A stretch of 45,552 nucleotides of DNA from Bacteroidota bacterium (GTDB lineage Bacteria; Bacteroidota; Rhodothermia; Rhodothermales; Bin80): the NCBI GenBank assembly GCA_028873925.1, contig JAPPNA010000041.1, forward strand, positions 1-45,552, read 5' to 3'. Below the pieces are notes generated by a model. That model saw only the letters and a program-made list of their open reading frames with translations, had not been told where the DNA came from and ran no database searches. Shown here in pieces: positions 1 to 45,552 of the stretch; position 1 is the stretch's first letter, and every line of letters begins with the position of its first letter. The translations under genes were made by a program, and so were the position numbers.

Positions 1-167
1 CAATCCTTAGCGCAGATTCCGGGAAATTCCGAATCGTCATGAATAATCCGGGATGACAGCTCCCGGTGATAGCTGCAGTTGCGTCGGCTTTGCGATGGGG
101 CTGTGTTATCAGCGCGGTTTTCAGATCTGTGACCGGGCGGCTCCCGGATGCAGGGTGGCTACCGACC
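1..167. other. Left-edge non-coding stretch
   Basis: I see no credible gene between the window edge and the stop codon (TAG, minus strand) of the first PSD1-type gene. There is no clear hairpin followed by a T run that would serve as a terminator for the minus-strand operon ending here. Confidence 0.5.
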
Positions 168-2618
168 CTATTCCTTCATAATGAAAGTATCTAAATTCAA
201 TATGGCGTTCGCAACTACGGTCAGCGCGGCGTGTTCGGGTGATTCAAGCTGCGCGGAGCCCGGGCCTGCGTAATGGCTGAGCGCGTCAGCATAGAGATTC
301 TGCAGAATGCGTCGGACCTCCGCATTGGGCGTAGTGCCCATAGCCAGCGTGTAGGCGGCCTCCACGGGGACTTCGGAATCGCCGACACGCCGCGCCAGCG
401 CCGCTGCGGCTTCCACCGAGGTAGGATCGTTCAGGCTGACCAGGGCCTGAAGCGGCGTATTGGTGCGCATCCGACGCGACACGCAAAATTCCCGGCTCGG
501 ACTGTCAAAAGTGGCCATGGACGGGTAGGGCACCGTGCGACGCCAATACGTGTACAGTCCCCGGCGATATCTGTCTTCCCCCTCGCTGGGCACCCAGAGC
601 GCCGGATCATACGGATTGTTCCATAAGCCGGCAGGCTGGGGCGGCATAACGCTCGGGCCATACATCTTGGGACTCAGCAGTCCGCTGACGTAGAGCGTCT
701 GGTCGCGAATCTGCTCCGCGCTGAGCCGGAACCGGGCCCCGCGGGCCAGCAGAACATTGCGGGGATCCCGCTTGAGGAGTTCCGGCGTAACGCCCGAAGA
801 CTGCTGATACGTTGCCGAATGCACCAAGGTGCGCAGCAGGCGCTTGATGCTCCAGTTGTGTTCTTCCATAAAGCTCACAGCCAGGAAATCCAGCAGATCC
901 GGATGTGAAGGCAAATACCCCTGGGTGCCGAAATCCTCCAGTGACTCAACGATGCCCTGACCAAAGAGCTGTGCCCAGAACCGGTTTACCGTGACACGGG
1001 CGGTCAGCGGGTTTTCCGGACTGATCAGCCATCGGGCCAGCCCCAGGCGGTTTTTAGGGGCATCTTCCGGCATTGCTGGCAATGAAGCCGGCACATCAGC
1101 CGCTACTGCATCTCCTTTCAGCAGAAAATTGCCCCGCTCAAACACATGCGTGCGGCGGCTGAAGGGCAACTCCTGCATGATGGGTGTCTCAACCTGACTC
1201 AAGTCCGCTATCGCCTTGCGCAGTCTTGCCCGTTCCTCGCGAAGTGCGATCAGGCGGGTATCTTCCGTAAGACCCGCATATACGTAATCCAACAGCCACC
1301 GCTGGGCATCATCCCGTTGATGCTCGACTGTGGCCGCTACGCGTCGGACCTCGGCCTGAAGCATGCCGCGCACCCGCGCGATAACCTCCGGCTCATTGAG
1401 CCGGGTTTCCCAGTCCTGCCGCTCGCGCACCAGTAGGTCCTCAGTCATCAGGGCCAGTATGGCGACTTCAATGTCGCGCAACTGCTGAACCAGACCCTGA
1501 CCCTGCTCCAGGTCTTCCTCGGCAAAAAGCGGGAGCGTGGGATATTCATCATCCTGATCCCGGTCCGCCGTGCTGTTGAAGAAGGCAAAAGACTTATAGT
1601 AGTCCTCATGAACAAACGGGTCATAGGGATGCCCGTGGCACTGCACGCATGCGAAGGAGGTCCCCTGCCATACCTCCCAGGTGGTGTTGACCCGGTCGAC
1701 GACCGCGGCCACCCTAAACTCTTCGTCATCGGTGCCGCCTTCCGTATTGGTCATGGAGTTGCGGTGGAAGGCCGTTGCAATCAGCTGATCCTCCGTCGGA
1801 CTCGGCAACAGGTCCCCCGCCATCTGCTCAATCGTAAACTGGTCAAACGGCATGTCTGCGTTGAAGGCGCGAATTACCCAATCCCGGTAGCGCCAGATTG
1901 TGCGCCCTATGTCTTTCTCGTACCCCTTGGAATCCGCATACCGGGCCAGGTCAAGCCACATGGCTGCCCAGTGCTCGCCAAAGGCTGGTGATGCCAGCAA
2001 CGTGTCAACATAGGCACCATACGCCGAGTCTTCCGCACAAACTCGCGCGATGGCATCAGGTCGGGGGGCGAGCCCGGTCAGATCCAGGGTCACGCGCCGT
2101 ACCAGCACAGCACAGTCCGCCCCGGGTGCAGGCAGGAGCTGTTCTGCGTCCAACCGGGCCAGCACGAAGTAATCCAAATCCCGCTGCGGCCAGTCTGGAT
2201 TTGACACTTCAGGCAGCTCAGGCCGAACCGGACGCACATACGCCCAATGATCTTCCCAGGGTGCACCCTCCCGGATCCATTGTCTCAGTTTGGTGACCTC
2301 GTCCGGGCTGAGGGGCGCATCCTCCTGCGGCATACGTTCGTCAGGGTCCGCATGCGTTACCCGTCTGAGGAGCTCACTTTCTGCGGGCTTATATGGTACG
2401 ATGGCGGGGTGTCCAGATTCGGCGGCGGCGATGGCCTCACTTCTAAACAGCAGGCTGAGGTTACCCTGACGTCGGATCCCCCCATGGCACCCCCCACAGC
2501 GTTCATTGAGAATGGGGCGGATGTCTTCGTTGAACGACACTTCGGGGGCCGGGGAGCACCCGGTGCAGATGGTCACACCTGCCGCGACCGCAAAGGCGAG
2601 GATCAGTGCGCGCTGCAT
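168..2618 (-). CDS. PSCyt1-DUF1549-DUF1553 lipoprotein (last gene of the operon, no LamG)
   Basis: A predicted secreted lipoprotein of 816 aa. Its N-terminus is a short hydrophobic segment ending in a lipobox with Cys21. A haem-type CxxCH motif follows at residues 41-45 within FNEDIRPILNERC, the hallmark of the planctomycete cytochrome C (PSCyt1) domain. The DUF1549 region (about 140-360) contains a second CxxCH (CVQCH), and DUF1553 (PSD1) fills the C-terminal third (WLISPENPLTARVTVNRFW onward). Unlike its two upstream relatives it has a charged, probably helical linker instead of a LamG domain. Its ATG overlaps the TGA of the upstream DUF1501 gene by one base (TGATG), which suggests translational coupling. 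The family's biochemical role is not established. An extracytoplasmic redox or polysaccharide-related function with the DUF1501 partner is inference. Confidence 0.9.
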   Translation of the reverse strand: MQRALILAFAVAAGVTICTGCSPAPEVSFNEDIRPILNERCGGCHGGIRRQGNLSLLFRSEAIAAAESGHPAIVPYKPAESELLRRVTHADPDERMPQEDAPLSPDEVTKLRQWIREGAPWEDHWAYVRPVRPELPEVSNPDWPQRDLDYFVLARLDAEQLLPAPGADCAVLVRRVTLDLTGLAPRPDAIARVCAEDSAYGAYVDTLLASPAFGEHWAAMWLDLARYADSKGYEKDIGRTIWRYRDWVIRAFNADMPFDQFTIEQMAGDLLPSPTEDQLIATAFHRNSMTNTEGGTDDEEFRVAAVVDRVNTTWEVWQGTSFACVQCHGHPYDPFVHEDYYKSFAFFNSTADRDQDDEYPTLPLFAEEDLEQGQGLVQQLRDIEVAILALMTEDLLVRERQDWETRLNEPEVIARVRGMLQAEVRRVAATVEHQRDDAQRWLLDYVYAGLTEDTRLIALREERARLRKAIADLSQVETPIMQELPFSRRTHVFERGNFLLKGDAVAADVPASLPAMPEDAPKNRLGLARWLISPENPLTARVTVNRFWAQLFGQGIVESLEDFGTQGYLPSHPDLLDFLAVSFMEEHNWSIKRLLRTLVHSATYQQSSGVTPELLKRDPRNVLLARGARFRLSAEQIRDQTLYVSGLLSPKMYGPSVMPPQPAGLWNNPYDPALWVPSEGEDRYRRGLYTYWRRTVPYPSMATFDSPSREFCVSRRMRTNTPLQALVSLNDPTSVEAAAALARRVGDSEVPVEAAYTLAMGTTPNAEVRRILQNLYADALSHYAGPGSAQLESPEHAALTVVANAILNLDTFIMKE

Positions 2619-4030
2619 CAGGCAATCAGTGGAGACATTAGCTCACCGTGGACATCAGTAAGGCGAAAGCGCCGCCCCTGGTGTTTGAACGTCAGTCGCT
2701 CATGGTTAATTCCCAGCAGGTACAGCAGGGTCGCCTGCAGGTCATGGACATGTACCGGGTCACGCACAATATTGTAGCCGAGCTCGTCAGTCTCTCCATA
2801 GGTGAGGCCTCGGCGAACCCCTCCGCCCGCCATCCAGAGCGTGAAACAGCGCGGGTGGTGATCCCGTCCGTAGTCTTCATCGGTAAGGCGGCCTTGGCAG
2901 TAATTGGTACGTCCGAATTCTCCGCCCCAGATCACCAGCGTATCGTCCAGCATGCCACGCTGGCGCAGATCCTGCACCAGGGCAGCTGAGGGTTGATCGG
3001 TTTCACGGGCCTGAGTCCGGATTCCGGCCGGCAGCCCGCCGTGATGATCCCAGCCCTGATGGAAAAGTTGAATGAATCTGACCCCGCGCTCCGCAAGTCG
3101 CCGCGCAAGCAGACAGTTGGCGGCATAGGTTCCGGAGTCCCGGGCGGCTTCGCCGTACAGGTCAAAGATATAGTCCGGTTCGTCGCCCAGGTCGGTGACC
3201 TCAGGTACGGAGGTCTGCATGCGATAGGCCATTTCATACTGGGCGATGCGTGACTCAATCTGCTGCCATCCCGGTTCAGCGTCTTTCAGTTCATGCAGCT
3301 CGCGCAGGCGGTCCAACTGGGTACGGCGCTGCGTGCCGGTGAGTCCCTGAGGGTCGTTCAGGTACAGCACAGGATCGTGACCGCTGCGGAATTGAACGCC
3401 CTGGTGGCTGGACGGAAGAAAACCGTTGCCCCAGAGTCGGGCATAGAGCGGCTGGCCGCCCTTATCCTTGGTAATCAGTACACAAAAAGCGGGCAGATCC
3501 TCATTCTCGGTACCGAGTCCGTAGCTGAGCCAGGAGCCAAAGGATGGTCGTCCCGCAATCTGTGACCCGGTCAGGAAAAATGTGATGGCCGGATCGTGAT
3601 TGATGGCTTCGGTGTACATGGACTTAACGAAGCACAACTCATCCGCAATGGCTGCGGTGTGCGGCATTAGTTCACTCACCCAGGCACCGCTTTGGCCATA
3701 TTGTTTGAACCCGAAATGAGACCGGGCAAGCGGCAGCGCATTCTGGAACCCCGTCATGCCCGTAAGCCGTTGCCCGCGACGAACGGAGTCCGGCAGCTCT
3801 CGGCCGTGCATGGCATTTACACGGGGCTTATAGTCAAACAGCTCAAACTGCGAAGGCCCGCCGCTCTGGAACAGAAAGATAATCCGCCTCGCTTTGGGCA
3901 CAAAGTGTGGTCCGAGCCCAACCGCAGGGTTGACGAGCGACGATAAGGCCAGTCCGCCCAGTCCCAACCCCAGGCGACCCAGGAATTCGCGCCGGGTCGC
4001 GATCTGTTCATAATTGTGACACGCGTGCAT
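2618..4030 (-). CDS. DUF1501 Tat-exported protein
   Basis: A 470-aa protein of the DUF1501 family, which has an alkaline phosphatase/sulfatase-like fold. The N-terminus has a twin-arginine signal (TRREFLGRLG, about residues 12-21) followed by a hydrophobic stretch, so export in folded form, possibly with a bound metal, is likely. Family signatures are clear: KARRIIFLFQSGGPSQ-E-FDYKP near the start, NHDPAITFFLTGSQ, WGGEFGRTNYCQG, and YGRDHHPRCFTLWMAGGG near the end, rich in His/Asp positions that could bind metal. It starts four bases after the stop of the upstream LamG-containing gene and ends one base into the downstream one. DUF1501 genes are very often adjacent to DUF1549/DUF1553 genes, as here, so the products probably act together. 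The substrate is unknown. Confidence 0.9.
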   Translation of the reverse strand: MHACHNYEQIATRREFLGRLGLGLGGLALSSLVNPAVGLGPHFVPKARRIIFLFQSGGPSQFELFDYKPRVNAMHGRELPDSVRRGQRLTGMTGFQNALPLARSHFGFKQYGQSGAWVSELMPHTAAIADELCFVKSMYTEAINHDPAITFFLTGSQIAGRPSFGSWLSYGLGTENEDLPAFCVLITKDKGGQPLYARLWGNGFLPSSHQGVQFRSGHDPVLYLNDPQGLTGTQRRTQLDRLRELHELKDAEPGWQQIESRIAQYEMAYRMQTSVPEVTDLGDEPDYIFDLYGEAARDSGTYAANCLLARRLAERGVRFIQLFHQGWDHHGGLPAGIRTQARETDQPSAALVQDLRQRGMLDDTLVIWGGEFGRTNYCQGRLTDEDYGRDHHPRCFTLWMAGGGVRRGLTYGETDELGYNIVRDPVHVHDLQATLLYLLGINHERLTFKHQGRRFRLTDVHGELMSPLIA

Positions 4031-4034
4031 CGGC

Positions 4035-7000
4035 TCAGTACCGGGTCAACGATTCATCAAAGGAGAGCAGGGTCTTTGCCACCATGGTCTGTGCGGCCCA
4101 CGCAATCGGATCATGATCCGCTGATACCGGACTGGCTCCCGTAGTGAGCAGTGCGCGGGCCGCAGGCGGGTCATTCGCAAAAAAGTGCAGTTGATCCTGA
4201 TACAGCTGTTGCAATATCCGCAATTCTGACGAGGCAGGCTCCCGGCCGGTCGTCAGCCGGAATCCCAAAATGATCTGCTGCGCCAGCTCCGGCTCGCTGA
4301 GCATTCTCTGCGCAATATGACGGGCAGCTTCAACATATTGGGGGGCATTCAGCAGAACAAGCGCCTGTTGTGGTGTGGCGGTGCGCTGCCGCCGCATGAC
4401 GGAATGGCTGCGGGAGGGCATGTCAAACGTGAGCAGGGCCGGAGGGGGCGAGGTACGTTTGAAGTACGAATAGAGCGTGCGCCGGTACAGGTCGGATCCG
4501 GTACCCTGGACGTATCTGATTCCGGCTTTTTCCTGCCAGAGACCTTCGGGCTGGTAAGGCTTTACCGGAGGGCCTCCCATAGTTCGGTCCAGCAGCCCCC
4601 CTGCCGCGAGCGCCTGGTCTCGGATCATTTCAGCGGTCAGGCGCAGACGGGGGCCTCGCGCGAGCAGCCGGTTGTCAGGGTCTCGCTGGAGGGAGCCGGC
4701 CGTACCGGACGAGCTCTGGCGGTAGGTCGCGCTGGTGACAATCAGCCGCTGCACGGCCTTAACATCCCAACCGGATGTGATGAAAGTAGATGCCAGGTGG
4801 TCAAGCAAGTCCGGGTGCGAAGGCAGCGCGCCCTGCCGCCCGAAGTCTTCAGGCGTTGATACGATTCCGGTCCCGAAGTACCGCTGCCAGTACCGGTTGA
4901 CCGCCACGCGTGCGGTAAGCGGATTATCCGCGTCAAACAGCCATTGCGCCAGCCCGTACCGGTCGGGAGGCAGGCTGTCGGAAAAGGCCAAGATCGCTGC
5001 CGGCGCGGACGGGGCGACCTCGGGACCCAACACGTCGTACTGGCCCCGCATAAGGATGTTGGCATCGCGCGGTGTGGCCATATCCCGCATGACCATGATG
5101 GCCGGTAGGCTGCTCTGCAGCGCGTTACGCTCCTGTCGCAGGCTACGAAGCATATTTTGGGCCTCGTTCCAAGCGGTATCATGCCGCTGGAGATACCACT
5201 CAAACAAACCGTCATCGGTTTGAGGCTGCTCTGCCAGCCGGGCAATTTCAAAGCCAGCGAGCGTACGGTTATGGATCAGAAGCTGATCGATAATGCCATC
5301 GCGAAAACCGGTATCCCGGAACCGGTAGGCGAGCGCGAGATGCGTTTCCAAGTTTTCGTATGTGATATTGCGCGTCAGGCCATCCCGTACGATACGTACC
5401 GGAGCCCGTCGGCCATTGACATACAGCTCAAGCCCATCCGCGCGGCTGGAGCCATCATACGTAACGGTCACATGGCTCCACCTATTCATGGGGACCGGAT
5501 TGAGGGTTCGGATCCGAACGGCGTTTTCCGGCCACATGTGTGCCAGTTGGGCGATCAGATGGCCGTTTTGCAGCGCCAGTTCATAGCCGCGACTGCCGGC
5601 ATCCAGAGCTGCTTGGGTCCGATGTATGAGCACGCCGGTGGCTTCTGCGGGCCGAATCCACAGACTGATGGAAAAGGGATCCGTACGCCTGAAATGTCCG
5701 ACCCCCGCAAAGTTCACACCGCTTTCCCCGTCAAAAGTGAGGCCGTTACGTTCACGGCCTGCGGCGAGCGCAGGCCTGAACACCAGCCTGCCTGCGGGAC
5801 CCGTTGCGCACGGTAACCGGTCGGAGGCCATGGCATTGAAGTCACACGCCAGCACCAGCCCCCGTTCCGGCTCATGGGGAAGCTGCCTTTGACCTGGCCG
5901 CCACGCTTCAAATCGGGTGCGTGCGCTTTCTCTGATCGTATCCAGCGCTCGTTCGCTTGCGGCCATCCGAACGTTCAGCTGCTTAATCGTCCGTTCATCT
6001 TCTGGGTCGGGCAGTGATAATGCCGGTACCGGCTCGGAGTCCGTGAAGTGCGAAGTCTGCCCGGACTCGTCAATGTCATTGAAGAAGTTGAACAGTCCGT
6101 AATAGTCGGCCTGTGTTATTGGATCATACTTATGATCGTGACAGCGTGCACATTCCAGCGTCAGTCCCAGGAACGCCGTCCCCAGGGTGTTGGTGCGGTC
6201 AGCCACATACTCGGTCCGGAATTCCTCTTCAATACTGCCGCCTTCATTGGTCTGGCGGTGATTGCGGTTGAAGGAGGTGGCCAGAATCTGCTCACGCGTG
6301 GCCGCTGGCAGCAGATCACCTGCCAGCTGCCAAGTCCCAAAGGCATCAAATGGCAGGTTGGTATTATAGGCTTCTACCACCCAGTCGCGCCAGGGCCAGG
6401 AGTACCGCTCGCGGTCGTTCTGATATCCGTGGGTGTCGGCATAGCGGGCGATGTCCAGCCAGTCCGAGGCCATGTGTTCACCGAACGCCGGCGAATCCAG
6501 CAGCCGGTCTACGGTGCGCTCATAGGCCAGCGCGGTGGTGTCCGCCAAAAAGCGGTCTATTTCATCAAGCGTGGGCGGCAGGCCGGTCAGATCCAAGGTG
6601 ACACGCCGCAGGATAGTCGGCCGGTCGGCCGGTCGTGATGGGGCCAACCCCTCCTGTTCCAGATGTGCCAGTACAAAACGGTCCACTTCATTGCGCGGCC
6701 AGGCCGAATCCTGCACTTCAGGCACGATGGGGTTACCCACCGGAATAAAGCTCCAATGAGGCTTCCACTCGGCACCCTGTATGAGCCATCGGCGTATGAG
6801 CGCAATCTCCTGTTCTGTAAGCGCCAAGTTGGATTCTGCAGGAGGCATGCGCACCTCCAGATCGGAAGCTGTTATCCTTTGGAAGAGGACGCTTCTGCGC
6901 ACACTGCCGGGCACAACAGCGTAACCGCCGCCGGTCAGGGGCGTGTGCTTGGCGTAGTGCTCCTCGTCCAGACGAAGCTCCGCCTGGCGCGCATTGCTAT

Positions 7001-7163
7001 CGGGGCCGTGACAGGCGTAGCAGCGGTCTGACAGTATGGGGCGGATATGAAAATTGTAATCCACGACCTCGGGCAGCATATCACCCGAGTTGCCTGCACA
7101 TCCCGCCATTGCCAGCAGGACTGCTCCGGCCAGCAGCCGTTCAATGCTAAACCAACAGGTCAT
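4035..7163 (-). CDS. PSCyt1-DUF1549-LamG-DUF1553 lipoprotein (middle paralog)
   Basis: A 1042-aa predicted lipoprotein with lipobox Cys22 (LLAMAGC). Domains in order: PSCyt1 with CYACH at residues 48-52 (RPILSDRCYACHGPD), DUF1549 (about 150-365) with the second CxxCH in CARCHDHKYDP, a LamG/concanavalin-like jelly-roll (about 460-660, with FDGESGVNFAG and MNRWSHVTVTYDGSSRADG), and DUF1553 from about 740 (DNPLTARVAVNRYWQRYFG). The LamG insertion suggests carbohydrate or glycan binding. Two CxxCH sites suggest c-type haem attachment. Neither is shown here beyond the motifs. The ATG lies inside the end of the upstream DUF1501 gene (17-bp overlap). It is a clear paralog of the 1056-aa gene upstream and of the shorter 816-aa gene downstream. 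Confidence 0.9.
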   Translation of the reverse strand: MTCWFSIERLLAGAVLLAMAGCAGNSGDMLPEVVDYNFHIRPILSDRCYACHGPDSNARQAELRLDEEHYAKHTPLTGGGYAVVPGSVRRSVLFQRITASDLEVRMPPAESNLALTEQEIALIRRWLIQGAEWKPHWSFIPVGNPIVPEVQDSAWPRNEVDRFVLAHLEQEGLAPSRPADRPTILRRVTLDLTGLPPTLDEIDRFLADTTALAYERTVDRLLDSPAFGEHMASDWLDIARYADTHGYQNDRERYSWPWRDWVVEAYNTNLPFDAFGTWQLAGDLLPAATREQILATSFNRNHRQTNEGGSIEEEFRTEYVADRTNTLGTAFLGLTLECARCHDHKYDPITQADYYGLFNFFNDIDESGQTSHFTDSEPVPALSLPDPEDERTIKQLNVRMAASERALDTIRESARTRFEAWRPGQRQLPHEPERGLVLACDFNAMASDRLPCATGPAGRLVFRPALAAGRERNGLTFDGESGVNFAGVGHFRRTDPFSISLWIRPAEATGVLIHRTQAALDAGSRGYELALQNGHLIAQLAHMWPENAVRIRTLNPVPMNRWSHVTVTYDGSSRADGLELYVNGRRAPVRIVRDGLTRNITYENLETHLALAYRFRDTGFRDGIIDQLLIHNRTLAGFEIARLAEQPQTDDGLFEWYLQRHDTAWNEAQNMLRSLRQERNALQSSLPAIMVMRDMATPRDANILMRGQYDVLGPEVAPSAPAAILAFSDSLPPDRYGLAQWLFDADNPLTARVAVNRYWQRYFGTGIVSTPEDFGRQGALPSHPDLLDHLASTFITSGWDVKAVQRLIVTSATYRQSSSGTAGSLQRDPDNRLLARGPRLRLTAEMIRDQALAAGGLLDRTMGGPPVKPYQPEGLWQEKAGIRYVQGTGSDLYRRTLYSYFKRTSPPPALLTFDMPSRSHSVMRRQRTATPQQALVLLNAPQYVEAARHIAQRMLSEPELAQQIILGFRLTTGREPASSELRILQQLYQDQLHFFANDPPAARALLTTGASPVSADHDPIAWAAQTMVAKTLLSFDESLTRY

Positions 7164-8616
7164 TGACTACATGGCCGTGCACATCGGTGAGGCGATACCT
7201 GCGGCCCTGATGTCGGTAGGTGAGGCGCTCATGGTCAATCCCCAACAGATGCAGGATCGTAGCTTGAAGATCGTGCACATGGACCGGGTTTTCCGCAATG
7301 TTGTAGCCCAGCTCATCGGTGGCCCCGTAGGTGAGGCCCGGCTTTATGCCGCCGCCCGCCATCCAAATGGTAAAGCAGCGCGGATGGTGGTCGCGGCCGT
7401 AATTGGTTTCAGTGAGGGTTCCCTGGGAGTAGTTGGTGCGCCCGAATTCGCCACCCCAGATGACCAGCGTGTCCTCCAGCAGTCCCCGCCGCTTGAGATC
7501 GATAACCAGGGCGGCCGATGCCTTGTCGGTGTCTTTGCACTGCAGTTCAATGTCGTGTGGCAGGTCGGTGTGCTGATCCCAGCCCATGTGGTAGAGCTGG
7601 ATGAATCGGACATCACGCTCGGCAAGTCGCCGGGCGAGCAGGCAATTGGCCGCATAGGTGCCGGGCGTGCGCGCGTCCTGGCCGTACAGCTCAAAGGTGG
7701 ATTCCGGTTCGTCTGACAGATCGGTAACCTCGGGTACGGAGGTCTGCATCCGATAGGCCATTTCGTATTGCGCAATACGGGACTGGATTTCCGGGTGTCC
7801 GCTGCTTTCAAAGTGAAGCCGGTTGAGATGGGCGAGGTGCTCCAGCATCCGGTGCCGGTTTGAGGTATGCAGGCCCGGGGGATCGTTGAGAAACAGTACC
7901 GGATCTCCGCCGGTGCGAAACTGCACGCCTTGGTGCAGGGCGGCCAGAAATCCGCTCCCCCACAGGCGGGAATAGATGGGCTGGGGCCGCTGGAGTCCGC
8001 GAGACAGCAGTACGCAGAATGTGGGCAGATTCTCATTGGAGCTGCCCAGGCCGTAGCTGAGCCAGGCTCCGATACTGGGTCGTCCGGGCTGTTGTGAGCC
8101 GGTCTGGAAAAACGTAATGGCAGGATCGTGGTTGATCGCCTGGGTATACATGGATCGGACCACACAGATTTCGTCGGCAATTGCTCCGGTATGCGGCAGG
8201 AGGGTGCTGATCCAGGCCCCGCTGCCTCCCCACTGGGCAAACGGATAGATGGATGGCGCGAGCGGGAATGCCTTCTGGTACGCCGTCATGCCGGTCAGCC
8301 GCTGGCCCATGCGCACCGATTCGGGCAGGTCTTCCCCCCTACGGCGCGTAAGGTCGGGCTTATAATCGAACAGCTCCAGCTGTGAGGGTCCGCCGCTCTG
8401 AAACAGGTAGATGATACGCCGCGCTTTGGGAGCGATATGGGGGGCGGCCAGTATGCCCCGGAATGCCGATCCGGCCGCTTGTTGACGATCTGACTGCGCG
8501 CATCCCAGAAGCGACGCAAGGGCGGCACCGCCGATTCCGACACTCAATTTGGAAAAGAAGTGCCGGCGGTTCATCTCACATCCCAGGGAATACATCTGGT
8601 CTTCCATTGCGGTCAC
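7147..8616 (-). CDS. DUF1501 Tat-exported protein, probable Tat lipoprotein
   Basis: A 489-aa DUF1501 protein, paralog of the one at 2618-4030. The N-terminus has NRRHFFSKLSVGIGGAALAS followed by LLGC, so a twin-arginine signal that ends in a lipobox is plausible. Conserved blocks include KARRIIYLFQSGGPSQ, NHDPAITFFQTGSQ, WGGEFGRTNYSQG and YGRDHHPRCFTIWMAGGG. The longest frame uses GTG at 8616, overlapping the upstream stop as GTGA. In-frame ATG codons at 8607 and just before NRRHFF are alternatives, and the last gives the most usual Tat n-region. The gene sits between two LamG-bearing partner genes. The function is unknown beyond the family fold, and the position in the operon argues for joint action. 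Confidence 0.9.
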   Translation of the reverse strand: MTAMEDQMYSLGCEMNRRHFFSKLSVGIGGAALASLLGCAQSDRQQAAGSAFRGILAAPHIAPKARRIIYLFQSGGPSQLELFDYKPDLTRRRGEDLPESVRMGQRLTGMTAYQKAFPLAPSIYPFAQWGGSGAWISTLLPHTGAIADEICVVRSMYTQAINHDPAITFFQTGSQQPGRPSIGAWLSYGLGSSNENLPTFCVLLSRGLQRPQPIYSRLWGSGFLAALHQGVQFRTGGDPVLFLNDPPGLHTSNRHRMLEHLAHLNRLHFESSGHPEIQSRIAQYEMAYRMQTSVPEVTDLSDEPESTFELYGQDARTPGTYAANCLLARRLAERDVRFIQLYHMGWDQHTDLPHDIELQCKDTDKASAALVIDLKRRGLLEDTLVIWGGEFGRTNYSQGTLTETNYGRDHHPRCFTIWMAGGGIKPGLTYGATDELGYNIAENPVHVHDLQATILHLLGIDHERLTYRHQGRRYRLTDVHGHVVNDLLV

Positions 8617-11600
8617 CGGTGTTGTGCTTCGTCAAGATTCATAACGGTGCTGATCACCATAGTCAGCGCAGCCAGTTCCGTCGGATTGCGGTCCTGTGGT
8701 GTGGCAGATTTACCGGCGGTCAGCAGCTGCGCAGCCCGCTCGGGAAATTCACCAAAGTGCCGCTGCTGCTCTTCCAACAGGTCTTGGAGGATTTTCAATT
8801 CGGCTCGTTTCGCATCGCGCGAGGTCAGCAGGCGGAATCCTGCACGGATGCGTGCATCATCATCATTATGGACTTCCGACAGCCTGAAGGCCATAACGCG
8901 AGCGGCCTCAACATACTGGGGATCATTCATCAGCACCAGAGACTGGAGCGGCGTGGCGGTCGGCTCCCGTTCCACCGTGCAGACGGTTCGATCCGGAGCA
9001 TCAAATATTAGCATGGCCGGCGGAGGAATAGTACGCTTCCAATAGGTATAGACGCTGCGCCGGTATACGTTGGGACCGGGGCGGTACCGGTTTTCCCCAA
9101 CCTGGTTGGCAAGGGCTTTCCAAAGGCCTGCGGGCTGATAGGGCCTGACGGGCTCGCCGTACATGGTACGATCCAGCAGTCCGCTGGCGGCCAGCGCATT
9201 GTCGCGCACCATCTCTGCGGACAGGCGTTTTCGCGGGCCGCGGGCCAGCAGCATGTTGCCTGGATCGCGCAGCTGCAGTTCTTCCGAGACGGCACTGGAC
9301 TGGCGATAGGTGGCTGAGGTTACGATTTCCTTGAGGAGTGCCTTGGTGTTCCAGTCGAGCTCTATGTACCGGATGGCCAGATAGTCCAGCAGTGCCGGAT
9401 GCGAGGGCAGGGCCCCCTGGTTGCCGAAGTCTTCAGGCGTGTGCACCAGGCCCACACTAAACAGCATCTGCCAATACCGGTTGGCGGCTACGCGCGCGGT
9501 CAGCGGATTGCTCTCATGGGTAAGCCATCTTGCCAGGCCGAGCCGGTTTCGCGGCAGATCATCCGGAAAGGACAGAATTGCCGCCGGAGTATCCGGTCCT
9601 ACCGAATCCACCGGAGCATCGTATGCGCCGCGATCCAGTACGAAGGTGGGTCGGGGTGTTTCCATCTCCTCCATGATCATGACAAACGGAATTGTCCTGA
9701 CCTGCTGTCTGACGCTGTCCAATTGGGCCGTGAGCGTCCGGTAGCGGTCATCCTGGTGCTCCCGGTAGAATTGCCTTGCGGGCGGATGTGCGGCCCCGGC
9801 CAGATGAGCGACTTCGAGATCCGTAAGCGCCCGCGTGTATATCCGCAGCTCATCCAAACGGCCGCCAGCCAGTCCGGTCAGATCTCCCCGCGTCTTCTTG
9901 CGCGGCGTAAAGTTGCCCGCCAGCAGTCCGTTGCCGTTGAGGATGCTCATTCGGCTCAATTCATCCATTTCCGCCCGAACCGGAACCTTTTGGCCGTTGA
10001 TGTACAGTGTGACCCCGTCGGCACGGCTGGATCCGTCATAGGTGGCGGCGACATGCGTCCAGGATTCAGGCGGGATACGGACAGTGGAGGTAACTACGAT
10101 TCGGTGCTCATTGTCCTGAACAAGTCGGAGTCGGAGGTAGCCATCCTGTGTTCGGGTCAAGTCATATCCGCGCCGATGCTGTTCTCCGATCCGCTTGGAC
10201 AGCAGAGCCGCATCTTTATCCTGGGTGCGTGCCCACACCCATCCGCTCAAAGTGAAGCGTGAGTACCATTCAAAATCGGCTTCTTCCCCGAGATTGATGA
10301 AGTTCACGCCATCAAATGCCATGGACTGCCCCATAAATCCTGGCTCCAGAACAGGAGATGGCAGGTCTGTTTCCAATCCCGTGTTCGCAAATGCGGGCAG
10401 CCCCGTTCTGGCGGGCGTTCTCAGGTTGGTGAGCGAATCCAGCGGCAGGTGGACAAACAGTCCCTGCTGGAGTGCCGCGGTCAGGTCAGGCTGCCAGTCG
10501 GCCGGCGGCTCGGGGACGGACCATTGATCGGCCACGGTTTCCAGAGAATCCAGCGTTCTGATGGTATTCTCCAAGGATTCTTCATAGGCCGGATCCTCCA
10601 TACGCATTGAGGGCACCGGCGACAGATCGAAATAACTGATCGGGGCCTTCTCGTCAATGCCGTTGAAGAAGGCAAACATGGAGTAGTAGTCTCGCTGGAG
10701 AACGGGATCATACTTGTGGTCATGACAGCGGGCACATTCCATGGTCAGTCCAAGGAACGCGGTAGCTGTCGTGTTGGTGCGGTCGGCCACATACTCGGTG
10801 ATATATTCGGACGGGACTACGCCTCCTTCCTGCGTTATGGCGTGATTCCGATTGAATCCTGTCGCCAGTTTCTGATCATAGGTGGCCTCCGGCAGCAGAT
10901 CGCCCGCAAGCTGCCATGTGATAAATTCGTCGTAGGGCAGATTGTTGTTGTAGGCTCGTACGACCCAGTCGCGCCATGGCCACATGGTGCGCGGCCGGTC
11001 ATCCTGGTAGCCGTGCGTGTCTGCGTACCGCGCGATATCCAGCCACATACTGGCCATCCGCTCTCCGTACGCAGGACTGGCCAGCAGCCGATCCACGATC
11101 CGTTCATAGGCCTGGGGGTCTGAATCTGCGACAAACGCATCAATGGCAGCCGGAGTTGGAGGCAGGCCGGTCAGATCAAAGGACACGCGGCGCAGGAGCC
11201 TGGCTTTGGCGGCTTCGGACGAAAACGAGAGATTCTCCGATTCCAGCCGGGCCAGAACAAAGTGATCGATGGGATTGCGTACCTGGTCTGCGCGTCTGAC
11301 TTCCGGGAGCGAGGGCTGGGCAGGCGCGGTGAACGCCCAGTGCGGCTTCCATTCGGCCCCCTGGTCGATCCATGCGCGGATCAGGGCGATTTCGTGACGG
11401 GTAAGTGTCAGCTTGCTGTCCGGGGGTGGCATGACCCAGTTCGGGTCTTCCGATGAGATATGGTCTACCAGCACGCTGGCTGCCGCGTTGTACGGCGTGA
11501 TGATCTGCAGGGTGGAATCGTCCCGACTGTAGCCGTACGCCCCTTCGCGGGTATCCAGTCTCAGGTCCGCCTGCCGGGCCCGTTCATCGGGCCCGTGGCA

Positions 11601-11783
11601 CTGGTAGCACCGGTCGGACAGAATCGGCTTTACATGCCAGTTATAGTCTACCACCTCCGGCAGGCTCACATCCGCGGCGGAGGGCCCGCAACCCGTCAAT
11701 ATGAGGATTCCCAGCGCGGCCAAGGGCCAAGGTGCTTGTTGCATAACGCGCAAATTCCGTCTCAACCGGTGATAACGGTTCAA
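8613..11783 (-). CDS. PSCyt1-DUF1549-LamG-DUF1553 lipoprotein (first gene of the operon)
   Basis: A 1056-aa predicted lipoprotein and the promoter-proximal gene of the five-gene operon. The N-terminus is basic, then hydrophobic, with lipobox ILTGC (Cys32). PSCyt1 carries CYQCH at 59-63, DUF1549 spans about 160-380 with CARCHDHKYDP, LamG about 465-680 (FDGVNFINLGEEADFEW, ESWTHVAATYDGSSRADG), and DUF1553 about 745-1000 (SNPLTARVAANRYWQMLFS). It ends in GTGA overlap with the next gene. The three PSCyt1 proteins share order and motifs, so the operon grew by tandem duplication, with loss or non-acquisition of LamG in the last copy. Haem attachment and glycan binding are predictions from motif and domain type only. 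Confidence 0.9.
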   Translation of the reverse strand: MNRYHRLRRNLRVMQQAPWPLAALGILILTGCGPSAADVSLPEVVDYNWHVKPILSDRCYQCHGPDERARQADLRLDTREGAYGYSRDDSTLQIITPYNAAASVLVDHISSEDPNWVMPPPDSKLTLTRHEIALIRAWIDQGAEWKPHWAFTAPAQPSLPEVRRADQVRNPIDHFVLARLESENLSFSSEAAKARLLRRVSFDLTGLPPTPAAIDAFVADSDPQAYERIVDRLLASPAYGERMASMWLDIARYADTHGYQDDRPRTMWPWRDWVVRAYNNNLPYDEFITWQLAGDLLPEATYDQKLATGFNRNHAITQEGGVVPSEYITEYVADRTNTTATAFLGLTMECARCHDHKYDPVLQRDYYSMFAFFNGIDEKAPISYFDLSPVPSMRMEDPAYEESLENTIRTLDSLETVADQWSVPEPPADWQPDLTAALQQGLFVHLPLDSLTNLRTPARTGLPAFANTGLETDLPSPVLEPGFMGQSMAFDGVNFINLGEEADFEWYSRFTLSGWVWARTQDKDAALLSKRIGEQHRRGYDLTRTQDGYLRLRLVQDNEHRIVVTSTVRIPPESWTHVAATYDGSSRADGVTLYINGQKVPVRAEMDELSRMSILNGNGLLAGNFTPRKKTRGDLTGLAGGRLDELRIYTRALTDLEVAHLAGAAHPPARQFYREHQDDRYRTLTAQLDSVRQQVRTIPFVMIMEEMETPRPTFVLDRGAYDAPVDSVGPDTPAAILSFPDDLPRNRLGLARWLTHESNPLTARVAANRYWQMLFSVGLVHTPEDFGNQGALPSHPALLDYLAIRYIELDWNTKALLKEIVTSATYRQSSAVSEELQLRDPGNMLLARGPRKRLSAEMVRDNALAASGLLDRTMYGEPVRPYQPAGLWKALANQVGENRYRPGPNVYRRSVYTYWKRTIPPPAMLIFDAPDRTVCTVEREPTATPLQSLVLMNDPQYVEAARVMAFRLSEVHNDDDARIRAGFRLLTSRDAKRAELKILQDLLEEQQRHFGEFPERAAQLLTAGKSATPQDRNPTELAALTMVISTVMNLDEAQHR

Positions 11784-12028
11784 CTGAGCAATTTAGAGAT
11801 TTACCCCAAAGGCTTCAACCAAGCCCCAACGCACGCGGCTGGGACAACCATTGAGCGACGACCTTCCAGGCCGCCACGCGGGCTCCTGACAGGGGCCAGC
11901 GCACGGCGTTATGAGTCCCGCGCCGCCCGGTTGCGGAATCTATGCAGCATTACGGCTGGTCGGTTCCCGTATCCGGGAAGGCTTCTGTATCAAATGCTCA
12001 CCGCAGTTGACAGCGGCAAACAGCCGGG
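11784..12028. other. Intergenic region upstream of the PSCyt1/DUF1501 operon
   Basis: This lies between the first gene of the minus-strand operon and the left border of restriction-modification repeat A. It must contain the operon promoter if there is one here, but no convincing -35/-10 pair was seen. No coding remnant was recognised. The non-coding stretch continues to 12260 inside the repeat. Confidence 0.4.
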
Positions 12029-12260
12029 TGCGCACCATTGGATGATGTCTGTGCTGGAGTTGATCGGATCGGCCGTTTCCTGCTCAGTCAGAATTGTACT
12101 CAATGGTGTGTTGGGTGAAGCACTTGAGCCGTATCGGGGAGCATCCGGGCACTGGCGACAGCAGGTCTTACCCGGTGCGTTACTTGTACAGGTGCGTGCA
12201 TCAGGCCGCCAGGTTGACTATGGGGCCCTGGAAGGTCAGGCTGCTCCGATTGTCGGGCAC

Positions 12261-15200
12261 CTACCGGATAGGCCATCCGCCGTGTGCACTGATCGCAGGG
12301 TCAATCTCTGTCATGATCCGATTGGTTTCGGCGAGTGCAGCGCAGAGCCGCTGGTAATGCTGAATATCGTCAAAGGACAGTGTTCTGTTCTTTCTGGATT
12401 TGAGCCACAGCTGCGCAGGCCTGTATCCTGCGATCACGCAATCCCAGGTTTCCGGCGTAATGCCTTCAAAGTACTGTTGGCCGTTGATCCAGACCCTGTT
12501 CACGGAGGTTCCGAGCAGGGTGGGCTCGTGCCTGGGAACATGCGCCACCAGGTTGCTGCCGGTACAGGGGAACCGTGGCAATTCAGAACCGACAGCTTCC
12601 ATCAGGTGCAGCGAGACAAGGCGGTTGCCAAGACTGACCATCCTCCAAAACAACTCGGCACTGGAGGTGACTGGAATCCGCGGGAAGTCCATTTTCAGCA
12701 GATCTGCGTATCGCCTGCGATATTCGGGGCTGTGCAGGATGGCGTAGATGTAGTGAAATGCATCCGCGGGACCGATCTCCCCGGAATTCTCCTGTTCAAG
12801 AAACGTGAGGCCTGTTTTTTCGCTTAAGGCGGCCATAAATTCACGGTGCAAATTCACCTCCTGATCATTCCTGTCCCACGGCACGGCTACATGCAGCGGC
12901 ATGACGTATGCGCCCCCCTTGCTGCTGAAGGTAGCACGGAAGTCCACCAGTTCGTCCGCAGCAAACACATGGTTGAAGACACCCTCCGCCACCTGACGCA
13001 CACTGATCAGGGCGCGATTGGGCCGGTTTGCCATACTGCGCATAATGGCTGGCCTGGGCATACAATGGAATCCCCGGGTCCGGCCCGTATAGTAGGTGTA
13101 TCGTGTGTCAAACGGACGATACAAGATAGGGGTCACATGCTGATCAGGATCAGGGTGATCGGTGACATCCTTTTGGGCCAGATGCACTTTCCAATCCCGG
13201 ACATCTTTGCGCAATCGGTACTTGCGGCGGGCCTCTTCCACATCAAGCCGGGTAAAATCCCTGACGATGCGTCGGATGTCCTTTGCCGTGAACCGGATGG
13301 TGAAGCTGTCGCGGGCAGTTACGATGCCTGCAGAGTACTGCCTGAAGATATCGGTGAGACGCCAGCCCTGTTCGTATTCATGCCATCTGCTTTCGGACTG
13401 CGGCACAAACAGATAAAACGGGGGCTGCGGAGTGATTTGCTGCCACTGGGTCTGCTGAAAGGTCGCATTTGACAGCCAGGAGTACTTGTGATGGCGGGAT
13501 CCCCAAAGGTCACAGTGATAGAGTTTTGCTGTAGGGTGTCGTCTGTCGGGGTATTTGATGAACAACCCGACAGCAATACCCTGCTGAATATCAAAAACGT
13601 TGTCATCCCTGCTTCCGTCGGGCGAGCGTTCCTTTTTTCGGGCATTGCCGTGCAGATCCAGCACATAGATCTCATCGAACGTCTCCAGGAGGCTGTGGCG
13701 CATGCCTCTGAATGTGGGGTTATCCAGATACGCGTGGTTGGTCACAAACCCAATGATCCCCTGTCCGGTACGTTCAATGCGCCACTGGGCAAAGCGGATG
13801 AACTTTACATAGTCGTCATTGAGCCACTTAGGATTGCGCTCGTTCAGTTTCTCCCCATTGACATGAAAGTAAGATCCCGTAACGGAGAGGCCATCTTTGC
13901 CTCTGAGCAGGTTCCGGATCCATTCTCCCTTATTGGCCGAATGGCCTGAATAGGGGGGATTGCCAATGACTACCATAACCGGCGTATCCATCTTGACCCG
14001 GTTGGCACTGGCCGCCTCCTTAGCAATTTCATGCGCAAAAAACAGCGGCCCATGATCGGACGACTCGCGGGCAGGTTCCAAGGTGTTGGTCAGGAACATG
14101 TTCAGCCGTTCGCCGGCTGACAGGCGGTCCGATTGGTCTCCATCACCAAGCTCAAGGGCAATCTTGAGGTGGCCGATGACATACGGCGCAATAAGCAGTT
14201 CAAAGCCGTGCAATCGCGGCAGGAGGTGCCGCTGCACGTATTCAGGCCAGGCACCGCCCAATCCCCGATTGTGTACGGTTTGGCGAATCAGCAGGATTGC
14301 TTCCCGCAGGAAAGTACCCGTACCCGCGGCGGGGTCCAGGATAACCACCTCATTATCGTCATCAATCTGGATTGCCAATCCGTCGGGAAGATCAAAATGC
14401 TGTTGCAGGATCTGATCTACGCATCGGACGATATAAGTGACCACCGGTCGAGGCGTATAGTAGACACCGCGTTGTTCCCGCAATTCAGGATCATAGGCTG
14501 CCAGGAAATCCTCATAGAAGTGGATGATCGGATCCTGTTGTTCGGTGCGGCTGCCAGAGTTATGTAAAATTTTGGCCATGTCAGCTCGCTCCAGCAACAA
14601 AGCGATATCGTCCACAATCCAGGAGACACGCGGATCGACTTTCGGGCCGACTGTTGTGTACATCACCTCCTGCAGGAACGGAGTCGTGGGTATGAATGTG
14701 GCTGTTTGCCTTGTAAAGGGCTGGCCGTTGTCCTGCAGGCACCGCGCAGCGAAAAGCCCGTAGGTTGCAGTCTGCGCCTGCATGTCAGCGAATGCCTGCC
14801 GGGATAGATTTGCTATGAGAACACGCCGATAGCTTTCAAGAAGCTGCCGCATGGCATCGGACTGATTCCCGTTACCGAGGATACGCTCCACAGCCTCTTT
14901 GAGCAGTCTGGCCTTCATGGCCAGTTGCCGGGCCAACTCGTATGAACTGTCAACCACCGGCACGGACTGTGCGAGGAACTGAATCAGCAGCCGGGCTAGG
15001 GGTCGCTTTGCAGCGGGATCAATTTCAATATCGCCAACGGCTGTCATGCCGCCAAGGCGCACATCCTTTTGGAGTTGTCCGCGCACATACCACTTGAAGT
15101 TCAGGGGAGTCGCGAGCATCAGATTGGGCAGTCCATCCCTGTACCGCTTCAGTTGTGATGTGTGGAATGCCTTCTCAAGGTCTGAGCCCAGGGTCTTGCA

Positions 15201-15458
15201 TTCAATATGCCCGATAGTAACCTTTGACTGCACGATAGCGAGATCCGGAGCACCGGCCGCGACACGGGCAGGTTCGTTGACGATCGTAACGGATCCGACG
15301 GAGTTGGTGGCCACCGCGTCAAGCAACTCCATGAGCGCACGGCGATAGCTGTGCTCGGTGGCCTGTCCGGTTGCATAGACCTCGGCAATGGACCGGCAGT
15401 AGACCTTAATCGCGTGACCAATCTGCTTGCTTGAGAGGAATTTCTCCATATCCGTCAT
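12261..15458 (-). CDS. Type IIG/ISP-like restriction-modification fusion enzyme, copy A
   Basis: A single 1065-aa polypeptide that appears to combine DNA cleavage, adenine methylation and target recognition. An N-terminal PD-(D/E)xK-type nuclease is suggested by Asp72 and the ECK triad at residues 86-88. A gamma-type N6-adenine methyltransferase follows, with motif X-like GVYYTPRPVV (331-340), motif I DPAAGTGTF (375-383) and catalytic motif IV NPPY (500-503). The remaining roughly 500 residues match the expected position of the specificity region (type ISP C-terminal style). No helicase motifs lie between nuclease and methyltransferase, so it is shorter than classical type ISP enzymes such as LlaGI and closer to type IIG architecture. 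The frame starts at ATG 15458, with ATG 15449 as an alternative. No separate specificity subunit or methylase lies next to it. Copy B encodes the same protein. Confidence 0.85.
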   Translation of the reverse strand: MTDMEKFLSSKQIGHAIKVYCRSIAEVYATGQATEHSYRRALMELLDAVATNSVGSVTIVNEPARVAAGAPDLAIVQSKVTIGHIECKTLGSDLEKAFHTSQLKRYRDGLPNLMLATPLNFKWYVRGQLQKDVRLGGMTAVGDIEIDPAAKRPLARLLIQFLAQSVPVVDSSYELARQLAMKARLLKEAVERILGNGNQSDAMRQLLESYRRVLIANLSRQAFADMQAQTATYGLFAARCLQDNGQPFTRQTATFIPTTPFLQEVMYTTVGPKVDPRVSWIVDDIALLLERADMAKILHNSGSRTEQQDPIIHFYEDFLAAYDPELREQRGVYYTPRPVVTYIVRCVDQILQQHFDLPDGLAIQIDDDNEVVILDPAAGTGTFLREAILLIRQTVHNRGLGGAWPEYVQRHLLPRLHGFELLIAPYVIGHLKIALELGDGDQSDRLSAGERLNMFLTNTLEPARESSDHGPLFFAHEIAKEAASANRVKMDTPVMVVIGNPPYSGHSANKGEWIRNLLRGKDGLSVTGSYFHVNGEKLNERNPKWLNDDYVKFIRFAQWRIERTGQGIIGFVTNHAYLDNPTFRGMRHSLLETFDEIYVLDLHGNARKKERSPDGSRDDNVFDIQQGIAVGLFIKYPDRRHPTAKLYHCDLWGSRHHKYSWLSNATFQQTQWQQITPQPPFYLFVPQSESRWHEYEQGWRLTDIFRQYSAGIVTARDSFTIRFTAKDIRRIVRDFTRLDVEEARRKYRLRKDVRDWKVHLAQKDVTDHPDPDQHVTPILYRPFDTRYTYYTGRTRGFHCMPRPAIMRSMANRPNRALISVRQVAEGVFNHVFAADELVDFRATFSSKGGAYVMPLHVAVPWDRNDQEVNLHREFMAALSEKTGLTFLEQENSGEIGPADAFHYIYAILHSPEYRRRYADLLKMDFPRIPVTSSAELFWRMVSLGNRLVSLHLMEAVGSELPRFPCTGSNLVAHVPRHEPTLLGTSVNRVWINGQQYFEGITPETWDCVIAGYRPAQLWLKSRKNRTLSFDDIQHYQRLCAALAETNRIMTEIDPAISAHGGWPIR

Positions 15459-15570
15459 TCAGGTCAGCCAGCCACATCCAATATACTTAGGAAGCGCCAA
15501 TAGGCCCGAAGGAATCGATGCCAGCACCCGGGACCCCAACACTTCAAAATCCCTATGTCTGTGCGATCCG

Positions 15571-15606
15571 GGGAGGCAGGCCTCCCATCCTCAACGAGCA
15601 GGATGG
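15571..15606. promoter_or_regulatory. Two adjacent inverted repeats upstream of the RM gene (copy A)
   Basis: About 115-150 bp upstream of the RM start codon there are two perfect 7-bp stems. GGGAGGC and GCCTCCC (15571-15577, 15580-15586) are separated by two bases. CCATCCT and AGGATGG (15585-15591, 15600-15606) are separated by eight bases. They share two bases, so they cannot both form fully as hairpins. Adjacent palindromes upstream of a lone restriction-modification gene could be an operator or an RNA structure. This is inference, as no C-protein gene is visible. Confidence 0.35.
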
Positions 15607-15675
15607 CCCGGCACCCATGGGTGGACACGGCTGTAGGATGCAGATCCCACCTGAAGGCAATCATCGTGCGCCATT

Positions 15676-16594
15676 CGGGCGGTGCCCCGGATTCAGTTGG
15701 TTAACAGGTGAGGCGACCTGCGGGGCAGCTCGGGCCCTCGGGCCGCGATGCCATCTGCGGGAACCCTGCGACAGCCTCACCTTGAACGCCCCGGTGCTGG
15801 ACTGAAGGTAGTAGAGCCCATCGGGGGAGGCCCGCCTTTCATCTGTGACGGAGTGTGCGAATAACACCCGTTCGACCGATCGGTCGGCTGGTACCGAAGT
15901 TCGATGGCCCGCCGGTCAGCATGGATAAGATGGAGCGGGGCATTGTCGCAGAAGCTGCCGGGCAGTGAGTGCAATGGACACCGATGTTCTTGTCCGGTTT
16001 TCCGCAAATGATGATCGGTATAAGCTGCTAGGGGGCTGCCGGACTCGCTCTCAGCCGGACAACCGGACTATGTGTGCCGCCGTGTCGGACTTAACTGGGT
16101 CCTGAAGCGCTCTGAGGGGTTTTCAAGAGGTCGGATCGCGAACATTCCTGAAGATCCTGCCAGCTCTGAGGAACTGGTAATAGAGAGTGCCGCGGATGCC
16201 TTGTTTGCGACAGAGTGCTTTTGAACGGATGCCATTAGCATTCGGATTTAGTGGGGGATGATCGCCGCACTGCAGAGCACTGCTGTGCATATCTGTGACA
16301 ATTCCGCGTAATTGGAGCTTTGAAACGATGTTACAGGGACTGGAAGCGGGCATCCGATCACCGGGCTTCTTGGCACTCTTACAGTTCACAGTGACAGCCT
16401 GAGCGGCCGCCGTATCGCTGCGGGAACTGATGGATTGACCCCTGCTCAACCTGAAATGAATCCGTGTTTGCATGTGCGCGTGAAGTATCGGCAATTCCCT
16501 GAACACCCGTAAATCGTTCGCCGGAGGGGTAATGGGCAACGGGTGCGGTATTCGGCCACTCGGGATGGCCGGTGGTTGCGAGGTAGGCTACCAA
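15676..16594. repeat. Dispersed diverged repeat X1 (with vapBC remnant)
   Basis: This spacer between the two RM copies is paralogous to 25086-26269. Shared landmarks in order: ATTCAGTTGGTTAACAGGTG, the block around 15764-15826, ATCTGTGACGGAG, the vapBC remnant, ACATCTGTGACAAT-like sequence, and the end block GGGATGGCCGGTGGTTGCGA. X1 lacks about 360 bp present in the other copy, with the junction at a CGCCTTT heptamer (15833-15839). It runs directly into the left border of RM copy B. Confidence 0.8.
15912..16224 (+). pseudogene. Degenerate vapBC toxin-antitoxin module (copy in X1)
   Basis: The remnant begins with the end of an AbrB-type antitoxin reading frame (DKMERGIVAEAAGQ then TGA at 15966-15968). 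A PIN-domain toxin start follows directly (MDTDVLVRF from 15974, the VapC signature with the first acidic residue). Further on, in a different frame, NWVLKRSEGFSRGRIANI at 16093-16146 matches the usual VapC helix block (WVLRSxYGFSRxxIAxxL), followed by EDPASSEELVIESAADALF and a stop at 16222. The N-terminal DNA-binding half of the antitoxin is absent, lost in the 360-bp deletion described for this repeat. Frameshifts make the toxin non-functional. The identification rests on motif resemblance. Confidence 0.7.
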
Positions 16595-16595
16595 G
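16225..16595. other. Non-coding remainder of X1
   Basis: No gene is recognised here. The sequence is alignable by eye with 25998-26269, with conserved blocks GAACACCCGTAAATCGTTCG and GGGATGGCCGGTGGTTGCGA, but it is not coding in a shared frame. It probably represents the decayed downstream part of the original vapBC-bearing segment. Confidence 0.5.
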
Positions 16596-16827
16596 TGCGC
16601 GCCATTGGGCGAGGTCTATGCCGGAGTTGATTGGATCGGCCGTTTCCTGCTCAGGCAGAATTGTACTCAATGGTGTGTTGGGTGAAGCACTTGAGTCGTA
16701 TCGGGGAGCATCCGGGCATTATCAATAGCAGGTCTTACCCGGTGCGTTACTTGTACAGGTGCGTGCATCAGGCCGCCAGGTTGACTATGGGGCCCTGGAA
16801 GGTCAGGCTGCTCCGATTGTCGGGCAC

Positions 16828-19800
16828 CTACCGGATAGGCCATCCGCCGTGTGCACTGATCGCAGGGTCAATCTCTGTCATGATCCGATTGGTTTCGGCG
16901 AGTGCAGCGCAGAGCCGCTGGTAATGCTGAATATCGTCAAAGGACAGTGTTCTGTTCTTTCTGGATTTGAGCCACAGCTGCGCAGGCCTGTATCCTGCGA
17001 TCACGCAATCCCAGGTTTCCGGCGTAATGCCTTCAAAGTACTGTTGGCCGTTGATCCAGACCCTGTTCACGGAGGTTCCGAGCAGGGTGGGCTCGTGCCT
17101 GGGAACATGCGCCACCAGGTTGCTGCCGGTACAGGGGAACCGTGGCAATTCAGAACCGACAGCTTCCATCAGGTGCAGCGAGACAAGGCGGTTGCCAAGA
17201 CTGACCATCCTCCAAAACAACTCGGCACTGGAGGTGACTGGAATCCGCGGGAAGTCCATTTTCAGCAGATCTGCGTATCGCCTGCGATATTCGGGGCTGT
17301 GCAGGATGGCGTAGATGTAGTGAAATGCATCCGCGGGACCGATCTCCCCGGAATTCTCCTGTTCAAGAAACGTGAGGCCTGTTTTTTCGCTTAAGGCGGC
17401 CATAAATTCACGGTGCAAATTCACCTCCTGATCATTCCTGTCCCACGGCACGGCTACATGCAGCGGCATGACGTATGCGCCCCCCTTGCTGCTGAAGGTA
17501 GCACGGAAGTCCACCAGTTCGTCCGCAGCAAACACATGGTTGAAGACACCCTCCGCCACCTGACGCACACTGATCAGGGCGCGATTGGGCCGGTTTGCCA
17601 TACTGCGCATAATGGCTGGCCTGGGCATACAATGGAATCCCCGGGTCCGGCCCGTATAGTAGGTGTATCGTGTGTCAAACGGACGATACAAGATAGGGGT
17701 CACATGCTGATCAGGATCAGGGTGATCGGTGACATCCTTTTGGGCCAGATGCACTTTCCAATCCCGGACATCTTTGCGCAATCGGTACTTGCGGCGGGCC
17801 TCTTCCACATCAAGCCGGGTAAAATCCCTGACGATGCGTCGGATGTCCTTTGCCGTGAACCGGATGGTGAAGCTGTCGCGGGCAGTTACGATGCCTGCAG
17901 AGTACTGCCTGAAGATATCGGTGAGACGCCAGCCCTGTTCGTATTCATGCCATCTGCTTTCGGACTGCGGCACAAACAGATAAAACGGGGGCTGCGGAGT
18001 GATTTGCTGCCACTGGGTCTGCTGAAAGGTCGCATTTGACAGCCAGGAGTACTTGTGATGGCGGGATCCCCAAAGGTCACAGTGATAGAGTTTTGCTGTA
18101 GGGTGTCGTCTGTCGGGGTATTTGATGAACAACCCGACAGCAATACCCTGCTGAATATCAAAAACGTTGTCATCCCTGCTTCCGTCGGGCGAGCGTTCCT
18201 TTTTTCGGGCATTGCCGTGCAGATCCAGCACATAGATCTCATCGAACGTCTCCAGGAGGCTGTGGCGCATGCCTCTGAATGTGGGGTTATCCAGATACGC
18301 GTGGTTGGTCACAAACCCAATGATCCCCTGTCCGGTACGTTCAATGCGCCACTGGGCAAAGCGGATGAACTTTACATAGTCGTCATTGAGCCACTTAGGA
18401 TTGCGCTCGTTCAGTTTCTCCCCATTGACATGAAAGTAAGATCCCGTAACGGAGAGGCCATCTTTGCCTCTGAGCAGGTTCCGGATCCATTCTCCCTTAT
18501 TGGCCGAATGGCCTGAATAGGGGGGATTGCCAATGACTACCATAACCGGCGTATCCATCTTGACCCGGTTGGCACTGGCCGCCTCCTTAGCAATTTCATG
18601 CGCAAAAAACAGCGGCCCATGATCGGACGACTCGCGGGCAGGTTCCAAGGTGTTGGTCAGGAACATGTTCAGCCGTTCGCCGGCTGACAGGCGGTCCGAT
18701 TGGTCTCCATCACCAAGCTCAAGGGCAATCTTGAGGTGGCCGATGACATACGGCGCAATAAGCAGTTCAAAGCCGTGCAATCGCGGCAGGAGGTGCCGCT
18801 GCACGTATTCAGGCCAGGCACCGCCCAATCCCCGATTGTGTACGGTTTGGCGAATCAGCAGGATTGCTTCCCGCAGGAAAGTACCCGTACCCGCGGCGGG
18901 GTCCAGGATAACCACCTCATTATCGTCATCAATCTGGATTGCCAATCCGTCGGGAAGATCAAAATGCTGTTGCAGGATCTGATCTACGCATCGGACGATA
19001 TAAGTGACCACCGGTCGAGGCGTATAGTAGACACCGCGTTGTTCCCGCAATTCAGGATCATAGGCTGCCAGGAAATCCTCATAGAAGTGGATGATCGGAT
19101 CCTGTTGTTCGGTGCGGCTGCCAGAGTTATGTAAAATTTTGGCCATGTCAGCTCGCTCCAGCAACAAAGCGATATCGTCCACAATCCAGGAGACACGCGG
19201 ATCGACTTTCGGGCCGACTGTTGTGTACATCACCTCCTGCAGGAACGGAGTCGTGGGTATGAATGTGGCTGTTTGCCTTGTAAAGGGCTGGCCGTTGTCC
19301 TGCAGGCACCGCGCAGCGAAAAGCCCGTAGGTTGCAGTCTGCGCCTGCATGTCAGCGAATGCCTGCCGGGATAGATTTGCTATGAGAACACGCCGATAGC
19401 TTTCAAGAAGCTGCCGCATGGCATCGGACTGATTCCCGTTACCGAGGATACGCTCCACAGCCTCTTTGAGCAGTCTGGCCTTCATGGCCAGTTGCCGGGC
19501 CAACTCGTATGAACTGTCAACCACCGGCACGGACTGTGCGAGGAACTGAATCAGCAGCCGGGCTAGGGGTCGCTTTGCAGCGGGATCAATTTCAATATCG
19601 CCAACGGCTGTCATGCCGCCAAGGCGCACATCCTTTTGGAGTTGTCCGCGCACATACCACTTGAAGTTCAGGGGAGTCGCGAGCATCAGATTGGGCAGTC
19701 CATCCCTGTACCGCTTCAGTTGTGATGTGTGGAATGCCTTCTCAAGGTCTGAGCCCAGGGTCTTGCATTCAATATGCCCGATAGTAACCTTTGACTGCAC

Positions 19801-20025
19801 GATAGCGAGATCCGGAGCACCGGCCGCGACACGGGCAGGTTCGTTGACGATCGTAACGGATCCGACGGAGTTGGTGGCCACCGCGTCAAGCAACTCCATG
19901 AGCGCACGGCGATAGCTGTGCTCGGTGGCCTGTCCGGTTGCATAGACCTCGGCAATGGACCGGCAGTAGACCTTAATCGCGTGACCAATCTGCTTGCTTG
20001 AGAGGAATTTCTCCATATCCGTCAT
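16828..20025 (-). CDS. Type IIG/ISP-like restriction-modification fusion enzyme, copy B
   Basis: This encodes the same 1065-aa protein as the gene at 12261-15458, with the same nuclease motif (Asp72, ECK 86-88), motif I (375-383), NPPY (500-503) and long C-terminal recognition region. No amino-acid difference was found between the copies, and alternative frames of the two regions also agree, so the DNA is identical or nearly so. Redundant enzymes of identical specificity bring no new target. Persistence of both without a single visible change points to very recent duplication or ongoing gene conversion. The upstream region carries the same paired inverted repeats at about 20138-20173. Assembly duplication has to be considered, but the different outer flanks and diverged shoulders argue for a real second locus. 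Confidence 0.85.
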   Translation of the reverse strand: MTDMEKFLSSKQIGHAIKVYCRSIAEVYATGQATEHSYRRALMELLDAVATNSVGSVTIVNEPARVAAGAPDLAIVQSKVTIGHIECKTLGSDLEKAFHTSQLKRYRDGLPNLMLATPLNFKWYVRGQLQKDVRLGGMTAVGDIEIDPAAKRPLARLLIQFLAQSVPVVDSSYELARQLAMKARLLKEAVERILGNGNQSDAMRQLLESYRRVLIANLSRQAFADMQAQTATYGLFAARCLQDNGQPFTRQTATFIPTTPFLQEVMYTTVGPKVDPRVSWIVDDIALLLERADMAKILHNSGSRTEQQDPIIHFYEDFLAAYDPELREQRGVYYTPRPVVTYIVRCVDQILQQHFDLPDGLAIQIDDDNEVVILDPAAGTGTFLREAILLIRQTVHNRGLGGAWPEYVQRHLLPRLHGFELLIAPYVIGHLKIALELGDGDQSDRLSAGERLNMFLTNTLEPARESSDHGPLFFAHEIAKEAASANRVKMDTPVMVVIGNPPYSGHSANKGEWIRNLLRGKDGLSVTGSYFHVNGEKLNERNPKWLNDDYVKFIRFAQWRIERTGQGIIGFVTNHAYLDNPTFRGMRHSLLETFDEIYVLDLHGNARKKERSPDGSRDDNVFDIQQGIAVGLFIKYPDRRHPTAKLYHCDLWGSRHHKYSWLSNATFQQTQWQQITPQPPFYLFVPQSESRWHEYEQGWRLTDIFRQYSAGIVTARDSFTIRFTAKDIRRIVRDFTRLDVEEARRKYRLRKDVRDWKVHLAQKDVTDHPDPDQHVTPILYRPFDTRYTYYTGRTRGFHCMPRPAIMRSMANRPNRALISVRQVAEGVFNHVFAADELVDFRATFSSKGGAYVMPLHVAVPWDRNDQEVNLHREFMAALSEKTGLTFLEQENSGEIGPADAFHYIYAILHSPEYRRRYADLLKMDFPRIPVTSSAELFWRMVSLGNRLVSLHLMEAVGSELPRFPCTGSNLVAHVPRHEPTLLGTSVNRVWINGQQYFEGITPETWDCVIAGYRPAQLWLKSRKNRTLSFDDIQHYQRLCAALAETNRIMTEIDPAISAHGGWPIR

Positions 20026-20137
20026 TCAGGTCAGCCAGCCACATCCAATATACTTAGGAAGCGCCAATAGGCCCGAAGGAATCGATGCCAGCACCCGGGA
20101 CCCCAACACTTCAAAATCCCTATGTCTGTGCGATCCG

Positions 20138-20173
20138 GGGAGGCAGGCCTCCCATCCTCAACGAGCAGGATGG
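20138..20173. promoter_or_regulatory. Two adjacent inverted repeats upstream of the RM gene (copy B)
   Basis: The same pair of 7-bp stems as at 15571-15606, inside the identical part of the duplication. Identity here carries no independent evidence of selection, because the whole segment is identical. Confidence 0.35.
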
Positions 20174-20262
20174 CCCGGCACCCATGGGTGGACACGGCTG
20201 TCGGATTCAGATCCCACCTGAAGGCAACCATCGTGCGCACCCGTTCGGGCATTGTTACATTG

Positions 20263-20637
20263 TTAGTTGGAATTGGGTGACTTTGACCGGCTCTGGGACT
20301 TCCCATTATACGGTGTTGGGACACATTCTTGCAAGGCTGCCTGAAGATTTGGCAGGTGTTTCTTGCCTGGCAGCTCTTTGAAGCCCTCTTCGGCGTTGAG
20401 GATCGCCATCACGATCCATCGTTGCCGCTGACTTGAATTCCACCAGCGTTTGATCCGGTTCAGACGGCGACCGATGGTGCTGTTCAGGTTCTCAATGATG
20501 TTGGTGGTCCGCAGGCTTTTTCTCAATTCCTCATCTACGCCGAGCTTGTGCAGCGTCAGCGTTTCCTCCATGCCCTCTGCCAGACTGTTGGCCGCTTCTT
20601 CGTTGTAGGTAGCCCTGCCCCGTAGTTCATAAATCTG
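20263..20637 (-). pseudogene. IS256/Mutator-family transposase, C-terminal fragment
   Basis: The fragment reads, from an in-frame TAG at about 20640, ...YNEEAANSLAEGMEETLTL, then HKLGVDEELRKSLRTTNIIE, RRLNRIKRWWNSSQRQRW and LNAEEGFKELPGKKHLPNLQ. This is the characteristic C-terminal end of IS256-type transposases (S/A-EGLEETLTLHRLG, LxxTNxIES, RWxxxALLxxE). Only about 120 of the usual roughly 400 residues remain, so the DDE catalytic core is gone. The 5' end is cut at the junction with the DruA-like fragment. Downstream, GGACTTCCCATTATACGG at about 20297 resembles a terminal inverted repeat of the family. Confidence 0.8.
20294..20330. repeat. Probable IS256-type terminal inverted repeat (single end)
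   Basis: This sequence lies at the 3' end of the transposase fragment and contains CCGTATAATGGGAAGTC on the minus strand, a type of end common in the IS256 family. No matching opposite end was found in the window, consistent with a truncated element. Confidence 0.4.
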
Positions 20638-20641
20638 CTAG

Positions 20642-20673
20642 ACTTTGCCAATCCTGTCGGTTACTTAACCGAC
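20642..20673. repeat. 32-bp direct repeat with an 18-bp palindrome (left copy)
   Basis: The sequence is ACTTTGCCAATCCT followed by the palindrome GTCGGTTACTTAACCGAC (20656-20673), an 8-bp inverted repeat with CT at the centre. It abuts the ATG of the DruA-like fragment. A second copy lies at 21150-21181 in the same orientation but with AG at the centre. Confidence 0.75.
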
Positions 20674-21150
20674 ATGGACGGACAGCCACAGATACTGATA
20701 ACGCCGTGGGCCGAGTTGCCGCGGTTGGTCGCGTTGCTCAAGGAGCAGGACGACCTGGGCCGTAATGCGACCGCTCGGCGGGTGTGTGAGGCGTTCGGAT
20801 TTGTAGATGCGCGTGGGCATCCGCGGCAGGCGGGCTGCCTGAAAGCCCTGCGTACATTGGATGCGGAGAAACATATTAAACTGTCGGCTGGCCAAGCGGA
20901 ACCCCGACACTAAAGCCGCATTTGTTTGGATGCCCCTGTACCCGAGGCCAAAGATGTCCCTGACACGGCCCGTGAAGTGCAGGATCTCAAGATCACCCGG
21001 GTCAGGAGCCTTCAGGATTGGGCCATTTGGAACACGTTCATGGATCAGGAGCATCCGCGGGGCACGGCCATCTTTGCGGGTGCTCAGGTCAAATACCTCA
21101 GCCACAGTGCCCATGGCTATCTCTGCACCGTAGTTTATAGACCTACTTAA
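20674..21150 (+). pseudogene. DruA/DUF4338-type transposase, 5' fragment with in-frame stop
   Basis: The reading frame starts at ATG 20674. It contains GRNATARRVCEAFGFVDARG then GCLKALRTLDAEKHIKL, resembling the N-terminal domain of transposases with a DUF4338 (DruA-like) region (ARRLCExFGWxxxxGxxxxxSCxxALxxL). After a TAA at 20911-20913 the same frame continues with DAPVPEAKDVPDT, LKITRVRSLQDWAIWNTFM, EHPRGTAIFAGAQVKYLSHS and HGYLCTVVY, the DUF4338 core, then ends at 21150 against the right copy of the flanking repeat. The DDE catalytic part is absent. This is therefore a nonsense-mutated, 3'-truncated remnant. Resemblance to Druantia DruA is through this shared domain only and does not indicate a defence system. 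Confidence 0.65.
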
Positions 21151-21181
21151 CTTTGCCAATCCTGTCGGTTAAGTAACCGAC
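21150..21181. repeat. 32-bp direct repeat with an 18-bp palindrome (right copy)
   Basis: ACTTTGCCAATCCT is followed by GTCGGTTAAGTAACCGAC (21164-21181). The outer 14 bases are in direct orientation relative to the left copy, while the two central bases of the palindrome are AG instead of CT, so the palindromic core reads as if inverted. Confidence 0.75.
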
Positions 21182-21194
21182 CGGAGTGAAGGTG

Positions 21195-21494
21195 TCAAGC
21201 ACCTTTTGTTTCTAAAGGGCAGTCGTAGCCCTTCGCCTTCAGGCACCGGGCAATGTCTTCGGCACATATCCGAACAGCTTCGCTCCCCAACGGCAGCAGC
21301 GGCTCCCCGCGCAAAATCGCGGCTACGCGGTCGGTCAGGTCGTTCCATTCCGACTCCGGGACCTTGAAGTCTCGACCCAGATTGAGGATGGTCTTCTGGG
21401 TCGGCTTGCCGCGCACCCGGCGGCATTCCAGCAGGCCGTATCCAATACGCACTTCGCCGTTTTTGAGCGTGTGCGCGCGTTTCCGAATGTACAC
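21195..21494 (-). pseudogene. IS1634-family transposase, N-terminal fragment
   Basis: The frame starts at GTG 21494 and runs 99 codons: MYIRKRAHTLKNGEVRIGYG, LLECRRVRGKPTQKTILNLG, then VAAILRGEPLLPL. This matches the N-terminal opening of IS1634-type transposases (MyiRxxxxxxxGkxYxyxxLvExxRvxGKvRqrvlxnLG). The catalytic domain is missing, with the frame ending at a TGA next to the right copy of the palindromic repeat. It is a third, unrelated transposase remnant in about 1.2 kb. Confidence 0.6.
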
Positions 21495-21903
21495 TACAGG
21501 TCGTTAAAACATGGTAAACGAAGTACTGTACGACCCAATTTATTAGGTTGAAGATTACGTGAGATCCAAAACATCCACTAAATAGGACTTTTCGCAAAAA
21601 CGGAGCACAATTGGCCCAAATACGACGGATTTTGACCGAAATCGGCCAAAATGGATCGAAAAACGCCAGAATTAAGTATGGATCTTCACAAAACCTTCAA
21701 ATATCTGGCACACTTTCGCGCGGCAGTACGGATGAGGCCGGGGAGGCGCGGCAGCGTGTCACGGACGAAGCATACGATCGCGACCCCGATCGATTCAGTG
21801 GTCGCGTCCTCAGGTCCCGAAGCCCCGCCGCCGGGCATCGATCAACACGCCCGAAAACGCTGCCATTCTGAGTGCGGAACCATCTAGAAATAAGGACGTT
21901 AGA
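21495..21903. other. Non-coding stretch upstream of the subtilisin-like gene
   Basis: This stretch of about 400 bp is more A/T-rich than its surroundings in its first half. It contains short open frames on both strands without recognisable motifs, which I regard as chance. It marks the end of the transposase-remnant zone. Confidence 0.4.
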
Positions 21904-21909
21904 TATAAT
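21904..21909 (+). promoter_or_regulatory. Possible -10 element of the peptidase gene
   Basis: A perfect TATAAT hexamer lies 110 bp upstream of the preferred start at 22014. No good -35 box was found at the usual distance, and promoters of this phylum often follow other consensus sequences, so the call is tentative. Confidence 0.2.
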
Positions 21910-22013
21910 CAGTACCCGTTGAAATGACCCCATTCCGACACACTATAGCTGACAACAAAATGTCTCATTATTTACTAATACATGCTGCGACACCACAAAT
22001 GTTGATCTGGAAA

Positions 22014-24932
22014 ATGGCGAGCGCAAAGGGCGCACAGCTCACGGGATTGCCCGCAAAAAGATTCGGCTTAGCTGCACGCTGGCTGATTTCTGCTGCACTG
22101 CTGTGCTTGCTGATAAGGCCCGGGATGGCCCAGGTTGATGCTGCATCATCCGTCCAGCCCGGGAAACTGTTCGTGGAGTTTGCGAATCGGGATGTTACGG
22201 TGATTCAAGGCAAAACAGGACTCACGGTCTTTGATCGGGCCGCCGAACGCTATGGCGTACAGTCCATTGTAAAGGCCTTCCCGTTTTTGGATGTGATCGC
22301 ACGGGAAAGAACGCTCACCCCGGCAATGGAGTCGTTGCGCTCCATCTATGCCGTGGAGTACAGTGCGCCCTATTCGCCGGAGGTCGTAGCGCGGGAACTG
22401 GCCCGTGATCCGGCGGTGCTCCTGGCCGAGCCGCAGCCGGTCCGTCAGGTGACCGGCCTAACTTCAGAAAACCCGAATGACCCGGAGTTCGCCGCCCAGG
22501 CGCATCTGGGTCACCTGCGACTCCCCGAAGCGTGGGATGTGGCTAAAGGCGAACAGTCAGATGTCATAATTGCGATTGTTGATGGCGGTGTGCATTGGGA
22601 GCACGAAGATCTGCGGGACAATATCTGGACGAATCCCAACGAAGTTCCGGGCAACGGCATTGACGATGATAACAACGGCTTCGTTGATGACATTCACGGT
22701 TGGAATTTTCGGACCGGGCAACCGGATGTCTACGGTGATGGCACGCATGCGTCCCACGGAACGCTCGTGGCCGGCGTTGCGGGAGCGGTGACCCACAACG
22801 CCTTGGGTATAGCCGGAGCGGGGTGGAATGCGAAAATCATGCTCATTAATGCGGCCTGCGATGACAGCGAGGCTCTGTGTCGCACGCTTGATGGGGTGGT
22901 GTATGCGTCCCTGATGGGCGCGGACATTATCAACTGCAGCTTCGGCAGCACTGTATTTTCGGAGTTCAGCCATCGCGTATATCAGGCCGCGTTTGCCGAA
23001 GGTGCACTGGCGGTGGCCGCAGCGGGCAATAACGGCATCAATGTAGATAGAAAGCAGCATTACCCTGCAGGGTTTGCCATCACACTCAGCGTTGGAGGGA
23101 CCGCGCAAACATCGGACCGGAACCTATACAATTATGGCCGCTCCGTAAACGTATACGCTCCCGGCAGCGGTATCCACGGAACGCTTCCGGGGAATCGTTA
23201 CGGTATATCATCAGGCACCTCAGTGGCTGCCCCACTGACTTCCGCGGTGGCCGCGCTGGTCAGGACGGCATTTCCAGACTACACACCGGGCCAGATTCGC
23301 GAGCAGGTCCGACTGACTGCGCACAATATAGACGCGATTCAATCCGTCGGTAATCCGGGTGAATTCGGGCGTGGCAGAGTGGATGCCTTTCGGGCGGTTA
23401 CCGAAACCGCCGGGCCGGCACTTCGGCTTACGGCCGTGGAATTCACCAACCAGAACGGATCTCAGGATGCTTCCTCGGGTGATATCGTAACTGTGCGGGC
23501 GCAGTTCACCAATTATCTGGGCGATGCGTCCGGGGCAACAATTGCTCTGCGGACGGAGGCCGCGTTTGTGGAATTCATCAAAGAAGAGGTGACGGGCATC
23601 AGTTTGGCCTATGGTGATTCGGTCACGCACGAATTCTCGTTCAGGCTCACCGGTGCTGTCCCGGGGAATCACAACGTGCTGTTCTATTCGGAAATCAGCC
23701 AGGGCTCGTTGACGGATACGCCCGATTTGTTCAGGATTCCGATCAATCAGACCGTGGTCAGAACGCATTACACCCCGGCCATGCGCCTGTCCATAACGCG
23801 CCAAGGCAATATCGGCTATACGGATTTTAAGGGAGATTTCATGGGTCAGGGTGTTGGGTTTCGGGTGTTGGATGCGAATGGCCGTGAGCGGGATCCGTTG
23901 TATGAAGCCGGACTGCTGGTGGCGACCGGTCCCACCAGGGTGAGCAATTCGGTACGGGGTGTGATGGTGACGGACCAGGATGACCACTTCATAGTACCGG
24001 ATGGTGAGCGCCTGCAGATTACCATCCCGGGTCCGATCACATCGCAGGAGGGGCGGCTCGTACTGACGGATCAGAAAGCACTATCTCCGATTGGTGTACA
24101 AATCCTGCAGCAGAGCTATGTGGACCACGGGGAAGGAAACGAGGATTTTGCCATCTTCAAGTACACGGTGGGCAATGAGGCCGCGCACCCCATTACCAAT
24201 CTGCACATCGGACTGTTTTTTGACTGGGATATTGACCAGGAGGATGTCAGCCGGGATCAGGCCGGATTTTCCGGCGCACATTCGTCTGGATGGGGTGCCG
24301 ATCAGTCCGGCAGTCTGCATGCCGGCCTCAGGCTGCTGACCGACCCCCATCTGATCAATTACCGAGCCATTGACAGCCCGAACGAGATATACGACGGATT
24401 TACGTTCGCGGAAAAGTGGCAGGCCATGTCCGGCGGAATATCCCAAGTGGAATTGGCGGGCACGGATATGTCTCAGCTGATGGCCAGCGGTCCGCACAGT
24501 GTGGCCTCAGGAGAGACCATTGAAGTGGCATTCGCCCTGATTGCCGGTACGAGCGCGGAAGATTTCCTGAAGAACGCCGACCAAGCTAAAGAGCTTTGGG
24601 ATCATGTGATCAATACGTCCACATCGGCCGAACCGCCGGAGGAGGCACCGATATGGGCCATCAATGCGATGTACCCCAATCCGACGCGCGGGGAAGTGAC
24701 CATCAGCTACGGGGCTCCGCTCCAAGGCACGGCAAACATTGAAGTCTTTGACGTATTGGGACGCCGTGTGGCCACGCTGACAGAGAGCCAGCCGATGGCG
24801 CGAAGCACCACTTGGGATGCGCACCAAGAGGACGGGCGAGTACTGCCGTCTGGGGTTTACTTTGTTCGTCTGACGGGTAATGCCGGTGATAAGACCCACA
24901 TCCACACACGGCCGCTGGTTGTCGTGCGGTGA
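22014..24932 (+). CDS. Subtilisin-like S8 serine peptidase with T9SS sorting domain
   Basis: A secreted endopeptidase. The longest frame begins at 21924. ATG 22014 is preferred because it puts KRFGLAARWLISAALLCLL directly at the N-terminus as a signal peptide ending near MAQ. In numbering from 21924, residues 80-175 form a propeptide-like region. The catalytic triad is Asp220 (AIVDGG), His278 (SHGTLVAG) and Ser433 (SSGTSVAAP), with oxyanion Asn369 (AAAGNN). NGIDDDNNGFVDD at 245-257 looks like a calcium loop. The middle part is probably beta-rich. The last 80 residues (MYPNPTRGEVTISY, FDVLGRRVATL, LPSGVYFVRL) are a T9SS type-A sorting domain, so the protein is likely exported across the outer membrane and attached or released. 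Its first 450 residues are similar to the broken peptidase gene at 40091. Confidence 0.9.
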   Translation: MASAKGAQLTGLPAKRFGLAARWLISAALLCLLIRPGMAQVDAASSVQPGKLFVEFANRDVTVIQGKTGLTVFDRAAERYGVQSIVKAFPFLDVIARERTLTPAMESLRSIYAVEYSAPYSPEVVARELARDPAVLLAEPQPVRQVTGLTSENPNDPEFAAQAHLGHLRLPEAWDVAKGEQSDVIIAIVDGGVHWEHEDLRDNIWTNPNEVPGNGIDDDNNGFVDDIHGWNFRTGQPDVYGDGTHASHGTLVAGVAGAVTHNALGIAGAGWNAKIMLINAACDDSEALCRTLDGVVYASLMGADIINCSFGSTVFSEFSHRVYQAAFAEGALAVAAAGNNGINVDRKQHYPAGFAITLSVGGTAQTSDRNLYNYGRSVNVYAPGSGIHGTLPGNRYGISSGTSVAAPLTSAVAALVRTAFPDYTPGQIREQVRLTAHNIDAIQSVGNPGEFGRGRVDAFRAVTETAGPALRLTAVEFTNQNGSQDASSGDIVTVRAQFTNYLGDASGATIALRTEAAFVEFIKEEVTGISLAYGDSVTHEFSFRLTGAVPGNHNVLFYSEISQGSLTDTPDLFRIPINQTVVRTHYTPAMRLSITRQGNIGYTDFKGDFMGQGVGFRVLDANGRERDPLYEAGLLVATGPTRVSNSVRGVMVTDQDDHFIVPDGERLQITIPGPITSQEGRLVLTDQKALSPIGVQILQQSYVDHGEGNEDFAIFKYTVGNEAAHPITNLHIGLFFDWDIDQEDVSRDQAGFSGAHSSGWGADQSGSLHAGLRLLTDPHLINYRAIDSPNEIYDGFTFAEKWQAMSGGISQVELAGTDMSQLMASGPHSVASGETIEVAFALIAGTSAEDFLKNADQAKELWDHVINTSTSAEPPEEAPIWAINAMYPNPTRGEVTISYGAPLQGTANIEVFDVLGRRVATLTESQPMARSTTWDAHQEDGRVLPSGVYFVRLTGNAGDKTHIHTRPLVVVR

Positions 24933-25085
24933 TACAGCCGTGCGCCCAGCACCGGACACAGGGCCGGGTTCGTGTGCTATCGGCGGACCGGACACAGAGC
25001 CGGTCAGAGTCACCCAAAATCCAACTAAGTTTGTCACAATGCCTTCTTCCCCGGCCGGGTGGCTGAGACCTACCCGACAAATCGA
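24933..25085. other. Spacer after the peptidase gene, with short direct repeats
   Basis: The near-identical 17-mers ACCGGACACAGGGCCGG (24951) and ACCGGACACAGAGCCGG (24987) are spaced by 36 bp. No terminator-like hairpin with a T run is evident. Nothing else is recognised. Confidence 0.4.
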
Positions 25086-26269
25086 CGGGCGGTGCTCCGA
25101 ATTCAGTTGGTTAACAGGTGCGGGGACCCTGCGACAGCCTCACCTTGAACGCCCCGGTGCTGGACTGAAGGTAGTAGAGTCCATCGGGGATGGCCCGCCT
25201 TTCGGCCTGAGACCGGAAGTCATGATGGTTGACCAGGTTCACGGCATTCCCCAACAGGTATCCGCATTGCGGAAGCACCCGATCAGCCCTTGTTCCGGGC
25301 ACCCATGCGGATCAAAAGTTGGTGCTGCTCGCGTTTGCGGGTCGGCAATGAGTAAGTTTACGATCACCCGCGCTGGCTTGCGGATACGATCCGCAGCTGC
25401 GGGAAGACAGCCGGGTACAATATGTTAGGTGACGAAAATTCTGCTGCCTTGGGCAGGGTGCAGCCATACTGGAATCCGCGGTTTCCGGGACAGGACAAAC
25501 CGCTCGGCCCAAGCCCGCCCGCGAGGCATTGGGCCTAAAGGCCGGTGATCGGATTCGCCTTTAATCTGTGACGGAGCGTGCGAATAATTCCTGTTCGACC
25601 GATCAGTCGGCTGTTACTGGAGTACGATGGCCCGGCGGTCAGCGAAGATGGAGCGGAGCATTGCCGCAGTAGCTGCCAGCCAATGATTGCAATGGACACC
25701 AACGTTCTCGTCCGATTTCCCGCAATTGATGATCAGAGCAAGCTGCTAAGGGTTGCCGGACTCGCTCTCAGTCGGACAACCAGACTATGTGTGCCGACGG
25801 GTCGGACATGCCTGGGTCCTGCAGCGCTCTTAGGGGTTTTCAAGAGGTCGGATCGCGGACATTCTTGAATACCATTCTAGTTCTGACATCTGGCAGGGGG
25901 AAACGCCGGGGATGTCATGAACGCGGCATAGCGCCGGGCGCGGCAGATTGTTCGGTAATGGTGGCTGCTGCAGCTGCGCGGTCCGGGGTAATGCTAGCGT
26001 ACATCTGTGACAATACTGCGCAATAGGAGCTTTGTAATAGTTACAGGGACCGGGAGCGAGTATCCGGTCACTGGGCATCTTAACACCTGTGATTGGGACA
26101 CCGTCAACCATAACTCAACCTGCCATGAATCCACGCCTACCAATGTGCGTGAGGTATCGGCAACTCCCTGAACACCCGTAAATCGTTCGCCGGCGGGCTG
26201 ATCGGCGTGCAGGCATGTGCAGTATTCGGCCGCTCGGGATGGCCGGTGGTTGCGAGGCAGGCTGCCAGG
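25086..26269. repeat. Dispersed diverged repeat X2 (fuller copy, with vapBC remnant)
   Basis: This is the paralog of X1 (15676-16594) and contains about 360 bp that X1 lacks, between two CGCCTTT heptamers (25196-25202 and 25556-25562). It is not associated with an RM copy. It ends four bases before the stop codon of ilvE. Conserved blocks shared with X1 include GAACACCCGTAAATCGTTCG and the end block GGGATGGCCGGTGGTTGCGA. Outside the vapBC remnant (25204-25495 and 26031-26269) no gene was recognised. Confidence 0.8.
25496..26030 (+). pseudogene. Degenerate vapBC toxin-antitoxin module (copy in X2)
   Basis: The antitoxin remnant shows the AbrB/SpoVT DNA-binding signature PKPAREALGLKAGDRIRL (25508-25561), then a stop. 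Its C-terminal end follows in another frame (KMERSIAAVAASQ, TGA at 25684-25686). The toxin ATG at 25683 overlaps that stop as ATGA, the normal vapBC arrangement, and reads MIAMDTNVLVRF, the PIN-domain opening with conserved Asp. Further on, in another frame, AWVLQRS, an in-frame TAG, then GFSRGRIADIL matches the VapC middle. The module is therefore inactivated by at least one stop and several frameshifts. It is diverged from the X1 copy, and the two retain different pieces. Confidence 0.75.
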
Positions 26270-26272
26270 TAG

Positions 26273-27184
26273 TCACCCCGCAACGGGGGTCAGCCAGCCG
26301 TAGGGGTCGTTGCCGTGGTGGACGATGTCAAAAAAAGCGGACTGCAGCTCCCGCGTGACAGGCCCGCACTGGCCGGTGCCGATTATGTGCTTGTCCACGG
26401 TGCGAATCGGCGTGATTTCTGCGGCGGTGCCGGTGAAGAACAGCTCGTCTGCGAGGTACAATGCCTCCCGCGGAATCAGGCCCTCCTTTACCGTGTAGCC
26501 CCGGTCACGGGCCAACCGCATCACGCTGTTACGCGTCACGCCGTGCAGAATGGACAGACTCGCCGGAGCGGTGGTAATCTCGCCGTCCCGCACCAGAAAG
26601 AGATTCTCGCCACTGCCTTCGGCGACATATCCGCTGATGCTGAGCATGATGCCCTCAACATACCCGTTGAGTACCGCATCCATTTTCACAAGACTCGCGT
26701 TGACATAGTTGCCGGCAGCTTTTGCCATTGAAGGCAGCGTGTTGGGGGCCATACGCGACCAGGAGGCGACCTGTACGTCAATCCCCTCTTCCAAAGCCTT
26801 GGGTCCCAAGTAAGCCCCCCACTCCCAGACCGCAATAAAGGTCTCTACCGGATTGTTCAGCGGGTTGACCCCCATGCCGCCTACGCCGCGAAACATTACC
26901 GGCCGGATGTAGCACGCGCCCAACCCGCTGTTGATGATCGTCTCCAAGGCCGCTTTCTCCAGCGCAGCCTGGTCGTACTTGGGCTCCATGCGGTTGATCT
27001 TGGCGGAATCCATCAGCCGCCGCATATGCGCAGGCAGCCGAAATACCGCGTGGCCCTTATCCGTGTCGTAGGACCGAATGCCCTCAAACACCGACGACCC
27101 GTAGTGGAGCGCATGGGAGAGCACATGGATCTTGGCATCCTCAAAGGGCACCAGTTTGCCGTTAAACCAGATATCAGCACCCAT
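26273..27184 (-). CDS. ilvE: Branched-chain amino acid aminotransferase
   Basis: A fold-type IV PLP aminotransferase of 303 aa, the usual length for IlvE. It should interconvert leucine, isoleucine and valine with their 2-oxo acids using 2-oxoglutarate/glutamate in the cytoplasm. Conserved features: HALHYGSSVFEGIRSY (25-40), the PLP lysine Lys155 in SMAKAAGNY, GYVAEGSGENLFLV (185-198) and FFTGTAAEITPI. The C-terminus matches the bacterial family (GPVTRELQSAFFDI). It follows the glycosyltransferase gene by about 70 bp on the same strand, so it could be the last gene of that transcript or have its own promoter in the gap. The stop lies four bases from repeat X2, so the repeat inserted immediately downstream without damage. 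Confidence 0.95.
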   Translation of the reverse strand: MGADIWFNGKLVPFEDAKIHVLSHALHYGSSVFEGIRSYDTDKGHAVFRLPAHMRRLMDSAKINRMEPKYDQAALEKAALETIINSGLGACYIRPVMFRGVGGMGVNPLNNPVETFIAVWEWGAYLGPKALEEGIDVQVASWSRMAPNTLPSMAKAAGNYVNASLVKMDAVLNGYVEGIMLSISGYVAEGSGENLFLVRDGEITTAPASLSILHGVTRNSVMRLARDRGYTVKEGLIPREALYLADELFFTGTAAEITPIRTVDKHIIGTGQCGPVTRELQSAFFDIVHHGNDPYGWLTPVAG

Positions 27185-27255
27185 ACTTAGGGCAAGTCTT
27201 GTTCATTCATGTGGGATTAAACGACAAATGATGCCATCGGGTGCATGAATTTCAG

Positions 27256-27969
27256 TTAAACACGAAGCTGCCGCCGCAGCTTGCGGGTCTTGAGCGCCAT
27301 GCTGAAGAGCATCCACAAAATCTTGGCGGAGGCCCGAACAGTCCCGGAAATCGTGCCGGTAATCTTGGACACACCGATCCGCCTGCGGTAGGACACGGGC
27401 ACTTCAGCAATCCTGAGACCCGCCAGATGGGCCTTGATCTGCATTTCAACGGTCCATCCGAATGTGCAGTCCTGTATGTTCAGTCGCACCAGATCCGCAT
27501 AACGGATGGCCCGAAAAGGGCCCAGATCCGTGTAGCGCGCGCCCCAGAACCACCGCATCAGCAGACAAGCCAGCCGATTGCCGACGCGGGCCTGCAGTAG
27601 CATGGCTCCCGGCTCGCTGCTGCCGGCGATTCGGCTGCCCACCACAAAGTCAGACCGACCTGTGATGATGGGTTCCAGAAGGCTGGGGAGCTCGTCGGGG
27701 TGGTCGCTGTAATCCCCGTCCAGAAAAACAATTGTTTCGTGCGGGTGCGCGGCCGCATAGGCCAGCCCGCACAGGCATGCATGGCCGTATCCCTGTTTCG
27801 CCTCAAAGAGAACCGTAGCTCCGGCCGCTTCGGCATTGCGGGCGGTCCGGTCGGTTGAGGCATTGTTGACCACGACCACCTGAGAGATCAGGTGGTCAGG
27901 CAGATCTCCTATAACTTTCCCTATCGCGGCCGCCTCATTAAAGGCCGGAATGATGACCAGTACCTTCAC
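27256..27969 (-). CDS. Family 2 glycosyltransferase (dolichyl/polyprenyl-phosphate mannosyltransferase type)
   Basis: A 237-aa GT-A glycosyltransferase. The N-terminus is the family opening VLVIIPAFNEAAAIGKVI. Nucleotide-sugar and metal contacts are represented by VVVNNASTD (33-40) and the DxD motif in FLDGDYSDHPDE (Asp84-Gly-Asp86). GSRIAG and the RRRIGVSKITGT segment are also typical of DPM1-like enzymes. There is no membrane-anchor domain, so it is likely cytoplasmic or peripheral, transferring a sugar to a lipid carrier. The donor and acceptor cannot be read from sequence. It begins 16 bp after the putative lipoprotein gene, apparently co-transcribed with the TonB receptor gene. Confidence 0.85.
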   Translation of the reverse strand: MKVLVIIPAFNEAAAIGKVIGDLPDHLISQVVVVNNASTDRTARNAEAAGATVLFEAKQGYGHACLCGLAYAAAHPHETIVFLDGDYSDHPDELPSLLEPIITGRSDFVVGSRIAGSSEPGAMLLQARVGNRLACLLMRWFWGARYTDLGPFRAIRYADLVRLNIQDCTFGWTVEMQIKAHLAGLRIAEVPVSYRRRIGVSKITGTISGTVRASAKILWMLFSMALKTRKLRRQLRV

Positions 27970-27985
27970 CGGATGTCGCGGGTCG

Positions 27986-28930
27986 CTACTGGTCGGCAGG
28001 GGCAGACATACCGGGCGAGTGCTCCCGGACCGAACCGGGCAAAGTGCCGCGGCCCAGCGGTGTCATGCCAAGCGCACGAACGGTCGTATCGGCAAGCAGC
28101 CACTCCGTTGAAAACCGTCCCACAGAGCCGAAAAATCCAAACCCGTTCTCCACATTGGACAGCGTACCGGGCTGCGCCAGAACGTCCCGGTCAAAATCTT
28201 CCCCAGGCGGGATAAAGTCGCTGTCCAGCAGCGTAATACGCAGGCCAAGGCCCGCCAGCGGGGCGCTGGGACCGATCTCTGTCTTGGTGGCCAGGGAATC
28301 CCGGTCGCGCACCAGGTCCATATCCACCTCCCACTGCCCGGGCTCGTCCTGCACCGCGCGATTGACCGGATCGTAGGAAAGCAGGATATCCCGATAGGAA
28401 TAATCACTGAGGCTCACAAACCGATACCATTGCTCCAAGTCAAACGGTGCCTGCTCAAGCCCCTCCCAGACTACGCGCTGCCGGGCCAGGAGGCGTGTGG
28501 TGAACACCAACTCCACAGTTTCCGGGAATACCGTAACTCCGGGTGCAGCCGGTACGGTGGTTTCAGCACTGGTAACCACATCACCGCCGATCGGTGTTAC
28601 CTCCAGCCTGTAGGTAAATCCGGCCCGGATCCGCATGGGTGCATGGAAAATGTGTCCGATCAGGCCGGTGTCAAAGACATGTACAGAGTCACGCCAGAGC
28701 TGCACATGTCCGGTCTCCGATTCAATCGTCCGCACGGTCACATTCAGCGAGTCGCTCGTGGACTCCAGTTGGGGGCGTATCGGAATCACGCGGACGTATT
28801 GTGTGTCCAAGTCCATATCCAGGGCACCGAAAATGGTGAACTGACGATCGGACTCCAAAATGGGTGAAACCGAGTCCTCGCACGCCGCAAACAAGCCAAG
28901 CACGAGCACCGCCGTAAGCAGGTAACGCAT
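27986..28930 (-). CDS. Putative lipoprotein partner of the TonB receptor (DUF4249-like)
   Basis: A 314-aa protein with a short signal and lipobox LGLFAAC (lipidated Cys17). The rest is predicted beta-rich with no catalytic motif visible. A lipoprotein gene of this size directly downstream of a CarboxypepD-regulated TonB receptor is the common arrangement for DUF4249 proteins in Bacteroidota, and the start of the mature part (QFTIFGALDMDLDTQYVRV) fits that family loosely. The ATG overlaps the receptor stop by one base (TGATG), so the two are translationally coupled and probably form an outer-membrane complex. The family assignment is tentative. The lipoprotein nature and coupling are clear. 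Confidence 0.7.
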   Translation of the reverse strand: MRYLLTAVLVLGLFAACEDSVSPILESDRQFTIFGALDMDLDTQYVRVIPIRPQLESTSDSLNVTVRTIESETGHVQLWRDSVHVFDTGLIGHIFHAPMRIRAGFTYRLEVTPIGGDVVTSAETTVPAAPGVTVFPETVELVFTTRLLARQRVVWEGLEQAPFDLEQWYRFVSLSDYSYRDILLSYDPVNRAVQDEPGQWEVDMDLVRDRDSLATKTEIGPSAPLAGLGLRITLLDSDFIPPGEDFDRDVLAQPGTLSNVENGFGFFGSVGRFSTEWLLADTTVRALGMTPLGRGTLPGSVREHSPGMSAPADQ

Positions 28931-31206
28931 CAGAAGGATAGCTTAACGCCAAAGGCCGGGATTAAAGGCAGCTGGTTCAGCCGGTCCAGCGTAAACAGGT
29001 CAATGTAAAACAGGTTGGTCCGGTCATACGCATTCGTACCGCTGGCCAAAAGGGAGATCGCCACACCGCCAGGCAGGTCAAAGGACTTTTCCAGCGATAG
29101 ATCCAAGCGGTGGTATGAAGGCAGGCGCCCCCCGTAGGGATAGGTGTACAGCACGCGCGTTTCTCCTGGATGTGCGAACAGGTCGGTCGGACCCTCAAGC
29201 ACCAGGAACTCATCGAAGCCGAGGGCCTCGCTGAACGGGAGCCCTGAGCCGTACTGCCAGCGAACATTAAACGTGAACCCGGCCAAACTGAGACTGCCGA
29301 CGGCATTCAACTGGTGGCGCCGGTCATGGGGCGGGGCAAAAGTGTACTCGCTGCTGCCGAACCAGTACTGAATTTCCGTTTGCCGGGCGTTGTATTCCAC
29401 CTCTGAATAGCCGTAGTTGATGAATCCGTTGAACGGACCGGCATTGATTTCCAAGCGGCTGTCCAAACCGTATACCGTGCCATCGGCGGGCTGCAGCCGC
29501 GTGGTGAACCGGGGGAAGGCGCTCCATTCAGCGATGGAGAGATTGGACATGGACTTGTAGAAAATCTCAACAGCCAGCCGCAACCATGCAGTGGGACGGA
29601 CCTGATAGCCGCCTATGGCATGTACCGCTTCGGGCACATCCCCGATAGGAGAAGAGGTCCAGGCGGTGAATACATCGCCCGCATCCCGGCGGTCTGTAAG
29701 CCCGACAATCTCCTGGTGGTAAAGCCCACCGGCAATACTGAACCGGTGTATGCCCAAATCCGCCGTCAGTCGTGCCCGCGGTTCCAGGTATGTATTGCCT
29801 TTACTGGGGAAAGAGGCCACCCGCAAACCGGGTTCAAAGCGCAGGATGCCACTCGCCTCGTCACCCGTCTGCAGACCTAAACGTATATAACCGCCGGTTT
29901 CGCTGATGAATTCCGTATCATCTGAAACGTCCTGGAACAGCCCGCCCAACTCACTGGTGAGCTCGCTGAATCTGAAATAAAGCCCCCAGGAAAGATCCAG
30001 CGAACCGGCATAATGGGTCACATTGGAGGCAACATTAATCTCCTGGGCCATGGAGGTTCGCGTCGGTGCCTCCGCGGGGCCGAATCTGTTTTCAATATTG
30101 GACAGAGACATCAGCAGTTCCGCCTGCACGGGAATCCGCGTGGGCAGCAGCACATAGCGGGCCCCGATGGCCTGATTCTCCCAGGTCACTTCGTTCTTGA
30201 CACTGTCGGCTTCGGCTTCGTTTCTGGCACCGATAATGCCGCGGTCAAAGGAGCGCAGGCCGGTGATGGAGGCTTGGCTGTTTTCGGATAGATCAACATG
30301 CAGCTTGCCGAACTGATCATTAAAGTCGTACGGCAAGGGGGTGTCAATAAAGCGGGCGGCCCCCTGTTCAATGACGGAGAATCGTCCCGAAACCAAGGCG
30401 GACATCCGGCCGGGAACGATGGGTCCTTCAATCAGGCCCGCACTGATGAACGGGGCCGCGGAAAACTCGCCGGCCAGCTCGCGCTTATTTCCGTTACGGG
30501 TGGAAATGTCAATCACCGACGACAGTCGTCCGCCATACTCGGCACCGAATCCGCCGGCATACACATCGGTCACATTCAGAATGCTGGCCGGAAAGGCGGA
30601 ATAGAACCCTATCAGATGGAAGGGCTGATAGACGACCATGCCATCCATCAGCACCTGATTCTGCGTAGGTTCACCCCCGCGAATAAACAGCTGCCCTCCC
30701 TGATCCCCGGTGGATACCACCCCGGGCAGGGCGGCCAAGTAGGTAGCCAAGTCTCCAGACAGGTCCGGTGACGGAATAAGCGCGATATCTCGCGGGGTAA
30801 TCGACTGCAGCCCCGCGGTCAGACCCGCCGCTCCGGCCCCTTCGCGCTCGGCCTCCACGATCGTTTCTTCCAGGAACTGCCCCGCTCCAACCATCAGATC
30901 AAAATTGTAGGTGCGGATTTCGTCAGCGGCCAGATCAAGCGTGTCGCGGTGAATGATATAGCCCACAAAGCGGCCTTCCAGAAAGTATCGGCCCGGAACT
31001 ATGCCGCTAACCGCAAAAAAGCCATCCCGGTCGCTGGCGGCCCCCAGGAACGCGTCTCCTTCGTTGGTGAGGATCACATTGACACCCTGCATGGGCTGCC
31101 CGTCGTCCAGGTCGCGCACATATCCGCGCAGCACGGCGTTCTGAGCCAGCGCTTCGCCGGCCAGGAAGGCCATCAGCAGCAGAGACAAACAGCGCAGCGG
31201 GATCAT
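28930..31206 (-). CDS. TonB-dependent outer-membrane receptor with carboxypeptidase-regulatory domain
   Basis: A 758-aa receptor for energy-dependent uptake across the outer membrane. The signal peptide covers residues 1-21 (cleavage near ALA-Q). A CarboxypepD_reg-like domain (about 25-105: VLRGYVRDLDDGQPMQGVNV, FVGYIIHRDTL) is followed by the plug (about 130-245: LFIRGGEPTQNQVLMDGM, GFGAEYGGRLSSVIDI) and a beta-barrel ending in a terminal Phe (FGVKLSF), as expected for BAM recognition. It is the first gene of a minus-strand run with the lipoprotein, glycosyltransferase and possibly ilvE. The ligand is unknown. There is no SusD-type partner, so glycan uptake through a classical Sus system is not indicated. 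Confidence 0.9.
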   Translation of the reverse strand: MIPLRCLSLLLMAFLAGEALAQNAVLRGYVRDLDDGQPMQGVNVILTNEGDAFLGAASDRDGFFAVSGIVPGRYFLEGRFVGYIIHRDTLDLAADEIRTYNFDLMVGAGQFLEETIVEAEREGAGAAGLTAGLQSITPRDIALIPSPDLSGDLATYLAALPGVVSTGDQGGQLFIRGGEPTQNQVLMDGMVVYQPFHLIGFYSAFPASILNVTDVYAGGFGAEYGGRLSSVIDISTRNGNKRELAGEFSAAPFISAGLIEGPIVPGRMSALVSGRFSVIEQGAARFIDTPLPYDFNDQFGKLHVDLSENSQASITGLRSFDRGIIGARNEAEADSVKNEVTWENQAIGARYVLLPTRIPVQAELLMSLSNIENRFGPAEAPTRTSMAQEINVASNVTHYAGSLDLSWGLYFRFSELTSELGGLFQDVSDDTEFISETGGYIRLGLQTGDEASGILRFEPGLRVASFPSKGNTYLEPRARLTADLGIHRFSIAGGLYHQEIVGLTDRRDAGDVFTAWTSSPIGDVPEAVHAIGGYQVRPTAWLRLAVEIFYKSMSNLSIAEWSAFPRFTTRLQPADGTVYGLDSRLEINAGPFNGFINYGYSEVEYNARQTEIQYWFGSSEYTFAPPHDRRHQLNAVGSLSLAGFTFNVRWQYGSGLPFSEALGFDEFLVLEGPTDLFAHPGETRVLYTYPYGGRLPSYHRLDLSLEKSFDLPGGVAISLLASGTNAYDRTNLFYIDLFTLDRLNQLPLIPAFGVKLSF

Positions 31207-31283
31207 GCGGTCAAACTAAGTCAGCTGGCTGTGGAACAGCGATGGTCGCAATAAGATTCCATAGGGACGAGCAAAATGTTGCC

Positions 31284-31520
31284 ATGCGAACAAAATTGCG
31301 CTGGGTCATTCTGATTCTTGCGGGTATGCTGCTGGTGCTGGTAATGCGGCAGGTTCTCAATCCGTTCGGTGATCGGGAATACGCGGAAATCCCGCATGGC
31401 AACCATTCGCACTTTGTGCCTAAAGATCGGGACCCGAATGTGCCGCTGAGCAGGTTTCCCACGCGTCCGCCCGGTCCCAATGAACGCATCCTGCCGGACG
31501 GCCGCATTGTGCCCCGCTGA
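31284..31520 (+). CDS. Small single-pass membrane protein of unknown function
   Basis: About 78 aa from ATG 31284; a longer frame starts at 31242. The N-terminus is basic (MRTKLRW) and leads into one strong transmembrane segment (VILILAGMLLVLVM). A hydrophilic, proline-rich tail follows with HGNHSHFVPKDRDPNVPLSRF and a final RILPDGRIVPR. The positive-inside rule suggests the tail lies outside the cytoplasm. It is isolated between two minus-strand transcription units and converges with the AAA ATPase gene with only five bases between their stops. The family is not recognised. Composition and membrane segment make it more credible than a chance frame. Confidence 0.6.
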   Translation: MRTKLRWVILILAGMLLVLVMRQVLNPFGDREYAEIPHGNHSHFVPKDRDPNVPLSRFPTRPPGPNERILPDGRIVPR

Positions 31521-31525
31521 TTCGG

Positions 31526-32893
31526 TCATGCGTCGTTGCCGTTTTCATCGTCCAGGACGCTGAGCATGCTGCCCATCAAATCAGCGTAGGTATGTTCGGC
31601 AGATTCATGTACTTCCTTGCCGAGTCGGGATGACTGGTGCAGAGCCTCCAGCACCAGCTCCATATAGCCGGGAATAAAGGCGCGGCGGCCGGTCCGCACA
31701 TGTTTACCGACAAATCCGCGCAGTCCGTCAACAGCATGCAGTTTTTCCGCGTAGGTTCGCGTGGGCATGTCTGGATCCAGCGTAACGGTGTGACGGTTGG
31801 CAAACCAGGCCAGAATCCGGCTGTACTGTTCGCGCCCTTTCTGTTTGTCGTCCGGGTCGGGAAAGTAGCGCGCAAACACTTTCCGCAACGCCTGCCCTGT
31901 CAGCAGCCGCGCTACATTCTGTGCGCCTTCCTGTTCACCTTCATAGACCAGCTCCACCTTGCCGGTAATGGCCTGTTCCACGCAGGTCAGATCGCTGATG
32001 CGCACCTGGACCTTTGCCTCCTTATTGAGGGTGGCCCGCCTCTCCGCATTGGAGATCAGTGCCTCCAGGGCCGCTCGGGTCAGCCGGGCTGACACGCCGG
32101 ACCGCTGGTCCACATACTCACTGTTGCGGGCTTCAAAGGCAATCTGCTCAATGATTTCACGCATGAAGCGCGGAATTTCCACCGCCGGCCCGCTGCGCTG
32201 CTGGTAAGCCTCTTGGTTGGTGATGGCCATGGCTACCTCAAGGGTGGTCGGGTAGTGGGTCAGGATCTGACTTTCTATTCGGTCCTTGAGCGGCGTGATG
32301 ATGTTGCCCCGATTCGTATAGTCTTCCGGGTTGGCGGAAAAGATCATCATGATATCGAGCGGGAATCGGATATTGAATCCGCGGATCTGGATGTCCTGTT
32401 CCTCCAGGATGTTCAGAAGGCTCACTTGGATGCGGGCCTGCAGATCCGGCAACTCATTGATGGCGAATATGCCCCGGTTGGTGCGGGGAATGATGCCGAA
32501 GTGAATCACTTCTTCATCCGCGTAGGTCAGTCGTCGCTGCGCCGCCTTGATCGGGTCAATATCCCCGATCAGGTCCGCAATCGAGGTATCGGGCGTGGCG
32601 AGCTTTTCCGCATAGCGCTGGCTGCGGTGCAGCCACGCAATGGGGGTCTCCTCCTGCTGCCTGTCGATCAGCGTACGCGCATACTTGGACAGCGGGGCAA
32701 ACGGATTGTCATTGAGCTCACTTCCGGCCACCACCGGCACATATTCGTCGAGCAATTCGGGAATCAGCCGGATGATCCGACTCTTAGCCTGCCCCCGCAA
32801 CCCCAGCAGCAGTACGTCATGACAGGCGAGCAGGGCGTTCTGCAGCTGCGGAATCACCGTGCGGTCAAACCCCAGGATTCCCGGGAACATCAC
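31526..32893 (-). CDS. ChlI/MoxR-type AAA+ ATPase (magnesium chelatase subunit I-like)
   Basis: A 455-aa frame from GTG 32893. Walker A is GLRGQAKS (31-38), Walker B-like is GIFAINELPDL, and the sensor region is IFSANPEDYTNRG. Family text such as TPIAWLHRSQRYAEKLATPD and DLIGDIDPIKAA places it with the magnesium-chelatase-like ATPases that remodel protein partners, usually with a VWA protein. No VWA gene is adjacent. The true N-terminus is almost certainly longer: the frame continues upstream of GTG through IRTLGDLKKAGYQPVGVKEE and NLLARLRKNDV, typical of the family. No ATG, GTG or TTG occurs in frame before the upstream gene's TGA (33026-33028). A CTG at 33013 is the only near-cognate candidate. 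Confidence 0.8.
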   Translation of the reverse strand: MMFPGILGFDRTVIPQLQNALLACHDVLLLGLRGQAKSRIIRLIPELLDEYVPVVAGSELNDNPFAPLSKYARTLIDRQQEETPIAWLHRSQRYAEKLATPDTSIADLIGDIDPIKAAQRRLTYADEEVIHFGIIPRTNRGIFAINELPDLQARIQVSLLNILEEQDIQIRGFNIRFPLDIMMIFSANPEDYTNRGNIITPLKDRIESQILTHYPTTLEVAMAITNQEAYQQRSGPAVEIPRFMREIIEQIAFEARNSEYVDQRSGVSARLTRAALEALISNAERRATLNKEAKVQVRISDLTCVEQAITGKVELVYEGEQEGAQNVARLLTGQALRKVFARYFPDPDDKQKGREQYSRILAWFANRHTVTLDPDMPTRTYAEKLHAVDGLRGFVGKHVRTGRRAFIPGYMELVLEALHQSSRLGKEVHESAEHTYADLMGSMLSVLDDENGNDA

Positions 32894-33025
32894 ATCGTTT
32901 TTCCGGAGCCGCGCCAGCAGGTTGCTGCGGATCTCCTCTTTAACGCCAACGGGCTGGTAGCCTGCCTTTTTCAGGTCACCGAGCGTGCGGATATGAGACC
33001 GTTTGATGGTCAGCCGTAGTTTGGA

Positions 33026-34102
33026 TCAGTGAGGTGCCGCAGTCCATGTGTACCGGCGCACCGCCGGTACTTCCGTTACCAGGGCTACAGCCATATCGTA
33101 TTCGTCTTCGGACACCGTTCGGACCGCTATATCCATCGGATAAAACTGTTTGCGATAGCCCGGATTCTGTTCAATGAGAATATACTCCAGACTTCCCCCT
33201 GTGTCATAGACATCAATCCGTAACCAGCCGGGCCGCAAATTAAGGACAAACCAGTAATCACCCGCCTGCACGGCTGAACTGGTCACAAGCGGCGCGTTGC
33301 GCGTGCTTCCCTGCAGAAACGCCCAGGAGCGGCGCAGCATGGGCGAGTCAAATCCGTGCAGCCTCAACGTTACGGGGTCCTTTGCCAAGCCATCTTCCCA
33401 AACGATAATGTGCGGGAAGAATCCGGTCAGACTGAACAAACGGTTGCTGCTTGCGCGCAGCAGGCCCGCGTGATCCCATGAAGTCCCCTGCAGGTGCGTC
33501 TCTGCCACGATGTCACCGTGGTGATTCAGCTGCCAGACAAAGTGTGTGTCTGCCTGTGTTACGGCTTTCAGGAAAATAAATGAGTCCGCCGCAGCTGCAT
33601 ACTGAAGAGTGCCGACGGGCACATGGGGCGTGCTGAATGTACGCACTCGCGCTGAACCGGCAAAATAGTTTACGGTGGCCTGCGACTCGCCGGGCGCAAG
33701 CACCACCAGCGTGTCACCGCGCCAGCCGGCGAGGTACGGGAATCGGGCCTCCGGCCAGGTCGTTTCACGCAGGAGTTCCCCGCCGCGATCAAAGGCAAAG
33801 ATGCTGTGACGCCGGGTGTCTCCCACATAAACATGTCCAAGTGCATCCAGGAGGACCGTTCGCGGCCATTCAAGCATCTGATCGCCGGATCCGGTATAGG
33901 CCCGGCGGCTCACAATCGTGTCCGGGGTCAGGCTATCCGCCAGGCGGCGGGAAAGAGAATCCTGCGGCGCAATGTCGCGGGGTTCAACGCGGTGACAGGA
34001 GGACGGAAAACAGCCTGCAAACACAACGGCTACCAGCATCCACATCCACGCGTGCCTGCGGCCTGCGGGGCGCAATGACCGCCTAATTTCTGAGACGGCC
34101 AA
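33026..34102 (-). CDS. Beta-propeller-like lipoprotein of unknown function
   Basis: A 358-aa protein with a basic start, one hydrophobic segment and lipobox VVFAGC (Cys31 in the longest frame). The mature part has recurring propeller-like pieces such as LLDALGHVYVGDTRRHSIFA-F-RGGELLRE and WQLNHHGDIVAETHL, compatible with a six-bladed NHL-type fold. No catalytic residues are recognised. The longest frame starts with TTG 34102, overlapping the HtrA gene by 20 bp. TTG 34075 or ATG 34045 are alternatives, but ATG 34045 would remove the positively charged n-region. The gene's stop codon directly precedes, and is in frame with, the N-terminal part of the AAA ATPase. A scaffolding or sensing role in the envelope is a guess from the fold. 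Confidence 0.7.
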   Translation of the reverse strand: MAVSEIRRSLRPAGRRHAWMWMLVAVVFAGCFPSSCHRVEPRDIAPQDSLSRRLADSLTPDTIVSRRAYTGSGDQMLEWPRTVLLDALGHVYVGDTRRHSIFAFDRGGELLRETTWPEARFPYLAGWRGDTLVVLAPGESQATVNYFAGSARVRTFSTPHVPVGTLQYAAAADSFIFLKAVTQADTHFVWQLNHHGDIVAETHLQGTSWDHAGLLRASSNRLFSLTGFFPHIIVWEDGLAKDPVTLRLHGFDSPMLRRSWAFLQGSTRNAPLVTSSAVQAGDYWFVLNLRPGWLRIDVYDTGGSLEYILIEQNPGYRKQFYPMDIAVRTVSEDEYDMAVALVTEVPAVRRYTWTAAPH

Positions 34103-35234
34103 TGTTCAGCTCCAGTCTAAGCGGCTGTCCCTCGCGCAGGATATCATGGGTAATCGTGTCGCCCGGCCGGAAATCATAAAGGCGCGCAACATACTCATCC
34201 GTGTCGCGAATCGGCTCGTCCTCCACCGCCGTGATAACATCATACTGACTCAGCCCGGCATGCAGCGCCGGTGAATCCTCATCCAGTTCAACAACCAGGA
34301 TCCCCTGACGGGTCTCCAGCCTAAGTGCTGCGACGATCTGGTCGGTAAGGTTTACCGCTTTCAGTCCGGTATAATAGGCGCGGTCCACCCTTCCGTTAAG
34401 GCGCAGTTCTTCAATAATGCGCTGCGCCCGCGCAGCGGGAATGGCAAAGCCCAAGCCGATAGAGCCGCCGGACTGACTGACGATGACCGTATTGACTCCG
34501 ATCACTTCACCCAGAGCATTCAGCAGCGGTCCTCCGGAATTACCCTGATTGATGGACGCGTCCGTCTGAATCATATCGTAGAACAACTGTCCGTCATGAT
34601 TGCCGAGATCGCGCCTGAGACCGCTGACCACCCCCACGGTTACGGTAGGCTCTGATGCTTGGAAGAGATTGAGCGGGTTCCCGAGTGCAATAGCCCACTC
34701 ACCGACAATGGGATCCGGTTCAGACGAAAAATTCAAATGGGGCAGCGGCTCGTCGGGATCCACCTTGATCAGCGCCAGATCACTGGCCTTATCCGAACCC
34801 ACCAGCCGTGCCGGCAGGGTGCGACCGCTGGCCAGCGACACCGTAACCTTGGTGGCATTGCCCGCGACATGGTGATTGGTGACGATATACCCATCGGGCG
34901 AAATCACAAATCCGCTCCCCAGATTCTGGACCTCCTGTTCAACGCGGCGCGTGCGCTGTTCGGAAAAAAACTGGCTGAAGAACGGGTCATTGAAGAACCC
35001 GGCAAACGGATCCCGTGACTGCACCTCAATGACATTGATGCTGATCACATTTATGCTCACAACGGCTTGGGAGGCGTGCTCCACAGCCCGCGTGATGGCA
35101 TTCTGCCGGCTCTGGGAGACCGCTTCATTGACTTCGGTCCGCAATGCAGGGGTAGGGCTTGCAGGCTGCTGTTGCGCACGGCTCTGACATCCAGTCAAAG
35201 TAAACAGCAGAATTCCGGCCAACAGGCGCACCAT
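34083..35234 (-). CDS. HtrA/Deg-type periplasmic serine protease, lipoprotein
   Basis: A trypsin-like S1C protease for quality control of envelope proteins. ATG 35234 gives a compact lipoprotein signal, MVRLLAGILLFTLTGC. The longest frame starts at TTG 35276, overlapping the upstream stop as TTGA. In numbering from that TTG, the catalytic residues are His136 (TNHHV), Asp166 (SDLALIKV) and Ser247 (QGNSGGPL), followed by one PDZ domain (about 300-397, LSQYDVITAVEDEPI). Length and the single PDZ domain resemble DegS/Deg proteins rather than two-PDZ DegP. Lipidation would tether it to a membrane. It lies between the flavoprotein gene and the propeller lipoprotein gene in one compact minus-strand run. 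Confidence 0.9.
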   Translation of the reverse strand: MVRLLAGILLFTLTGCQSRAQQQPASPTPALRTEVNEAVSQSRQNAITRAVEHASQAVVSINVISINVIEVQSRDPFAGFFNDPFFSQFFSEQRTRRVEQEVQNLGSGFVISPDGYIVTNHHVAGNATKVTVSLASGRTLPARLVGSDKASDLALIKVDPDEPLPHLNFSSEPDPIVGEWAIALGNPLNLFQASEPTVTVGVVSGLRRDLGNHDGQLFYDMIQTDASINQGNSGGPLLNALGEVIGVNTVIVSQSGGSIGLGFAIPAARAQRIIEELRLNGRVDRAYYTGLKAVNLTDQIVAALRLETRQGILVVELDEDSPALHAGLSQYDVITAVEDEPIRDTDEYVARLYDFRPGDTITHDILREGQPLRLELNIGRLRN

Positions 35235-35272
35235 GGTCCCGCAATTATGTCTGCCTGCTGTTACGAAAACAA

Positions 35273-36676
35273 TCAAATGCGGTTTCGGTCACGGAGCACC
35301 CGGCGGGCGGCCCCAAGGCCCGAGGCACATACATAGCCACTCTCCATATGGGATTCTCCCGGATAGAGTCCGTCCAGTGCCGGTATTGATGGCGGGTGTG
35401 TCAATTGGTCCAGATCACGCTCAAAGTGCCAGAGATGCCCGCCCGGCACCAGGAATTCTTCGGCCAGATCGGCGGGTGTCCATAAGTGCGCTGACCCGAT
35501 CTCACCTTCCAGTTCCGGCAGGTGCGCGCGAAGCTGCGTGAGGATGCGCTGCACAAGCGTTTCCCGGGCCTGCCGGGTCCATGCTTGGGCTGGCAGCGAC
35601 GGTGTCTGCAGGGCGTGTATCCGAACCGACTGTCCGCCCGCCTCCAATGCCGTGCCGGTAACCAGGAGCACCTGCTGATGCGGTACTCGGCCGTGTTTGA
35701 CGCAGTCAAAGGCCCGTTCCATGGCGGTCATGCCTAGGGAGCACTGGATGCGCGTTGAAGAAAGCGGTGCTGTTGGGCTGTCCGTCTCAAAAGTCAGCAG
35801 GGCGCAGGTACCCCGCGTCCGAAAGGCGGGCTGCCCCGCAGTTAACGCGGGATCCAACAGAGACTCTGACAGCAGTCGGGGTGAGCAGGCCGGAATAACG
35901 TCTCGTGCGGCTGCACTTGAGTCATCCTCCAGCGCAACGGACCAGTGACGCTTTGAAGACTGCAGCCCCACGGCTCTTCGTCCGGTCCGGATAATGACCC
36001 CGGCCGCCTGGGCGCTTGCGTACAGTGCGCGGGCCAGCTCTGGCCCGGAGGGACCGAATCCTCCGCCGGCGGCCTGATGCAGCATCAACTGAAGCGCGCC
36101 AAAGGGTGTCCAGGGTCCGCCCTGGGTACGCAGCAGCAGCGGAGCCACCAGGGCCCCCTTGATGCGATCACAAGTGAAGAATTCATCCAGAAAGTCCTGG
36201 GCGCTCAGCGGAGCCGTTCGTGCGATAGATCGAAGGGCAGAGGGGCCGGAACGCAAAGCTGCGCTAAGGGAGCGCGTAATTCTGCTCAGCCGATAGGGCC
36301 GGGCATGGGCTCCGCAGATTTGGCGCAGCACGGGGACAGCATGGTCCAGAAATGCCTGGTACCGGTCATATCCTTGTGTGTCAGCCGGCGTAAAGGTTCG
36401 GCCCTCCACATCGCGAAACGTCCATCGGTCAGATGTGCTCTTCAGGGTGTCGGATGTTATCCCCAACGGCTTCAGCAGCTCAATGCGGCAGCCTCCTGCA
36501 AAGGGGCGCATTCCGTCAATACGGCGGTCTCGCCGGTATGTAAAGGCCCCGGAAAGTCCGCCGACCACCGATCGCTGCTCCAGAAGCAGGGTCCGCCGTC
36601 CGTGTTGCGCCATCAGTGCAGCCGCGGCAAGGCCGTTGCAGCCGCCTCCAATCACTATGATATCCCACAAACTCAT
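35273..36676 (-). CDS. FAD-dependent oxidoreductase, PYROXD2/phytoene desaturase-like (467 aa)
   Basis: A flavoprotein with an N-terminal dinucleotide-binding fold: DIIVIGGGCNGLAAAALMAQ (GxGxxG at about 10-15) and LLLEQRSVVGGLSGA. The overall layout follows the CrtI/PYROXD2 group. It is shorter than its neighbour, and its C-terminal FAD-contact motif is weaker (HMESGYVCASGLGAARRVL instead of CGAGTHPGGGIMGASGELAA), so cofactor binding or activity may be altered. ATG overlaps the upstream flavoprotein stop (ATGA). The substrate cannot be inferred. Carotenoid desaturation is not indicated, as there is no phytoene synthase or other carotenoid gene in the window. Confidence 0.85.
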   Translation of the reverse strand: MSLWDIIVIGGGCNGLAAAALMAQHGRRTLLLEQRSVVGGLSGAFTYRRDRRIDGMRPFAGGCRIELLKPLGITSDTLKSTSDRWTFRDVEGRTFTPADTQGYDRYQAFLDHAVPVLRQICGAHARPYRLSRITRSLSAALRSGPSALRSIARTAPLSAQDFLDEFFTCDRIKGALVAPLLLRTQGGPWTPFGALQLMLHQAAGGGFGPSGPELARALYASAQAAGVIIRTGRRAVGLQSSKRHWSVALEDDSSAAARDVIPACSPRLLSESLLDPALTAGQPAFRTRGTCALLTFETDSPTAPLSSTRIQCSLGMTAMERAFDCVKHGRVPHQQVLLVTGTALEAGGQSVRIHALQTPSLPAQAWTRQARETLVQRILTQLRAHLPELEGEIGSAHLWTPADLAEEFLVPGGHLWHFERDLDQLTHPPSIPALDGLYPGESHMESGYVCASGLGAARRVLRDRNRI

Positions 36677-38256
36677 CGGTAGGCACGCAGCCAGGTCTTA
36701 GCCGCGAGTTCTCCACTGGCCCCCATGATGCCGCCTCCCGGATGTGTCCCGGCCCCGCACATCCAGAGATTCCTGACGGGTGTGCGGTAATTCGCAAGTC
36801 CCCAGGCGGGTCGCTGAAAGAGCAGCTGTTCCAGACTGAGTTCGCCGTGAAAAATATTTCCTTGCGTAAGTCCGAAAGTGCGCTCCAGATCAAGAGGCGT
36901 AAGCACCTGCATGTGCAGAATGTGATTGCGCAGATCCGGGATGTATTCCTCCAGGGTATCCACGACCGTCTGGCCGAACGCATCGCGCTGCTTAGTCCAG
37001 TCGCTCGGGCCCGTAGCCAGTTCGTAGGGCGCATACTGAATGAAGCAGGACATGACATGGCACCCGGGAGGTGCTAAGCTCGGGTCGGTAAGCGATGGGA
37101 TCACCATGTTGATGAAGGGCCGGCGGGAATAGGTGCCGTATTTAGCCTCGTCATAGGCGTGCTCCAGATAGTGCACATCCGGTGCGATGGCAATGTCACC
37201 GCGGAGGTGGTCACCGGTGCCGGACCGGCAGGTAAAATCAGGCAGTCCGCTGAGAGCGAGGTTAACCTTACCGCTGCTGCCGCGGTATTTGTAGCGGCCC
37301 AGTGCCTGGACCGTGGCATCAGGCAGGTGTTCAGCGCCTACCAGCTTCATAAGCGTGCGGTGCGGGTCCAGGTTGGAAATCACCGTTCGGGCGGTGATTT
37401 CCTCTCCGGTGTCCAGCACGATTCCGGTGGCTCGATTATTCTCTACTGTTATGCCGGTTACGTCCGCCCGGGTGCGGACGGTTGCCCCGAAACCGCAGGC
37501 GGCCCGCGCACACGCCTGACTGACCGCCCCGGTGCCGCCTCTGGAAAACCCCCAGGAACGGAAGGCCCCATCAATCTCTCCCATGTAGTGGTGCAGTAGC
37601 ACATAGGCGGTACCCGGGGAGCGCACACCCTTGAATGTGCCGATTATGCCGCTGGCAGCCAGGGGCCCTTTAAGGATATCGGACTCAAACCAGAGGTCCA
37701 GAAAATCGGCAGCACTGAGCGTAAGCAGTTTGACCAGCAGGTCCTGTTCAATTGGATCCAGCTGCTTCCACGCCTTCCAGATACTCCACATCGTGCGGGC
37801 ATGCTGCCAGCCGACGCCCGTGGGTGCAGGGTGGTCAATGATCCGGGCCGCGATTTGCCCCATGCGCGTCATTGTACGGCTGAATTCCGGATAGACTTCC
37901 GCATCCTGCGGGCTGTACCGGGCTATTTCAAAGCGTGTCCGATCGGGATCTCCCCATCGGGCCAGTCCCTCGCCATCCTGCAGCGGCTGAAAAGCGCAGT
38001 CCATCGGAATTACCAGGTAGCCATGCTTCGCAAGCTCCAGCTCACGGACAATGCGGGGTCGGAACAGGCTGACGACATACGATGCCACTGAATAGGTGAA
38101 TCCGGGTACCACCTCTTCGGATACGGCGGCACCTCCGACTACCTCGCGCCGCTCAAGCACCAGCACCCGGTGCCCAGCGCGGGCCAGATAGGCGGCACAT
38201 ACCAGACCGTTGTGTCCGGCACCCACCACAATGGCATCATATGGAGCGGTGCTCAT
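36673..38256 (-). CDS. FAD-dependent oxidoreductase, PYROXD2/phytoene desaturase-like (527 aa)
   Basis: A 527-aa flavoprotein with a complete set of family features. These are the N-terminal Rossmann fold (DAIVVGAGHNGLVCAAYLAR, LVLERREVVGGAAVSEEVVP), a central region with SRGGTGAVSQACARAACGFG and SNLDPHRTLMKLVG, and the C-terminal FAD-binding motif MCGAGTHPGGGIMGASGELA. This matches PYROXD2-like proteins, homologous to CrtI desaturases but of largely unknown substrate. Start and stop overlap both neighbours by four bases (ATGA), so stoichiometric co-translation with the GcvT-like protein and the second flavoprotein is likely. Together the two flavoproteins and the folate-type protein suggest oxidation of a methylated or amine substrate. 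This is inference. Confidence 0.9.
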   Translation of the reverse strand: MSTAPYDAIVVGAGHNGLVCAAYLARAGHRVLVLERREVVGGAAVSEEVVPGFTYSVASYVVSLFRPRIVRELELAKHGYLVIPMDCAFQPLQDGEGLARWGDPDRTRFEIARYSPQDAEVYPEFSRTMTRMGQIAARIIDHPAPTGVGWQHARTMWSIWKAWKQLDPIEQDLLVKLLTLSAADFLDLWFESDILKGPLAASGIIGTFKGVRSPGTAYVLLHHYMGEIDGAFRSWGFSRGGTGAVSQACARAACGFGATVRTRADVTGITVENNRATGIVLDTGEEITARTVISNLDPHRTLMKLVGAEHLPDATVQALGRYKYRGSSGKVNLALSGLPDFTCRSGTGDHLRGDIAIAPDVHYLEHAYDEAKYGTYSRRPFINMVIPSLTDPSLAPPGCHVMSCFIQYAPYELATGPSDWTKQRDAFGQTVVDTLEEYIPDLRNHILHMQVLTPLDLERTFGLTQGNIFHGELSLEQLLFQRPAWGLANYRTPVRNLWMCGAGTHPGGGIMGASGELAAKTWLRAYR

Positions 38257-39446
38257 TTGAAGCGCCGGGTCTTGCGTGCGGGGTTGAAAAACCTGGGCGA
38301 TACGACATGTGCGGTAACCGTATAGCGCCGGTGCTCAACGGTGGTTTCCATCTGAACGGTGCCGTGTGCCCAGTCCGAAGCAAGGGTTGCGAGGGCAATA
38401 TTTTTCTTCAGCACCGGGGACCAGGTCCCGCTGGTGGCATACCCGATCTGGTGTTGTCGGCCCGCATCCAGGTATACGGGCACGGATGTGCGCCAGGCTT
38501 CGGATGGCAATGCTGGCGGAAGATTGTGCTGCTCATAGAGCGCCTGTGTCTCCGGCCAGTCAATATCCAGTCCGACAAACTTCCACTTGGGGACCTGGAG
38601 GCGGTGCAGCGCTGACTGGCCGACGAATGGCGTGCGCTCCAGGTTCACCATCCATCCAAGACCGAGTTCATACGGTGTGGACTTGCGGCTTCGGATCACT
38701 GCGTGGAGCGCATTGTGGTAATCCACATGCTGCAGCAGCAGGCCGGCTTCAACGCGGCATACATCCAATGCCTTCAGCCCGGCCGGTCGCATCGCAAATC
38801 GCGTACCGGCTTCTGCAATGGCATCCCACACGCCAAGGGCCGATGCTGCAGGCATCCAGATTTCGTATCCAAGGTCTCCCGTATAGCCGGTACGGGAGAT
38901 CCAGACGGAAACACCGGCGATTTCGGCCCGAGCAGCATGAAAATAGGGCAGGGCGGCCATGGGGCTGCTGCATGCGACATCCAGTACATCCCGGGAGGCG
39001 GGCCCTTGGAGTGCCAGGGCGGCCCGGGTGTGCGAAATGTCGCGGACTTCCATATTGAGTCCACGGAGCTGCCTTATAAGCCAGGCGTAGCTGGGATCAG
39101 TGCTGGTCACAAGAAATCTGTCATCTGCCTGACAGATGACCGTACCGTCTCCAATGACGAATCCTTCCTGATCGCACCAGCAGGTATAGGCCACCTGGCC
39201 CGGAGCAAATCGGGCAAAGTCCCGCACCATCACGCGCGAAAGGAACTCCCGACTTGCGGGCCCGACGATTAGATACTTGCAGAGAGGGCTGACATCAATG
39301 AGTCCGGCGGCCGTGCGGAGAGCAAAGTACTCCAGGTCGTGTTTAAGCAGATAGGACTGCGCGGCATAGTAGCCCGACCAGATTGTCCACCGCATGCTTT
39401 CACACAGCGGCAGTTGCCGCGGGAAAAACGGCGATTTTAGCATCAT
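38253..39446 (-). CDS. GcvT-like aminomethyltransferase-family protein
   Basis: A folate-binding protein of the glycine-cleavage T-protein/dimethylglycine oxidase C-terminal family, about 397 aa from ATG 39446 (39443 also possible). The open frame extends to 39737, but those extra 97 residues lack family similarity. The real start is supported by MMLKSPFFPRQLPLCESMRW and by a degenerate copy elsewhere that begins at the same codon pair. Family blocks: LRTAAGLIDVSPLCKYLIVG, GFVIGDGTVI, LALQGPASRDVLD, SRTGYTGDLGYEIW, GLKALDVCRVEAGLLLQHVD and the C-terminal barrel domain (GYATSGTWSPVLKKNIALA). No gcvH or gcvP is adjacent, so a role in glycine cleavage is doubtful. The GVIDD segment of T-proteins reads FVIGD here. 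Downstream it is coupled to two flavoprotein genes. Confidence 0.85.
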   Translation of the reverse strand: MMLKSPFFPRQLPLCESMRWTIWSGYYAAQSYLLKHDLEYFALRTAAGLIDVSPLCKYLIVGPASREFLSRVMVRDFARFAPGQVAYTCWCDQEGFVIGDGTVICQADDRFLVTSTDPSYAWLIRQLRGLNMEVRDISHTRAALALQGPASRDVLDVACSSPMAALPYFHAARAEIAGVSVWISRTGYTGDLGYEIWMPAASALGVWDAIAEAGTRFAMRPAGLKALDVCRVEAGLLLQHVDYHNALHAVIRSRKSTPYELGLGWMVNLERTPFVGQSALHRLQVPKWKFVGLDIDWPETQALYEQHNLPPALPSEAWRTSVPVYLDAGRQHQIGYATSGTWSPVLKKNIALATLASDWAHGTVQMETTVEHRRYTVTAHVVSPRFFNPARKTRRFK

Positions 39447-40090
39447 GGCTCGGACATGGATGTCCCAATCTAATACTTCGCTCGATGGACTGTGCGCATC
39501 CGATACGCGGGTGGTGCCTATGCGCTGGCGTGGTAGTGACAGCGACGTGGTCCGCGCCCCGTATGAATTAACATAGTCGGACAACACCCAGATTGCAGCC
39601 GGGAGAAGGGCGATGCCTGAGGTCCTGGTTTGGGCTGCTGCGGAAGTGCTGACTTTTTGGAACGCGAAATCACCTCGCGCAGGATGAATTCGGCACCGTC
39701 GGCGAGGCCGGGCGGCTGGGCCGGTTTGAGCAGGCAAAGAGCCACTACCGCCATTGCGGCTCCCGAATGCCTACACCCGTATGCCGACTCCGGCTATATC
39801 CATTGATGCGGCGGGTACGGGATCCACTGCCTGTCAGGAGTGCCTTACATTGATCAGTGGCTCAATTCCAGCGATAGTTACGGACGTGAATCCTGCCGAA
39901 TCGGGCACTGGGTCGACCCTGCCCAGTCCAAGCGATGGATCGGAACCGTTGCAATCTGAGTTGTCAAGGAGGATCAGTCATGTGATCTGTCTCCTGAGTG
40001 CCTTGCTGATCCGCTCTCCAATGCTCCGCTTCGAGCGCTCCCAATGGGTGTCCGAGCCGTCTGACGACAAATAATTCCTCACGATACGCC
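39447..40090. other. Intergenic region between gcvT-like and broken peptidase genes
   Basis: This roughly 640-bp divergent region should hold both promoters. Its first 125 bp (39447-39570) resemble the sequence upstream of the degenerate gcvT copy at 43857-43985 (shared GTCCCAATCTA and scattered matches). Open frames here, including the extension of the gcvT frame, show no recognisable protein features. Confidence 0.45.
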
Positions 40091-40726
40091 GTGACTCTGC
40101 TGAATCAAAGATTGCTGATTCTCTTTTCGGCAATTCTTCTCCAGGTTGCTCAAGGGATGGCGCAGGAGGTTAACAGCCAACCGCAGCTGGCCACAGAGCT
40201 TATGCCCCAAATGGTGGTCGTTCAGTTCATGCCACCGGTGTCTATTGCCTCTAAGGCCACCACCGGTCTGCAGGAATTTGACAGGAAAGCATCCCAATAC
40301 AGTGTTCACCTGATCGAACGTGCGTATCCGTTTCTGGACCATGTAGCACCCACGCCCCAAACGCGGCGCAACCTGCTGGCCTTGCGGCGTACTTACTATG
40401 TGCGCTACAGCGGTGACGCTTCTCCGATGCAGGTCAGCACGGATCTGGCTGGCGTTTCGGGTGTCGCTTACGCGGAGCCGGTGCCGATACATCGCCACGA
40501 AGCCGCGGGGGCCGGATCTCGCATTGACCCCAACGATCCGCATTTCGGCGATCAGACCTACCTGCGGCATCTGCAGTTGGCCGCAGCCTGGGATATCGTT
40601 AAGAGTGAATCAGGCTCGCCTCGTGTGGTGATCGCGATCGTGGATGGCGGTGCGTCGTGGCATCACGAGGATTTGCAGCTCAATATCTGGATCAATTCCA
40701 ACGAGGTAGCCGGGAAACGGCCGTGA
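40091..40726 (+). pseudogene. S8 peptidase of a broken peptidase-LRR gene: N-terminal part (before frameshift)
   Basis: This piece encodes 211 aa: a signal peptide (LLILFSAILLQVAQGMAQ), a propeptide-like region similar to that of the intact peptidase at 22014 (RAYPFLD, RRTYYVRYS, GVAYAEPVPI), and the catalytic Asp region (Asp185, VIAIVDGGASWHHEDL). The frame breaks in the run AAA at 40715-40717. Removing one A restores NEVAGNGRDDDHNGFVDDIHG, which continues into the next frame and matches NGIDDDNNGFVDDIHG of the paralog. As written, translation ends at TGA 40724-40726. Confidence 0.85.
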
Positions 40727-41924
40727 CGACGACCATAACGGCTTTGTGGATGACATCCACGGGGTTAATTTCAGCAGTGGCGCGGATCAGGACAACGATC
40801 CTATGGGCCTGCCGCAGACCCCCATTAATGCGGAGCACGGCACGGCAGTGGCCGGGATAGCCGGGGCCGCGACCGACAATCAGGTCGGCATTGCCGGAGC
40901 CGCCTGGAATGCCCACCTTATGCATGTCAACGCGAGCTGTGCAGGCGAGGAAAAAGATGGCCATTTGTGCTTTGCCTACGAGGGGATCCTTTATGCTGCC
41001 GCCAACGGGGCAGACATAATCAATACCAGCTGGAGCAGCTACTTTGCCGGCGGTGCAGGTCTGAAGCACCTGGATCAAACGCTGGAGCTGGCCACGGATA
41101 TGGGGGCATTGGTGGTGGTATCGGCGGGCAATGCGGCCGCCAACGATGAATTCTACCGGGTGTACCCCGCCCGGCACTCGCGCGTGTTGTCGGTGGGCGC
41201 AACCGAAAAAGACGGTCGGAGACTGGCCTGGTTTTCGAACTACGGGAAGCTGATCAATGTGTATGCCCCGGGAGTGGATCTGGTGGCCACCGGGCTTAAC
41301 GACGGGTACAAGACCCAACGCGGTACCTCGTTTGCCGCGCCCTTGGTTGCGGGCGTGGCAGCTCTGGTGAAAACGCGATTTCCAAACCTATCTCCGGATG
41401 CGTTGCGCGAGCACATCCGGCTGACCAGCGAAAATATGGATGAGGATAATCCGCTGTTGGCAGGACAGTTGGGGCGCGGTTTAGTTAATGCGCTCGCAGC
41501 GGGTCAGGCACCTGAGCTGCCGGCTGTCCGGGTACGACGCTGGTCTTGGTCGGATGACGATGGCAACAGGCGGATGGATCCCGGGAATGTGGTCAAGATC
41601 TCTGCGACGCTGATCAACTATCTTGCGAACAGCCGGCAGCTGAGCGCCAAGATCCTGGACGTATCGGACAGCAGTATAGTGGAAATGATGCAGTCCGAAG
41701 TGATGGTGGGCCAACTGATCAGCGGCGATTCGGCCAATGTTGCCTTCACATTCAGGGTGGCGGACGATGCCCCGGAATACTTCCGGGTGCGATTTGTCCT
41801 GCAGATAGAGGATGGGGCGTTCGTGGATGAGCCGGAGATGTTCCTGCTGGGATTGCAACGACCGTTTGAGCGTGACTTTGAGGCTTTGAGAGCCCTGTAC
41901 CGGGCGCTGGACGGGGACAATTAG
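40718..41924 (+). pseudogene. S8 peptidase of a broken peptidase-LRR gene: middle part (His and Ser catalytic region)
   Basis: In the +1 frame after the break the protein continues VDDIHGVNFSSG, then the catalytic His (NAEHGTAVAGIAG), the oxyanion region (VVVSAGNAA) and the catalytic Ser (RGTSFAAPLVAGVAALV). A beta-rich region homologous to the middle of the intact paralog follows. It ends LYRALDGDN then TAG (41922-41924). The same frame continues without another stop into the LRR part, and DGDN-W-xxxTNW is the standard LRR N-cap, so TAG most likely replaces a TGG tryptophan codon. The first ATG in this frame is 40746, but a product starting there would lack the signal peptide and catalytic Asp. 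Confidence 0.85.
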
Positions 41925-43427
41925 CGTTGCACCAACTGGGATTTTTCATCCCTTCCTCCAGAAGAGCAGCTGCAGAACTGGTGCGGACTGCGGCGAATTG
42001 CCGAATTCGGATACGGATATAGAATCGGGGAGGGTGTTACAGGCTTGGATCTGTATGACAACTTGCTCCACGGCAGGCTGCCCCCGGAAATTGGCAGTCT
42101 CGCCAACCTGGAGCTGATGGATATGGCCGTCAACTCTCTTGAAGGCCCAATCCCACCCGAACTCGGGCAGCTCGCGCGTCTTGAATCCGTCCATTTATTG
42201 GGGAACTCACTATCGGGCCCGATACCGCCCGAGATCACCCGACTCGTCAGCTTGCGAAGTATTGATTTGGCGGGCAATGAACTTGAGGGTCCGATCCCAT
42301 CCGGGATTGGCAATCTAAAGCGTCTCGAAAATCTGTGGTTGTACTCCAACAACATCTCGGGTCCACTTCCGCGCGAAATCGGAAACCTTGCGGCCTTGGA
42401 GCACCTTTCCGTGAGCGATAATCCGAGGATGGCCGGAAGGCTGCCCAGAAGTCTCATGCAACTGCACAAGCTCAGGCTGCTACGGATTGAAGGTACCGGT
42501 CTCTGCGCGCCGCCGGACAGAGAATTCCGGCAGTGGGTGTCAGATCTTCCGTCTTTTGAAGGCAGCTATTGTTCAACCAGCTTTACCGAAGGACTCAATA
42601 ATCAGATCTTCACGGTAGATCAGCCCATAGACACCCTGGTTCTTCCTGAATCATTTTTGGGCAGCAGTTTGACCTACTTCCTCAGTCCTGCACTCCCGGC
42701 GGGACTCTTATTTGACCCCGACTCGCGCATCCTCAGCGGAATACCGGTCAGGGCCGGCCCCACCGCCCCTTATACGTATACGGCGAGCGAGCCCGGCGGC
42801 AACAGTGAGCAGCTGATATTCACGATTGAGGTTGTGCCTGCTGTTGAATTTGAGCACGACATTGACATTGCTGACTTGTGCCTTCGGCTTGGCCAACCCA
42901 TGAATTCAGTTTCACTGCTCCGGGCATCAGGAGGCAAACGGCCCATTACCTATTTCTTGAATCCAGAACTGCCGGCCGGGTTGGTATTTGACTCAACCCT
43001 GTTCACGCTGTCCGGGATACCAACTGCGGCGACCGAAGGTCCGCAGCCCTTTTGGTACCATGCCATCGGTGCGAACGGCTCCAGAGACAGCTTGCGATTC
43101 ATCATCAATGTACCTAGATCGGCCTCTGCCCAGGATGGTACTGTTCCAGAGTCGTTCAAAATGCACGGTAACTATCCCAACCCATTCACCGAATCAACAC
43201 GCCTGGTGTTTGACCTGCCTTGGCCGGCTGTTGTGCGCGTTGAGGTAATGGACTTGGCCGGGAGGCGTGTAATAACGCTGCCTCCGCGGGAAATCGATGC
43301 CGGATGGGCGCGCGACATTAAAATAAGCGGCCCAGCACTACCATCCGGCGTGTATCTGTACCGATTGAAGGCCACATCGCCCGAACACAGCACGACAGAT
43401 GTAGGCCGGTTCGTGCGAATACGATAG
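41925..43427 (+). pseudogene. LRR / Ig-like / T9SS C-terminal part of the broken peptidase gene
   Basis: In frame after the amber codon comes an LRR N-cap (RCTNWDFSSLPPEEQLQNWC), then about five plant-type leucine-rich repeats of 24 residues (GPIPPELGQLARLESVHLLG, GPIPSGIGNLKRLENLWLYS). Two putative Ig (He_PIG-like) domains follow (LPAGLLFDPDSRILSGIPV; LPAGLVFDSTLFTLSGIPT), and then a T9SS type-A sorting domain (NYPNPFTESTRLVFDL, MDLAGRRVITL, LPSGVYLYRL). An ATG at 42045 would give a 460-aa product without a signal peptide or complete N-cap, so independent function is unlikely. If the TAG is a sequencing error, or is read through, this is the C-terminal half of a secreted peptidase of about 1110 aa. 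Confidence 0.8.
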
Positions 43428-43569
43428 TCCGCAGTCCCTCGCTCTCAGATCGGGCCGCATTTTGGCTGAGACAATGGGGGGTTGCCTCTGAGGCTCGGCA
43501 GGGTAAACGGTGTATCGCCGCTTGGACTGGGCCCTATGGTGCATCAATAGTGAGATTTTCTGGGTCAAT
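43428..43569. other. Non-coding spacer after the broken peptidase gene
   Basis: No gene or clear terminator was recognised. The sequence passes into transposase and gcvT remnants. Confidence 0.4.
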
Positions 43570-43680
43570 GCTGCGCTGGCCGGGATGCGGACAGGTTCCG
43601 CGGGGCCAAATGCTCGTGCGGAATCGTTCATGGCCACCCTGAAGCCCATTCTCCTGCGGATCACTCCGATCTTCTGGCCG
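43570..43680 (+). pseudogene. IS3-type transposase fragment (possible)
   Basis: A short stretch reads RTGSAGPNARAESFMATLK, which closely follows the conserved integrase-core block of IS3-family OrfB proteins (S-x-x-G-N/S-x-Y-D-N-A-x-A-E-S-F-x-x-T-L-K), including the catalytic Glu. In an adjacent frame PADHSDLLAGYEACGVPHNL may continue it. Nothing else of the element is visible. Confidence 0.45.
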
Positions 43681-43689
43681 GGTACGAGG

Positions 43690-43985
43690 CGTGTGGAGTT
43701 CCGCACAATCTCGCGCGAAAACAGCGTCCGGCTGCCGTGTGGTGAGCAAAATACTCTAGGTCGCGTTTAAGCGAGCAGAACTTCGCGTCAACAGTCCGCC
43801 GCATCCTTTCACAAAGCGGCAGTTGCCGTGCGAAAAACGAAGTTTTCTTCATCATGGACCGGAACCGGAGGTCCCAATCTACTGATCCGCTTGAGAAACT
43901 GAATGAATCTGATTCGAGCGCGGCGTTTGTACGCTGGTGCGGTAGTTACATCCATGTGGGTGCAGCCCGCTTTTTGTGCCCGTCA
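43690..43985 (-). pseudogene. Degenerate copy of the 5' end of the gcvT-like gene and its upstream region
   Basis: On the minus strand from ATG pair 43855/43852 the frame reads MMKKTSFFARQLPLCERMRR, then SLKRDLEYFAHHTAAG. This aligns with MMLKSPFFPRQLPLCESMRW and LLKHDLEYFALRTAAG of the gcvT-like gene. About 17 bp are missing between the two blocks, and after TAAG the frame decays. Upstream DNA (43857-43985) also resembles that upstream of the intact gene. Both copies have the same orientation, so they form direct repeats around the broken peptidase gene. Confidence 0.75.
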
Positions 43986-44178
43986 ACACAATCAGACAGC
44001 TTGCATCCGGGGTGGAACACGCCTATTTTTGGTGATCGGACTGCCTCGACCGTTTCAGACTCCCCACTCAAGTCCGGCAGTAAATTATACTCGGGTGATT
44101 GCAGCTTTGTGGCTGAGTAAATTTCCATGTTGATGGCAGCGGCTGAATCGCTTAGAATGCACGGGCCTTGAGAAAGCG
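43986..44178. other. Upstream region of the repeat-protein gene
   Basis: No gene was recognised. The only start-associated signal is a purine-rich GAGAAAG five to eleven bases before ATG 44179, which could act as a weak ribosome-binding site. Confidence 0.4.
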
Positions 44179-45552
44179 ATGAACACCTTGGTGCACCTTG
44201 TTCAAAGGTCCTTGGAGGTCCTGCTGAGCCGCGGCTTCCGCAGGGGATTGCTGCCACTGTTCTTGCTGGGAGCGGTGCTGGCATCCCCTGCTGCGGCGCA
44301 AACCCGCGGGATAGTGCTGTCGCCATCATCTCTGGAGTTGTCCGAGAGAGGCACCGCGAGTTATTCAGTGCGACTGGCGACGTTGCCATCGGCGACCGTA
44401 ACGGTGACAATCACGCTCCCGCAAGGAACGGTCCTGACGCTGAACAGGTCGAGCCTAATGTTCACGACCTCGAACTGGTCAGTGCCGCAGACAGTGACGG
44501 TGACGGCCGGGTCGATCCATCAAGGGGAATGGGGCAGGGAAACGTTGATGCATAGCGCGGCCGGGGGAAACTACAATCAAGTAACAGCCAGCTTTCAGGT
44601 GTCAATTTACAACATCGATCATTCCCTCACGGTGCGGGTGCAGGGTGGCAATGAAGTTTTGGAAGGGGGGAGTACCGAGCACAATGTGTCGCTGTCGGGC
44701 CCGGTCCCGGCTTCAACGACGGTGGATGTTACAGGCTGGGAAGGAACGGACGTAACAGTGGACAACGCGGCCCTGATATTTACGACATCGAACTGGTCTG
44801 AGCCGCAGACGGTGACAATTACCGCGGATGAGGACGACGATGCCTCCAACGACAGACTTAGCTTGAAATACCAATCTCGAATTGGCGCACAGGAATACGG
44901 AAATATCACCCTATCTATGACGGTGCGCGACGACGAAGAACTCGCGGTTGCGATCGGCGGGGTGCCCGCGAAGATCAATTCCACCACGGCCCTTAGCGTG
45001 AGATTCACTTTCTCGGAGGCCGTGACGGGCTTTGAGACTGGCGATGTCAACATCTCCGGCGGCACCCGGGGCGCGTTTGCTGGCAGCGGCACCACCTACA
45101 CGCTGGCGGTCACCCCGACCAGCGGGTCCAATGTTACCGTTGAGGTGGCGGCCAACTCGGCGACCCTCGGCGGAGGTAATACGGGTCCATCCAGCGCGGT
45201 TTCGGCTATGGCCACCTGGGATGCGGCGGCCCCGACGGTGAGCATCAACGATGTACCGGCCAAGATCAATTCTAAGACCCCGTTCACCGCGGAGTTTGAA
45301 TTTTCAGAGGCCGTGACCGGGTTCGTCATCGGGGACGTGACCGTCACCGGCGGCACCCGGGGCGCGTTTGCCGGCAGCGGCACCACCTACACGCTGGCGG
45401 TCACCCCGACCGGCGGGGCCGATGTGGTCGTTACCGTGGCGGCGGATGCCGCGACCGATGGCCTCAACACCGGCCCGGCCAGCGAGGTTTCGGCTACGGC
45501 CACCTGGGATGCGGCGGCCCCGACGGTGAGCATCAACGATGTACCGGCCAAG
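44179..45552 (+). CDS. Large secreted Ig-like repeat protein (adhesin-type), partial at the window end
   Basis: The frame opens at ATG 44179 and stays open for all 458 codons to the window edge. The signal peptide is RRGLLPLFLLGAVLASPAAA followed by QT. Two domains of about 100 residues with the text SSLMFTTSNWSVPQTVTVTA and AALIFTTSNWSEPQTVTITA come next. Then tandem bacterial Ig-like (Big_12-type) repeats begin, carrying VPAKINS, FTFSEAVTGFETGDVNISGG, TRGAFAGSGTTYTLAVTPT and TWDAAAPTVSIND. The repeat period is 291 bp then 288 bp, with high DNA identity between units, suggesting a long array beyond the window. It is likely a surface adhesin or matrix protein. A T9SS sorting domain would be expected at the unseen C-terminus. 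Confidence 0.85.
   Translation, partial: MNTLVHLVQRSLEVLLSRGFRRGLLPLFLLGAVLASPAAAQTRGIVLSPSSLELSERGTASYSVRLATLPSATVTVTITLPQGTVLTLNRSSLMFTTSNWSVPQTVTVTAGSIHQGEWGRETLMHSAAGGNYNQVTASFQVSIYNIDHSLTVRVQGGNEVLEGGSTEHNVSLSGPVPASTTVDVTGWEGTDVTVDNAALIFTTSNWSEPQTVTITADEDDDASNDRLSLKYQSRIGAQEYGNITLSMTVRDDEELAVAIGGVPAKINSTTALSVRFTFSEAVTGFETGDVNISGGTRGAFAGSGTTYTLAVTPTSGSNVTVEVAANSATLGGGNTGPSSAVSAMATWDAAAPTVSINDVPAKINSKTPFTAEFEFSEAVTGFVIGDVTVTGGTRGAFAGSGTTYTLAVTPTGGADVVVTVAADAATDGLNTGPASEVSATATWDAAAPTVSINDVPAK
44962..45552 (+). repeat. Tandem Ig-like coding repeats, period 288-291 bp
   Basis: The GTNCC-CG-AAGATCAATTC motif recurs at 44962 and 45253, and again at 45541 where the window cuts it. ACCCGGGGCGCGTTTGC and TGGGATGCGGCGGCCCCGAC are shared between units. 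Such nearly identical units are prone to copy-number change and to assembly collapse. Confidence 0.8.

Follow-up and report, generated by a model that had tools for sequence, protein, structure and literature searches.

The window, the whole 45,552-nucleotide stretch of DNA that was analysed, carries, as assembled, two direct copies of a gene for a single-chain restriction-modification (R-M) enzyme, and the best reading of this locus, to which we give a probability of about 0.6, is a tandem duplication whose core was recently homogenised by gene conversion. A base-by-base comparison of the assembled sequence yielded 0 differences over the 3475 bp of the two cores at an offset of 4567 bp (Table 1), whereas the homologous flanks, here called shoulders, carry 11% mismatches on the left and 8% on the right. 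This abrupt identity step between core and homologous flanks, the signature looked for in gene conversion, is present at both ends. Outside both shoulders homology stops abruptly and the copies are unrelated, and gapped BLAST stretches the homology merely to 12028-15680 and 16595-20250. An earlier note on this DNA had described a directly duplicated R-M gene with these coordinates, offset and shoulder lengths and with no core differences, all of which is reproduced in the assembled sequence, each copy being a complete open reading frame of 1065 aa.

The core pair is the sole exact repeat of at least 56 bp within the window, which excludes a chance origin of the 3475-bp match. Each core consists of the R-M gene with 101 bp of non-coding DNA downstream and 176 bp upstream, and the identity steps at both ends fall in non-coding DNA, where these 101 and 176 perfect bp lie beside shoulders of 11% and 8% divergence, respectively. 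As the core sequence has no further occurrence elsewhere in the genome, a 185-contig assembly in which the window lies on contig C37, the donor of the putative homogenisation is a local one. Rfam and tRNA scans of the window returned no matches, and Tandem Repeats Finder reported no arrays in it.

Table 1. Features of the R-M gene pair and its surroundings, in positions of the window.
Feature	Coordinates	Strand	Basis or remark
Copy A, single-chain restriction-methyltransferase gene, 1065 aa	12261..15458	-	PD-EXK P71/D72/E86/K88; DPAAGTG, NPPY; Type_ISP_C
Copy B, identical 1065-aa gene	16828..20025	-	complete ORF, same as copy A
Core of copy A, perfectly identical	12160..15634		base-by-base comparison
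Core of copy B, perfectly identical	16727..20201		base-by-base comparison
Left shoulder, copy A	12029..12159		14 mismatches/131 bp vs 16596-16726
Left shoulder, copy B	16596..16726		partner of 12029-12159
Right shoulder, copy A	15635..15671		3 mismatches/37 bp vs 20202-20238
Right shoulder, copy B	20202..20238		partner of 15635-15671
Spacer X1 between the copies	15672..16595		opens with short dispersed repeat (about 15-20 genome places); 73-95% to 25086-26270
Second X1-like stretch, without R-M gene	25086..26270		between T9SS-tagged subtilase gene and ilvE-type gene
IS256-family transposase remnant (C-terminal part), just past copy B	20263..20571	-	

Each copy is predicted to encode an R-M enzyme of Type IIG layout, with a PD-EXK nuclease, an N6-adenine methylase and a C-terminal Type_ISP_C specificity domain all found in one chain. 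The PADLOC Type IIG models (REase_MTase_IIG) match the 1065-aa protein with E = 6e-275, and Pfam places N6_Mtase in it (E = 6e-9) and Type_ISP_C at residues 703-1050 (E = 9e-79), the specificity domain being fused at the C terminus. The four PD-EXK residues and the NPPY motif listed in Table 1 are invariant in the query and 53 homologues, and the fixed positions of the methylase motif DPAxGTG are each 93-100% conserved. Because the nuclease and methylase motif residues are held in this way, the enzyme of both copies looks active, and because the specificity domains of both copies are identical, the two should share one specificity. A domain search found neither a helicase nor an ISP_coupler domain in the 1065-aa protein; assignment to Type ISP proper (LlaGI-like), which has an SF2 helicase and a coupler, is therefore ruled out.

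On the preferred reading, a solitary Type IIG-like R-M gene would have been duplicated directly long ago, with the copies 4567 bp apart, and recent homologous recombination between them, either as gene conversion or as loss and regain via unequal crossing-over, would have homogenised the pair. The homogenisation would have overwritten the gene plus 100-180 bp on either side, and the outermost parts of the old duplication would have survived as the diverged shoulders. Both copies would yield the same predicted enzyme, expected to methylate host adenine in its target and to cut unmodified foreign DNA, so that the duplication would bring dosage, not new specificity. Since multiplication and mobility are known for R-M genes (PMC3874152), the locus fits a known process as a fresh instance and nothing in it needs a new mechanism. 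If real, it would offer a clean example from nature of a duplicated single-chain R-M gene evolving in concert, in a two-copy state that should be unstable, since recombination between the copies removes 4567 bp, and that might persist through dosage selection or post-segregational killing.

In order to read the perfect core correctly, the behaviour of the assembly has to be considered, as a k=55 metagenome assembler would tend to turn any direct repeat of moderate similarity into a perfect core between diverged shoulders. In the sample of contigs on which the overlap and gap analysis rests, contig ends overlap by exactly 55 bp (C113/C123/C59, C31/C54, C103/C54, C25/C179 and C59/C124), and C135 holds a run of exactly 10 N; from these marks we infer a SPAdes-type short-read graph with k=55. 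Repeats of 55 bp are enough to break this assembly, and a graph of this kind cannot take reads across 3475 bp of repeat, so the long exact repeat within C37 must stem from loop resolution, and both printed cores are probably one graph edge, walked twice round a loop core-X1-core. Such resolution gives the same printed result for truly identical copies and for copies about 1-2% apart, so the identity is not to be taken at face value, and both the lack of differences and the count of two are due in part to the assembly. The earlier note had named an assembly artefact as the outcome that would undo its case, and in view of the graph marks such an artefact keeps some probability, the exact 3475-bp identity standing for the assembled letters only. 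Its proposal of gene conversion inside an older duplication is still the best reading, given the identity step and a mosaic gene pair in a related genome (G011, below), but its premises of a perfect core and of two copies are weakened by the k=55 graph. As a separate observation, a dispersed repeat of 52-57 bp (TTCAATCCTTGGCGCAGATTCCGGGAAATTCCGAATCGTCATGAATAATCCGGG) forms the start of C37 (window 1-55) and recurs at one end or the other of about a dozen further contigs; the assembly breaks at this repeat, which resembles the terminus of a small mobile or intergenic element.

The best placed of the alternatives, though on balance an unlikely one, is that there are two real copies with cores about 98-99.5% alike that bubble collapse fused into one edge, the perfect core being a consensus and the shoulders having kept their differences because they hold no common 55-mer. 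The exact 55-bp contig-end overlaps and the 10-N gap are typical of SPAdes at k=55, and metaSPAdes has been described as collapsing most strain-level differences through aggressive bulge removal, metagenome assemblers also being weak at repeats when fragments are <1 kb (PMC8021871). The same assembly collapsed another R-M gene pair (C59/C113/C123). In two other genomes (G005 and G008) R-M genes are broken at contig ends, and the 55-bp overlap looked for at these breaks was not found, so no collapse is shown there.

The amount of divergence that could be masked was estimated with a toy model of bubble removal (k=55, 3475-bp core) in which bubbles up to 165 bp, or 300 bp in a second run, were merged, these limits being assumed values. 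With 165-bp bubbles and 0.5% divergence, 54% of trials, or about half, ended in a complete merger of the core, as did 21% at 1%, 4% at 1.5% and none at 3%; with 300-bp bubbles the corresponding values were 56%, 31%, 17% and 0.8%. On this model divergence of roughly 1-2% could lie hidden in the core, values of 1.5-2% less often than about 1%, whereas the 8-11% seen in the shoulders could not. Because masking of that size cannot bridge 8-11% to 0, a sharp real identity step between core and shoulders, and with it a step in age, is likely, the perfection of the core aside. Bubble collapse can practically not mask divergence of at least 3%, and even where it acted a smaller step from the shoulders would remain; its support from the toy model also depends on the assumed bubble limits. 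The masking limit weighs most at the non-coding 101 and 176 bp of the core, which lie beside the non-coding shoulders.

Two further cases in the same genome resemble the pattern in the window. Contig C135 (L173) contains a 1755-bp perfect direct repeat (2547-4301 and 11888-13642) around the 10-N gap, flanked on one side by about 350 bp of shoulder at 92-98% identity and on the other by a shoulder at 62-82%, and because of this look-alike in the same assembly the core and shoulder pattern may partly reflect assembly. Contig C59 (L172; 3569 bp) holds the collapsed body of an LlaGI-like Type ISP gene with helicase, ISP_coupler and methylase, and joins by 55-bp overlaps two different 3' specificity ends, C113 (L171) and C123 (L170), whose proteins are 83% identical. 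These cases speak either for frequent homogenisation of R-M and repeat genes here or for an assembler that readily prints such a pattern. The fork at C59, to which C124 (L181) is also joined, would represent two paralogues or two strains with one common core. The C135 repeat sits within an array of about 291-bp repeats; in addition, positions 44953-45552 of the window, together with C37 45553-46111, form the start of an array of ~290-bp repeats, 75-92% alike, which also occurs on C2, C9, C25, C62, C135, C163, C170 and C179 in large repetitive surface-protein-like genes.

The number of copies could also be wrong, which we consider distinctly improbable: most cells might carry one copy, or there might be >2, in which case the core-X1-core loop would come from a rearrangement in a minority of cells, from a circular form or from mixed strains, and the assembler would have chosen the linear contig. 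Such a loop has one simplest linear reading at any multiplicity, the contig alone cannot give the copy number, and tandem repeats expand and contract by recombination. However, the four junctions (left flank to A, A to X1, X1 to B and B to right flank) were each assembled as a separate sequence carrying its own shoulder allele, and X1, in which no plasmid-like gene is seen, is similar to a stretch of chromosome at a distance of 9 kb. X1 and that second stretch (Table 1) are related intergenic sequences of about 0.9-1.2 kb on the same contig, 73-95% identical.

Very improbable, finally, is a recent insertion of the second copy beside already similar sequences, the shoulders then being older, unrelated repeats: the right shoulder of copy A does lead into a short dispersed repeat found at about 15-20 genome sites, and R-M units move by themselves, in some cases duplicating about 100 bp of target (review, PMC3874152), but nothing else in the genome matches the left shoulder of 131 bp and no target-duplication-like direct repeats flank either copy. 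The specific form of this idea, insertion with a ~100-bp target duplication, was rejected, as self-BLAST shows no direct repeat flanking either copy. A phage origin is unsupported, with two weak partial phage matches only.

Several other repeats were seen around the pair. The IS256 remnant just past copy B opens a segment (20263-21240) that continues with two 64-bp repeats about 500 bp apart (20610-20673 and 21118-21181), whose palindromic GTCGGTTA..TAACCGAC ends resemble those of small elements. On the other side, window 168-11783 contains adjacent PSCyt1/PSCyt2/PSD1 and DUF1501 gene units, 64-71% alike in DNA, an older tandem duplication beside the R-M pair whose spacing is likewise ~4.5 kb, coincidence or not.

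Evidence from other genomes shows that this bacterial family does contain tandem copies of patchy identity, since two tandem pairs of related genes are present in G011, a same-family genome that is better assembled (4 contigs for 4.8 Mb, probably from long reads). The G011 C1 pair (C1:787517/791784) shows 95.9% identity across 4078 bp; it includes an exact tract of 1188 bp, ranges over 89-99% in other parts and falls to ~70% in its shoulders. Its protein is about 33% identical to the R-M protein of the window and belongs to a different subfamily. The similarity of the C3 pair (C3:2078356/2081853) is concentrated at the 3' end that encodes the C terminus, where about 300 bp match at 95%, against about 40-75% in the remainder. 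Elsewhere in G011 (L160, C3:1718000-1737999, at about 7960-13815), a relative of the R-M gene is interrupted at residue 509, with ~2.7 kb of other sequence between its two parts. The closest relatives in public genomes are about 35-45% identical, mostly in metagenome-assembled genomes, including Poribacteria, and plasmid-borne relatives exist, all at <60% identity. A second full copy was found within the fetched stretch at 0 of 80 related loci from public genomes, so tandem pairing is not a general trait of this gene family, and the left-flank sequence of the locus has no match among 15 other genomes of the bacterial family.

A wider proposal, which we put forward as rather unlikely, is that solitary R-M genes in this bacterial family are kept in tandem or multiple copies, their nuclease-methylase core being repeatedly homogenised while specificity domains or flanks diverge, so that the array, driven by recombination, would serve as a reservoir of specificities; other stages would then be represented by the C59 core with its two specificity ends and by the G011 pairs.

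Among known systems, the G011 pairs share with the window the direct tandem arrangement and the same bacterial family, and the exact tract of the C1 pair likewise ends abruptly at unrelated or diverged flanks, but the G011 copies still differ from each other, even towards the specificity region. The solved structures most similar to the 1065-aa protein are 7LO5/7LVV, with LlaBIII and LlaGI next, the similarity lying in the methylase and specificity part. The Type ISP enzymes LlaGI and LlaBIII have the methylase and Type_ISP_C in common with the 1065-aa protein (phmmer E = 2e-44 to LlaBIII), which is without their helicase and coupler domains, the LlaBIII chain measuring 1578 aa. The alignment to 7LO5/7LVV covers only the methylase and specificity part, residues 306-952; these Type IIG/IIL enzymes likewise combine a PD-EXK nuclease, an N6-adenine methylase and a C-terminal specificity domain in one chain of about 1000-1100 aa.
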